This document shows positions 1 through 64,000 of a stretch of DNA of 64,000 nt, one piece after another. The DNA comes from Turnera subulata (taxonomy: Eukaryota > Streptophyta > Magnoliopsida > Malpighiales > Passifloraceae). The position numbers and the translations under genes were made by a program. The DNA lies in the NCBI GenBank assembly GCA_028386065.3, contig JAKUCV010002878.1, forward strand, positions 50,068 through 114,067, written 5' to 3'. A model generated the notes under the pieces. That model was not told where the DNA came from. It did no database searches and saw only the letters and a list, made by a program, of their open reading frames with translations. The first letter of the stretch is position 1. Each line of letters opens with the position of its first letter.

Positions 1-470
1 AAAGATAAAATTGGATAATTGGATTTTTATTGAGTCTTTTCGACTTTGGGTCGAGTCTTTTGGTTTAACTGTTGTTTTTGGACTTGAGTAATTCTTAGTG
101 TCCATATTGATCGTCTTTCCATTGTCGTGAGCACTTCGGACTCACCCCTCACCTGCGGGCTTTCATCCCGTAGGATGAGTTGTTCATTGTACAGGTTGAT
201 GCATTCCAGACAGGCTGTGACGTTTCCCTTGGACGGGCTTGGATCCATAGGTTGCATTTGTGCATACAGTGTTAGTGAGTTTAAAGTCTTCCGCTGTGCA
301 TGTTTTTAATAATGTTGGGCCATTGGGCCGGGTTAGATTTTATTGTTGATTTTATTATGGGCTGTTGAGCCCGGATATTTGTTGATTACACTGTATGCTG
401 AGTCATGTTGGGTTGGGTTGTCACAGTTCCGGCTCGTGTTTACTGTGTACGATCGGGTCGGGGCGTTTCA
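1..470 (+). repeat. Family-A LTR, right-hand end (truncated by window edge)
   Basis: This stretch matches the reverse complement of the starts of the LTRs at 47138 and 52266, and matches 34915-35115 and 63281-63632 in the same orientation. Shared landmarks are the block around 'actcacccctc' and 'catcccgtaggatgag' and the terminal block 'cggggcgtttca' ending at 470. The LTR therefore ends at 470 in TCA and abuts LINE sequence. Its left part and its target duplication lie outside the window, so it could be a solo LTR or part of a full element inserted into the LINE. Confidence 0.8.
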
Positions 471-1197
471 AACATTGCAGCAAAGGCAGGTAAGTTTCTG
501 GCTTTTGATGGGAAAGGAGAGCAGGGATGGGGTAATTTTATTCGAGCTCGAGTTCTAATGCATGTGGAGAAACCTATTAGGAAGTCAATTTGGGTTAGAA
601 CAGGTGCCGGGATGAAGGTTGAAGTCAGTTTTAGATATGAGGGAGTTCCCAATTTTTTGTTACATATGTGGGAAACTGGATCATCTGCTAAAGGAATGTG
701 ACCAGAGAACTGAGGATTCTGATGAAGAGGAGAGAACGATCTATGGGGAGTGGCTAAGGGCGTCACTTAGAAAACCCTTCCGCCTTCGTACGGAAGGACA
801 TTTGGCTCCAAAACCCGCAGTGGCCAAGAAACTTGTCTATCCAGAGACTACTCCACAGCGTAGTGGCGCATCAGATGCAGGGCACAGAGATAAAGAACAA
901 CTAGCTCATGAACTAATCAGACTTCTATGTTTGGACCAGAGGCAATTGTTCCCGGGACTGACTCCCTCACCGAATGAGGAGACTGGCAGGACTACTACGA
1001 GGAACCTGACACTAGAGAAGGCCCATGAGAACATAGTGGATGCTCAGTCAGTGAACAGCAAGGACCTGGTAGAGCCTAATCTCAGCTCTCTACAATCGCA
1101 GCCGGATACTACTATTTCCCACATATACACACAGCAACCGGCCTCCCTATTTTTTAATACAGGACACCTGAGTCAGGGGAAAGGCCAGACTGGCTAA
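471..1197 (+). pseudogene. LINE ORF1 remnant with CCHC zinc knuckle
   Basis: The ORF1 of plant LINEs encodes an RNA-binding protein. Here 474-650 reads as the usual region before the knuckle (AAKAGKFLAFDGKGEQGWG...), then a one-base frameshift near 652 leads into FCYICGKLDHLLKEC. The C-X2-C-X4-H-X4-C spacing is intact (Cys codons at 658, 667 and 697). A hydrophilic tail continues to the stop near 1197. The N-terminal part of ORF1 is missing. Confidence 0.75.
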
Positions 1198-1612
1198 AGG
1201 AAGCTCTCAAAAGGAAAGGGCAGTAGAACCAGCTTTCTAAAGGGGGAAGATGATCCAACTGAAACCACGACAGAGGTTGGCGAACCACCAGTCTCACTAC
1301 CACATCTCGCTGGGATTAATGAGGTGAAGGAAGGCATAGAGACTGGGAAGGACCAGAACCTTGGACCTTCACATCAAGGCAACAGTCGTTCTGGATTCAC
1401 CGGGACTACCTGGAAAAGGCTAACCCGCTCAGGGGGTGCACCACTAAGCGGGGCGAGGATGGAGGAGTCGAAGAAACGAAAAGATGGGGGAGCAGATTAT
1501 GATGAGATGGAATGGGAGGGCACAGGCAAGAAGTCAAAGGGAGAGGAGGTCATGGATACTGAATACACTCCGGAGGGAGAGGCGGCGACCGCTGAGCAGT
1601 CCCGCCAGGCGC

Positions 1613-2504
1613 CATAAAAATACTTGCCTGGAACTACCGCGGGCTTGGGAATCCGCAGGCAGAAAGTAACTTAGTCAAGCAAGTTCAGCTTGACTCTCCC
1701 AATATGGTTTTCTTATCTGAGACTAGATTAAAAACTGCTGAAATGAATAGATTGAATAATAAACTTCGCTTTCCAAATCTTCTGGTAGTTGAGTGTGCTG
1801 GAACAGGACATAGTCGAAGTGGTGGACTGGCATTGCTATGGAGAGATGTGTGGGATATCACTTTGGTCAGTATGTCATTACATCACATTGATGTAAGGAT
1901 CGGGATTAGTGAGGTTTCGGAGGCAGAATGGAGATTTACTGGGATATACGGATGGCCGGAAAAAAAGAACAAGTACCTTACTTGGGAGCTTCTCAGAACT
2001 CTACGCAGCCAGAAGACAATTCCATGGCTACTCCTTGGCGATTTCAATGAAATTAGATATGTCCATGAAAAAGAAGGGGGACGCACCAGAGACTTCCGAT
2101 GCATGGCAGCTTTCAATGATGCTCTCCAATTTTGTGAGTTGGAGGACATTGAGTTTATCGATAATCTCTTCACGTGGGACAACTCCCACGATGCTCAAAG
2201 CCATATCCGTGAAAGACTCGATAGGGGACTTGCTACAAGGTGTGGGAAGACCCTTTTCCCTGATCGCCTGATTGTTCATCTACTAAGGCATTTTTCTGAT
2301 CACTCTCCATTATTACTCTGGCATAGCACGCGTGTCTGCGAGGCGAGACCTGATAAATCGAAACCTTTTAGGTTCGAGAAAATGTGGTTACAGGAGGAGC
2401 AGTTCAATGCCGAGGTTGAGTCTGTATGGGAGTTATCAGCACACAGGGCCGGTCCATGCAACATCAGTGCCCGTCTCTCCATTTGTAGCCACTGTTTTTC
2501 TTAA
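1613..2504 (+). pseudogene. LINE ORF2 endonuclease domain remnant
   Basis: The segment reads KILAWNYRGLGNPQA, then PNMVFLSETRL, GGLALLW, GDFNEI and SDHSPLL. These are the motifs of the exonuclease/endonuclease/phosphatase fold that nicks target DNA in LINE retrotransposition. The usual WNCRG has become WNYRG, but the Asn and the Glu of SET are kept. The reading frame degrades beyond about 2460. This domain is useful as an internal comparison for the antisense protein at 58835-59518. Confidence 0.85.
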
Positions 2505-2639
2505 TGAAATGCATCAGTGTTTGGCTCAGTGAACAAGAAGCTAAGGCAATGTAGAGAGTAGCTCCAGACTTTACAGCGGCAAGCACAAACTCAGGCAGTA
2601 AGAGATGAGACCCATAGAATCTATGAACATCTAATGAAC

Positions 2640-4990
2640 TGGTAAGAAAAGAAGAAACAATGTGGGCTCAGAGATCTAGAACAGCATGACTGCGTGAGGG
2701 TGATCGGAACACTGGGTATTTCTATGGCAAAGCTTCACAACAGAAAACTCGAAATAGAATAAAACGCATTAAGGAAGAGGGAGGACAATGGCACTCTCGG
2801 AGGACTAACATCGAAGAGACTCTGCTGAATTTCTACCAAGACCTCTACAAATCCGTTGGGTGCAATGAAGTGCACCATGTACTGGAATGTGTGACCCCCA
2901 AGGTAACCGAGGCCATGAATACACAGCTCACAAAAGACTTCACACGGGCTGAGATTGAGTGTGCTTTGAAACAAATGCATCCAACTAAAGCACCAGGACC
3001 TGACGGTATGCCAGCACTCTTTTACCAACATTTCTGGAAAATTCTAGGTTCGCAAATTTCTGATATCGTTTTATTCTTTCTCCATAGTGGCGTCAGTTTC
3101 TCAAGTTTTAATTCTACCTTTTTAGTTCTTATTTCTAAAGTCTCTAATCCTGAGTTATGTAGCCAGTTTCGCCCAATTAGCTTGTGCAATGTCTTCTACA
3201 AACTCATAGCTAAAGTCTTATGTAACCGCCTCAAGGTCATCCTACCTAGTATTATCAGTCCTAACCAAAGTGCCTTTGTACCTAGACATCTAATCACAGA
3301 TAACTCTCTACTTGCTTTTGAAATCTTCCACCACATGCGGAAGAAACGTAGAGGAAACCGGGGCATTGTAGGACTGAAAATGGATATGAGTAAGGCATAT
3401 GATAGAGTAGAGTGGGACTTTCTTGAGAATATAATGCGTAAATTAGGATTCTGTGATAAATGGATTGCTCTCATTATGAATTGTATCACATCTGTATCCT
3501 TTTCTATCTTGATTAATGGTGTGCTTAGTGAAAGTTTCAGGCCAACATGAGGATTACGACAAGGTGACCCTTTGTCCCCATATCTGTTTCTACTATGCAC
3601 TGAGGGCTTTTCGGCCCTAATTAATGATGCCGAGCATCGTGGACAAATTCATGGCGCCAAGATTGCCCGAACAGCCCCCCCATTACACACCTATTCTTTG
3701 CTGATGACTGTTTGTTATTCTCCAAAGCAACACAACAGGAAATCCAGGTACTGATACAGATTATTCGTACTTATGAGGAGGCTTCAGGCCAACGTACGAA
3801 TTTTTAGAAATCGGAATTCTCCACGAGTCGCAATATGCAAGAATCATTTGTAACGTATGTCCAACAGTGGACAGGTTTGAAAGCGGTGGACAGATTCCAA
3901 AAGTATCTGGGAATGCCTACAGTGGTCGACCGATCGAAGAAAGCTATTTTCTATTCCATTCGAGATAGGGTCTACAAAAAGCTATCTGGATGGAAGGAGA
4001 AAACACTCTCAGCTGCAGGGAAAGAAGTGATGATTAAGGCTGTCGCCCAGAGTATCCCCACATACGTTATGAGCTGCTTCATCATACCACAAGCCACTTG
4101 TGAGGAGATGGAACGAGCTATGAGGAAGTTTTGGTGGGGACATTCTGATGACCATAACGCGATATGCTGGGTTGCTTGGCATAACATATACAGGGCAAAG
4201 AAGTATGGAGGCCTGGGCTTTCGGAAGCTCACAACTTTCAATGATGCAATGCTAGGGAAGCAGGCATGGCGCCTAATTCAGAACCAAAACTCACTGCTTG
4301 CACAGGTTTTAAAGGCAAAATACTTCCGGAGGACAACCTTTATGCAAGTTAAACTGGGAGGGAGGCCTAGCTACACTTGGCGAAGCATCCTACGCGGCAG
4401 AGAAGTAATTATGAAGGGAGCGAGATGGATAATCGGCAATGGGGAACTGGTTCGTGTATGGCATGATCCATGGCTGGATAATGGAGCTGCACCGCAAGCC
4501 AACCCGAATGCCCTGGTGTTTGATGAATCAATGATGGTCAGTGAACTAATTGATGAGGAAATGGGGAGCCGGAATGTGCCTGCCATCATTGCCAATTTCA
4601 ATCCCCACACAGCATAAATGATTTATAATATACCTTTGAGCCTGCGCCCACCAGAGGACCAACTCAGCTGGCGCTTCATGAAGAATGGCCAATACACTGT
4701 CCGTAGTGGCTATAATCTGCTTAAGCATGGCGAGGGGGCGGAAATGGAGGAGCGCTGGTGGAAGCAGGTTTGGGGGCTCACAATACAACCAAAACTCTGA
4801 GTGTTCATTTGGAGGCTATACCAAGATGCCCTCGCCACACGCACCAACCTACAAAGGAGGCATGTGGAGATTGTGGATCCCTGCCCTATGTGCGGAAGTG
4901 AAGCTGAAACAACAATACACCTATTTAAGGATTGCACTTAGGCTGGGGGGGTCTGGCGAGCTGTTCTCCCCAAAATGCCGCAAGTGTCGA
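2640..4990 (+). pseudogene. LINE ORF2 reverse transcriptase and zf-RVT region remnant
   Basis: Recognisable blocks are TKAPGPDGMPALFYQHFW, FRPISLCNVFYKLIAKVL, NQSAFVPRHLITDN, KMDMSKAYDRVEWDFL, then GLRQGDPLSPYLFLL after an in-frame TGA at about 3548. The catalytic FADD block is in another frame near 3690, after a frameshift in a run of C. From 3835 to 4617 an open stretch encodes the C-terminal RT part (KYLGMPTVVDRSKKAIF, WRIIGNG-like, VWHDPWL). From 4618 to about 4990 follows the zinc-binding region with Cys pairs. It is non-functional because of the stops and shifts. Confidence 0.88.
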
Positions 4991-5239
4991 CCACCTCCAT
5001 AACACAATGGCTGCGTGATATGGTAGTTACTCTCAATCTAGACCAGTTTGAATTACTCTACACAACCCTTTGGACAATCTAGAAGGCTCGTAATGGGCTT
5101 ATTTTCATTAACAGTGCTGCAGATCCCTCAGTCACAAGCTTCAAAGCTCTTCGACTCCACCAACAATATATCCAGGTGTAGGCTGAACCAAGTATGGAGA
5201 CGCCACCAGTCTCAAATCACCAAACGAGATGGCAGACTC

Positions 5240-5706
5240 TGAGCCCAGGATGGATCAAGGTTAATACTGATGCAGCTTGGAAGCCTCAGGCAACGTCACT
5301 AGGGGTTGTAGCAAGAGACAGCCTGGGATAGGTGGTTTTTAGCGCAACACGGACAATGATGGGGGTGGCAGACCAGTCTGAAGCTGAGGCATTAGCTGGT
5401 GCTTTTGGTCTTCAACTTGCAATACAACAACGAGTGGAAAGAGCCATTTGGGAGACTGATTGTAAAAGCCTCACTGATGCCATGGCGCAACATACCGTCC
5501 CAAACAATAAGACGGGGTTACACCTTATGGATATTATTTCATTTACATCTTCTTTCCAGTCTTTTACTTTCCAATATGTAAACAAAGCTGCTAACATGGT
5601 GGCGCACTCCCTAGCGCAACATGTCTTAGCTGCTGAGTCCGAGCATGTATGGACACAATGTATCCCTCAGTCTATTGAATCCTATGTATTTGCAGATTTG
5701 GCTTAA
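5240..5706 (+). pseudogene. LINE ORF2 RNase H domain remnant
   Basis: The segment reads WIKVNTDAAW..., then SEAEALAGAFGLQLA, WETDCKSLTDAM and NKAANMVAHSLA. This is the plant-type RNase H (RVT_3) found at the C-terminus of LINE ORF2, with the acidic residues of NTDAA, EAEA and ETDC visible. A stop near 5329 separates the first strand from the rest. The A-rich tail of the LINE follows about 20 bases after the stop. Confidence 0.8.
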
Positions 5707-5863
5707 TGCAAATATGAAGTTTCACTCAAAAAAAAAAGTAACCTATGAGGAGTTTTATAAATTTCGTACTACATGTGTTCGGTTTGGGTTTAGACACACA
5801 AAAGAAATAATGGTTTATCATTCTATAAGCCTAGTTAAACAATGGATTTGTATTTGTCCACAA

Positions 5864-6948
5864 TTATACGGTTGTTTGCTGCTTGTTTGCCTTTTTATGT
5901 TTTTGTGATCACATGATGGTTGTGCTATGATATGGTATCTATGATGTTTTTCATTATATTTTGAGTACATGAGATGTACTGTTAGAAAAGAGCCTACAAC
6001 TACTTTATTCATAATACACTAACAACTTACTGAGCTGGTAAATTAAAAGATAAGTAATTTCTACTGTGGGGCTATTGATCGGTAGCATCGAGCGGGAGAG
6101 AGGGTACCCCTCGGGAGTTATGTTGGATAAAAAAAAAAGAGAATATAGAGACGGTGCCTTGGTGATTAGACGGATGCGCCCCTTGGTTAGTTTAGTTACT
6201 GAGAGCATCCCTCAAAGAGGCGCCGCCTTGGGGAAGGTGGGTGTACCCCTTGGTTATTTATACCTGGTCTTGGTATGTACTGAGTGCACCCCTCAGAGAG
6301 CCGTTAGCCACTTGAGATGTTTTAGTGGATAGTTTTTATTTCGGAACTTACCCCTTCCGATGTGTTAGTGTTTTGGGTTTGAGCCCTGGACTGATCAGTT
6401 GCTACCGCGCTCGACGCACACAGTAGAGGGCCATAATAATAAAATATACAACTCTACTAAATTTTAAGGATCATACTCATAGTAAGATGATGAAATACAT
6501 ATGTCGGGTAAAAGTCTGTTGATGACTTGTGATGTGCACTGATGATGACTTTCTTTGTGCACTGTGATTTTTATTGCCATGTACCAGTGTATTCGTGGTT
6601 GACTTGTACATGTGTATATCCTGGTTTATTTGTTATGGTGAGACAGTGGTTGGTCTCACCCCTCACAGTCTTTATACTGGTTAACTGTTCGTTGAGCAGT
6701 GGTGCATATCAGCAGGTGGTGGCTTTATCCTCTCCTCGGGTCGGTTCCATAGAGTACATTATATACATGTTATCATATGTGTTTGTCTTCAGCTGCATAC
6801 TCGATTATTATATAATGTATTGAATAATATGTTGCATAATTAAACGATGATTATTTTGTTTATATCGTATCCCAGGTAGAAAGGGCAATTTGGTCATTTT
6901 ACATGTTATAATTAATTCAATTGGTTAATTTGGGCTACGGGCATTTCA
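5864..6948 (+). repeat. Family-B LTR, first copy (left-truncated)
   Basis: This is a direct repeat of 7221-8302. The two agree over about 1.08 kb with scattered substitutions and small indels. It ends in TCA and is followed at once by a primer-binding-site-like TGGTAGCGGAGCC. The block near 6640 (ggtgagacagtggttggtct, then cacccctcac) is shared with family C (reverse complement near 60130), so the families are related. The homology begins abruptly at 'ttatacgg', so the 5' part of the LTR is absent. Confidence 0.7.
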
Positions 6949-7220
6949 GTTGGTAGCGGAGCCAGGTTAATTGGCACTACTAATGCTTCAAGAGCAGCAG
7001 GATCTGGTGCTGGATACTCAAAGCGTATAATCCATGTGAGGACTCATAAACCTTGGTATGTCGTTACTGCCCACGATACTCGGGTTAACAGTCTTGGTGA
7101 ATAATGAGGTAACCGTATAATTATGTGTACTGAAGTGTTGAGATGCTTGCCATGTTATGACCTACGTGTTTATGTGCTGGTATGTTTGTGATGCTGCCTG
7201 TTGTTGGCTTGGTTGTGTAT
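6949..7220 (+). mobile_element. Very short interior of family-B element with PBS
   Basis: Immediately after the LTR end lies 'gttggtagcggagccagg'. TGGTAGCGGAGCC at 6951-6963 is the same putative primer binding site as in the SIRE-type, family-A and family-C elements. The rest has no ORF. The stretch near 7030 (gtgaggactcataaacc) resembles internal LTR sequence of family A near 34090, so part of this interval may already belong to the second LTR. Confidence 0.55.
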
Positions 7221-8302
7221 CACCTGTTATACGGCTGTTTGATACTTGTTTGCCTTTTTATGTTCTTGGTGATCACATGACGGTTGTGCTATGATATGGT
7301 ATCTAGGATGTTTGTCATCATGTTTTGAGTACATGAGATGTACTGTTAGAAAGAGCCTACAACTACTTTATTCATAATACACTAACAACTTACTGAGCTG
7401 GTAAATTAAAAGATTAAGTAATTTCTAGTATAGGGCTATTGACAGGTAGCACCGAGCGGGAGAGAGGGTACCCCTCGGGAGTTGTGTTGGATAAAAAAAA
7501 GAGATTATAGAGACGGTGCCCTAGGGATTAGACGTATGCGCCCCTTGGTTAGTGTAGTTACTGAGAGCATCCCTCAGAGAGGCACCGCCTTGGGGAAGGT
7601 GGGTGTACCCCTTGGTTATTTATAACTGGTCTTGGTATGTACTGAGTGCACCCCTCAGAGAGCCGTCAGACACTTGAGACATTTTAGTGGTTAGTTTTTA
7701 TTTCGGAACTTACCCCTTCCGATGTGTTAGTGTTTTGGGTTTGAGCCCTGGACTAATCAGTCGCTACCGCGCCCGACGCACACAGTAGAGGGCCCTAATA
7801 ATAACATATACAACTCTACTAAATCTTAAGGATCATACTCATAGTAAGATGATGAAATACATACGTCGGGTAAAAGTCTATTGATGACTTGTGATGTGCA
7901 CTAATGATGACTTTCTTTGTGCATATTGCCATGTACCAGTGTATTCGTGGTTGACTTGTACATGTGTATATCCTGGTTTATTTTGTTATGGTGAGACAGT
8001 AGTTGGTCTCACCCCTCACAGTCTTTACACAGGTTAACTGTTCGTTGAGCAGTGGTGCATATCAGCAGGTGGCGGCGTTATCCTCTCCTCGGGTCGGATC
8101 CATAGAGTACATTGTATACATGTTATCATATGTGTTTGTCTTCAGTTGTATACTCGATTATTATATGATGTATTGAATAATATGTTGCATAATTAAACGA
8201 TGATTATTTTGTTTATATCGTATCCCAGGTAAAAAAGGGCAATTTGGTCATTTCACATGTTATAATTAATTCAATTGGATAATTTGGGATACGGGAGTTT
8301 CA
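7221..8302 (+). repeat. Family-B LTR, second copy
   Basis: This is the direct repeat of 5864-6948 and ends 'cgggagtttca' at 8302. It contains two small dyads with arms CTGAG/CTCAG, around loops AGCATCC (near 7561) and TGCACCC (near 7644). These are similar in style to the family-C hairpins. No target duplication can be checked because the left copy is truncated. Confidence 0.65.
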
Positions 8303-9339
8303 ACATTCCTCTTTTCTCTCCTTTTTTTCTGGGGTCTTGCTAAAGCGTTGATTTCTGAAAAGAGCTCTTATCGACGGAACAGAGCTGAGTGTGGCCAAGT
8401 GGTAAGTCCTTTCTTTTCTGTTTGAGAAAATGTCTTCTCTTCCGAGGTGGCATGAGACAATCAGTGAATTCCAGGTGGCTTTAGTCTTTTGAATGTTCCT
8501 GAGGTGGATCGACTCTGTGGTAGTTCTAGGTGGCTAGGGACCAGCACTAACAGTCCTAGAAAGAGTGGTCTGCTTTTGTCCAGTGGATTCTTGGGCCTTG
8601 ACGAATGGCCGGCCACCTTTTACGTTAGAAGAGGAAAAGGTCCAGGGTATAGTAGGATGAACCAATGTGAATGAGTGTAAGCTTCGTTGCCCGAACACGA
8701 TTGGTGCTGAGGCTAAAAGGGAGAAGCAAGAGAAAGAAAGAATGACCTACTATGGACTGCAACTTACTTTTTTTATTATTGCCCTAAAAAAACTCATATG
8801 CCAGGTAACTAGGATAAAATCTGGAAAAAGAAAAAAAAAATCTCTTACTCTCCATCTAATCTATTATGGAAATAGGATCCAGCTGTTCTGGAATTTCCAT
8901 TTCCATCCGAGCTGAGAGACCAAGAGTTCATACAGGGCAATCTCTTGCATTATACACAGTCCTTCCATTCGATGCCGCTTTTTAAAGGAATAGCGGGCTG
9001 TGTCTCCGGCTTTGGGAGAATTTTACCTTAAGCAAAGAAAGAGAGCTTTACTTTAAGCTCGGGTAGGAACTCTTCTTCGGAAAGAGGATTTGCTTGCCTT
9101 ACTACACCGCTGTGTTGAATAATCAATACGGACTGTTTGACCAATCTTATTGCATATCTCTTGGGAAATTTCCTGGTGATAAAGCTCACACGACAGTCAA
9201 GGTAGTCGAACCCAAGCAAACCACCGAGGAAATCTTATGAGTCTCAGGCTGGAAGTTTGGTTGCTATGGCTCCTATTGAAGTCCTCATAATAATATTCAT
9301 TATTATAGTAAAAATACCACTTTCTTGGTCACGCTCTTC
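8303..9339. other. Unassigned stretch, no gene recognised
   Basis: No convincing coding region is visible; open frames here are under 85 codons and look like nothing I know. The even base composition and short purine blocks are reminiscent of plant organellar intergenic DNA, so an old organelle-to-nucleus insertion is one possibility. I have no diagnostic gene to support it. Confidence 0.3.
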
Positions 9340-9495
9340 TAATTGTCTTATATAATAGGCTGCTTCTAGCCACTTTGTGAAGTAATCGATCCCGGGATGT
9401 CTTTTTGTCTTATCCTATTCCAATGGACCTATGACACCCATTCCCCGGGCAGGCCATGGCGAAGACATAGTGTGAAGCTCAGTCGTAGGTGCATT
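9340..9495 (-). pseudogene. Ty3-type integrase fragment
   Basis: The minus strand reads ELHTMSSPWPARGMGVIGPLE, a stop, then PGIDYFTKWLEAAYY. These match two neighbouring blocks of plant Ty3/gypsy integrases (SPWPFxxWGxDxIGPL and the DYFTKWxEA block of the catalytic core). The sequence between the blocks is short and broken, so this is a deletion-scarred scrap. No other domain of the element is recognisable nearby. Confidence 0.6.
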
Positions 9496-9769
9496 TATTT
9501 TCTTCTAAAATGGGATGTAAAATTGAAAAGGACAGCATATTATGATAAACAAAATTTCAGGCATTTCGGTCAATAGTGTCTGAACTGAAGAAAGTTTGGT
9601 TATTCGGTCTTCGGGTCTTTGGGCTTCAAACATTAGTTCGAACAGCCTGGTAGAAATCGGTCAACCCGAAGACCCAACCAAAGTTTAGGATGATCGAACA
9701 AACAACCGAACACTCACCCCTAAACCTAGCCACACATGGAAGAGTATTATTAACTCCTGAATTGTCCTT

Positions 9770-11110
9770 TTGAAGGGTTTGTGTTATTTAGTAGGTATGG
9801 GAAGCCAAATTCGCACCTGCCAGGATAACTATTTGCCGAGAGATGGTTGGTTTCTTGTTGAATCACCACACAAGATACTCTCATTTATTCTTGAACTGGT
9901 GATTGGAATCGAAAATTTGTGGATAGGATTTTTAATGCCGAAGAAGCTTCATTGATTAAGTGCATCCCATTGGCCTTTGGTGTACAATAAGACCAATTAA
10001 CATGGTTTTATACTAACACGGCGGAGTACACCAACAAGTCAGGATACCAGATCGCGATTAAAACCTTGTATCCTCAAATTGCTGCTTAGGAGTCAGGTGC
10101 GGATGGGATTTGACATTCTTGGTGGTACAATTTATGGGAAATGAGCATTCCACCAAAGAATAGATCCTTCGCTTGGAAATTTGTACTAATATACTTCCTG
10201 TCTAAGCTAACTAATCTCTCATGTACTCATAACAACGATTTGTCCTAGATGCCATAATGCTAATGAGAGTTCCTTATACTTATTCATACAGTGTCCTTGG
10301 GCTAAATAAGTATGGGGGCAATGTTCTTTTTCTTGGGACCTACCTGATACAAAATGGAGATTCGTGTAGAGATATTGGCTTCATTAGGTTGCCAAGGATG
10401 GTCTATGTTGGAACGTGTTGTTCTTGTTATGTGGGGCATGTGGAAAGACAAGAGCCTGTTAATCTTCAAAGAACGTAGTTCCCCTATCACAACTATCCCT
10501 CACACTATTGTTCAAAAAAAAAAAAAAACTATCCCTCACACTTGATCGTCTATCCAGTATCAATAGGTCCAAGATATACCTTCTCAGATGGCCTGCCCTA
10601 CTCGCCCTTCATATTGATTCCCACCTGCAGCCGGATATCTCAAAATTAATACAAATATGTCTATCATTATAACTGCTGGATTAGGTTTGGGTGTATTTTT
10701 GTGTGGACACAAGTGGCTGTCATTCTAGCTTAAGCTTGCTTGATACAATCTTTTTACTTTGCTCGAGATGGAGAAGCCTCAAATGCAAGATTTGGTCTTC
10801 AACTTGCCCAGCCCAACCAATGCACGTTGACAGGGTGGTCCTAGAATCCGATAACTTGGAGCTTATCCGTTATGAATCGTCCTATAATCCATTCCTAGTT
10901 TGGTCATATTCTTAAAGACATTTTAGTTTTAGCTTCTTCGTTTGTGGATTTTATTCCTATTTATATTCTTAGAATTTGTAATAAAGTGACCGATGCTACT
11001 AGCAAGCAAATGGGTTAGTCTTGCTAATCCACCTCAACTACTGAATTACGGACTCAAATTGCAAAGTTGGTAAGAGAGGATGTTGAATTGCTCAGATGGT
11101 ATGAATGAAG
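9770..11110 (+). pseudogene. LINE ORF2 3' remnant (zf-RVT and RNase H)
   Basis: Successive frames read GSQIRTCQDNYLPRDGWF, then YTNKSGYQIAIKT, WWYNLWEMSIPPKNRSFAWK, CPRCHNANES...FIQCPWA, and near 10780-10880 ARFGLQLAQ and VVLESDNLELIR. These are the linker, zinc-binding and RNase H blocks of a plant LINE. Frameshifts and stops separate them and no RT core is present. It is a different copy from the LINE at 471-5737 and more decayed. Confidence 0.7.
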
Positions 11111-12635
11111 GATGTTATTCCATTCTTAAAAAAGTTTAGTATATTCGAGATGAATGATAGTTGGTAAATTTTTCCTATCTACTCTTACGCTTTTCTACCA
11201 TAAATTCATGGCATCATTGTCAGTATAGTCGCAATCCATCATATGATCTGCAAATTCTTAAAAAACAAAAAAAGAAAACAATTAATTCGTGTGCTTTAAT
11301 GATCCAGTCCAATACGAAAAATAAAGCCCAGAAAACAAAAAACCGAGTCCTTGAAACCAACCGTGCTTTGACGATTGGGCCCAACCCTAAAATAAAAATT
11401 ATATAAACCAACTAGGATGAACTTTTGGATAAATAACATGGCCCATATGCTTGTTATCATGGTCATGTGGGATTTTTCTTTTATCATGGAGGAATTTTTT
11501 TTTTTTTGGGTCAACTAATATTGTGAGTAACAACAATTGGATGAGACTTGGCCTAATTATGATACTCATCATAATATGCTATGTATTAATTCCGGTGAAC
11601 AAGGAACTTTCTGATGAGTGTTTTCTCCTTGGAGTGATGCCAACTGGTTCACCATCATTCACCACCATCAATTAAACCTTAAAAATGGCTACTATACTAT
11701 CTATATATAATATTGTTTGTGAAATCGTGAGTGACGTTGAAAAGGAGAAATTATGTAGTTGAAATCGTGCACCAGGCCATCAAGTGGAGAATGAAATGTC
11801 TTGGGGGTGTCTATTCTCTGCTATCTTAGTTGATAAGTTTTATAGTGTGTAATTATTTTGGACAAAAAGCAGTTGCAAAAGGAAAGCACAACCTGTCAAA
11901 CTAGCATAATTCACTTAAGTATAAAATATTGTAATCACCGAGGAAAACTTAATTGGAGCTGGGCCACCTCTGTTGCCTAGCTAGGCTTTGCTTTCCTGTT
12001 GATTCTCTCTTTAGGCGCCGCCTGCACTCTAGGGGTTGAAACTTGATCACACGATTACGAGTTTTCGCTTTAATTAGTATTAGGGAGCCAGGCTTGTTAT
12101 ATTGTTATGGACCAAAATGAAAATTTTATCTTATTCTTTTCGTGTGTGAAACCTAATATGAAATTTAGTTCCCAGCAGTCATCTAGAATTAGATATTGTT
12201 GGATTTAATGTTGGAAGTGAATATATAAGAGTCAAACTTGAATTCTCCAGAAAGCATATAGTGGCACTATAAACTATTAAGTTACCTTCAATTAAGGTAC
12301 ATAAAATTAAATCAAATTTTTAGGGGGCTGGGGCCTTTGCTTGTCTTCCGTCATGTCCATGCACTAAGTAGATATGGAACCCGTCCACGGAAAATTGATA
12401 GCTATTTTATCAGTACCATTGATGTGTTTTTTTAATACAAGGATGGTATATTTAGACAAGATAATTTCTTGTTGGATGAATACGTCTAACTCATCCAATT
12501 ATTTCGTGGAGTTGGCAAGGCGCAGGAAAATGAGGCAATTCCATACACACAGAGATATCCTTTTTGCAGCTGTATTTGCTAATAAAACATGATTTCATTT
12601 TTTTCGTTTCTAAACAGCACTAGTAAGGAAGACAT
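11111..12635. other. AT-rich intergenic sequence
   Basis: There are no supported genes, RNA genes or structured repeats. A few poly-A/poly-T runs occur (for example near 11495). The stretch ends at the copia LTR. Confidence 0.6.
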
Positions 12636-13303
12636 TGTAGGAGCAAAAAACTTCTTTCTGCACTGGTACACTGCTTCTTGCACTGTGTGGTAATGTGGAG
12701 TAGACAAGGCTGTGAATATAATAACTGCAGATGCTTCAAGGCGTGCTGCTAATGCCACTTTCCTTAAGAGAATATTTGCCACCACCACTTACTCTAAAGT
12801 TGATATGCAACGGTGTTTTGCAAATTTGCCTCAGAGATACAATGAAGCCCCTGGTTGAAGATGTCTTGCATAAACACCACAACCCTTGATCACTTTCCGA
12901 ATATAAGCAGAATATCTATTTTATATTATAACCTCTACCGTGGTATACCATATAAAAGGCAAAGTATTTTATTTGGTGGGAGAGAAAAGAAAATAGAAAA
13001 AGCAAGTGAACTAGTTGGAGAGAAAAGAGGGAAACTAAAACACAATTTGTTTTGTACGTTTGGATACTTTCTGATGTCTGAAAATGAGAATGAGTGGCCT
13101 ATTTATAGGGCTTCCTGTGTCTTTTCCAAAAGACACATTTAATCCAAAAGTTACAGCCATATTCAAACTTAAATTTGTGTCTTTTCCAAAAGACACAATA
13201 CAAAAAGATGTAACTGTTTATTTTTAAACTCATTTTTAGTAGACACCTTTTACCCCAAATGGTACAAATATAATTCCTCTTATATTATAAAAATCCTCCA
13301 ACA
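12636..13303 (-). repeat. Copia 3' LTR
   Basis: This is the direct copy of 17762-18429. It has terminal TG...CA in element orientation. It contains a TATA-like box (minus strand, near 13098-13110) and two copies of a 22-bp dyad just upstream of it. The polypurine tract adjoins its right edge. Confidence 0.9.
13116..13197 (-). promoter_or_regulatory. Two identical 22-bp dyads upstream of copia LTR TATA box
   Basis: Two perfect inverted repeats occupy 13116-13137 and 13176-13197, exactly 60 bp apart. Each has 10-bp arms TGTGTCTTTT and its complement around a central CC. In element orientation they lie just upstream of the TATA-like box. Both are preserved at 18242-18263 and 18302-18323 in the other LTR. 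Copia elements such as tobacco Tnt1 carry repeated enhancer boxes in U3; a similar role is inferred here. Confidence 0.6.
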
Positions 13304-13847
13304 TTCCCCCACCATTTTTATAATACCTTGCAATTCGATAGTTCTGGAAATCTTATGCAAAAATGAAAATGTCGGTGAGACTTGAATTTTCACTTAGTGA
13401 ATCGTGTATCGCCAATCGGAATTGTTAGTAGACTATGCTTTGAACTAACATCTTCCATATTGACTGGTTGGACCACATATCCACACACAAGATTTCTCAT
13501 CCAGAAATGTGATCTTAATAGCCGACACGTTTAAAGGCCTTGTGTCTTGTATCTATTCATGAGTGCTGTTAGAGTTCAAGCCACAAAACTCCTAGAGGCG
13601 GCCATACTTCCACTCACATAGGTAGTCTCTATATCCTTAGTGTTCCCGTTATAAACACTTTCACAAATACATGCCAAAGAGATCTATTAAGAGCATAAGC
13701 TTACCCTTTCTTTATCCTAACGGGTACCAAGCACTCTCACCTTGGGATGGAATATTAAAGTGAGTGCTTGCCAGCCATCCTAATAGTGTACTTTGACTCA
13801 TTGAACTCAAGATTTGATGTTTTATCAAACGTTGAGTCGAGGTTCCA

Positions 13848-16800
13848 CTATTGGTGACCTATTGAAATTGGCTTGAGACCCATCCCATTAGAGGTCTTAC
13901 TTACCTTATCTCTGGTAAGTCCTTTTGTAAAAGCATCTGCCAAGTTTTGTTGTGACCTCACAAAATCAATGGTGATCACCGAATTTCTTATCAATTCTTG
14001 TACATAGCTATGTCTTAATCCGATATGTCTAGATTTTCCATTGTAAACTTGGCTATATGCTTTAGACAATGTGGCCTGACTGTCACAATGTATTGATATG
14101 GGAGAAATTGGTTTGGGCCACAGCGGAATCTCATAAAGTAAATCTTTTAACCATTCCGCTTCTTTGCTAGCAGATGTTAAGGCCACAAATTCAGATGCCA
14201 TAGTGGAGTCTGTGCAAAGAGTTTGCTTTTTAGAGCTCCAAGATATTGCACCCCCACCAAGCATGAAGATCCATCCAGTTACAGATGAATAATCATCTTT
14301 ATTAGAAATCCAACTAGCATCTGAAAATCCTTCTAACACCGAAGGATATCCGGTATAGCATATACCATAGTTCATAGTTCGTTTTAAGTACCTTAAAACT
14401 CTATGAACTGCCTGCCAATGTTGCTTACCCGGATTGCTAGTAAATCTGCTTAGCTTTCCAACGGCAAATGCAATGTCTGGCCTTGTACAGGTCATTGCAT
14501 ACATCAAGCAGCCTATAACCTTTGAATATTCCAGTTGTGCTACCGGACTTCCTTGATTTTTAGCCAACTTCAAGTTTGGATCAAATGGAGTAGATACCGG
14601 AGAACTCTCCAGTTTCTCAAACTTGTTGAGTATTTTCTCAATGTAATGGGATTGCGACAATGTAATCCCATTACTACTCCTTATAATCTTTATACCAAGA
14701 ATTACATTTGCTTCTCCCATATCTTTCATATCAAAATTTTCTGACAAGTACTTCTTGGTATTCTCAACTTGATCCATGTCCGTGCCAAATATAAGCATGT
14801 CATCTACGTATAAGCAAATAATCACACCTTTTCCATCTTTGAATTTGCTATATACGCATTTATCAGATGTGTTAATCTTGTAACCATCTGCAAGCACAAC
14901 CTCATCAAACTTTTGATGCCATTGCTTAGGTGCTTGTTTAAGTCCATACAAGGACTTCTCAAGTTTACAAACCTTATGTTCTTGTCCTTGTAGGACAAAA
15001 CCTTCTGGTTGTTCCATGTAAACTTCCTCATCCAATTCACCATTCAAGAATGCTGTTTTAACATCCATCTGGTGAATAACCAGGTTATGTATTGATGCAA
15101 GTGCAATCAATAATCTTATTGTAGCAATTCTTGCTACTGGCGAATAGGTATCAAAATAATCTACTCCTTCTTTCTGAGTAAATCCTTTCGCCACCAACCT
15201 GGCCTTGAACTTATCAATAGTTCCATCAACCTTCATTTTCCTTTTGAAAATCCATTTGCATCCAATCGGTTTGGAGCCTGGTGGTAGGTCTACTAATTTC
15301 CAAGTTTTGTTACCCATTATAGAATCCATTTCATCTTGGATTGCTTCTTTCCAGAAGGCTGCATCCTGTGACTTCATAGCTTCACTATAAGTCTTAGGAT
15401 CTTCTTCTATATTGTAACAAAATGGTACATGATTTTCAGTACCTTCTTTTATACCTTCAACTAGGTAATAAAAGTCCGATGACTGTGTAGTTCTTTTAAC
15501 TCTTTTGCTCCTTCTTTGCTCAAGTGCATCACTTAAGTCTTCCTTTGTATTTGAGTTTGGAATGTCAAGTGGAGATGCTATAGATTTTTGAATGGAATTG
15601 AATCTTGTCTCATCAAATAAGGCATCCCTTGATTCAATAACAGTATTAATTGTTATTGCATCATTAGGTTCTATAACCATGAACCTATAAGCCTTACTAT
15701 GATGTGCATATCCTATGAATATGCATTCAATTCCTCTTTCGCCCAATTTTCTTTTCTTAGGCTCAGGAACTCTCACAATTGCTCTGCATCCCCAAACTCT
15801 TAGATGACTAAGATTTGGTTTTCTTTTGTTCCAAAACTCATATGGGGTGATCTTGCTCCTTTTATTAGGAACTCGATTCAATATGTAAGTGGCAGTTAAT
15901 ATTGCCTCACCCCAAAATCCTAATCCCAAACCGGAATTAGAGAGCATGGCATTTGCCATCTCTATCAGAACACGGTTCTTGCATTCTGCAACACCATTTT
16001 GTTGTGGTGTATATGGAGCTGTTGTTTCATGGACTATCCCAGTTGAATTAAAGAAACTTGGATCATAGTATTCACCACCTCTATCAGTTCTTAATCTTTT
16101 GACATGTGATTCACAATGCAATTCAACCTCTAGTTTAAATGCTCTAAATTTATCCATTGCTTCATCTTTAGAATGCAACAAATAAACATAGCAAAATCTA
16201 GAGTAATCATCAATAAAAGTAACAAAATACTTCTTTCCACCAATAGTAGGATTACTATGCATGTCACAAACATCACTATGTACCAATTCAAGAATCTTAG
16301 TATTTCTTTCAACTTTTGGAAATGGATGTCTTGTGATTTTAGTAAGCATGCATGTTTTGCATTGTTGATCACTTTTGTTAGTGTTAGGAATTATTTCCAT
16401 TTTCATCATATCTTGCATTTTCCTAACATTCACATGTCCTAACCGATTATGCCATAAGGAAAAAGAAGAAGAATCAACAGTATAAGCAGCAACATACTTA
16501 TTCTTATTATTGATATTTAACTTGAACATATTCTCATACATGTAGCCTTTGCCAACAAAGACACCACCCTTAGATAGAATAAACTTGTCTGCCTCGAAAA
16601 CCATTTTGAAGCCAAATTTGTTCAGCATACTTCCGGACACAAGATTCTTCCTTATCTCAGGCACATAGTACACTTCTGTGAGTGTAAGTGTCTTTCCAGA
16701 GGTGAACTCAAGATCAACACTTCCTTTGCCTTTGATAGTTGCTTTAGTAGCATTCCCCATGTATAAATTTGAACCATCTTCTAAGGGCTCAAAGGTCTTG

Positions 16801-17738
16801 AAGAAATCTTTGTCCTTGCAGACATGTTTTGTTGCTCCGGAATCTATCCACCAAGCACCATCATCTTGTACCATATTGATTTCAGAAATCATGGCTACAA
16901 ACTTATCAGTTGATGGTGCATCATTCTTGCCTTGAATTTTCTTCCTTTTGAGAAGTCGGCATTCAGACTTGTAGTGTCCAGGCTTGTTGCAATTGAAGCA
17001 CACAACCTTCTTCTTGATGGACTTATTGTCTTTAAAGCTACTAAATTTTCGCTTTTTAGACTTGCTTCCTTGTCCATCCTCCACCAAGTGCACTTTTGAC
17101 ACTTGTGAGTCTTGCTCTTTATCTTCTTCTTCTTTACGAAGGCTCTCCTCAATTCGGAGTTCATTTCCAAGAGCTTGAAGACTAATGTCTTCTTTCTTGT
17201 GCTTCAACTGCTTTTTAAATTCCTTCCATGAAGGAGGCAACTTATCTATAATAGATGCTACAATAATGCCTTCATCCATGTTCAAATTATGATGCTTGAA
17301 TGTACCAAGAATATGCTCAATTTCATGAAATTGCTCCATAACAGATTTATTGTCTACCATGCGATAATTATTGAAATTGGAGACAATGAACTTCTTACTT
17401 GTAGCATCCTCCTTTAAGTATCTCTGTTCGAGCAACTCCCACAGGTCCTTTGCTGAAGCAGAGTTGTAGTATGTATCGAACATAGTGTCTGACATTCCAT
17501 TGAGAATGCTTCCCAAAGCAATGCAATCATCATTATCCCATTTGTTCCGCTTGATAGCATCCTTCTTTGTTTCATCCTCCTTTTCTTCTGGCCTGGGCTC
17601 CTTGAGAACATACAAAATTCCCATTGCAGCAAGTAGAAAATGCATCTTCTTTTGCCATCTTCGAAAGTAACCATCATCAAAGCATTCCAACTTTGCGAAG
17701 TTTGGCTCCTTTGGCACAACAACCTTGTTCTTCCCCAT
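13848..17738 (-). CDS. Ty1/copia gag-pol polyprotein
   Basis: This is a single uninterrupted frame of 1296 codons from the ATG at 17738 (MGKNKVVVPKEPNF). Upstream in-frame codons belong to the LTR. Domains, numbered from that ATG: UBN2-type gag at about 30-200; zinc knuckle CFNCNKPGHYKSEC at about 247-260; aspartic protease WIDSGATKH near 298; gag-pre-integrase with HNRLGH and CKTC near 431-463; integrase with Asp at about 489 and 552 and Glu at about 585 (HSDVCD, RTDRGGEY, NGVAECKNR). The reverse transcriptase follows (WIFKRKMKVDG, QMDVKTAFLNGELDEEVYM, YVDDML near 977-982). RNase H comes last (SDASW near 1139, DSTMASE near 1182, HCDSQ near 1218). All key catalytic residues are visible and the length is normal for copia. 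It would supply every protein needed for transposition, though the missing primer site argues against autonomous activity. Confidence 0.95.
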   Translation of the reverse strand: MGKNKVVVPKEPNFAKLECFDDGYFRRWQKKMHFLLAAMGILYVLKEPRPEEKEDETKKDAIKRNKWDNDDCIALGSILNGMSDTMFDTYYNSASAKDLWELLEQRYLKEDATSKKFIVSNFNNYRMVDNKSVMEQFHEIEHILGTFKHHNLNMDEGIIVASIIDKLPPSWKEFKKQLKHKKEDISLQALGNELRIEESLRKEEEDKEQDSQVSKVHLVEDGQGSKSKKRKFSSFKDNKSIKKKVVCFNCNKPGHYKSECRLLKRKKIQGKNDAPSTDKFVAMISEINMVQDDGAWWIDSGATKHVCKDKDFFKTFEPLEDGSNLYMGNATKATIKGKGSVDLEFTSGKTLTLTEVYYVPEIRKNLVSGSMLNKFGFKMVFEADKFILSKGGVFVGKGYMYENMFKLNINNKNKYVAAYTVDSSSFSLWHNRLGHVNVRKMQDMMKMEIIPNTNKSDQQCKTCMLTKITRHPFPKVERNTKILELVHSDVCDMHSNPTIGGKKYFVTFIDDYSRFCYVYLLHSKDEAMDKFRAFKLEVELHCESHVKRLRTDRGGEYYDPSFFNSTGIVHETTAPYTPQQNGVAECKNRVLIEMANAMLSNSGLGLGFWGEAILTATYILNRVPNKRSKITPYEFWNKRKPNLSHLRVWGCRAIVRVPEPKKRKLGERGIECIFIGYAHHSKAYRFMVIEPNDAITINTVIESRDALFDETRFNSIQKSIASPLDIPNSNTKEDLSDALEQRRSKRVKRTTQSSDFYYLVEGIKEGTENHVPFCYNIEEDPKTYSEAMKSQDAAFWKEAIQDEMDSIMGNKTWKLVDLPPGSKPIGCKWIFKRKMKVDGTIDKFKARLVAKGFTQKEGVDYFDTYSPVARIATIRLLIALASIHNLVIHQMDVKTAFLNGELDEEVYMEQPEGFVLQGQEHKVCKLEKSLYGLKQAPKQWHQKFDEVVLADGYKINTSDKCVYSKFKDGKGVIICLYVDDMLIFGTDMDQVENTKKYLSENFDMKDMGEANVILGIKIIRSSNGITLSQSHYIEKILNKFEKLESSPVSTPFDPNLKLAKNQGSPVAQLEYSKVIGCLMYAMTCTRPDIAFAVGKLSRFTSNPGKQHWQAVHRVLRYLKRTMNYGICYTGYPSVLEGFSDASWISNKDDYSSVTGWIFMLGGGAISWSSKKQTLCTDSTMASEFVALTSASKEAEWLKDLLYEIPLWPKPISPISIHCDSQATLSKAYSQVYNGKSRHIGLRHSYVQELIRNSVITIDFVRSQQNLADAFTKGLTRDKVSKTSNGMGLKPISIGHQ

Positions 17739-17761
17739 AATGCCAAATATTGTCTTAAGAT

Positions 17762-18429
17762 TGTAGGAACAAAAAGCTTCTTTCTGCACTAGTACATTGC
17801 TTCTTGCACTGTGTGGTGATGTGGAGTAGACAAGGCTGTGAATATAATAACTGCAGATGCTTCAAGGCGTGCTGCTAATGCCACTTTCCTTAAGACAATA
17901 TTTGCCACCACCACTTACTCTAAAGTCGGTATGCAACGGTGTTTTGCAAATTTGCCTCGGAGATACAATGAAGCCCCTGGTTGAAGATGTCTTCCATAAA
18001 CACCACAACCCTTGATCACTTTTCGAATATAAGCAGAATATCTATTTTATATGATAACCTTTGTAGTGGTATACCATATAAAAGGCAAAGTATTTTATTT
18101 GGTGGGAGAGATAAGAAAATAGAAAAAGTAAGTGAACTAGTTGGAGAGAAAAGAGGGAAACTAAAACACAATTTGTTTTGTACGTTTGGATACTTTCTGA
18201 TGTCTGGAAATGAGAATGAGTGACCTATTTATAGGGCTTCCTGTGTCTTTTCCAAAAGACACATTTAATCCAAAAATTAGAGCCATATTCAAACTTAAAT
18301 TTGTGTCTTTTCCAAAAGACACAATACAAAAGGATGTAATTGTTCATTTTTAAACTCATTTTTAGTAGACACCTTTTACCTCAAATGGTACAAATATAAT
18401 TCCTCTTATATTATAAAAATCCTCCAACA
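17762..18429 (-). repeat. Copia 5' LTR
   Basis: This is the promoter-bearing copy in element orientation. A TATA-like box (CCTATAAATAGG on the minus strand, 18224-18235) lies downstream of two 22-bp dyads at 18242-18263 and 18302-18323. The polyprotein ATG is only about 24 bases beyond the LTR edge. Confidence 0.9.
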
Positions 18430-20434
18430 ACTGACATGAATTCACCCGTCCGTGCATAATGTAATGGTATTGCCAATTGGAATCAATGACCTCAGGTTCA
18501 AAGCATATATATATATATATTAATTAATTAATTAAAGTTGAATTGGGAAACACGCACGAACTGCAAATGGCTTGTGTGGTGTAGTGTAACATTGAGGAGC
18601 TTTAATTTTATCTTTTTTATTATTATTATTATTATTATTTCTTGGAACTGTTCTTGATAAGCATTAATGGAAAGTAATATTCACATGCACGTGAAACATA
18701 CATAATCAGTCTACGTAGACAGTTTGTTTAGTTAGTTAGAAATAAATAAACCCAGAAAGCATCACAGGTTCTTTCTAGCGTTAAAAGGATTTGGTTCCAA
18801 GCTTGGAGGTGCATGGGATGAGGCATGAGTGGGTGGTGAACAGAAATTGGCCACACTTTACGCTAGCAATGAATGACTCCTCGCAGTTGGCATCTGTGAA
18901 CCACAAAACGATACCCTCTCCCACACGTTATCTCTCTCCTGTCTAGTCTAGCTTTGACTCCCCTCCTCTGATCAAGTGAAAAAAAAAAAAAAGGAAAATC
19001 AAGCCCACTTACTGTTTTTGGGATACAGGTTAGGTATTAAACCATCATGATGCATGGTGTTAAGAAATTTCATAACGTATGGTATGGTGTTGTTGAAGAT
19101 GTTAAAATAAATTTTTTAAAAAATAATCATGGGGATTGAAAAAGTGTGGACTTTCATGAAGCTGTTGATGCATGCAAAAGTTGAGTTGTTGTTTGTGACC
19201 CATTGCTAATGAATCAATGTTGATCAAAGAAAAGACTTTTGAATTGTACAGTGTACAATCCAACCAAAAATTCTATTCTTTGATCTAATTAATACTCCAT
19301 AAATAAAAGAAAATAAAATTAGAAAGATCTATTTGTGGAAAGGAAAAAAAAAAGAAGAAAGGACAACATGTATAAACAACAGTGTGTGTGGTATTCCATC
19401 CCTGATTCCACCCTACCCTCCTTTGTTGAAGATTTTGAGGGAAGCGCGTTCTTTTGGGGAGGAATTGGGTGCAAGTCTGTAAGAGGAGCAAAAGACAGGG
19501 AGGAGTGGGGTTGGTGCTTTCACATGCGAACAGGTTGAGTAGTTGACCTGACCACTAAGTAACACGGGCTAGTTATCGCATCGCAAAAATTTTGAGAATT
19601 AATAAAAGTATGTAACAATAATAATAATAATAAATAATGTCATGGGTTAAATCTTTTTTCCAGTTCTTGAATAATAACTTCCGAAGTGATTGAGGCGTAA
19701 GTCTTCCAACCTTTGTTTACCAGAAAAGGCAAGTGACCGTATTTTATCTACCCATCCAAATTATTTTTTTGTTAATTTCGTCTCATTATTTTGTCGTTTA
19801 ATAAGTGGGAAATGACTTTAATTATTAATCAAATCTTCTCTATTTTTTTTTTGTCGAAAAATCTTCTCTATTTTATGGTGCTCATATGCTCATTTAGTAT
19901 ATCATATTCAACTAAGATTATTAAAATGAGAAAAAAATTATTCTTCCAAATAAGAAGAAGCATATGATTGGGGTTATCAAGGGGAGATGTCACTTGGTAC
20001 AACTTGCCCTATTTAATTTTTCTTTTCTCTTTATAAAGTAACAATATCGTCCCTCCCAAATTCTCAATATCGTTTTAGGTTTGACATATACGGTATAACG
20101 TTCAAAGAATTTGGGCAGACACAGACTGAGATTTTAGATATTCATGTAAGTTAAGGTAGAGAAATTAAGACTTTGGTTTACTGGTTGTATGGTCTTTTTG
20201 TACATCTTTTGAACATAACTAAGAAAAGTATAGGAACATAAAATAGAAGACTTTGAACTAAGTTAATTATTTAAAAAGCTTTATAGAGCGAATCTAGATA
20301 GCTAATGAATTAAGAATATAATCTTCTTCGCTGTCCTTATTTATATGATGTTGAGAAAATAAGTTAGCTAAGAAAATAAGTTTTTTTCTTTTTAGGTCAA
20401 ATCAAACTTTTGCATTGGAATGAGTGAGGAAAAC
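18430..20434. other. AT-rich intergenic sequence with simple repeats
   Basis: No gene is supported. Short (AT)n occurs near 18508-18524, (ATT)n near 18615-18640 and (AAT)n near 19617-19635. The segment 19870-20240 has a diverged second copy at 22895-23285. Confidence 0.6.
19870..20240 (+). repeat. Diverged intergenic duplicate, copy 1
   Basis: It shares an ordered series of blocks with 22895-23285: 'catttagtat', 'attaaaatgag', the 'ttcaaagaatt-gggcag' block, 'tagat(a/g)ttca', 'ttggtttactgg' and a final 'gaacataa'. The copies are clearly diverged. They flank the gene-capturing hAT and a LINE scrap. Confidence 0.6.
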
Positions 20435-20442
20435 ATCCTAAC

Positions 20443-21881
20443 TAGGGATGGCAATTTCCCCCACTCGTGCGGGTCCCCACGGGGATTCCCCGCAAACGGG
20501 GCGGGTATGGGGGCATTTTTTGCCCCGCGGGGCGGGGGACGGGGGAAGATTTGTACCCGAAGTAATTTCGGGGGACGGGGCGGGGATTACATAACCCGCT
20601 CCGCGGGGCCCCGATATATAAGAAATGTCTATTTTGCCCTCGCATTACCTATAGATACAAATTTTTTTAGAAGGCTATTTTAGTCATTACAGTAAAAAAA
20701 AGAGCAAAAAAATCCCAAAAAAAATTGTCGGCAGCCCCTCCCCAAAATAATCCTATAAACTATCTTTCCCAAAACAAAATAATCAAGAACCCTAAATCTA
20801 AACCATTGGCGCTTCCAGTCCTCCAATTATTCTCATCCTCTCCTTCTCCATCTTCTCTTCTTCCCTTCCACGCCATCACTCTCGCCGCCGGCCGCACCCT
20901 CCTTTTCCAACAGACCACCACTATCCGCTTCCTAAACCTCACTCTCCCACACCATCACGAACACGCCCAATCCCCTTCCTCTTTCCTCTTTAAAACCTTA
21001 ACTGAGAAGAAGAAGCAAGACAAGAAGTGAGTCAAAGCAATCCCAAACCAGATCAATCGATCTATCAACCATAGGAGAGAAGAGAAGAGAAGATGGGTAA
21101 CACGGAGAAGCTGTTGAATCAGATCATGGACCTGAAATTCACGTCGAAATCGCTGCAGAGGCAGGCCAGGAAATGCGAGAAGGAGGAGAAATCCGAGAAA
21201 TTGAAGGTCAAGAAGGTGAACTACTTGCGCCTCTCCTCCAGGCTCGACGCCGTCGTTGCCAGGCTCGATACCCAGGCGAAGATGACCACCATTAACAAGT
21301 CCATGGCTAATATCGTCAAGTCCCTCGAGTCTTCCCTCGCCACTGGTAGTTGGGTTCATTTTTCTTCAAAAAAAAATTCTGCTTTTGGGTTATGATGTTC
21401 CGGTTCTGGGAATTACAAAGTTGCATTCTTTTTTGTTGGTTCTGCAGGTTTCTTTTTTTAGAAAACAGAAATTGGGAAATGTTTATGCTACTGAGTAGTG
21501 ATTAATGGCCTTTTTTTTCTCAAAGCTTGAGTTTTTAGGGGTTATTCTGGTGGGGAATGCGAATTGACCGTGTATGTGTTGAACGTAATTTGTTAGGCTA
21601 TATTTTGCTTAATTAGCAACTTCGAAGATACACATCTAAGGGGAAATCTGAACTGGATTTATGATTCAAATCTGCCTTTTTTGTCTAGAAAAATTAAAAT
21701 GGTTACTTGAGGTTCGGGGAATGGGGATCCGCGGGGATCCGTGGGTATCGCGGGGAGCGGGGACGGGGACAAATTTTCCCCCGCGTGCGGGGAGCGGGGC
21801 GGGGCGGGGAGAGATATGTGGTGCGCGGGGCGGGGCGGGGATTACTCTACCCGCTAATTCCCCGCCCCGTTGCCATCCCTA
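20443..21881 (+). mobile_element. Non-autonomous hAT transposon carrying a CHMP1 fragment
   Basis: The terminal inverted repeats are a perfect TAGGGATGGCAA at both ends. The flanks carry an exact 8-bp target duplication, ATCCTAAC (20435-20442 and 21882-21889). An 8-bp duplication with short inverted repeats defines hAT elements. Both subterminal regions (about 200 bp each) are packed with CGGGG-type GC-rich repeats, as expected for hAT transposase binding. No transposase is present. The central 1 kb is host gene sequence, giving a Pack-hAT structure. Confidence 0.92.
21093..21345 (+). pseudogene. CHMP1: Captured 5' fragment of ESCRT-III gene CHMP1
   Basis: The frame from ATG 21093 reads [20 protein letters not shown], then [42 protein letters not shown] and ends ...[10 protein letters not shown]. 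This is the N-terminal helical region of plant CHMP1, an ESCRT-III subunit that acts in multivesicular body sorting. About 25 residues that normally stand between KVKK and MNYLRLSS are missing without loss of frame. After SSLATG the sequence runs into GTAGTTGGG, consistent with a captured exon-intron boundary, and the frame soon ends. Upstream 5' leader and promoter-like sequence (about 20700-21092) was captured as well. The fragment lacks the rest of the core and the C-terminal MIM motif, so it cannot replace CHMP1. Confidence 0.88.
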
Positions 21882-21962
21882 ATCCTAACAACGGTTTACA
21901 AAGACATGCCAAGCATATTACAATCCAGAATTGACAGTACAAATAACAAGCAAACAAGCTAT

Positions 21963-22660
21963 CTACTCTGGGTATATATGGTGACGAGTGACAGCAAAGC
22001 CCCAAAACAAACATAACTCCTGCATTTCAAATGATAATGTTCTTGATTTCAAATGAGAAAGACCTTGAAATCTTAGTTTCATGTCAGAACAGATTTTTGC
22101 AAGAATACTAGTTGTTGACCTATGACAGTTTGTAAAATGCCTGCGATTTTTTTCTCTCCAAATGTGATAAATACACGCTGCCCAGGCCACTCTCAAGATC
22201 AATGCCTTCAAGGATTTCTTTTGCAAATGGCATTTAGCCCACAGAAAACTCCAAATTCCAATCACTAACCTGCCGATTAACATGACATATAAAGATAGCA
22301 ATCTAGACTATATAGCAGTAGAGTAAGGACATGCAAAGAAGAGGTGGTCCCGGTCCTCAAGTGTTGTAGAACAGAAAAGACAGTTTACAGTTGTGGTGAT
22401 ACCCCACTGTTGCAATCTGGAACGAGTGCTAAGTCGGTCTAAAACGACTAACCAGGCAATAAAACAATGTTTTGGTATTTGACCAGGCGACCAAATCAAT
22501 TTGAACCAGTCAACTCTGGGATGCTTCACTCGAATAGATTCCCAAGCATTTTGGACAGTGAATTTGCCAAATTATGTCATCAGGGCTTGAAGATGGTGAA
22601 ATACAAGTAGCTTCTCGTTGCAGCTAGAGATGAATGTTGAACGAGTTATTGGCCAAGCCC
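21963..22660 (-). pseudogene. LINE ORF2 3' remnant (zf-RVT)
   Basis: The minus strand reads DWFKLIWSPGQIPKHCFIAWLVVLDRLSTRSRLQQWG, then CLFCSTTLEDRDHLFFACPYS, and downstream ACIYHIWREKNRRHF. These are the zinc-binding block and following helix of plant LINE ORF2. An internal stop separates the two open parts at about 22305. No RT core or RNase H is visible. Confidence 0.78.
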
Positions 22661-24084
22661 AGTCACCATTGGAAGAAAAATAAGTTTTTGGCTCTTCCCT
22701 TGCTTGGTTTTGTCAAGTTAAATGAAATACTTTTTTTTAAAATGAGACGAAGGTATAAATCATAATCTTTCCTTTTATGTTCTCTTACTATAAGCATTAG
22801 AGATCTTAGAAAAGTGATATTAATATACAAATAAGAAACACAGACAGAAAAGGACAAAAATAAGAAATTATTAGCAAGAATTGAGAGTTAGTAATCTTTT
22901 TAGGATAAATTATATATGGTGTTAATATGTTCGTTTAGTATTAGATATCTGATTAGGATGATTAAAATGAGAAAAATAAGAAAATTTATTCTTTTAAAAT
23001 AAAAAAGTGACTATCAAGTGAGCATGTCATTTACCTAGCTAGTATGATTTTTTTTTTTTTAAATTTATAAAGTAATAAGCATCATTCCTACCAAAATTCT
23101 TAATAGTATCTTAATTTTTGGGTTGGACGTATACGGTACACCCGTTCAAAGAATTGGGCAGATTGGAATTCTAGATGTTCAAATAAATTTAAATATAGAA
23201 AGACTAATTTGGTTTACTGGTATTATATATATGGCCTTTGCAGAGCTTTTGGTCTGAACATAAACAAGAAAAATGGAGGAACACAGAAATTATAGAAGAC
23301 TTTGAAATTCCGTACTTTCCTATCATCAAGCAAACCTGTTTCGCACATCAGTATTCTCATTTCAAGCTCAGCACAAGTTTTTCTTTTTGATAAGATGTTC
23401 ATCACAAAGTTATTAGTCATTGTCTATCAAACTTTGTTTTTTTTTTTTGTCAAAGTCTATCAAACATAATAGAACATAGTCAATTTTTGGTAATGAATAA
23501 TGTATATGTAACGCATCCAGAACAGAATAGAGTTTATTAGAGACATATCTGTTTTTTTTTTTTTGGTTGTATTGGACCAATTGAGCCAATGTTTGGAACA
23601 TGTGAGATTCATTTTGGGTACTCCTTGACCTGGGGAACTCAAACATGCCCTAATCTCACTAATCAAACTTCAGAACCACGTCGTCAAACTTCTCCGACCA
23701 GGGCCACCACTACCATTTTTTGACTTTTTAATTTTTATTTATACTACTAGTATTTTCTTAAGCTTTAAAAGTCTTTGGTGTTCTTATTTCTATTATTTTT
23801 TTATTAATTAAAATGAGACAGAAAAGAAAGAGACAGAATTAGGTATGAGAAGACTCTTCTAGTTGTCCATTCAGCCCAAAAATGTCATTCTCCATTATAA
23901 TTATTATAAAAATGCAAAAGAGGAAGACCAAAATAACAAAACAAGAAAATAGAGCCAAAAAAAAACACAGAAATTTGTCATTGCAAAAGTCAGCCCGTCG
24001 AGTTGTGCCTACTCTCATTACATGACACATTTCACACTGTCTATTCTTATTTTTGTCCAATAAACAAACAATAGATTTGCTGAG
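22661..24084. other. AT-rich intergenic sequence upstream of the receptor kinase gene
   Basis: No gene is supported. It contains the second copy of the diverged duplicate (22895-23285) and several poly-T runs. The right part leads into the presumed promoter of the gene at 25200. Confidence 0.6.
22895..23285 (+). repeat. Diverged intergenic duplicate, copy 2
   Basis: This is the partner of 19870-20240, with the same order of shared blocks and the same orientation, about 3 kb away. Confidence 0.6.
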
Positions 24085-25199
24085 GTGTATCATATGTACT
24101 TTTGTCCCATAGTTCTCCACTGTCCGTCTCTCTCTCTCTCTGTTTTGAAATTTCTTCTTCTTCTTCTTATTTCCTTTTCTTTTTCCATCTCTAGATTCTG
24201 TCTCCAGTTTTTCTTCTTTGGTTTTTTTTTTCCCCTTTGCTTCTTTTGTTGTCTTTTTCAGGCTTTTGTCAAATAGAGAGAGAGAGAGAGAGAGCGAGGA
24301 CATCAAAGTTTAAACATTGGAGTGAACCCATTTGCGGGAAAAAGTGGCCACCACCACAGTGGGTGCTGGGGGCTCACAGGAAGGTTTTTGCTTCATTTGC
24401 AAGTGATGTTTTTAATTTCTCGCAGTAAACCCTTGTGGGTTGTAGCCCGGATTGTACCTTCCCTCACTTCAATATCTGCCCCAAAACCCATCTGCCTCTC
24501 TTGACCAATTTCAAGGTAGTTCTATAAATTCTTTTTTATCTTGGGGACCTTGTTTCAGTTTTAAGCACTCACTTCACTTTTACTTAAACCACTTAATTGA
24601 TTTTGCTAAACTATAGCTCTTTTCGATGGTGCATAGGCGCTTTGGGATGTGTGCTCGGAGTTACTTCACTTGGATGACTTTCTTTTGCCTCTCTCTCCAC
24701 GTAGAGATATGGGTTGTTGAGCAATATAAGGATTTGGGGACTTGTTGATCTTTTGGTCAAGGGTTTGGTTTCAGGTGGGGTCTGGGATCTCGGCTTGTTT
24801 GACTAGCTTCACTATTTTTATTTTCTATTGCTTCATTTTCAAGTTGTTAGTTGGGTCCTTGTTTTGTGGCTCCTTCAAGTGTTGGGCATCTGCTAAAGTT
24901 TGTTCATTTGGATTCTTGTTTTTCCAAACTTGCGTAGTATCTACTGGGAGTCTAGCTTTCTGGGGATTTGCTTTGAGGTGGGGATTGGCGATCTCTGTCA
25001 ACCTTACTTCCTGTCATTGCTTCATTTGATATCACAACTTCCGTTCATCTCCTGAGCAGCTTTCTTCATTTGGGGGTCTTTGCTCTTGAAAACCAGTGGG
25101 TGCTCAATTTTCATATCAGCTTCAATATGGACTATTTGGCTTGATTTGAGCTGGGGCTGAGCTTTGGTATTCATAAAGCTGGTTCTTGGGATTGTTCCG
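24085..25199 (+). promoter_or_regulatory. Probable promoter and 5' leader of the PSKR2-like gene
   Basis: The interval holds a CT microsatellite (24127-24143), a TTC run (about 24153-24170) and a GA microsatellite (about 24276-24294). Such pyrimidine/purine tracts are common around plant transcription starts and in 5' leaders. A GT donor-like site (caag|gtagtt, about 24514) followed by a long T-rich stretch suggests an intron in the 5' leader. I cannot place the acceptor or the transcription start with confidence. Confidence 0.4.
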
Positions 25200-28100
25200 A
25201 TGAATTTCCTCAGGGTGGTTTTCTTCGTTTACTTCCTTTGCTCATCATTAGGTCTCACAGCTCCAATTCCGTCTTGTGATCCAAATGATTCGTTGGCACT
25301 GGAGGAATTTGCACAAAACCTCACCAATGGCTCCATTATCACATCATGGTCCAACAAGACCAGTTGCTGTCAATGGGAAGGTGTTCTCTGCGGTAATAAT
25401 AGCAATGGTTCGGTTCATAGTAGAGTGACTGTGCTGAATCTGTCCAGGAAAGGTCTGAAAGGGACAATTCTGCCCTCCTTGGGCCGTTTGGATCAGTTGA
25501 AATCCCTTGATCTCTCTTTCAATCGTCTAGGCGGCGTGTTGCCCATAGAGCTCTCAAGCCTGAAGCAGCTGGAGGTTCTTGATTTGAGCTATAACAATTT
25601 TTCAGGAAATGTTTCAGTGCTGTTTGCCAGTTTGCCATCCATTCAGTCACTGAATATTTCCAGCAATCTGTTCAAGGATGACTTGTCTGTTCTCGGCAGG
25701 TATCCAAATCTTGTTGCATTCAACATAAGCAACAATTCTTTCATTGGCCGGATCACTTTTCAAATTTGCAGCTCGTCTGCTGGGATTCAGATTCTTGACT
25801 TATCAATGAACCGTTTGGTGGGCAACATTGAAGGGTTGGCCAATTGCAGCAAGTCAATTTGGCGACTGCATTTGGATTACAATTCTTTTTCAGGCTCCCT
25901 CCCTGTGTTCTTCTACTCAATGCCAGCTTTGCAGCAATTCTCAATTTCCAACAACAACTTATCTGGCCAATTAAGCAACCAACTGAGTAAGCTCTCTACT
26001 CTAAAAACCTTAATCATATCTGGAAATCGCTTTTCAGGGTTTGTTCCAGATGCTTTTGCTGGCCTTACACAACTAGAACAATTTGTTGCTCATTCAAATT
26101 CGTTATCTGGACCACTGCCTTCATCACTGGCATTTTGCTCAAAGCTTCAAATTCTTGACCTTAGAAATAATTCTCTTACGGGTCCAATAGATGTTAACTT
26201 TACCGCATTCCCTAGCCTTCTTACACTCGACCTTGCCAGTAATCGTTTCTTCGGATCCATCCCAAACTCCTTGTCTGATTGCCAGCAACTGAAAGTTTTG
26301 AGCCTGGCTAGGAATGGACTCTTTGGAAAAATCCCTGAAAGTTTTGCCAAGTTGAAGTCCCTTTCAGTCCTCACATTGTCAAATAATAGTTTTGTGGATT
26401 TATCTGGGGCCTTGTCTGTACTGCAGCAGTGCAAAAATCTTAGTACTCTTATTCTCACAAAAAATTTTATTGGTGAAGAAATTCCCAGTAATGTGAGCGG
26501 GTTTGAGAATTTAATGGTTTTAGCATTTGGAAATTGTGCTCTTAAAGGCCAAATCCCAGATTGGTTGTTGGGTTGCAGGAAATTACAGGTTCTTGATTTG
26601 TCATGGAATCATCTGAATGGAAGTGTCCCTCTCTGGATTGGTCAGATGGAAAGTCTGTTTTATTTGGATTTCTCAAACAATTCTCTCTCTGGAGAGATCC
26701 CAAACAGTTTGACGAAGCTGAAGAGTCTTGTTTCTATGAACTGCAGCTCATCCAATCTCACAGCATCTTCTGGCGTTCCATTATATGTAAAGAGAAATCA
26801 GAGTGCTAGTGGTTTGCAGTACAACCAGGCGTCAAGATTTCCCCCTTCTATATATCTGAACAACAATGGATTAAGCGGGACGATACCACCTGATATTGGA
26901 CAGCTGAAACAACTTCATGTCTTGGATTTGAGCAGCAACAACATAACTGGGACAATACCTAGCTCCATTTCAGAACTGGGGAACTTGGAAATTTTAGATT
27001 TATCTTGCAATAGTCTGTATGGATCGATTCCCCCATCATTTAAGAAGCTGACCTTCCTGTCAAAGTTTAGTGTGGCCAATAATCACTTGAAGGGGCAAAT
27101 TCCAACTGGAGGGCAGTTTGATAGCTTTCCCAACTCAAGCTTTGAGGGTAACCCAGGAATCTGCGGGGCTTTGTTTTCTCCTTGTAATCTTGTTAATGTG
27201 TCGAATCCTGGTACTCCATCCACTTCAGGAGGGTCTCACAGAAAGAACATTCTCAGCATAACGCTCACTATAGGCATATGTCTTGTGTTGATCCTTGCGC
27301 TCATTCTCCATAGGATGTTAAGGAAGGATGCAGGGGAGCCAATTGGTGATTTTGATGATTCAGTTAGCCGGCATCACAGGTTATCTGAAGTCCTTGGGCC
27401 TTCTAAGTTGGTGTTTTTTCAGAATTCTGATTGCAAGGACCTTACAGTTGCAGACCTGTTAAAATCTACAAACAACTTTAGCCAAGCTAATATAATCGGT
27501 TGTGGTGGATTTGGACTTGTTTACAAGGCAAACCTTCCTAATGGTACAAAAGCTGCAATCAAGAGACTTTCTGGGGATTGTGGTCAGATGGAACGTGAAT
27601 TTCGAGCAGAAGTGGAAGCTCTGTCAAGGGCTCAACATAAAAACCTTGTTTCTCTTCAAGGGTATTGCCGCCATGGTAATGATAGATTGTTGATTTATTC
27701 ATACATGGAGAATGGAAGTTTGGATTACTGGCTACACGAGTGTGTTGATGGAGCCTCATTTCTAAAATGGGAGGTGAGACTTAGAATAGCCAAAGGTGCA
27801 GCGTGTGGGCTAGCCTATCTCCACAAGGTTTGTGAGCCACATATAGTTCACCGGGATGTCAAATCAAGCAACATACTTCTAGATTCTAAATTTGAAGCTC
27901 ATTTAGCTGACTTTGGTCTCTCAAGGCTACTTCGTCCATATGACACCCATGTGACTACAGATTTAGTTGGCACCTTAGGATATATTCCTCCTGAATATAG
28001 CCAGACGCTGACAGCAACCTGCAGAGGCGATGTTTACAGTTTTGGTGTCGTTCTTCTTGAGCTCGTAACTGGTAGAAGGCCTGTTGAAGTTTGCAAAGGG

Positions 28101-28325
28101 AAGAACTGTAGGGATCTGGTGTCCTGGGTGTTTCAGATGAAGTCTGAGAAAAGGGAAGCAGAGATTATTGACCCATCAATTTGGGGCGAAGATAATGAGA
28201 AGCAACAATTTGAATTGCTCGACATTTCTTGTAGATGCTTAGATCAGGATCCAAGACGAAGACCAGTTATAGAAGAAGTTGTGTCATGGCTTGACAGCAT
28301 TGGATCTCAGGGTCCTCAACAATAA
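25200..28325 (+). CDS. PSKR2: Phytosulfokine receptor 2-like LRR receptor kinase
   Basis: This intronless frame of 1041 codons starts at ATG 25200 ([16 protein letters not shown]), which opens a signal peptide. The 12 in-frame codons before it begin with TTG and are not needed. After the paired-Cys cap ([10 protein letters not shown]) come about 20 LRRs with the plant LxxLxLxxNxLxGxIP pattern, broken at about residues 510-550 by an island ([20 protein letters not shown]). The island is where phytosulfokine receptors bind the sulfated pentapeptide. A membrane helix lies at about 684-704. The kinase has the glycine loop GCGGFG (767-772), Lys788, HRD with Asp886 and DFG with Asp904, so it is an active-type RD kinase. 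The motifs SKxLGPSK-like juxtamembrane, [20 protein letters not shown] and [12 protein letters not shown] are those of the PSKR/PSY1R clade, and overall the protein fits PSKR2 best. It should act at the plasma membrane in growth and wound/defence signalling with a SERK-type co-receptor. PSKR1 or PSY1R orthology is less likely. Confidence 0.93.
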
Positions 28326-28943
28326 GCAATACTTCTTGGGTTCAGTTGGTTGGGAATGGGAAGGTATAGCTGTAAAGTAAAACACTATGTCAAGTTTGTA
28401 CAAGATTGGAACAAAGTCTTGACTAGGTGACTTTTGGTTTCTTTGTATAACAAATCTTAGTACAGTAGGCTTACATCCAAGCTTTGTATACTCTTGCCTT
28501 TGCCATTACTCTAGTCAGAAATAAGCATTATAAGTTGTCTATATTTTGTCTAATTTTCTGTTTATTCTTCGAAACTGGTTGCTCATCTGGAAATCATTGC
28601 GCTACGAGTACGCTTTTCCCTCTTAGAATCTGATCTGATATTTGTCCATTGGTTATTCAAGTGAATCTTTAGATGGTAACCGGAGAATGAAGCTGTACCT
28701 ACAGAGCATAGATGCCGTGGATGGTGTTGAAGAGGCCTACTTTACAATTGATCAGTGAAATGAGTCCCATGTTTATTTGCAGTTTTTGATGTCGGCCAAA
28801 CCAAACCTTCCTGCAGCTTGAAGGCTGCTCGTGCAGTCAGATGTGATTTCGACATCTGTTTTGTTTGCATTGCGATCATACACCTTAAACAAACAAATAA
28901 GGTAGTAGTTAGCATTTAGCGCAAATATGATGCCTCTGAGATA
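28326..28943 (+). other. 3' flank of the receptor kinase gene
   Basis: The 3' UTR starts after the TAA. An AATAAG-type poly(A) signal near 28521 is plausible but not certain. No further gene is supported up to the Mutator-like element. Confidence 0.45.
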
Positions 28944-29260
28944 GAGTAAATGACATATTTAGGGTATGCATTTTTAAAAAAATACCTCTTAAGGTCTACA
29001 CTATTTTTTGTCTTTTTTATGGGTCCGTATTCATATTTTTTGTTCCTTTTAGGGGTCCCGGACGGCTATATATTTTTTGTTTTTTTTAAGGGGTCCCGGG
29101 CAGCCGTCCGGATGACGTAGACTGCCCGGCCAAAAAATAAAGCATGCATGCCTCCTTTTTTGACACGTGGCAGCTCGTGTTATGCACGTGATGTCCACTA
29201 TGTACTGTAGGTCCTACTTTAAGATTTTGCATTATTTAAAAAATAATTTACAATTTTTAA

Positions 29261-30358
29261 ATAGAATTTTAATTTCATAAATTGTTTAACATAGAGAAAA
29301 AAAAGAGGAAAAAAAATCCCCATGTGATTACTTCGTGCAGCTGATTTCTCCCAATTTTTTCCCTCTTCATTCCACAATTTTTCACACAAGAAAAAAGGAT
29401 ATAAAAAAAACAAACAATACATGGAAACAATCTCAAACGATGCCGTGTCCAACATCATCCCGTTGGACCGTGCAGCCCCACACCCGCAGGAGTCCACAAC
29501 GACGAACCACAGCGTTGCCTTTGCCACCTCGAACCACCCGACACCTCCTTCTTCCTCTTCGCCGGAGCGCTCCCGGCCCTATCTCGAACGCGACACCCGA
29601 CCCATTTACTCTTCAAGAAACGCGAGTTCACCTCACAAATCAACAAATCCAGCAATGACATAAAATCAACAAAACTGTAGAGAAACCAAGCATGCCTCTT
29701 GCCTGCCAACACAAGCATGACCACAGAGCTAATTTTTTTTTTTTCAGAAAATCCAGTTTGAAGCTAGACACCAAGCCAACTAGCAACACCACTTCTAACT
29801 CACAAAATCAAAGGAGACTAGATAAAAATGTTGGCGTGATTATTTGTTGTAATTAACGAAAACAAAAAGGACGATGACTAGAATCAAAGGCAATACTCAT
29901 ATCCATCAAGAAATTAATTGAGAATTGCTACAACTCTCAATTGATGGCATAAGGTAAAAACCAAGATGGTTTTAACCAATAAAAATGCATGTGTGCAAAT
30001 TTACAGATCACCTGAGCAAAAAAAAAATAGTGGGAAGCGAATACATCACAGGAAGACCACACTGCTTTGAACCCTTACATTTGTGAACCCAGACCATCAA
30101 CTTGAGGAGGGGAAGAAGACCCAAGACGAACCCATCCAGATCCGGTTAGATCGTGGACGAATTCGTCCTAGTGCGACGAGGCCTTCAAGGCTGCTCCTAA
30201 AAGTGCCTTTGCAGAAGCCAAAAATATCTCGCTCCTGCTGCCACTGCCGCCTCTGCGAGTCGCCGAGCTGTAGAACGGCGGAGATGAAGGCCAAAGGGTG
30301 GCTGCAAATCGATGAGTGAGTGCGTGGGAAGAAAAAGAAAGAAAGAAGAGGTGACTTT
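29261..30358. other. MULE interior, possible captured gene sequence
   Basis: The stretches 29420-29650 and 30070-30320 are GC-richer than the flanks and have open frames of 80-100 codons on both strands (for example minus-strand SQRRQWQQERDIFGFCKGTF). MULEs often carry gene fragments, but I recognise no protein family here, so no product is assigned. Confidence 0.35.
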
Positions 30359-31736
30359 GGAGGGGTCAATCATATTTTTCATCCTTGTGTTTATCGATTT
30401 GGGCATTTTTCATCCTTGTGTTACAAAAACGGACGTTTTTCATCCTTGTGTTTATTTTTCGGGACTTTTTTCATTTTTCCTCGATTTATCGGAAAAAAAA
30501 TGCTGACGTGTCAATACCCAACCCGAATCACACCACCCGACCCGTTTTCGCCACGGATTTTACCCGTTTGTTAGATAGTCAATTACTAGAACACCCCTCA
30601 AAATAACCAGAAAAACACAAAAAAAAAATATTCGCATGAACAAATTGAATTGGGTGTTTTCTGTGTGAAAACATTCAACAGCAGAACCCTAAAACCCGCT
30701 TGGCAACAAACACAAAAAAAATTGTTGATTGATTCTTTGTGAATCAACCCATCAATTGCCCAAACCCGAAACTTGAGGGCGGCGTGTGTCGCTTGTGTTG
30801 CTTGTTTGTGTTGTGATTTCGGGTTGTTTGTTTACAGGTGGGCCCTGGCTCGCGTGGTTGCCGGCAGTGGGTGTTGAGGGCGGCGTTAGTCGCTGCCACC
30901 ACAGGCTCTGTTTGATCGGGGCGGCGCCTGTATGCATCGAAGCTCAAGGGCGACGTTTTTTTTCTTGCGGAGGAGCTCACAGCGTGGGCTGCTGCTACAT
31001 CGCTCCCGGCGGCGGAGTGTGGCGGTCTTTGTGGTTGTCATGCCTCTTGCCGCGAGCTGGTGCAGACGTGGAGGGAGTCGAGCCTTCGTGGCGGCTCATT
31101 CGAAAGCGACTTTTGTGTTTGTTATTCCTTCCTCCCACGCGCGGCGGCGTTTGCAACGAATGGCGGCTGCGATGGCACGCTGCCTGCTGCTCCTCCTTCT
31201 TCCGGCGAGTTGGAGCGGCAGATCTGGATAGGATCGGCCTTCCTTTGCAGCGGAAGCGAGGCTGGGCTTCGTGCTCGTGTCCTCGCGTGGGTCGCGCTGC
31301 GCCGTTTTCGTCTATGCCAGCGGCGGCTGCTCCTCCCTGCTCTGATCCCTCGTGTGGTGGTGATTGTGCCTGCAGACCATGGCGGCGGCGACTCATCTCT
31401 TTGGTTTTGCTTCAACGGGAATTTTTTTTTTTGTGTTTTTTTTGTTATTTTGGGGGATGTTCTAGTAATTGACTATCTAAGAAGCGGGTAAAACTCGTGG
31501 GCGAAAACGGGTCGGGTGGTGTGATTCGGATTGGGTATTTTCAGTTTAAAGTGGGCCCACAAGTTGACGTGTCAATTTTTAATTGACAAGTCAGCATTTT
31601 CTTTTCGAAAAATCGGAGAAGAATGAAAAAAGTCCTGAAAAATAAACACAATGATGAAAAACGTCCGTTTTGTAACACAAGGATGAAAAATGCTCAAATC
31701 GATAAACACAAAGATGAAAAATATGATTGACCCTCC
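30359..31736 (+). mobile_element. Nested long-inverted-repeat element inside the MULE
   Basis: A left arm at 30359-30608 (starting ggaggggtcaatcatat) is the inverted copy of a right arm at 31450-31736. Each arm begins with a three- to four-fold direct repeat of 'tttttcatccttgtgtt'. The arms share a further block ending in 'gatagtcaattactagaac'. The interior (30760-31440) is strikingly GC-rich with overlapping open frames in several phases, probably captured genic sequence or simply GC bias. I could not find a matching target duplication, so it is either an old insertion or part of the outer MULE. Confidence 0.7.
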
Positions 31737-34483
31737 AATGTACTTTGATCGGTTAAAAATTTTAATTTCTTTTCTTTTCTTTTTATTTATAGTAAACAAT
31801 ATACAAAAATAACATTCCATTTAAAAATCGGAAATTATTTTTTAAATGATGCAAAATTATAAAGTGGGGCCCACAATGCACACTGGACATCACGTGCAAA
31901 ACACGTGCTGCCACGTGTAAAAAAGAGAGGCACGCATGCTTTATTTTTTGGCCGGGCAGTCCATGTCATCCAGGCGGTTGCCCTGGATCCCTAAAAGGGA
32001 CGAAAAATATGAGTACAGACCCGTAAAAGGGACAAAAAATAGTACACACCCTTAAGAGGTATTTTATAAAAAGTACGGACCCTAAATATGTCATTACTCT
32101 CTGAGATATTAATTCCACATTCTAACTGTAACAGCTCGGGTAAAATTTGGATTTTTACCGGGACTGTTAAAGTCGTTATACAGTGAATTACCGAATGAAT
32201 TAATCTTGGGTAATTAATTCAAGGTAAACCGGGACTCGTTTTTTTTGAAACCGAGAGTTTTCCCGCGCTCGGGAGTATCTTCCTAACTAACTGAGCCTCG
32301 GTTTTCAGTTCCGAGAGTTGGTCGATGCTCCGGAGGATTAATCGGATTTTTCGAGCCCAAGTCATATTTTTGGACTCGGGACGGAAAATTATGGTTATGC
32401 CCGTCCTCTCCCTTTTTTTTCTTTTCTTTTCTTCCTTTTTCTCTTTTCTCCTTTTCTTTCTTTTCTCCTTCTCCTTTTCCTTCTTTCTTTTCTTTTTCTT
32501 CTCAGCCGCCTCCATCCGTGACTGCCGGCCCCCCTTATCTCTTCTTCCCTGTTTTCTTTTTGTTTTCTTTCCCTTTCTCCTTTTTTATTTCTCCTCCTCC
32601 TCCCCGATTTCTCTGCATCCTCTCTCTCCTAACTTCTCCTTTATCTTCTTCCTCTCCATGCACGCGCCGCCACCACCATCCCCTCTCTCCCTCTTTCCCT
32701 GCCTCTCACTGTCGCCGCCACCGGACCGCTCCCTTTTCCCTTCCTTTCTCCCTCGCCAACGACCGCCACTGTTGCCTCCTCCCCCTGCAACCTCTCCTTT
32801 TCCCTTCCTTGCTGCCGCCCGAAGCCATCGCCGCCAGGTCTTCCTCAGCTTTCCTCCGCCTCTGCTCGCGACCACCATAGAGGCAAGGAAGGCGTCGCTG
32901 TCCGATGCCGGCCTCTCCTTGCCAAGCCGCGCCGGTCTTCTTCCTTCCCCTGCCTCGCCGTCGCCTCATACCGCCGCCGACGAAGCCGAGACTGGGTGAG
33001 TCTATGGCCGCGCTTCACCTTCCTCTTTTCTTGCTGTTTTTGTGATTATTGGGATTGTTGATAACCGGGTTTCGATTGTTGTCGTGGTGTCTACGAATGA
33101 TGTTGCTGATGTGTGGTGGATTTGGACTGTGTTGCTGCTGCGTGGATGCAGTTACTATTCCGATGTGAACAGTGTTTCTGGCCGGAATCCGGCGAGGTTT
33201 CGGCGAGTCCCGGGAATTTTCCGGCGAGCCCGGAAACGAACCTGTTGGGTAAAACCCGAGCCTATGACCATATGCATTATTAAACGAAACCCGAACAACG
33301 TTAATGAACCCGGACTCTTAATTGTTTTAATTAAATTAGAGATTTAATTTAATTAATCAAATACTAACCTTTAATTCCATTTATGTTTTGTAATTTGATT
33401 TATAATTTTATTTTTGCTTGGACTATTAAAAAGCCTATAATATTTAAATTCCGGTTTATTTAATTTATACTTGGACTGTTACTAATCAAAGGCCTAGTTA
33501 TACTTATATACTTGATTTAGTTGTCAAATCTAAGCTTAAGAATATAAATATGATTATCTATGAAATACAAACATATATGCATAAATGACCATATATATAT
33601 ATCCTACTAGATTTATGTTTAGCTAAATAATGGAGTTACAACTTGATTTATCACATAAATACATATATGGTTAAGTAGGAAATATCTACTATATATGCAT
33701 AAATATGGTCACACTAGATATACGTTTAATCTAGTATTGATTTATGTGTAAATATACGTGTATATATATATGTGTTTTAATATGTTTATGTTTTCCCTTA
33801 TCGACAAAGGGCTAAAAGGCCGGGATATCGGCTTGGAGCTCGGTTTCGGTTTTCAACTTAAAGATCGAGTATGACTGGTATATCGATTAAAGAGGCTAAA
33901 TTCATATTAAAGAAAAACATGGAAATAATAGGAATTAGACTTGGTATAAGACAAGCCGTGTAACAATTTCTAAAACTGGCATCATGCATAATCATCTTTG
34001 TTTGCGCATTATAAGTGATTATTGTGTTCCTATATGTACATATAGGGTATCGGGATTTGACCGGATAGCAGTTTTAGAGACACATCAGGTGAGGATGGAT
34101 AAACCTTGATAAGTGCCCGTAATGTTGTGTGTGTATCTTTGTTGTTTGTGTATTTTTGTTGTTTGACTGATCTGCTGGAATAATTGTTGATTGTTACCTG
34201 ATTGCTATGGAATTGTTGATGTTGTTGTTGAATTGTGCCAGACCTGTGTATGTCGTGTTGGAAATATTGTTGAACTGTTAGCTGTGAATAATTGGTGATA
34301 TGGGATTGTTGATTGAATGAGATTGTGGATTAATCCGAGGAAATTGGTGATTGGATAACTGATCGAAGAGTAATGGAATTGGACTGTATTTGAGATGATA
34401 TAATTGTCACTTGGAAAGTAGTGGTACGACTAGATGGTTAGAGACTAGTTGTGTGGTGTCATGGCCGGTGGGTTGGTTGATTA

Positions 34484-34614
34484 GGGTGTTGACCTCGGAT
34501 TTGTGATATTGGGATGTTGATCCCGGATTTGTGATATTGGCGTGTTGACCCCGGATTTGTGATATTGGGATGTTGATCCGGGATTTGTGATATGGGGATG
34601 TTGATCCCGGATTG
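34484..34614 (+). repeat. Dyad-bearing minisatellite in LTR A1
   Basis: There are five tandem units of 27-28 bp of the type GGGATGTTGATCCCGGATTTG. Each unit carries a small inverted repeat around the loop GTTG, with arms GGT/ACC, GGGAT/ATCCC, a degenerate third, GGAT/ATCC and GGGAT/ATCCC. The positional equivalents in the other family-A LTRs are at 46541-46818, 47714-48060 and 52852-53190. Confidence 0.75.
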
Positions 34615-35120
34615 TCGTTGGGTCTGGCATCCAGAATTAGTTAATAACCAGGTACGATCCTAGCTTGTCCAGTGACGGGGCCCGGAAGATAAAATTGGTA
34701 ATAAAAAAATAAATATTAATAAGCATTCTTTTGGTCTTGGTTAGTTGTTTATAGTAGTTTTCTTGTGTTGTGTATGCCTGTGCCTTCTACTGATTCCTCT
34801 AATGTGTTGTTTGAGTTGGATTCCTCTGTTTTGTTGTTTGTGTTAGACTCTTCTGTTTTGATGGTTGTATTAATTCGAAAGTATTACGGTTGATTATATA
34901 TCTCTGTTTATCTTTCGTCGGTGAGCGCTTCGGACTCACCCCTCGCCTGCGGGGTTTCATCCCGTAGGATGAGTTGCTTGTAGTGCAGGAACGTACAGGG
35001 CGAGCTGAAGCGTACCCTCGGACAGGACTCGGATCCATTAGTTGCATTGGGCCTTGCATATGTTGTCATGTGAGTCATAAGTCTTCCGCTGTGCATATTG
35101 TTGAGTTTTCTGTTGTGCAT

Positions 35121-36613
35121 TGTTAGAACTCATGGTTCATTACAGGTTTTGATAATTGACAAACCAGTTCCAGATCATGACAAAAATGAAGCAAAAAGAA
35201 ATAAAGTCAAACCAATCCTCAAAGCAATAGAAACCAATCAAGAAGCAAAGGATCAAAGTAAATGAGCACAAGAATTGAAGAGCCAAAGAAAGAAGAGTTA
35301 GATTCATAAATTGTACAAGGTATAACACTCAACTCTTCTAGGACATTGGCTCAAAATAAAATGAATTTTGCTCATGCATAACATAACATATTTCCAAGCA
35401 TAAAAATATTTTTCGAGCAATGAACATCGATGTCCCAATTTTGAACATCGATGTCCTGCCTTGAAACCAAGCTTTCGAGAAGGTTTCTAAGCTTTGAACA
35501 TCGATGTCCTGCACTAAAATAATTTTTCCAAAAGTAGGCAGTAGTTATATTGTAGCTACAGGTTATAGACTTGTAGCTACAGGAGTACTGGCAATACGAT
35601 TTTTTAACGAAACTTCTCAAACTTGTAGCTACAGGATAAAGTATTGTAGCTACAGGATAACTTAGTCCAGAGTTCTAACAAAACCCTTACAGGTAAACAT
35701 CGATGTTCAACTAATGAACATCGATGTTATTTTGTCTCGGGTCTTGGACAATGTCTTGTAGAACATCGATGTCCTTCTAGCCAACATCGATGTTCTAGTG
35801 ACCGTTAGCCCAATAATTCATATTCACTGGCCAGGACATCGATGTCCACCTTTACAACATCGATGTCCTTATGACCGTTGGACCAATAATGCATACTCAA
35901 AGGCTAGAACATCGATGTCCTGATTTGCAACATCGATGTTCAGCCGACAAGAGCAGATATACTTTTCACCTTTCCATGTTATTTTGTTTAAAGATGTTTT
36001 GAATTGAGCTTTCAACGGTAATACATGTTTTTAACCTTATAAATAGAGCATGTAGGTCTCTGTTTTAAGGAAATCAACTCTCTACATTCAAGTATTCATT
36101 GCATACATTCATCAAAATCAAAATTGAGCCAATATCCTTTGAGGATTGAGAGTTGCCCTTTTAGAGCTTAAATTCTGTAACTCATATCCATTCTTTTGAG
36201 AGTTCTTGTTTGAGTGATTGTGTTGTTATACACCTTAAGTGAGGTTAGTTCCCTTGTTGAGATTCATAGGAAGAGGGGTATATCTTCTTGTGAGAGAAGT
36301 CTTGAGGTGAGGTATCTTCAAGCAAGAGTATTGAGGTTCATGTGACTTGAACTCTTAGGTTTAGGAATCTTGTGATTAGAATTCCTAGGTTGTAAACGGT
36401 TTGTTAACCACCCGGAAGCTTAACATAGATAGTGAAATCTTCAAGAGAGTCTCTTGAAGGACTGGATTAGCCACACGAGTAGTGTGTGTGTGAACCAGGA
36501 TAAATTGCTTGTGTCCTTCAATCTTTTTAATTCCGCATTTATTTCCTGCTTATTTCGTTTTAATCCGATAAACGCTATTCACCCCCCTCTAGCGTAGGGC
36601 TATTGTTCTAACA
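35121..36613 (+). repeat. SIRE-type 5' LTR
   Basis: This is a 1493-bp LTR, nearly identical to 40238-41667 outside two places. A 21-bp deletion removes one palindrome near 35508. The block 35540-35690 carries a different palindromic word from its counterpart in the other LTR. A TATA-like 'cttataaatagag' lies at 36037-36049. Confidence 0.93.
35424..35939 (+). repeat. Palindrome lattice in SIRE-type 5' LTR
   Basis: The perfect 10-bp palindrome ACATCGATGT starts at 35424, 35445, 35498, 35697, 35718, 35763, 35784, 35836, 35857, 35909 and 35930. A different perfect palindrome, TGTAGCTACA, starts at 35551, 35572, 35624 and 35645. Members of a pair start exactly 21 bp apart. Pairs are 73 or 74 bp apart, apart from one 66-bp step and one 21-bp deletion. 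The second word fills two lattice positions that carry ACATCGATGT in the other LTR. Confidence 0.95.
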
Positions 36614-36615
36614 AT

Positions 36616-36628
36616 TGGTAGCGGAGCC
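36616..36628 (+). promoter_or_regulatory. Primer binding site TGGTAGCGGAGCC
   Basis: It lies two bases after the 5' LTR, the expected place for tRNA-primed minus-strand synthesis. It differs at two positions from the usual initiator-Met site TGGTATCAGAGC. The same sequence follows the LTRs of families A, B and C in this window. Confidence 0.75.
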
Positions 36629-36669
36629 TAACTCTCTGAAAGACTTAACCGTTTGAGAGGAAATTTTCT

Positions 36670-37566
36670 ATGGCTTCTTCAAGTTATTTGTATGCAGGAA
36701 TCGCTGAAGAACAATCCACTACCCGTGCACCGTTCTTTGACGGGACAAATTACGCATATTGGAAGGAAAGGATGAGAATTTTCATCCAAGCCAATAATTT
36801 CGCAGCTTGGCTGGTGATAAAGAATGGTGTTCAAGTTCCAACAAGGACGAAAGCGGGGTACAACGAAGATGACATCCAGAGAATCGAAAACCACTCCAAG
36901 GCGATACACATGCTCCAATGTGCGGTCAATCCGAATGACTATCAAATAATTTCGCGCTGCGCAACAGCCAAGGAGATGTGGGAAATGCTGGGAATCATCT
37001 ATGAGGAAACCGACAGCAAGCAAGATGAGACTGTCAACTTCTGTTTCATGGCAAAGGAAGAATCTCCGGAAGAGGTAAGTACTTCCTATTTGAGCGATGA
37101 TTATACATTTGAAGAGCTGCAAGATGCATTTAGTGAACTGTATAGTAAATTCATTTCAGTCTCAAATGTTAATAAGAACTTAAAGAAACAGAACAAGACC
37201 TTAGAAAATAATGTAGAATTATTATCACATGATAAGGATAAGTTATCTAGTGAAATTGATAAGCTTGAAAAGGATAATGAGAAATTATCAAAAGATAAGG
37301 AAGAGTTATCAAGTAAAATTGATAAGCTTGAAAAAGAAAAACATGCTCTTAATATGTCTTGCAATGAACTTAATAAGAAGATATCCTCAAATGTATGTGC
37401 TTGTGTTGAATTGGGAAAAGAAAATGAATCTCTTAAGTATCAAGTTGATGATTTGAAGAAAACATTAGAGAAATTTACAAATGGCAGAGATAGTCTTAAT
37501 CTTCTCCTAGGACAACAAAGAAGTCCAACACAGAAAGAAGGTTTAGGTGCATCTAATGTCAAATGA
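36670..37566 (+). CDS. Internally deleted SIRE-type gag
   Basis: The frame of 298 codons starts at ATG 36670 (MASSSYLYAGIAEEQS). Residues 20-120 are the UBN2-type copia gag (PFFDGTNYAYWKERMRIFIQ, then CATAKEMWEMLGIIYEETDS). The sequence then jumps directly to KQDETVNFCFMAKEE, DDYTFEELQDAFSELY and a long Lys/Glu/Leu coiled coil (about 165-265), ending TNGRDSLNLLLGQQRS. In relatives the second half of the gag core and a zinc knuckle stand between EETDS and DETVNFC, so roughly 150 residues have been lost in frame. A stop at 37564 ends the frame just before the part that normally continues into protease. The coiled coil could still allow assembly with full-length gag of a helper element. Confidence 0.8.
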   Translation: MASSSYLYAGIAEEQSTTRAPFFDGTNYAYWKERMRIFIQANNFAAWLVIKNGVQVPTRTKAGYNEDDIQRIENHSKAIHMLQCAVNPNDYQIISRCATAKEMWEMLGIIYEETDSKQDETVNFCFMAKEESPEEVSTSYLSDDYTFEELQDAFSELYSKFISVSNVNKNLKKQNKTLENNVELLSHDKDKLSSEIDKLEKDNEKLSKDKEELSSKIDKLEKEKHALNMSCNELNKKISSNVCACVELGKENESLKYQVDDLKKTLEKFTNGRDSLNLLLGQQRSPTQKEGLGASNVK

Positions 37567-38200
37567 TGTCAAACCTACTGTGCTTAATGCTAAGACACAT
37601 AAACATGGTGCTTCATCTTCCACTCATCATTCTAGATCACATGTTCATGACACAAGATCATGTACTCATCATAGAAGGTCATATGCTCAAAATGCCAAAC
37701 CAAATGCAAGTAATGGAAGAATTCACTATGCTAAACTGTATGCCTACAATGTTAAAACAAATGCTAAGGTTGCAAGACCACATGTACACAGCGCTAAAAA
37801 TGAAAGTTCTCATTTTACTAAACCTAGGAAACATGTGACTCAATTTAGGGAAAACAAGATTATACCTAGGCAAGACAAGTTAAGTAGAGATTACAAATAT
37901 AGACAAAACAACAACTACTATCAACCTAGGAGGATGCATAATCCTAATGTTATTTGCCACTACTGTAGCAGAATAGGTCACATTGCCCCGGTATGTTTTA
38001 CTAGGCATAGACATTGGGTACAAGATAAGGTCTATCATCAGCATGTATCTACTCACTCTCAAGGACCCAAAAAGATTTGGGTACCAAAATCTTTTTGATT
38101 TGTTTTGCAGGTATGCTTGAAGGCATCAAGTGTACTTTGGTACCTTGATTGCGGATGCTCCAAGCAAATGACCAAAGAAGCATCCAAAATTCAAGACTAA
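37567..38200 (+). pseudogene. Gag tail and truncated protease start
   Basis: Shifted by one frame from the gag, 37547-38098 encodes a His/Asn-rich tail with a zinc knuckle CHYCSRIGHIAPVC (about 37959-38000) and GPKKIWVPKSF. A further frame change gives VLWYLDCGCSKQMTKEASKIQD and a TAA at 38198. This corresponds to the WYLDSGCSxHMTG protease motif, with DSG altered to DCG. All pol sequence beyond this point has been deleted. Confidence 0.8.
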
Positions 38201-38232
38201 GTGATAGTGCAAAACCGGACCAATAGGTGACA

Positions 38233-38523
38233 ACATCGACGTTCTGTGATTTTCAGCTCACCTGATTTTCCAATCAGTAGCTTTAAAACATCGATGTTTT
38301 GTGATCAACATCGATGTTCCCATGAGAACTGCCAAGCCATAAATCAAGCATGCACATCGATGTTTTGTATCAAACATCGATGTTCGGTAAGAACTTTATT
38401 TTTACAGTAGTCTTTAAACATCGGTGTTCGTTTTCTACACATCGATGTTATTCATTCCAAGCTATTTAGAATTCCTTATCCAGTAATTAAAAACATCGAT
38501 GTATCAATTGTGAACATCGATGT
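38233..38523 (+). repeat. Palindrome pairs in the element's 3' internal region
   Basis: ACATCGATGT or one-base variants start at 38233, 38288, 38308, 38354, 38374, 38418, 38439, 38493 and 38514. Four pairs have 20- or 21-bp spacing. The same palindromic word as in the LTR lattice therefore also occurs in the 3' internal region, outside the LTR. Confidence 0.9.
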
Positions 38524-38625
38524 TCTACCATTGTTGTACTTACACACCTTAGAAATAAGTTGATTTCTCACATAAGTTAGGAAATTTAGGTAGCATGTTC
38601 ATGATTAAATGTTTCAGGCAGAGTA

Positions 38626-38892
38626 CTCAGATTCCTTTTAATTCAAGTAAAGCATGTAGTTAATGCACAATTGATCAAATTGAGAAACTCAGATTTCTTT
38701 AAGTAAAGCATGTAGTTAGTGCACAATTGATCAAATTGAGAAACACTAGCTTGTTGATGAACACTCACACAAGAAGAACTTTATGTCATACACATGCTGA
38801 AAGCAAAAATACTTTTATTGATTATAAAGATTGAGTACAGCTGCTGAATCTTAAAACACACACACACCTGAATCTTAAAACACACACACACA
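38626..38892 (+). repeat. Short tandem duplications and (AC)n
   Basis: A unit of about 58 bp containing 'aagcatgtagtta(a/g)tgcac' is repeated twice at 38626-38745. A second pair of repeats, 'ctgaatcttaaaacacacac', lies at about 38845-38892. No coding function is seen. Confidence 0.7.
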
Positions 38893-38954
38893 CTCGATTA
38901 CATCATATATTTTACAAATCACATATAAAAATACATAGCTATCATAATCTGCTT

Positions 38955-39391
38955 CTAACGATTCGGTACAGCTGTTACAGTGAAGCCATTAGGAGTATTG
39001 ACTATGTTAACCCTAATGCTATGAGTCCATGCAAACCACATTCCACCCGAGTTGTTCTGGCCAGGAAGCTCGAACCATTGTGTTGGTGGAAAGTGAAGAG
39101 GGATAACTCCATGATCTCCGGTTTGCTGCCATTGAGTCTCGGTAAGCAGAACCATATTTGGTTTATATTGGTTCTTCAGGTCTCGTAGGGTTCGAACAAA
39201 ATCTTGGGAACGTGCTGTGATACCCCTGCAGTTCCACACCAAAAGGCGAACCTTTGGCCAAGTGGGCGCTACTCCAGCTACTCGAGGAATGCTCTGAGCT
39301 GTCATTGTAATCTGGTAATGACTGCTCTCGTTCAATGTCTGGTAGGTTGGTTCCAACTGGAGCTCCTGAAACCTGTCAGAGATAAAAAATA
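38955..39391 (-). CDS. Antisense endonuclease-like ORF (aORF-B homologue), 5' end in gap
   Basis: On the strand opposite to gag, the frame reads FFISDRFQELQLEPTYQTLN, then TAQSIPRVAGVAPTWPKVRLL, VWNCRG, YKPNMVLLTETQW, GGMWFAW and ends TAVPNR with TAG at 38955. It aligns end to end with residues from about 85 onward of the 227-aa protein at 58835-59518. VWNCRG and LLTETQ are the first two motifs of LINE/APE-type endonucleases and keep the Asn and Glu. The later GDFN and SDH motifs are absent. The N-terminus lies in the run of N at 39392. Function is unknown; position and strand match the antisense cassettes of families A and C. Confidence 0.75.
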
Positions 39392-40237
39392 NNNNNNNNN
39401 NNNNNNNNNNNNNNNNNNNNNNNNNNNNNNNNNNNNNNNNNNNNNNNNNNNNNNNNNNNNNNNNNNNNNNNNNNNNNNNNNNNNNNNNNNNNNNNNNNNN
39501 NNNNNNNNNNNNNNNNNNNNNNNNNNNNNNNNNNNNNNNNNNNNNNNNNNNNNNNNNNNNNNNNNNNNNNNNNNNNNNNNNNNNNNNNNNNNNNNNNNNN
39601 NNNNNNNNNNNNNNNNNNNNNNNNNNNNNNNNNNNNNNNNNNNNNNNNNNNNNNNNNNNNNNNNNNNNNNNNNNNNNNNNNNNNNNNNNNNNNNNNNNNN
39701 NNNNNNNNNNNNNNNNNNNNNNNNNNNNNNNNNNNNNNNNNNNNNNNNNNNNNNNNNNNNNNNNNNNNNNNNNNNNNNNNNNNNNNNNNNNNNNNNNNNN
39801 NNNNNNNNNNNNNNNNNNNNNNNNNNNNNNNNNNNNNNNNNNNNNNNNNNNNNNNNNNNNNNNNNNNNNNNNNNNNNNNNNNNNNNNNNNNNNNNNNNNN
39901 NNNNNNNNNNNNNNNNNNNNNNNNNNNNNNNNNNNNNNNNNNNNNNNNNNNNNNNNNNNNNNNNNNNNNNNNNNNNNNNNNNNNNNNNNNNNNNNNNNNN
40001 NNNNNNNNNNNNNNNNNNNNNNNNNNNNNNNNNNNNNNNNNNNNNNNNNNNNNNNNNNNNNNNNNNNNNNNNNNNNNNNNNNNNNNNNNNNNNNNNNNNN
40101 NNNNNNNNNNNNNNNNNNNNNNNNNNNNNNNNNNNNNNNNNNNNNNNNNNNNNNNNNNNNNNNNNNNNNNNNNNNNNNNNNNNNNNNNNNNNNNNNNNNN
40201 NNNNNNNNNNNNNNNNNNNNNNNNNNNNNNNNNNNNN
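39392..40237. other. Assembly gap (846 N)
   Basis: The run of N hides the start of the antisense ORF, the polypurine tract and about the first 84 bp of the second LTR. A homologue of antisense ORF-A could also lie here. Confidence 1.
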
Positions 40238-41667
40238 GTCAAACCAATCCTCAAAGCAAAAGAAACCAATCAAGAAGCAAAGGATCAAAGTAAATGAGCA
40301 CAAGAATTGAAGAGCCAAAGAAAGAAGAGTTAGATTCATAAATTGTACAAGGTATAACACTCAACTCTTCTAGGACATTGGCTCAAAATAAAATGAATTT
40401 TGCTCATGCATAACATAACATATTTCCAAGCATAAAAATATTTTTCGAGCAATGAACATCGATGTCCCAATTTTGAACATCGATGCCCTGCCTTGAAACC
40501 AAGCTTTCGAGAAGGTTTCTAAGCTTTGAACATCGATGTCCAATATTGGAACATCGATGTCCTGCACTAAAATAATTTTTCCAAAAGTAGGCAGTAGTTT
40601 ATAACATCGATGTCCAATATCTGAACATCGATGTACTCATGACCGTTATGCTAAAAAATTGCTTTGAAGAGTTTGAACATCGATGTCCTATTTCATAACA
40701 TCGATGTCCTATTGAATCAGGTCTCAAGATTGTTTTGGGAATGTCCAAAACATCGATGTTCAACTAATGAACATCGATGTTATTTTGTCTCGGGTCTTGG
40801 ACAATGTCTTGTAGAACATCGATGTCCTTCTAGCCAACATCGATGTTCTAGTGACCGTTAGCCCAATAATTCATATTCACTGGCCAGGACATCGATGTCC
40901 ACCTTTACAACATCGATGTCCTTATGACCGTTGGACCAATAATGCATACTCAAAGGCTAGAACATCGATGTCCTGATTTGCAACATCGATGTTCAGCCGA
41001 CAAGAGCAGATATACTTTTCACCTTTCCATGTTACTTTGTTTAAAGATGTTTTGAATTGAGCTTTCAAAGGTAATACATGTTTTTAACCTTATAAATAGA
41101 GCATGTAGGTCTCTGTTTTAAGGAAATCAACTCTCTACATTCAAGTATTCATTGCATACATTCATCAAAATCAAAATTGAGCCAATATCCTTTGAGGATT
41201 GAGAGTTGCCCTTTTAGAGCTTAAATTCTGTAACTCATATCCACTCTTTTGAGAGTTCTTGTTTGAGTGATTGTGTTGTTATACACTTTAAGGGAGGTTA
41301 GTTCCCTTGTTGAGATTCATAGGAAGAGGGGTATATCTTCTTGTGAGAGAAGTCTTGAAGTGAGGTATCTTCAAGCAAGAGTATTGAGGTTCATGTGACT
41401 TGAACTCTCAGGTTTAGGAATCTTGTAATTAGAATTCCTAGGTTGTAAACGGTTTGTTAAGCACCCGGAAGCTTAACATAGATAGTGAAATCTTCAAGAG
41501 AGTCTCTTGAAGGACTGGATTAGCCACACAAGTAGTGTGTGTGTGAACCAGGATAAATTGCTTGTGTCCTTCAATCTTTTTAATTCCGCATTTATTTCCT
41601 GCTTATTTCGTTTTAATCCGATAAACGCTATTCACCCCCCCTCTAGCGTAGGGCTATTGTTCTAACA
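40238..41667 (+). repeat. SIRE-type 3' LTR (start hidden by gap)
   Basis: It matches 35205-36613 of the 5' LTR and ends TTCTAACA. It holds the complete version of the palindrome lattice. Confidence 0.93.
40456..40992 (+). repeat. Complete palindrome lattice in SIRE-type 3' LTR
   Basis: Eight pairs of ACATCGATGT start at 40456/40477, 40530/40551, 40604/40625, 40677/40698, 40750/40771, 40816/40837, 40889/40910 and 40962/40983. Every pair is spaced exactly 21 bp. Pair-to-pair distances are 74, 74, 73, 73, 66, 73 and 73 bp. One of the 16 decamers (40477) has a single mismatch. Confidence 0.95.
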
Positions 41668-41852
41668 TGCATATGTTTTAATTGGGCCATTGGGCCGGAT
41701 GGTTGTTGTTGTTGATGTCCCCGGGGTTCGGGTGACGAGTTCCACATTGGGCCGAAGGGCCGGTTTTCAATTTGATATTGGGCTGTTGGCCAGTTTATTG
41801 TTTTATACACTGTATGCAGTTGCTTTGTTGGTCGAGTTGTTACAGTTCCGGC

Positions 41853-42823
41853 CAAGGTTATTAAAACCGGACCGGACCGGCCGGTTGGACCCGGTTAACC
41901 GGCCTACCGGCAAGGCACCGGTCCGGTTGGGGTAAAAAAATCATGTGCCCATATGGCCGTTGAAAACCGGCCGGTTTCCACGGTTTTTGAACAACCGTGT
42001 GAACCGTGCCCGGTTTTCACGGTCGTCAACCAGCCAAATTATTATTTTTTCACGTTGTTCTCTTCAATACGTTATGGTTACCTTCCAATAAAAAATTCAA
42101 AACTCAAAAAGAAATTGCCCAAACACCTTGATTTTCCTTACTGATGTGATTGAAACCCTCAAATCAAATCCCTTAACTTTCCATTCATTACTTTCTCCAT
42201 ATTAAATCTAGTTTTATCTTAGATTCGAAAACCTGTGTTTCATGGTGAACTAGACTTGACAGCAGCGAATGTAGATGCCGGTGATGGTGACCTCGTTGTA
42301 GTTGCAGTACCAGAAAGTGTGGTGGTCGCCGGAGCCGTCAGAGGTCAATTTGCGGGGAAGACGAAGCAAGGTTACAGATTCGAAACAAATCGATAGGTTT
42401 TTTAAAGGATAGAAGGAACGAATGGTTCCATTTTTTTTTTTTTTTGAGAACCAATGGTTCCATTTTTTTAGTAAACAAGAAGATAACTAATTGATAGTTT
42501 TTATTTTTGAGGGAAGAAGAAAGAGAAAGATAATGAGAAAGAAGGGGAGCGGCGGAAAGAAACAAAAGAAAATGGAAAACTAGGGTTTTATTCATATTTT
42601 TATACATGGGCTTTGAAAATGGGCTGAATTGATTTTTCTTTTGGACTTCAGCTAAAATTCAGCTAAAAATAGGTTTGATTTGCAGCTCACTAACTTTATT
42701 TATTATTATTTTTATGTAAAAATTAGAAAAACGGTTGAACCCCGGTCAAACCCGGTCGAACCCCGGTCCATTTGAATTACTGCCTCTGCCGGTTTCATGT
42801 CCGGTCCAGTTTTCAAAACCTTG
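41853..42823 (+). mobile_element. Non-autonomous hAT element
   Basis: The ends CAAGGTTATTAAAAC and, inverted, CAAGGTTTTGAAAAC are flanked by an exact 8-bp duplication GTTCCGGC (41845-41852 and 42824-42831). It sits inside LTR A1, interrupting 'cagttccggcacgtg'. Both subterminal regions are dense in CCGG and CCGGTT repeats. No transposase or recognised captured gene is present. Confidence 0.92.
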
Positions 42824-42878
42824 GTTCCGGCACGTGTTTACCGCGTACGGTATATACGGGTCGGGGCGTCTCACTAAC

Positions 42879-44167
42879 GGATTTGTTTCTTATTCTGCTC
42901 CTCTACTACAGAGTTTAGCTATCTCTTAAACTCGCAGTTTTTGTGATCATATATAGTCTGTGTCACTATTTGGTTGTGTATGAAAAATTAACCAAAATGC
43001 AAAGCGGAATGCATAAATGCAGTAGTCAAGTTGCTAATATTCATTGCTAAGTATGCATAACTAAATTTTCTATCTTGGTACACGAGGGAGGCTAAAGTTG
43101 AATCAAAATGGATTTGTCCACGTTTGTTTTGGGTTTGGTCGCCTTAACATTATTCTCCATTCAGACAAAAAAAACATTATTCTCCATGAGTTTGATGACA
43201 AAAAGTTTGAGACAAGTCTTACCTTCTTTTTATCAATTTGTTAGACACGGCAGGTAGAAATCCAGACAAACTAGGAAAGCAAAACAGCGAAATTCTGCCA
43301 ATGTTTTTCTTTATTGCACTAGATTCTCTCCATAACATCCTCGTTCCTCTCCTTGGGTTGACAATCGCGGAACTGAGAAAGTAGCTTTTAGATGGAAGAC
43401 AAATGAAAAATATGGGAAAAGAGATTCCTTTATGTTATATACTAACTGCTAGAATTGGTTGGACCATGGATACAGTGTCATGCAAAAGAACAAAAGCTGT
43501 TGTTTTTCACCCTCTTTTTTGGGTTCTGCTGTTATTTATTGACCACGGCTTGAAGCAAATTATCAATAATTTCATAGTATATATATATTTTTTAGTTCCT
43601 ATGTGAAATACTTAATGCAATTTAAATTTACTTTCCACTTGTTTGCCGCAACAAATTAACATCTTTTTCTTTCCACCTCGATCGGGTGTGAAGCTCCGCA
43701 AATCTCTCCGAATCTGTCAGTTTCGCGTTGCAATTTGAAGTCATAATGTAATCTGTACGGAAGACAAAAAAAAAAAACAAAAAGAAAAAATCCCTTGAAA
43801 GAATGAAGGATCTGAAAGGTTACTTCCAAGTACATTATGGGTAGTATTATTCAGGAGAAGTGGAAGTGGTAGCATGATCATAGTCCCAAAGGAGTTGTAG
43901 GTTTGATTGTCAAAAATAGTAATCCCACCATCAAATGGTTATAGTCATCAAAATCTGCCGAGCAGAGATTATAACTTTTTCCAAAGGGTTGTTATTGACA
44001 CTAAAAAAAAATTGTTAATTATATTCTAAATGCTATATAGAAAGTTATCGGGTTCAATACATTTTACCCCCTTCATTTTTAGGTCAAACTTCACTTACCC
44101 CCTGAAAAAAAAAAACCGGAATTTAACCCCCTGAACTTTACTATTTCGCAATTGAACTCATTACCGT
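42879..44167. other. Intergenic sequence between two nested clusters
   Basis: No gene is supported. The right end (44050-44167, with 'ttttacccccttcattttt') looks like a small degraded transposon and was the target of the solo LTR that follows. Confidence 0.5.
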
Positions 44168-46540
44168 TAGTTTGTAACAGCCCGGGTAAAAATTTGGATT
44201 TTTACCGGACTATAGAAGTCTTTCTACAATGATTTACTGTTGAATTAATCTTGGGTAATTAATTCAAGGTAAATCGGGAGTCGTTTTTCGAAACCGAGAG
44301 TTTCCCGCGCTCGTGATTTTCCCATGGATTTTTCGGAACTAAGTTGGTATTTTTCGGGTTTCGGAATTTCTCGAAAAATCACACCGGAAAATAACTAAGG
44401 AGGTATCTGTTATTTTCTGGTCCGGATCGGACTCGCCCGTAATGCGGACGAATTTCATTATTAAGCTCACAAGTCTAATAGTAAAAAAAAAACAGATTAA
44501 AAGTAGGAAGCCGGTGGGGAAGAAGAGGAGGAAAAAAAAAGAAAAGAGAGAAGAGAAAAGAGAGAAAAGAAAAAGAGAGGAGAGAAAAGAAAATGGAGAG
44601 AAAAGAGAAAAAAAAAAAGAGAAGAAGAAAAAGAAGTAACCGGGAGGAAAAAAAAAAAAAGGAGGAGGAGGGGCAGGAACCGCCGCCACCGCCACCTTCT
44701 CCACTTCCCCGCGACCAAGCCGCTGCCTCCACCATCAACACGCGACCAGCCGCCGGACCACCACCACACCTGCAGCCACCATCACCTCCTCGCTCACCAC
44801 CTTCACGCCAACCGCCACGACCGACCCGACGAAGCAAACAGCCGGCCGCCGACGTCACCTGCATCGCACTACCTGACGAGGCGTAACGAGCCCGTCTTTC
44901 GCCCGATCTCCCTGCTCTCGCCGTTACCTACGTTGCCTCCCTCGCCTGCAGGCCGCCTCGCTGCTGCCGCTCGTTCCCGTCGTGCCGACGCTCGCCGTCT
45001 GCGTGCAGGTGAGCCCGAGGTTGGGATGACCCGGGTTGTGGGTCTGGGTTGCGGGTCGACCCGAGATGCAGATGGGTTTGGATTGTGTGGTGTTGGGCTG
45101 AGTAAATGGGTTGGGTGTTTTGGTTTGGGTTGTTTAGGAATGGGCTTGTTGGGCTGGCTGTTGGAATTGTTGGGCTCGCTGCATGGGCTTTCTGGGCATT
45201 GTGCAGTGGGCTAAACAGTACCATTCAGGCCCAGACCGAGTTAATAAAATAAAATAATAATAGGTAATAAAAAAAAACAAAACCTGGAAATATATTTTTG
45301 AAAATTAATTATGGACTATGGAAAATATAACTAAGGAAATAATTGGTAATTTTTGAATATGGAAATATTTTGGAAACATAAGATAAAGGAGATAAATAAT
45401 TTTTATACAAGGAAAAATGTTTTGGAAAATATATATGTATATGACACCAGAAAATATATTCGGGGAAAATATGACCAAGGTATATCGGGATAATATCCGG
45501 GTATAGGAATAAGTATAGTATGGTATTTTGACACTTGAAAATAAATGGTAAATGATGATGATAATGGAAAATTAATCCGGGGGAGTGACCGAGACGAGTC
45601 GGTATTTATTTTCCGGTACACAATATTAGCATGGCATTTGCATATCATCTTATGTGTGCATATTGTTTGATTGATATAGGAGTTGATAACGAGCAATGTG
45701 CTGAGGAACCGGACTTGGAATTTGCTGGACAGTTCCATAATTGAGTAATCGGCTAAGGTGAGGATGGATAACCCTTGATATGTGCCCGTAATACTGTGTT
45801 TGTTTTGTTGCTTGATTGAACTGTTGAGATGATTACTGTTGGTTGATTGACTGCTATGATGTTGTTGTTGTTGTTGATGTTAGACTGTGATATTGGATTT
45901 GTGATATTGTGTTGAGAATAATGATGTACTGGTCAATGTGGATACTTGTGTGTTTTGTTGTTTGAATGAACTACTGAGTAGGGCATTGTTGGATATTTGA
46001 CTGTTATGGTTATTGATGTTGCTGTTGTTGGACTGTGCTATTGGTCGTGTGGATATTGTGATGAACTGTTAATTGTGAATAATTGGTGTTATATGTATTG
46101 TTGATGGATATTTGATAATATGGAATTGTGTTGGGTATTTGGCTGCTATGGTTATTGTTGTTATTGTTACTATGATGTTGATTTGCTTGATTGAACCGTT
46201 GTATGACTGTCATCGGTTTATTGGATACTGTGTTGTGATTGATGTTGGACTGTGAGTAATTGATGTTATGAAACTGTTGAAGGATTGGTCTGTTGTGTAA
46301 CTTGAGCTAATAGGAAATTGGATAATTGTTTGACTGTTATGGATATTGTGATTGTTGACGGTAGACAGTGTTGTGATTGGATAATTGGAATAAACTATTG
46401 ACTGTGGATAATTGAGAAATGGATATTGGAAATTGGAAGTTGGAATTGATATGAGATGACGATATATGTGGGAAGTAGTGGTACGACCGATGGTTTGAAA
46501 ATTAATTTTGGGATGCTATGGTCGGTTACTTGATTTGGTT

Positions 46541-46818
46541 GGCATGTTGATGCCTGTGGTTAGGGTATACCAAATACCCAGTGGTTCGGATATACCGAAT
46601 ATCCGGTTGGCATGTTGTTGCCTGTGGTTAGGGTATACCAAATACCCAGTGGTTCGGATATACCGAATATCCAGTTGGCATGTTGATGCCTGTGGTTGGG
46701 GTATACCGAATACCCAGTGGTTCGGATATACCAAATATCCGGTTTTGGGATGTTGATCACGATATGGTATTTTGGGTTGTTGAACCCGGTGTGATTTGGT
46801 AATTTGGGACGTGGTCCC
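46541..46818 (+). repeat. Hairpin array with changing arms in LTR A2
   Basis: Three tandem 68-bp units (46541, 46609, 46677) each carry three small inverted repeats: GGCAT-GTTG-ATGCC, GGGTAT-ACCAA-ATACCC and GGATAT-ACCGA-ATATCC, with minor variants. The second unit has GTTG-TTGCC in its first hairpin. Beyond them come GGGTT-GTTG-AACCC (46774-46787) and GGGAC-GTG-GTCCC (46806-46818). The arms change but remain complementary. Confidence 0.85.
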
Positions 46819-47137
46819 GGTATAGTAAGATATGATGTGGTTCTCTTTGACCTAGCATCCGGAATTAATTGATAACCGGGTACGACCCTAGCTTGTCCAG
46901 TGACGGGGCCCGGAAGATAAAATTGGAAATAGTAATAAATATTCTTTTGGTCTTGGCCTTGATATGATTTAGTGAGATTCCTCTGTCGTGCTGTTTGTTG
47001 TTGGATTCCTCTGTTTTGTTGTTTGTGTTAGACTCTTCTGTTTTGATGGTTGTATTACTTCGAAACTATTACGGTTGATTATATATCTCTGTTTATCTTT
47101 CGTCGGTGAGCGCTTCGGACTCACCCCTCGCCTGCGG

Positions 47138-49876
47138 TGAAACGCCCCGTCCCGTATTTACCGTACACAGTAAACACGAGCCGGAACTGTGACGACCCGA
47201 CCAATCAAGGCCCAGCATATAGTGTAAACAACAATAACTCGGGCCCAACGGCCCAAAATAATAAACATCGTAAATAACAATACCGGCCCAATGGCCCAAT
47301 AATAGTAAAACAGTGCACAGCGAAAGACTTATAAAACTCACATAAACACTGTATGCATAGATGCAAACTATTGATCCGAGCCCTGTCCAAGGGATAACGC
47401 TGCAGCCTGTCTGGAATGCATCAACCTGTACCAAAAGTAACTCATCCTACGGGATGAAAGCCCGCAGGTGAGGGGTGAGTCCGAAGTGCTCACCGACGAA
47501 GGAAAGACAATCAATATGCAACTAAAAATTACTCAAGTCGAAAACACAGGCTAAACAGCCCAACCAAAAGACTCGACCCAAAGCCGGTCCAAGACCGAAA
47601 AGACTCAATAAAAACCAATTACCCAATTTTATCTTTTCCGGGCCCCGTCACGGATAAGCTAGGGTCGTACCAGGTTATCAACCTGTTCCTGGTGCCAGTT
47701 CAAAAAGAACCCAGGGATAGACATCCCAAATATAACAAACCGGGATAGACATCCCAAGCATAGACATGCTTATCACACGAACCCAGATCATGGCCACCAC
47801 AAAACAGTCTCTAACCATCCAGTTGTACCTCTACTTACCACGTGACAATTATATTACCGTCGTCAAAAACCAAACTCAGGGATCGACATCCCTAACCAAA
47901 ATACCGGGATAGACATCCATCCAAAATACCAAGGATCGACATCCTTGTCACAATTCATTAATTATACCATTACTCTTAATCCGAAAAAAACACAGAAAAT
48001 CAACACGGGATAAACATCCCAAAAATACCCAACAAGACTCCGGGATTAACATCCCGAACCAAAACACAGCAAAAGCACATTCGACAATGCACAATCATCA
48101 AAACATGATAACCGAGTAATATAGGCACATATTGAAGGAAATCCATCCTCACCTTGGCCGATTACTCAACTTCGGAAATAATGACCGGTCCGACGCCGGC
48201 TCCTCGGGAAACTGCCCGATATCCAAACCTATACCACAAAACCATACATACATATAAATGCACATAATCGGTATACTATGATGCCAATACTATGAAATAT
48301 CCCATCCCGGTTATATATCCTTTATTATTAACTTTTACCGAAAATATTTAACCGTACGTATTTCCGAATATAATCTCGGTACCATACTTTAATTAAAATT
48401 CTTTTCAAAATATATTTTCATAAAATAACCATAATTTCCAAAATAATAATATCCATAATTTTTCCAGAAAAATAATAACCTATTTATAATTTTCAGAAAA
48501 TATTTATATAGTATTTATCTTTTTCTAATTATATATAATAATACTTTCCAACACAAAATATAATTAACTTAAATTTACAAAATACATATTTATTTACATA
48601 AACCACAATCACAATTTCACAGACGAAAATAATATACATATTAATTTCCAGAAATTATTTTCAAGGCATATATATTTATTTTTCAAACTAACCATAATAA
48701 TTTACAAACGAAACATAATTATTTATCAAAGTAAATATATTTATATTTTCTTGGAAATACCAGAATTAAATTGGCAGTAATTTACTCAAAATAATTATAT
48801 AATTTTTTTTCAAAAGTAAATACCAGAATTATTATATATAAAGATATATATATTTTTTAAAAAAATAAAACAAAAGAAAACCAACCCAGGCGCGACCCAG
48901 CCAGAAGCATCCGGGTCGGACGCGGGTCGTGGGTTGCTCACCTCAGGTGACGTAGCGCGACGGCGGGAGAAGAAGGGCGAGCGCGACGGGAAGGAAGGGA
49001 CGAGGTCGACACGCTGAGGCGAGCTCGGGGGCGGTGGAAGGCCAAGGCTGTCGGCAGCGGCGGCAGAAACGAAGGAAGCAGGATCCGACGGGTTGCTCAC
49101 GGGTCGCTGGCGTGTGGCGGCGGATCCGGCGACGTAAGGAGGAGGCGGCAACGGGGGTAAGGTCGCGCCGGCTTGGGGGAGCGTCTGGTGGCGGCGGTGT
49201 GTGGAGAAGACGGCCGGAACTCTTCCCCATGTACAGTAACCGGAGGAAGAAATGGGTTGACGGTGAACAGTGGGTAACCGGGTTTCTTTTTTTTCCATTT
49301 TTCTTCTTTTTCTCTAATTTCTCTGATTTTTTTTTCCTGTTCTATTTTCTGTTTCTTTTTTTTTTCATTTCTTTTTTTTCTTTTTTTTTCTTCTTCCTCT
49401 CACTGTTTTCCTGTTTTTCTTTTTTTTTCTTTTCTTTTTCCTCCCTTTTTTTTCTCCCTTTTTCTTTTCTCTCTTTTTCTTTTTCTCTCTTTTTCTCTCC
49501 TTTCTTTTTTTTTTCTTCTCCTCTTCCTCACCCGGCTGCCTCCTTATATAAACTGAAATTTTTACTATTTAACATGTGATATCAATAATACAGTTCGTCC
49601 GTATTACGGGCGAGTCCGATCCGGACCAGAAAATAACAGATACCTCCTTAGTTATTTTCCGGTGTGATTTTCCGAGAAATTCCGAAACCCGAAAAATACC
49701 AACTTAGGTTCGAAAAAAATCCGCGGGAAAATCGCGAGTGCGGGAAAACCCTCGATTTCGAAAACAACTCCCGATTTACCTTGAATTAATTACCCAAGAT
49801 TAATTCAGCAGTAAATCACGGTAAAACGACTTCTACAGTCCGGTAAAAATCCAAAATTTTTACCCGGGCTGTTACA
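47138..49876 (-). repeat. Family-A element, 3' LTR
   Basis: This is a 2739-bp LTR, nearly identical to the right LTR where compared, so insertion is fairly recent. In window orientation it contains a hairpin array (47714-48060), an AT-rich block, a GC-rich block (48890-49240) and a pyrimidine tract (49280-49520). Confidence 0.92.
47714..48060 (-). repeat. Hairpin array in family-A 3' LTR
   Basis: Dispersed small inverted repeats share an AT-4 nt-AT core: GGGAT-AGAC-ATCCC (twice), AAGCAT-AGAC-ATGCTT, AGGGAT-CGAC-ATCCCT, CAAGGAT-CGAC-ATCCTTG, GGGAT-AAAC-ATCCC and CGGGAT-TAAC-ATCCCG. The arms differ in length and sequence but stay complementary. The same series occurs at 52852-53190. Confidence 0.85.
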
Positions 49877-50020
49877 GACTACCCACCTTAAAAAGAATTT
49901 CGGCCCCGAAATTCCGTCTTATCCGTGTGTCCTACCACGATAAGATTCTGGCACACTCTGCCAGGTATCCAACCACAACCCGAGATACCGCCTATACCCT
50001 TAAGCGACATCTCGTCCTCT

Positions 50021-50028
50021 TATAAATA
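50021..50028 (+). promoter_or_regulatory. TATA box of antisense ORF-A (family A)
   Basis: TATAAATA stands 42 bp before the ATG at 50063. The family-C element has TATAAAA at the equivalent place (57434-57440, 43 bp before its ATG). Confidence 0.55.
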
Positions 50029-50062
50029 CCAAACCTCATGACTGGCATACTCACACACAGTC

Positions 50063-50440
50063 ATGGACTCTCCACTCCGATCTCGAACAACCTCAGACTC
50101 CAAGAACAACAGCTACATCGGCGGCACGGCTTTCCCAACAAGCTCCGATGAAGAACCTCCGAAGAAACGCTTCTAGACCAACATCTTCGGCCTGAAGGAG
50201 CACATGGTCGTTTCCCCAAAACGACGAAAGAAGCGTGCCGGCAAGAAAGCTGAAGATCGTAAGGGCAAGGCGGTAGCTGAGAGCAGCACTCCGCAACAGA
50301 AGCTGACGCAACTGAACTTCTCGCTGAAGAAGATCAGCTCGGCGGTGGCGCAAATCGAACTGGCGTGTGCGGAACTGTTCCCACACATGGAAAATGTCAA
50401 AAATTTTGTAAAAGATCTAGAGAAGCAAGTAGCTCAGTAG
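50063..50440 (+). pseudogene. Antisense ORF-A, basic NLS-like protein (nonsense copy)
   Basis: The frame is antisense to the element and begins MDSPLRSRTTSDSKNNSYIGG. It matches the intact ORF at 57477-57857 through to the C-terminus (KDLEKQV). A TAG at 50174-50176 replaces the Lys after PPKKRF, so only 37 codons are read. One acidic codon is missing relative to the other copy, without loss of frame. An A-rich stretch with AATAAA-type signals follows (50470-50487). Function is unknown. Confidence 0.7.
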
Positions 50441-50667
50441 AGTACTCCTTCTCCTGTTGTAAACCTTATAAAATAAATAAAATAAATTTCCTTTTAAATC
50501 AAAATCTCTTGTTATGAAATCTCATGTTAAACGGAAAATAAAACATCTCAAAGCAAAATAAAAATCGACTATAAGAATATAAAATCAAAGAAAAGAAAAT
50601 TAAAACCAAAACTCGTTTAACAAAATCAAAACGAAAAAAAATTAAAACAAAATATGTTTCATGATCG

Positions 50668-50922
50668 GTGCTCGTATCGGACGTAAACATCCTCGAATCA
50701 CGAAACGTAACGTACGCAGCTAACGGTGACGTCTGTTTCGTTAACTCGCACGGCGATGATCATGGGAACGTCATGTGTCCCTCGAAAGAAACGTTACCCA
50801 CTTGTTCACAATTTCCGCATGAGCCAAAACATCTGTCTCGTCTCGTATCTCTCCACAATGTCCGAACAGCTGTAAACTTGTCGCACATGTACTCCACTCG
50901 AGGTGTGGTCCCGTCTGTCTAG
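50668..50922 (+). pseudogene. Possible antisense ORF-C (frameshifted start)
   Basis: The frame LVSDVNILESRNVT...EPKHLSRLV...VRTAVNLSHM...VPSV matches the open frame at 58184-58462. Here an extra G after ATGATCG puts the ATG out of frame. An indel in the middle keeps the frame. I do not recognise the protein; it could be conserved non-coding sequence that happens to be open. Confidence 0.4.
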
Positions 50923-51157
50923 CCTCAACGGTCACGGATGCATGTGATAAAAGATGCAGAAAAATATAATAAAACCACGGAAAGAAAAGACAAAGTAGCC
51001 AGAGCGAAAGAAAATCATGTGATGGAAATAGGCTGAAAAACTCTGGCATGGGTCCGAAAAACGCGTAAAGTAACAAAGCAATAAATGAAAGCAACGGTAA
51101 ATTTTCAAAAAGCAAAATCTTAAAAATCAAAAACGATAAATACGCTCCCCATAAGAG

Positions 51158-51164
51158 TATAAAA
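51158..51164 (+). promoter_or_regulatory. TATA box of antisense ORF-B (family A)
   Basis: TATAAAA lies 113 bp before the ORF-B ATG, in a conserved setting (gctcccc...gagtataaaag...ggagcgg) also seen at 58700-58706. The 'gctccc' and 'gggagc' around it form an inverted repeat. Confidence 0.6.
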
Positions 51165-51270
51165 GAAGGAGCGGTGATGTGTGAATCATCAAAGCATCAA
51201 AAGCAAACAAAACGTCCAGGCAAATAAAACACAACGCTCGAAAAACAAAACCCCATACGTCCAATTCAAG

Positions 51271-51954
51271 ATGCCTGCTCCCTCATCAGTCTTCTTCGTC
51301 GAAGGTGCCAATCTCGGCAGGAAAAACCGTCTGGCGTACAGCATGGTCAACGAACGCGCTGAAGAACTACCAAACGAACTAGGCAGAATGCAACGGCTAG
51401 TCTTCGTCGACGAACACTACTCATCGTGGTTCTTCATCACTCCAATGGAAGAGGTGTTCTTCCTAGAGGAGCATAGAACACTGAGGACCTCATACTACGG
51501 ATCGGCAAACTCCGTGATGTTCTTCATCTCCGAAAGGCTACAGGAGTTCAACCTGGAGTCCACTTGCCAAACTGTGGAGCAAGGTGCCTACTACCAACTC
51601 TCAATGACGGCTCAGAGCATGCCCAGAATGACTCGACTACCTCCAACCTGGCCAAAGGTACGGCTACTGGTGTGGAACTGCAGAGGAGTAGCAAGGCGTG
51701 CACAGAAGTTCTCACGCACTCTGAGAGACCTGAAGAACGAGTATAAGCCGAACATGGTTCTTCTGACGGAGACGTAGTGGCAACCACGGGACGATCACGG
51801 TCTGATTCCACTCCGGTTCCCTCAAGCTAACCAGTTCGAGATTCCTGGCCAACGCGACAGAGGCGGCATGTGGTTCTCGTGGAGCGACAGAGTCACGGTC
51901 AACATCAACAATGATCCAAACAGTTTCCGTGTCAACGTCGTTCCGAATCGTTAA
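51271..51954 (+). pseudogene. Antisense ORF-B, endonuclease-like protein (one nonsense codon)
   Basis: This is a 228-codon frame antisense to the element, with the same length and ends as 58835-59518 and no indels. A single TAG at 51775-51777 stands where the other copy has CAG (Gln169), just after the LLTET motif. Apart from the stop, about 19 residues differ over 227, while many more codons differ only synonymously. The stop lies within the endonuclease-like part, so this copy would make a 168-aa product. Confidence 0.8.
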
Positions 51955-52250
51955 ATGTATTTTCTTTATTTTTATAAAATATCAAGAATCAATGTAATAT
52001 TTCCCTTTTTATAAAATATTAATGTAATATTTCCGTTTGTACTATCAAAATATTAATATTATCAATAATATTTGTATTTTCGCATATTTATGACGTCATT
52101 TACCTCATATGTGTATGTCTGCGACAGCTGGCGTCCCTTGACTGGATCCATAATGCACTAACTAAATGATATAAAATAATAAACAAATGGAGCGAACTAT
52201 GCAAACAAGACAACAAACACACAGAGACTGGCCAACAAGACCTAACGCCC

Positions 52251-52262
52251 GCTCCGCTACCA
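52251..52262 (-). promoter_or_regulatory. Primer binding site of family-A element
   Basis: On the minus strand TGGTAGCGGAGC follows the LTR end (…CGTTTCA) after a short TTT spacer. It fixes the element's sense as minus and hence the ORFs at 50063-51954 as antisense. Confidence 0.75.
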
Positions 52263-54098
52263 AAATGAAACGCCCCGTCCCGTATTTACCGTACACAGTA
52301 AACACGAGCCGGAACTGTGACGACCCGACCAATCAAGGCCCAGCATACAGTGTAAACAACAATAACTCGGGCCCAACGGCCCAAAATAATAAACATCGTA
52401 AATAACAATACCGGCCCAATGGCCCAATAATAGTAAAACAGTGCACAGCGAAAGACTTATAAAACTCACATAGACACTGTATGCATAGATGCAAACTATG
52501 AATCCGAGCCCTGTCCAAGGGATTACGCTGCAGCCTGTCTGGAATGCATCAACCTGTACCAAAAGTAACTCATCCTACGGGATGAAAGCCCGCAGGTGAG
52601 GGGTGAGTCCGAAGTGCTCACCGACGAAGGAAAGACAATCAATATGCAACTAAAAATTACTCAAGTCGAAAACACAGGCTAAACAGCCCAACCAAAAGAC
52701 TCGACCCAAAGCCGGTCCAAGACCGAAAAGACTCAATAAAAACCAATTACCCAATTTTATCTTTTCCGAGCCTCGTCACGGATAAGCTAGGGTCGTACCA
52801 GGTTATCAACCTGTTCCTGGTGCCAGATCAAAAAGAACCCAGGGATAGACATCCCAAATATAACAAACCGGGATAGACATCCAAAGCATAGACATGCTTA
52901 TCACACGAACCCAGATCATGGCCACCACAAAACAATCTCTAACCATCCGGTCGTACCTCTACTTACCACGTGACAATTATATTACCGTCATCAAAAACCA
53001 AACTCAGGGATCGACATCCCTAACCAAAATACCGGGATAGACATCCATCCAAAATACCAAGGATCGACATCCTTGTCACAATTCATTAATTATACCATTA
53101 CTCTTAATCCGAAAAAAAACACAGAAAATCAACACGGGATAAACATCCCAAAAATACCCAACAAGACTCGGGGATTAACATCTCGAACCAAAACACAGCA
53201 AAAGCACATTCGACAATGCATAATCATCAAAACATGATAACCGAGTAATATAGGCACATATTGAAGGAAATCCATCCTCACCTTGGCCGATTACTCAACT
53301 TCGGAAATAATGACCGGTCCGACGCCGGCTCCTCGGGAAACTGCCCGATATCCAAACCTATACCACAAAACCATACATACACATAAATGCACATAATCGG
53401 TATACTATGATGCCAATACTATGAAATATCCCATCCCGGTTATATATCCTTTATTATTAACTTTTACCGAAAATATTTGAAACACCCTAACCTAAATTCA
53501 CCCAACTAACAGTAATTACGGCAAACAGTACCACCACGTGGCCAACATATCATTAAAACAAGAACACATATTAATAAAAGGATAAATAGACAATCAAAAA
53601 CACAATCTTGTCACCTTGTGGGGATATCAACATTTGCACAGCGGAAGCATTTCATAGATATTCAGTAACATTTTATATGCAAGACACAATGCCTACTATA
53701 GGATCCGAGTCTTGTCCGAGGTGACGCCACAGCCGCCGGTATGCGAACCTAACCTGCAGGAACTGTGTGAGGGGTGAGACCAACCACTGTCTCACCGATA
53801 AACAAATAAACCACAGTATACATACAACCGCAAATACACCCAAGCCAACACAGAACACAATAGAAGTATAGCAAGCACAAACATAATATCGGTAACAACT
53901 TACCTGAACTAACTATACGTCAGACTCCTCATGGTAAAGCTAATCTCATAAACTCACCGACACCTGACGATAGACTTACCAATTTTATTATTAGGGCCCT
54001 ATCACGTAATAAGTATCGGCCGTGCCTGGTAGCCAGGTTAGCTAACCCCAGGGTACTCCCCGTTAATCCATAGATGTCACAAATCATACCACAAATAA

Positions 54099-54195
54099 CC
54101 GAGTCCCGCAGTCCTCGGCGGAAGTCCCGCAGTCCTTCCTTTAACAAATCAACTGAGTCCCGCAGTCCTCAGCCGGGAGTCCACGCAGTCCTCCC
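54099..54195 (-). repeat. Four hairpins with constant loop and changing arms
   Basis: The loop TCCCGCAGTC (11-nt variant in the last) is embraced by four different complementary arm pairs: CCGAG/CTCGG (54099-54118), GGAAG/CTTCC (54120-54139), CTGAG/CTCAG (54153-54172) and GGGAG/CTCCC (54175-54195). The other LTR has the same array at 60471-60567 with two single-base breaks. Confidence 0.9.
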
Positions 54196-54744
54196 TATCA
54201 TATCACAAATCACAAGGCAACTACCATCTGGCCGTACCAATACCTGTCACGTGACAACCTAGATGTCTAGATGTTATTACCACTGTTTATTATTATTTCT
54301 TATTCCACTGTCCAACAGTAACTCATCATATTCACGTTCCCGAGCAGGCTATCAGCCTCACAGCTCCTCTGGGAATTCAATCACAATGTCAGAATACCGG
54401 GTCACTGTCACTAATAACTCAATATCTCGTATCTCGTATGGTCATCACAATACACCCATCAACATCACAGAGTTCAATAATCAACCACAGTAGTCATGAA
54501 CACATAACAATAATCACAACAGCAGCCAACAATGACATGACAGGTATAACAAGATAACAATCAAACAAACAACCGGGGTATCACGGGCAGTATACCGAAG
54601 TTTATAAGTTTATATCCTCACCTGATACTCCTTAGAAGCCGATAGAAGCCGATATCTGGTTAAGCCTCGATATCCCTATATTTAGAACAACAGAAATCAC
54701 TTACAATGCACAACAAGAATGATCATGCATGATGTTGGTTTTAG

Positions 54745-55308
54745 TAATTATTATACGGCTTGCCTTTTATCGTATTTATTTTATCATTTCAGTAATTTCC
54801 TTTACTTTGAATTTAGCATTCCCAATTAATTAAAGATTAGCTCGTTATATGTTTTCAACCGATTTACAAATTATACGTAATTTTAAATTAGAACCGAAAC
54901 CGAGCGTCCAAGCCGATATCCCAGCCCTTTGGTCGCTCGTGGTCTACATGCTCATCATGTATAACCATATATNNNNNNNNNNNNNNNNNNNNNNNNNNNN
55001 NNNNNNNNNNNNNNNNNNNNNNNNNNNNNNNNNNNNNNNNNNNNNNNNNNNNNNNNNNNNNNNNNNNNNNNNNNNNNNNNTAATTATTATACGGCTTGCC
55101 TTTTATCGTATTTATTTTATCATTTCAGTAATTTCCTTTACTTTGAATTTAGCATTCCCAATTAATTAAAGATTAGCTCGTTATATGTTTTCAACCGATT
55201 TACAAATTATACGTAATTTTAAATTAGAACCGAAACCGAGCGTCCAAGCCGATATCCCAGCCCTTTGGTCGCTCGTGGTCTACATGCTCATCATGTATAA
55301 CCATATAT
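54745..55308. other. Assembly gap (54973-55080) with identical flanks
   Basis: A run of 108 N is bordered by two copies of the same 228-bp sequence (54745-54972 and 55081-55308), with no difference that I can see. Failed merging of overlapping contig ends is the likeliest cause; a true tandem duplication is the alternative. Confidence 0.85.
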
Positions 55309-57433
55309 ATTTTTATAGTCTATGCTATTTTAGTCATTTAATATAATACAATAGATATATGTATGCATATAACCGATAGTGTAAAATAATAATACCATTG
55401 TTACGTTAGTAAATTACTTCCGGTAAATTAACAATCCTGGCATAGCCATAAAATAGATTTTGTACGGTTTATGTAAAAGACTTATAAATATGTAGTTAAA
55501 TCCAAATAGAATAATATCATTTTTAATCCGTAAATTAAATTGTTAATTTCATAATTACATGTATATATATGCTAAAAGAGGTAATTATTATAAAATGTAT
55601 GTATGCTTAGTAAATCACATACGACCGTATGTATGTATATACATATTCATATATTTATAAAGATAACAACCGTAAATAAACTAAATTCAAATTTATCATC
55701 ATTATTTTTATCCAAGTTATTTCCTTGATAATATATACTTTCCTAAAATTATTATTATTAATAACTATTATTTATTATACTTCCAGAATATAGATATGTA
55801 TTTATTTCCGTATAATATAGATTCTACTAACTAAATTCTGTATTTTTCTTTCCTATTTTCGGACTGGGCTAGACCAAGCCTTGGTCCAATTCAAAATTTT
55901 CAACAGTGCCAGGCCCAGGTGCAGAGCCCAACACGCTAAGCCCAGCTAACCCATCTGATTTCAACCCAGGCCCTAATAAACCCTTAACCCACAAAACATT
56001 CCCAAGCCTAACCCATATACAATCCGGCCCAAGCTAAACAAAACCTAGCCCAACTAAACCAAACCTAGCCCAAACCTACTTAACCTAATCTACCCAGCAT
56101 ATGTCTTCTTCTTCAACTCACCTTGGTGGGTGGTCGACGGCGGCGGCAGCAAGGAGGTGACGAGCGGCGGCACGAGCTGGAGGAAGCGAGGAGGAAGACA
56201 AGGCAACTGCGGCGTCGAGGTTAGTGGTGGGGCAGTGGTGAAGGTGGCGGTCGGTGGGTGTGGTCGGGCACGGCTTGGTGGTGGTTGTCGCGGGCGGCTT
56301 CACGGTGAGGTGTGGTGATGATGGTGGTTACTTGGTGGTGCTGGTCTGCGGTGGATGGTGGTGTTGTGGTGGTGGTCGGCAGTGAGGAGGTGGCGGGGAC
56401 GGCGCGGTGCAGCAGTAGGGCGGCGAGAAGAGGAGGCGATCTGGTGGCGGCGGTCGTACTTGTTGGTGGTTGCTGCTGCATGCGGCGGGAGGAAGCGAGA
56501 GTGAAGAGGAAGAAAGTGGTGGAGGTGGTTCGGATGGTGGCGGCCGGAAGAGATGAAGAAGAGGAAGTGGGGGTGACGACGTTTTTTTTTTTTAAAAATA
56601 TATTTACTGTATTGGAAAAATGGATGCTAGGTAGTTGTATTTGGTGTAGGAAGTGTAGGTAGGAGTTGCAGATTCTAACTGGGAAGTAGTTTCTAAACTG
56701 GGGAGCTATTTGGGGAAATTGGTTGTAGACGATACTGGTGGTTGGTTCGGCAGATGAATATGGGTTGTAGGCAACTATTGTGGCAGACAAGATATGGTGA
56801 TGGAAAAAAGAAAGAAAAAGATGTCTGCCATTACCTTTAATAATTGAACAGATTATGATGTAGCTGACAGGTGCGCGCCAATAGCAGAAGATTCTGAACC
56901 AAAAAAATTATGCCACATTTGCCCTTCCTGCTTCTTCTGGTTTCCAAATAATCTCAGGGGCATAATCGTCTTTCCGAAATTTGTCCGGTTCCGAAATTAC
57001 AACTTAGGCTCGGAAAATCCAATTAACTCTCCCGAGCGTTGCCCAAGTCTCGGAATTGAAAACCGAGGCTCGGTTAGCCATGTAGAATTCCCGAAAGTTA
57101 ATTCCGAGGCTCGAAGATACTCCAGACGTCGTATATCCTTGGCAATCGAAAGGAAGCTCGGTTACTCCCGGTAAAACTCGGAAAACTCGGTGCGGTAGAA
57201 TTCACGGTTACAACGATAGAATCTATTTACCGTTGTAAGAGTTTAAAACGACTCGGTAAAATCTCAAAAATTTACCTGGGTCGTTACAATCTACCCACCT
57301 TAAAAAGAATTTCGTCCCCGAAATTCCGTGTCTTATCCGTGGGTCCTACCACGATAAGCTTCTGATACACTCCACCAGGTGTCCAAACCCAACGTGATAT
57401 GTCGCTTATATCCTTACGCGACATCTCATCCTC

Positions 57434-57440
57434 TATAAAA
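57434..57440 (+). promoter_or_regulatory. TATA box of antisense ORF-A (family C)
   Basis: TATAAAA lies 43 bp before the ATG at 57477, at the same distance as its family-A counterpart. Confidence 0.55.
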
Positions 57441-57476
57441 ACCAAACCTCATGGCTGGCAACTCACGCACACAGCC

Positions 57477-57857
57477 ATGGATTCCCCACTGAGAACAAGA
57501 ACAACTTCAGACTCGGAGGACAACAGCTACATCGGTGGCAGAGCTTTCCAAACAAGCTCCGATGAAGAGGAACCTCCAAAGAAGCACTTCAAGACGAACA
57601 TCATCGGCCTGGAAGAGCACATGGTCGTTTCCCCAAAACGACGGAAGAAGCGTGCCGGCAAGAAGGCTGAAGATCGCAAGGGCAAGGCGGTAGCTGAGAG
57701 TAGCACTCCGCAACAGAAGTTGACACAACTGAACTTCTCGCTGAAGAAGATCAGCTCGGCGGTAGCACTGATAGAACTGGCGTGCATGGAGCTCTTTTCT
57801 CACATGGAAAATGCCAAGAAGATTGTAAAAGATCTAGAGAAGCAAGTAACTCCATAG
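57477..57857 (+). CDS. Antisense ORF-A, small basic NLS-like protein
   Basis: This 126-aa frame runs opposite to the element's sense strand, starting at ATG 57477 (MDSPLRTRTTSDSEDN). Residues 1-35 are Ser/acidic-rich. A strongly basic run (PKRRKKRAGKKAEDRKGK, about 53-70) looks like a nuclear localisation signal. Residues 78-126 are predicted helical (QQKLTQLNFSLKKISSAVALIELA...KKIVKDLEKQV) and could form a coiled coil. I know no family with this sequence. The family-A copy (50063-50440) differs by substitutions, one in-frame codon and a nonsense codon. A TATA box lies 43 bp upstream and AATAAA-type signals follow at about 57898-57910, so it looks like a self-contained transcription unit. A nuclear role, perhaps nucleic-acid binding, is inference only. 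Confidence 0.7.
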   Translation: MDSPLRTRTTSDSEDNSYIGGRAFQTSSDEEEPPKKHFKTNIIGLEEHMVVSPKRRKKRAGKKAEDRKGKAVAESSTPQQKLTQLNFSLKKISSAVALIELACMELFSHMENAKKIVKDLEKQVTP

Positions 57858-58183
57858 AGAGTACTTCTTCTCTGTTGTATAACCTTATTATGAAATTAAT
57901 AAAATAAATTTCTTTTTTAAATCAAAATTCTTGTTAAATTATGTAAACTCGTGCTTACAGAAGGTTAAAAAAAAATATTTCAAGCAAAACGAAATCAACA
58001 ATATGAATATAAAATCAAATATAAATAAACTAAAATATTAAGAGTACAATTTGCCCCTTTTATTTTGTAGAGTTACATTTTATTTTTAGTTATTATTCTT
58101 ATATTTTAGTTTTTATTCTTTTAATTTTTGTTTGAGCAATTTGTTTTAGTTTTGTTTTTCTTTAAAAAATAAAACACGTTTTC

Positions 58184-58462
58184 ATGATCGTGCTCGTATC
58201 GGACGTAAACATCCTCGAATCACGAAACGTAACACGTACAGCTAACGGTGACGTCGGTTCCCACGTGAAAAAGACGACCGTTATCATGCACAGCGATGAT
58301 CACGGGAACGTCCTGTGTCTCTCGAAGGACACGTTACCCACTTGTTCAAAAATTCCGCATGAGCCAAAATGTCTTTCTTGTCTCGTATCTCACCACGATG
58401 TCCGAACAGCTGTAAACTTGTCGCACATGCGTTCTATTCGAGATGTGGTCCCATCTGTCTAG
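58184..58462 (+). CDS. Possible antisense ORF-C, unknown 92-aa protein
   Basis: The frame starts ATG 58184 (MIVLVSDVNILESRNVTRTANGD) and ends VRTAVNLSHM...VVPSV. The family-A element keeps much of the same reading at 50668-50922, including an indel that preserves the frame, but has a frameshift at the start. There is no known motif, signal peptide or membrane segment. It lies between ORF-A and the ORF-B promoter. Conservation could equally reflect a regulatory or structural role of the DNA. Confidence 0.4.
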   Translation: MIVLVSDVNILESRNVTRTANGDVGSHVKKTTVIMHSDDHGNVLCLSKDTLPTCSKIPHEPKCLSCLVSHHDVRTAVNLSHMRSIRDVVPSV

Positions 58463-58699
58463 CCTCAACAGTCACGAATGTAAGTGGTAAAAGATGCAAG
58501 AAAAAAATAACAAGACCGTAGAAAGATAAGACAAGGTAGCCGGAGCGAAGGAAATCAAGAGATGGAAAGAGACTGAAAAACTCTGGCACCGTAGTCCGAA
58601 AAAACGCGTGAAATAACTATGCAATAAATGAAAGCAACGGTAAAATTCAAAAAGCAAGATCTTGAAAATCAAAGACGGCAATCACGCTCCCCGTAAGAG

Positions 58700-58706
58700 T
58701 ATAAAA
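58700..58706 (+). promoter_or_regulatory. TATA box of antisense ORF-B (family C)
   Basis: TATAAAA in the conserved setting 'gctccccgtaagag...agggagcgg', 135 bp before the ATG at 58835. The same block precedes ORF-B in family A. Confidence 0.6.
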
Positions 58707-58834
58707 GAGGGAGCGGTGATGTGTAATTCATCAAAAGTGTTTTAAAAGCAATAAAACGCTCAAGCATAGAAAATACCACGGTCATAAAATAAAACCCTAC
58801 GCGTTCAGTAAAAACTCAAAATCTCCCAGTCAAA

Positions 58835-59518
58835 ATGCCTGCTCCATCGTCAGTGTTCTTTGTCGAAGGTGCCAACCTCGACAGAAGGAATCGTCTAGCC
58901 TACAGCATGGTCAACGAACGTGCTGAAGAGCTGCCGAATGAGCTCGGAAGAATGCCACGTCTAGTCTTCGTCGACGAGCTCTACTCGTCACGATTCTTCG
59001 TCACTCCAATGGAAGAGGTGTTCTTCCTGGAGGACCATGGGACACTGAGGACTTCATACTACGGCTCAGCAAACTCCGTGATGTTCTTCATCTCGGATAG
59101 GCTTCAGGAGTTCAACTTGGAGTCCACTTGCCAGACTGTGGAGCAAGGCGCTTACTACCAGCTCGCAATGACAGCCCAGAGCATACCCAGAATGACTCGG
59201 CTACCCCCAACCTGGCCAAAGGTACGGCTACTGGTGTGGAACTGCAGAGGTGTTGCAAGACGTGCACAGGAGTTCTCTCGTACTTTGAGGGATCTGAAGA
59301 ACCAGTACAAGCCGAACTTGGTTCTTCTGACGGAGACGCAGTGGCAACCACGAGACGATCACGGTCTGATTCCACTCCGATTCCCTCAAGCTAACCGGTT
59401 CGAGATTCCTGGCCAGCGCGACAGAGGCGGCATGTGGTTCTCGTGGAGCGACAGAGTCACGGTCAACGTCAACAGCGACGCAAACAGCTTCCGTGTCAAC
59501 GTCGTTGCGAACCGTTAA
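58835..59518 (+). CDS. Antisense ORF-B, protein with truncated LINE/APE endonuclease-like domain
   Basis: This intact 227-aa frame is antisense to the element, starting ATG 58835 (MPAPSSVFFVEGANLDRRN). Residues 1-125 match nothing I know. Residues 129-204 read KVRLLVWNCRGVARR, then YKPNLVLLTETQW and GGMWFSW. This follows the order of the first motifs of LINE endonucleases; compare KILAWNYRGLGN, PNMVFLSETRL and GGLALLW in the LINE at 1616-1850. Asn136 and Glu167 correspond to the catalytic/metal-binding pair. The protein ends (VVANR) before the GDFN and SDH motifs, so nuclease activity is doubtful. Homologues are at 51271-51954 (one nonsense codon) and 38955-39391. It has its own TATA box. Capture of a LINE 5' segment by an ancestral LTR element is the likely origin; a nucleic-acid-binding or dominant-negative role is speculation. 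Confidence 0.78.
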   Translation: MPAPSSVFFVEGANLDRRNRLAYSMVNERAEELPNELGRMPRLVFVDELYSSRFFVTPMEEVFFLEDHGTLRTSYYGSANSVMFFISDRLQEFNLESTCQTVEQGAYYQLAMTAQSIPRMTRLPPTWPKVRLLVWNCRGVARRAQEFSRTLRDLKNQYKPNLVLLTETQWQPRDDHGLIPLRFPQANRFEIPGQRDRGGMWFSWSDRVTVNVNSDANSFRVNVVANR

Positions 59519-59834
59519 TTGTATTTTTTTTTTTATAAAATATCAAAAATCCATGTAATATTTCCCTTTTTATAAATTGTCAATGTAATATTTCTATTCG
59601 CAATCAATATATTAATATTTCCCTTTGTATCAAAATATTAGCAATATTTATAATATTTGTATTTTTTGCACATTATGGCATCATTACCTCTTATGTGTAT
59701 GTTCCGCGACAGCTGACGTCCCTCGACTGGATCCATAGTGCACTAACTAAATGATGTAAATGCAAAATGATAAACATATGGAGCGAGCTATGCACAACAA
59801 GCAAGCAAAACAATGACCCAAGGACCTACAGCCC

Positions 59835-59846
59835 GCTCCGCTACCA
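59835..59846 (-). promoter_or_regulatory. Primer binding site of family-C element
   Basis: TGGTAGCGGAGC on the minus strand, directly downstream (in sense) of the LTR at 59850-61767 after a TTT spacer. It is identical to the site in family A. Confidence 0.75.
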
Positions 59847-59849
59847 AAA

Positions 59850-61767
59850 TGAAACACCCTAACCTAAATTCACCCAACTAACAGTAATTACGGCAAACAG
59901 TACCACCACGTGGCCAACATATCATTAAAGCAAGAACACATATTAATAAAAGGATAAATAGACAATCAAAAACACAATCTTGTCACCTTGTTTGGATATC
60001 AACATTTGCACAGCGGAAGCATTTCCTAGATATTCAGTAACATTTTATATGCAAGACACAATGCCTACTATAGGATCCGAGTCTTGTCCGAGGTGATGCC
60101 ACAGCCGCCGGTATGCGAACCTAACCTGCAGGAACTGTGTGAGGGGTGAGACCAACCACTGTCTCACCGATAAACAAATAAACCACAGTATACATACAAC
60201 CGCAAATACACCCAAGCCAACACAGAACACAATAGAAGTATAGCAAGCACAAACATAATATCGGTAACAACTTACCTGAACTAACTATACGTCAGACTCC
60301 TCATGGTAAAGCTAATCTCATAAACTCACCGACACCTGACGATAGACTTACCAATTTTATTATTAGGGCCCTGTCACGTAATAAGTATCGGCCGTGCCTG
60401 GTAGCCAGGTTAGCTAACCCCAGGGTACTCCCCGTTAATCCATAGATGTCACAAATCATACCACAAATAAACGAGTCCCGCAGTCCTCGGCGGAAGTCCC
60501 GCAGTCCTTCCTTTAACAAATCAACTGAGTCCCGCAGTCCTCAACCGGGAGTCCACGCAGTCCTCCCTATCATATCACAAATCACAAGGCGACTACCATC
60601 TGGCCGTACCAATACCTGTCACGTGACAACCTAGATGTCTAGATGTTATTACCACTGTTTATTATTATTTCTTATTCCACTGTCCAACAGTAACTCATCA
60701 TATTCACGTTCCCGAGCAGGCTATCAGCCTCACAGCTCCTCTGGGAATCCAATCACAATGTCAGAATACCGGGTCACTGTCACTAATAACTCAATATCTC
60801 GTATCTCGTATGGTCATCACAATACACCCATCAACATCACAGAGTTCAATAATCAACCACAGTAGTCATGAACACAACGGCGCGGTGCAGCAGTAGGGCG
60901 GCGAGAAGAGGAGGCGATCTGGTGGCGGCGGTCGCACTTGCTGGTGGTTGCTGCTGCGTGCGGCGGGAGGAAGCGAGAGTGAAGAGGAAGAAAGTGGTTG
61001 AGGTGGTTCGGATGGTGGCGGCCGGAAGAGATGAAGAAGAGGAAGTGGGGGTGACGACGTTTTTTTTTTTTTTTAAATATATTTACTGTATTGGAAAAAT
61101 GGATGCTAGGTAGTTGTATTTGGTGTAGGAAGTGTAGGTAGGAGTTGCAGATTCTAACTGGGAAGTAGTTTCTAAACTGGGGAGCTATTTGGGGAAATTG
61201 GTTGCAGACGATACTGGTGGTTGGTTCGGCAGATGAATATGGGTTGTAGGCAACTATTGTGGCAGACAAGATATGGTGATGGAAAAAAGAAAGAAAAAGA
61301 TGTCTGCCATTACCTTTAATAATTGGACAGATTATGATGTAGCTGACAGGTGCGCGCCAATAGCAGAAGATTCTGAACCAAAAAAATTATGCCACATTTG
61401 CCCTTCCTGCTTCTTCTGGTTTCCAAATAATCTCAGGGGCATAATCGTCTTTCCGAAATTCGTCTGGTTCCGAAATTACAACTTAGGCTCGGAAAATCCA
61501 ATTAACTCTCCCGAGCGTTGCCCAAGTCTCGGAATTGAAAACCGAGGCTCGGTTAGCCGTGTAGAATTCCCGAAAGTTAATTCCGAGGCTCGAAGATACT
61601 CCAGACGTCGTATATCCTTGGCAATCGAAAGGAAGCTCGGTTACTCCCGGTAAAACTCGGAAAACTCGGTGCGGTAGAATTCACGGTTACAACGATAGAA
61701 TCTATTTACCGTTGTAAGAGTTTAAAACGACTCAGTAAAATCTCAAAAATTTACCTGGGTCGTTACA
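59850..61767 (-). repeat. Family-C 5' LTR (short form)
   Basis: It copies 53478-about 54500 and about 56396-57288 with few substitutions, joined at 'gaacaca|acggcgcgg' near 60876. About 1.9 kb present in the other LTR is absent. It carries the hairpin array at 60471-60567. Confidence 0.92.
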
Positions 61768-63637
61768 ATATTTAACCGTACGTATTTCCGAATATAATCT
61801 CGGTACCATACGTTAATTAAAATTCTTTTCAAAATATATTTTCATAAAATAACCATAATTTCCAAAATAATAATATCCATATTTTTTCCAGAAAAATAAA
61901 AACCTATTTATAATTTTCAGAAAACATTTATATAGTATTTATCTTTTTCTAATTATATATAATAACACTTTCCAACACAAAATATAATTAACTTAAATTT
62001 ACAAAATACATATTTATTTACATAAACCACAATCACAATTTCACAGACGAAAATAATATACATATTAATTTCCAGAAATTATTTTCGAGGCATATATATT
62101 TATTTTTCAAACTAACCATAATAATTTACAAACGAAACATAATTATTTATCAAAGTAAATATATTTATATTTTCATGGAAATACCAGAATTAAATTGGCA
62201 GTAATTTACTCAAAACAATTATATAATTTTTTTTCAAAAGTAAATACCAGAATTATTATATATAAAGATATATATTTTTTTAAAAAATAAAACAAAAGAA
62301 AACCAACCCAGGCGCGACCCGGCCAGAAGCATCCGGGTCGGACGCGGGTCGTGGGTTGCTCACCTCGGGTGACGTAGCGCGACGGCGGGAGAAGAAGGGC
62401 GAGCGCGACGGGAAGGAAGGGACGAGGTCGGCACGCTGCGGCGAGCTCGGGGGCGGTGGAAGGCCGGCGGAAGGCTGTCGGCAGCGGCGGCAGAAACGAA
62501 GGAAGCAGGATCCGACGGGTTGCTCACGGGTCGCTGGCGCGTGGCGGCAACGGGGGTAAGGTCGCGCCGGCTTGGGGGAGCGTCTGGTGGCGGCAGTGTG
62601 TGGAGAAAACGGCCGGAACTCTTCCCCATGTACAGTAACCGGAGGAAGAAATGGGTTGACGGTGAACAGTGGGTAACCGGGTTTCTTTTTTTTCCATTTT
62701 TCTTCTTTTTCTTCTTTTTCTCTAATTTCTCTGATTTTCTTTTCCTTTTCTATTTTCTGTTTCTTTTTTTCATTTTTTTTCTTTTTTTTTTCTTCTTCCT
62801 CTCACTGTTTTCCTGTTTTTCTTTTTTTTTTCTTTTCTTAAAAAAAAGAAAAGAAAAAGGAGAGAATTTTTTCTCCCTTTTTCTTTTCTCTCTTTTTCTC
62901 TCCTTTTTTTTTTTCTTCTCCTCTTCCTCACCCGGCTGCCTCCTTATATAAACTGAAATTTTTACTATTTAACATGTGATATCAATAATACAGTTCGTCC
63001 GTATTACGGGTGAGTCCGATCCGGACCAGAAAATAACAGATACCTCCTTAGTTATTTTCCGGTGTGATTTTCCGAGAAATTCCGAAACCCGAAAAATACC
63101 AACTTAGGTTCGAAAAAATCCGCGGGAAAATCACGAGCATGGAAAAACCCTCGGTTTCGAAAACAACTCCCGATTTACCTTGAATTAATTACCCAAGATT
63201 AATTCAGCAGTAAATCACGGTAAAACGACTTCTACAGTCCGGTAAAAATCCAAAATTTTTACCCGGGCTGTTACATGCGGGGTTTCATCCCGTAGGATGA
63301 GTTGTTTGTAGTGCAGGAACGTACAGGGCAAGCTGAAGCGTACCCTCGGACAGGACTCGGATCCATTAGTTGCATTGGGCTTTGCATGTGTTGTCATGTG
63401 AGTTATAAGTCTTCCGCTCTGCATGTTTTTACTTTTGTTGGGCCATTGGGCCAGTTGAGTTATTACTGCTGTTATTGATGTTGGGCCGTAGGGCCATATT
63501 GTTGTTAATAATTTTTGGGCTGTCGAGCCAGGGTTTATGTTTTATACACTGTATGCTGGATTTGATTGGTCGGGTTGTCACAATTTCGGCACGTGTTTAC
63601 TGTGTACGGTAAATACGAGTCGGGGCGTCTCATAGTT

Positions 63638-64000
63638 GATTTAACTCTCGTTAATTGATTTAACGGTATCCATCTGATGGTGACATGTGGCAAAATTCTA
63701 GCCATCTGATGGTGATGGCAAAAAATTGTTTTTTTTTTCACAAAAATGGGCAAACAAGAATTTCACTTAACAAAAAGTTTTTTTTTTACAAAAAAGGCTA
63801 AAAAAATTCTACTCCTCATTTTTTTTTCAAAACAAGGTAGAAAAGAATTATATTCAACAAAAAAAAGATAAACAAGAATACTATCCAATAGAAAAATATT
63901 TTTTTAACAAAGAAAGGCTAAAAAGAGTTCTACTCAACAAAAAATATTATTTATAAAAAAAGGTAAAAAAATTTACTCAACAAAAAAATATTTTTTTCCA
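63638..64000. repeat. Intergenic sequence with AT-rich degenerate tandem repeat
   Basis: From 63638 the host sequence interrupted by solo LTR A2 resumes. From about 63730 a degenerate tandem repeat of roughly 50-65 bp follows (motifs 'caaaaaaggctaaaaa' and 'attctactcaacaaaaaa' with T runs), continuing to the window edge. No gene is seen. Confidence 0.6.

Follow-up and report, generated by a model that had tools for sequence, protein, structure and literature searches.

Purifying selection on two antisense genes, one partly resembling a LINE endonuclease, in LTR retrotransposons without recognisable gag or pol

In the window, i.e., the whole stretch of 64,000 nucleotides analysed here, one LTR retrotransposon (element C) is nested in the right-hand (5′) LTR of another (element A), and a Sirevirus-like copia element (B) lies to their left (Table 1). 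As in LARDs, the LTRs of A and C are long (2.7 kb in A; 1.9 kb on the right and 3.8 kb on the left in C), PBS, polypurine tract (PPT) and TSD are present, no gag or pol was found, and the elements were presumably mobilised in trans. In a partial test that agrees with the original prediction, neither gag nor pol was recognised by Pfam in two overlapping minus-strand frames of A, or by tblastn in A and C when a single copia polyprotein and the LINE found in the 64-kb window served as queries; on the minus strand, no frame exceeds 141 aa in A or 108 aa in C. The interiors of LARDs are usually taken to be non-coding, whereas those of A and C carry selected antisense genes, and the LARD-like label given earlier therefore holds for the structure and fails for the coding content.

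A and C are homologous over the whole internal region from PPT to PBS, including spacers and genes, and this homology extends 10–36 bp into the LTRs. Between the LTRs themselves, blastn returned a single match, which is 27 bp long and inverted, in line with the claims that they are almost unrelated and have turned over around a conserved interior.

Both priming sites of A and C lie on the minus strand. The PBS 19-mer TTTTGGTAGCGGAGCGGGC, identical in A and C, has only these two matches in the window at up to three mismatches (0 expected), and 10 of its first 12 positions match what we take to be the complement of initiator tRNA-Met. The PPT AAGGTGGGTAG is exact in both elements, with one further match, at three mismatches, at 19405. 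In addition, the 13-mer core of the PBS stands after the LTR of element B and of a further element, D, and the gag of B is on the same strand as this core. PBS, PPT and the gag of B all favour a minus-strand sense, as first proposed, and a plus-strand sense was rejected: compared with the initiator tRNA-Met complement only, the other internal edge agrees at 4/12 positions versus 10/12, i.e., it has no tRNA-Met-like site.

ORF-A and ORF-B lie on the plus strand at the positions predicted. The 684-bp frames of ORF-B are confirmed to be free of indels and are 89% identical between A and C; those of ORF-A are 87% identical and differ by one 3-bp indel. One in-frame stop in each gene of A is as expected for decay after insertion. 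The TATA boxes said to occur at matching distances do so, with TATAAA 42 and 43 bp upstream of the ORF-A start and 113 and 135 bp upstream of the ORF-B start. An in-frame ATG at 57399, which would give a 152-aa version of ORF-A, precedes the TATA box at 57434 and was left aside. In a Pfam search that admitted matches up to E 10, the best matches of ORF-A are weak (PF08317, E 0.034; PF05508, E 0.049), and neither Transposase_28 (PF04195) nor plant mobile domain or SMC is listed for ORF-A or ORF-B.

Table 1. Features of elements A, B and C in the window
Feature	Position	Strand	Remarks
Element B, Sirevirus-like copia, pol deleted	35121–41667	+	TSD TGCAT 35116–35120 / 41668–41672
Left LTR of B	35121–36613
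PBS of B, TTGGTAGCGGAGC	36615–36627	+
gag of B, two frames	36670–38098	+	Retrotran_gag_2
Stretch ~120–245 bp beyond ORF-B stop in B	38709–38826	−	homologous to A 52057–52168, C 59642–59753
ORF-B homologue in B	38955–39389	−	144 residues visible; antisense to gag; cut by gap
Sequence gap in B	39392–40237		846 N, beyond ORF-B
Element A, interrupted by C	47138–63275	− (sense)	TSD TGCGG 47133–47137 / 63276–63280
3′ LTR of A	47138–49876	−	2739 bp, TG...CA
PPT of A	49879–49889	−	adjoins 3′ LTR
ORF-A, A copy	50063–50440	+	in-frame TAG 50174–50176
"ORF-C" region of A	50660–50930	+	not coding; 6 ACGT cores
TATA box of ORF-B, A copy	51157–51165	+	flanking arms CGCTCC / GGAGCG
ORF-B, A copy	51271–51954	+	in-frame TAG 51775–51777
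PBS region of A	52247–52265	−	directly inside right LTR
5′ LTR of A, left of C	52266–53477	−
Element C	53478–61767	− (sense)	TSD ATATT 53473–53477 / 61768–61772
Left LTR of C	53478–57288		3.8 kb
PPT of C	57291–57301	−	adjoins LTR opposite PBS side
ORF-A, C copy	57477–57857	+	126 aa, intact; basic, pI 9.5, KRRKKR stretch
"ORF-C" region of C	58178–58470	+	not coding; 7 ACGT cores
ORF-B, C copy	58835–59518	+	227 aa, intact
PBS region of C	59831–59849	−	directly inside right LTR
Right LTR of C	59850–61767		1.9 kb; lacks ~1.9 kb of left LTR (54504–56398)
5′ LTR of A, right of C	61768–63275	−	starts with TSD copy ATATT

A third copy of ORF-B, absent from the original prediction, is present in the gag-bearing copia element B, where it lies between a protease remnant and the 3′ LTR; pol is absent there and the sequence gap is present. 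Its amino acid identity to the C and A copies is 62–64%. A stretch of its 3′ flank is colinear with A and C as well (local scores 45 and 48 versus null maxima of 36 and 37; 0/1000 each). The gag of B matches Retrotran_gag_2 at 29.3 bits (cut-off 27), a domain that is not Sirevirus-specific, and a CCHC-like motif followed by the protease remnant was read by eye. Like Sireviruses, B has a copia-type gag, a CA/ATTGG junction, a C-rich stretch close to the end of the LTR (by eye) and palindromic repeats (PMC2829016), and unlike them it has no pol in the visible sequence; its PBS departs from the Sirevirus 9-bp TATCAGAGC at two positions. The palindromic motif ACATCGATGT occurs 33 times (0.06 expected), always within B (left LTR 11, interior 7, right LTR 15), and stands ahead of both the TATA box and the env position. 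It lacks the CGG-CCG core found in 12 of 13 published Sirevirus motifs and resembles the Tnd-1 motif in that account (PMC2829016).

If ORF-B had come into B by nested insertion of another A/C-like element, there would be one kind of carrier and not two. The homology that runs on into the 3′ flank and the gap of 846 N beyond ORF-B would suit such an insertion, which we nevertheless consider unlikely: TTGGTAGCGGAGC is absent between gag and ORF-B (its only exact occurrences are at 6950, 36615, 52251 and 59835), self-comparison gives no repeat of at least 100 bp in 38100–38954, and in other respects B is an ordinary Sirevirus-like element whose TSD match.

Selection was measured on two full copies (A and C) and, for ORF-B only, one partial copy (B). 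Between A and C, dN/dS is 0.08–0.10 for ORF-B (bootstrap 0.04–0.14) and 0.12–0.18 for ORF-A (bootstrap 0.06–0.22) by NG86, LWL85, YN00 and ML. The threefold excess of synonymous over amino-acid codon changes counted earlier in ORF-B is reproduced, with 55 synonymous and 19 non-synonymous changes over 226 codons. Under random placement of the changes, 50.2 changed codons would be found in ORF-B and 20 are, the values for ORF-A being 32.9 and 17, and for ORF-B between B and C 83.6 and 54; none of 5000 placements was as low in any of the three. For ORF-B of B versus C and versus A, where dS is near saturation, dN/dS is 0.12–0.14 from LWL85 and ML alone, NG86 and YN00 giving no value. The substitution pattern in these aligned copies shows purifying selection on ORF-A and ORF-B while the element lineages were active, bearing out the claim of selection on antisense-encoded proteins; among the copies in the window, dN/dS is far from the value near 1 that would have spoken against it.

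A conserved RNA has to be weighed against a conserved protein: convergent transcription could yield a double-stranded RNA that regulates the element, with the frames incidental to it. Antisense RNA control has been proposed for such elements (PMC7264820), and four of the five non-coding stretches compared between A and C are conserved too (12–20% divergence, the fifth 32%, versus 34% at synonymous sites of ORF-B). However, the changes in ORF-B fall 12/6/56 on the three codon positions, mostly the third, in a frame without indels, and the conserved promoter suits a protein gene equally. One minus-strand frame over ORF-B does give a dN/dS of 0.13, because its third positions coincide with those of ORF-B, yet it holds 8–9 stops per copy. 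We regard the RNA explanation as very unlikely. Still less credible, and largely refuted within the window, is that chance open frames in GC-richer DNA or a misread sense strand produced the pattern; frames of at least 60 aa do occur on both strands of the A and C interiors, but the random placements, a dN/dS of ~0.1–0.2 by four methods, and the orientation given by PBS, PPT and the gag of B all speak against it.

Low dN/dS could also be a legacy of host-gene selection, if ORF-A and ORF-B came from a conserved host family and were taken up separately by LTR elements. Each gene looks complete, with a TATA box and an AT-rich 3′ end, and plant LTR elements are known to hold captured host fragments (PMC7264820). 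Because the homology of A and C spans everything from PPT to PBS, with the spacers, a single capture would predate the divergence of the two, and the selection seen in their comparison would have acted inside elements. Nor does any annotated protein match ORF-B significantly, whereas a kinase gene of the window retrieves many plant proteins from this database among its best 120 matches. Searched as a single sequence against a protein database, ORF-B gave 108 candidates and none at E 0.001; a three-sequence profile gave 652 candidates and one match, at E 0.63. Two stretches in viral contigs fit a search pattern and neither was confirmed, and among PDB sequences one kinase appeared at E 0.17 and a second search gave none. 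Separate host capture thus seems improbable to us, a host-gene origin being possible for the deeper split between A/C and B.

Residues ~129–213 of ORF-B (C copy) are similar to a LINE endonuclease in its first half, a resemblance that the original prediction did not note. The ORF-B profile aligns by hhalign with the LINE endonuclease of the window (E 2.5e-5, probability 75) and with P0121 (E 5e-8, probability 95), and ORF-B of B matches Pfam PF03372 at E 0.0004, the Pfam scores being sub-threshold. The AF2 model of whole ORF-B was too poor in quality for a fold search. For the C-terminal part, ranks 1–12 of Foldseek are all LINE-1 endonuclease or ORF2p, the best at E 3.9e-4 being the sole one below 0.001 among 811 matches; VIA-align did not discriminate between EEP folds and DNA methyltransferases, and its top row was a methyltransferase. 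Like L1-type LINE endonucleases, ORF-B has WNCRG-type and TET motifs and a beta-alpha-beta start. Asn136 and Glu167, invariant across the three copies, presumably correspond to the first half of the LINE endonuclease active site. Unlike these enzymes, and unlike P0121, which has GDFN, ORF-B lacks the second half of the fold with its GDFN and DH motifs: the LINE-like part ends ~100 residues in, and both open-ended copies (C and B) stop at NR-stop before these motifs. By profile and by predicted structure, the similarity argues for homology by descent between the C-terminal part of ORF-B and LINE endonucleases; because the second half of the fold is lacking, ORF-B is most likely no nuclease.

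Antisense accessory ORFs (aORF-3R or eORF-3′R) are a recognised class in plant LTR elements (PMC7264820, PMC6317226, PMC11963269), so that the original prediction was right about selection and overstated its novelty in calling it unusual. Examples are maize Grande gene23, rice RIRE2, Silene Retand ORF4 and bean PvRetro13 (PMC7264820, PMC11963269); gene23 has its own promoter and encodes a nuclear protein (PMC7264820). Such ORFs are antisense to gag-pol, lie between pol and the 3′ LTR, near the latter, and are conserved (PMC7264820, PMC11963269). The antisense position is given in B by gag on the plus and ORF-B on the minus strand, and in A and C by PBS and PPT alone; conservation is given by the dN/dS of 0.08–0.18 from two copies, with one partial copy added for ORF-B. 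ORF-B and part of its 3′ flank stand antisense behind gag in B, in the same order relative to sense, and the module is therefore best read as of aORF-3R type. Unlike the known cases, A and C keep two antisense genes without recognisable gag-pol, and ORF-B bears a LINE-endonuclease-like half domain in place of the domains sought above. In Retand, antisense TRP28 (Transposase_28) ORFs are likewise fixed, non-autonomous members included (PMC11963269), but the domain differs (no PF04195 listed for ORF-A or ORF-B) and B is copia. The extra ORFs of SIRE elements are usually sense (eORF-3′F), whereas B has the antisense ORF-B there, and both ORF-A and ORF-B fall under the 250-codon limit of the eORF survey (PMC6317226). 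Unrelated retroelement classes share accessory ORFs also in bdelloid rotifers, although these ORF3s encode a GDSL esterase/lipase or a DEDDy exonuclease (PMC5408684).

On balance, we think it probable that ORF-A and ORF-B form a selected antisense accessory module, partly LINE-derived and common to unrelated LTR elements, of which A and C have lost gag-pol. A and C would then be non-autonomous LTR retrotransposons whose sole recognisable genes are the two antisense ones, derived by gag-pol loss from elements with the module in the interval between pol and the 3′ LTR. They would be copied via a minus-strand RNA begun in the right-hand LTR, with priming at the tRNA-Met-like PBS, and other elements would provide gag-pol. 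In the opposite direction, the anatomy suggests two short transcription units from their own TATA boxes, encoding a 126-aa basic and probably nuclear protein (ORF-A) and a 227-aa protein that appears to join an unassigned N-terminal part to half of a LINE-type endonuclease, the first (ORF-B), both kept by purifying selection during element activity. The probable activity of ORF-B is binding, to nucleic acid or to a partner, and it may help the elements that encode it, e.g., by countering silencing or assisting nuclear steps, roles that the data constrain weakly.

A more far-reaching proposal, which we hold tentatively and with distinctly less confidence, is a class of antisense-only LTR retrotransposons that discarded gag-pol and kept two selected antisense genes, one from half a LINE endonuclease, the module having passed between copia (Sirevirus) elements and another LTR lineage unrelated to them. 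It would have to act in cis, because an element without gag-pol gains nothing from a freely diffusing helper, and might serve as an element-specific anti-silencing or packaging/nuclear-entry factor. The selection signal in elements lacking gag-pol separates the antisense from the replication genes and asks directly how an element benefits from the antisense proteins that it encodes.

A review of plant antisense ORFs describes most origins and functions as unknown and takes the lack of similarity to TEs to speak against an inserted-TE origin (PMC7264820). ORF-B may fill this very gap, being an antisense ORF in which a LINE-derived part can be recognised; in the titles and abstracts listed from the open-access literature, no LINE-endonuclease-derived antisense ORF in an LTR element is described. 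The selection signal in A and C also suggests reading both strands of LARD-like interiors labelled "non-coding" and of frames too short for survey cut-offs.

A possible third antisense gene, ORF-C, had been proposed alongside ORF-A and ORF-B and, unlike them, does not stand as a conserved frame. Its dN/dS between A and C is 0.94 (bootstrap 0.43–2.55), the changes are spread 12/9/9 across codon positions, and the frame is broken by an 18-bp gap and, near the ATG, by a 1-bp indel. In A, this region with its ACGT cores is possibly the distal promoter of ORF-B.

The segment 47138–63275 consists of two LTR elements, one nested in the other, neither of which carries a recognisable gag or pol. The empty site of the insertion of the inner element C is visible in the uninterrupted left LTR of the outer element A. 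The paired LTRs differ little, with K2P values of 0.014 and 0.032 for two parts of the pair in A and of 0.010 and 0.014 for two parts in C (the LTR limits used here deviated by one or two bases from the final element ends), and both insertions are therefore fairly young. In the left LTR of C, 228 bp are duplicated exactly on either side of a 108-base N gap (54745–55308), probably an assembly artefact, and ~1.9 kb (54504–56398) are missing from the right LTR, reflecting either an insertion into the left LTR, for which no obvious target duplication is seen, or a deletion from the right one. Self-comparison places divergent sequences related to the A LTR at 1–470, 34565–35122 and 63276–63633; one of these apparently served as the insertion site of A, and another as that of element B, a Sirevirus-like copia element with its pol deleted. 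A tandem array (46537–46757; 68-bp unit, 3.2 copies) adjoins the left end of A.

Coordinates of the LTR elements and of the ORF-B homologue in element B
Feature	Position	Strand	TSD	Remark
Element A, LTRs	47138-49876 and 52266-53477 + 61768-63275		TGCGG (5 bp)	
Element C	53478-61767		ATATT	inserted in right LTR of A
Element B	35121-41667		TGCAT	
ORF-B homologue in element B	38955-39389	minus		144 residues

The primer-binding site (PBS) and polypurine tract (PPT) motifs of A and C lie on the minus strand, TTTTGGTAGCGGAGCGGGC just inside the right LTR and AAGGTGGGTAG just inside the left LTR of both elements. The window contains four occurrences of the PBS core TTGGTAGCGGAGC, in A, C, B and element D; in B it directly follows the 5′ LTR on the same strand as gag, and in D it directly follows the LTR (6950). 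When compared with the complement of initiator tRNA-Met, the first 12 bases agree at 10 positions in each of the four elements, and over 18 bases the matches number 12 in A, B and C each and 16 in D. At the other internal edge of A and C, agreement with this complement falls to 4 of 12 positions, and on this comparison the plus strand is rejected as sense. Together, the minus-strand motifs and the poor opposite edges define the sense of A and C as minus, so that their plus-strand genes, ORF-A and ORF-B, are antisense, in agreement with the original prediction on both points. Element D is a TRIM-like element (5864–8302), in which LTR-like repeats (5864–6948 and 7227–8302, 93% identical) stand ~280 bp apart and TTGGTAGCGGAGCCAGGTT, with the PBS core common to A, B and C, directly follows the first repeat.

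The A and C copies of ORF-B (684 bp each) are 89% identical without a single indel, as had been predicted, and those of ORF-A are 87% identical with one 3-bp indel; four non-coding stretches around the two genes are 68–87% identical, with 8–111 gap columns each. The estimate of about three times more synonymous than amino-acid change in ORF-B holds over 226 codons (55 synonymous and 19 non-synonymous changes; 12/6/56 by codon position). With two stop positions left out of each gene, dN/dS is 0.08 for ORF-B (bootstrap 0.04–0.14) and 0.12 for ORF-A (124 codons; bootstrap 0.06–0.22), and LWL85, YN00 and maximum likelihood (ML) give 0.09–0.10 and 0.14–0.18, respectively. The three minus-strand frames across ORF-B, taken as controls, yield 1.25, 0.13 and 4.54, the low value belonging to the frame whose third positions coincide with those of ORF-B and which contains 8–9 stops per copy. 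Random placement of the same substitutions changes 50.2 codons in ORF-B and 32.9 in ORF-A, against 20 and 17 observed, values reached in 0 of 5000 placements for either gene. Each A-copy gene contains one in-frame stop (50174–50176 in ORF-A and 51775–51777 in ORF-B). From the LTR ages, neutral decay after insertion is expected to explain 6–12 of the 20 non-synonymous changes in ORF-B, stop included, which puts dN/dS during the mobile phase at ~0.05–0.08.

Homology between A and C spans everything from the PPT to the PBS, including the spacers, and their common ancestor was therefore an element already bearing ORF-A and ORF-B; it follows that the constraint dates from the time when elements carried these genes. 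Between A and C the LTRs have diverged past blastn recognition except for a 27-bp inverted match, and the gene cassette has, as suspected, outlasted them.

The predicted TATA boxes at matching distances are present, with TATAAA 42 and 43 bp before the two copies of ORF-A (at 50021 and 57434) and 113 and 135 bp before those of ORF-B (at 51158 and 58700); each of the two ORF-B boxes is flanked by the arms CGCTCC and GGAGCG. A third conserved frame had been proposed between the genes, and this ORF-C is ruled out as a gene, behaving as non-coding sequence (dN/dS 0.94). Its region holds six ACGT cores in A (50660–50930) and seven in C (58178–58470), against means of 1.0 and 1.2 and maxima of 5 and 6 in base shuffles, and has diverged by 12% between A and C (34% at ORF-B synonymous sites). 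Judged from the ACGT cores, it might be a bZIP-bound promoter.

Element B carries a third ORF-B, 62–64% identical to those of C and A. The gag of this element is copia-type and plus-strand (Retrotran_gag_2, 29.3 bits), followed by a truncated protease (read by eye) and then ORF-B. Between B and A/C, synonymous change is close to saturation; LWL85 and ML put dN/dS at 0.12–0.14, and for B against C the observed conservation is equalled in 0 of 5000 random placements. A homologous stretch lies ~120–245 bp past the ORF-B stop, at a matching distance in A, B and C (local scores of 45 and 48 against null maxima of 36 and 37; 0 of 1000 each), with weak similarity between the stop and this stretch. 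The sense order in all three elements is shared flank, antisense ORF-B, 3′ LTR. This shared order fits A and C being derivatives of a B-like layout after loss of gag-pol. The 846-base sequence gap in B may conceal a copy of ORF-A as well, and the ORF-B next to the gap could, less probably, be a nested insertion. The evidence comes from three copies in one window, the third of them a partial ORF-B.

Two Sirevirus traits of element B are the junction CA/ATTGG and, judged by eye, C-rich sequence close to the end of the LTR. In addition, the palindrome ACATCGATGT has 33 copies (0.06 expected), all in B within 35424–40992; they occur in both LTRs, 11 of them upstream of the TATA box in the left LTR, and a further 7 lie in the interval from gag to ORF-B. 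This last placement matches Sireviruses with an env-type gene, which place repeated motifs before that gene (PMC2829016). The palindrome resembles the published Sirevirus-type motif of Tnd-1, unlike the CGG-CCG type, and the Sirevirus PBS given in the same text, TATCAGAGC, is two changes from the core TTGGTAGCGGAGC of A, B, C and D (PMC2829016).

Grande, RIRE2, Retand and PvRetro13 are known to have antisense ORFs close to the 3′ LTR, and gene23 of Grande possesses a promoter of its own and a product that is nuclear (PMC7264820). Unlike most Retand antisense ORFs, which carry TRP28 (Transposase_28; PMC11963269), ORF-A and ORF-B lack this domain in a Pfam scan. Both are smaller than the floor of the REXdb extra-ORF survey, which covers only ORFs of at least 250 codons (PMC6317226). 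Accessory ORFs common to retroelements of different classes are described for rotifers (PMC5408684). Neither an antisense-only LTR element nor a LINE-derived antisense ORF is described among the open-access literature matches listed. The ORF-B protein is predicted to lack nuclease activity.

Elsewhere in the window, a phytosulfokine-receptor-like kinase (25161–28325) has its best named matches, among those listed, in Populus, Jatropha and Ricinus (75–78% identical), with one further listed match at 80%; the matches to these three genera identify the window as plant DNA and point to a host that probably belongs in or close to Malpighiales. A copia element at 12634–18429 (LTRs 96% identical) retains an uninterrupted 1337-aa minus-strand frame (13848–17861), and a LINE at 1596–4617 has endonuclease and reverse transcriptase domains broken into several frames.
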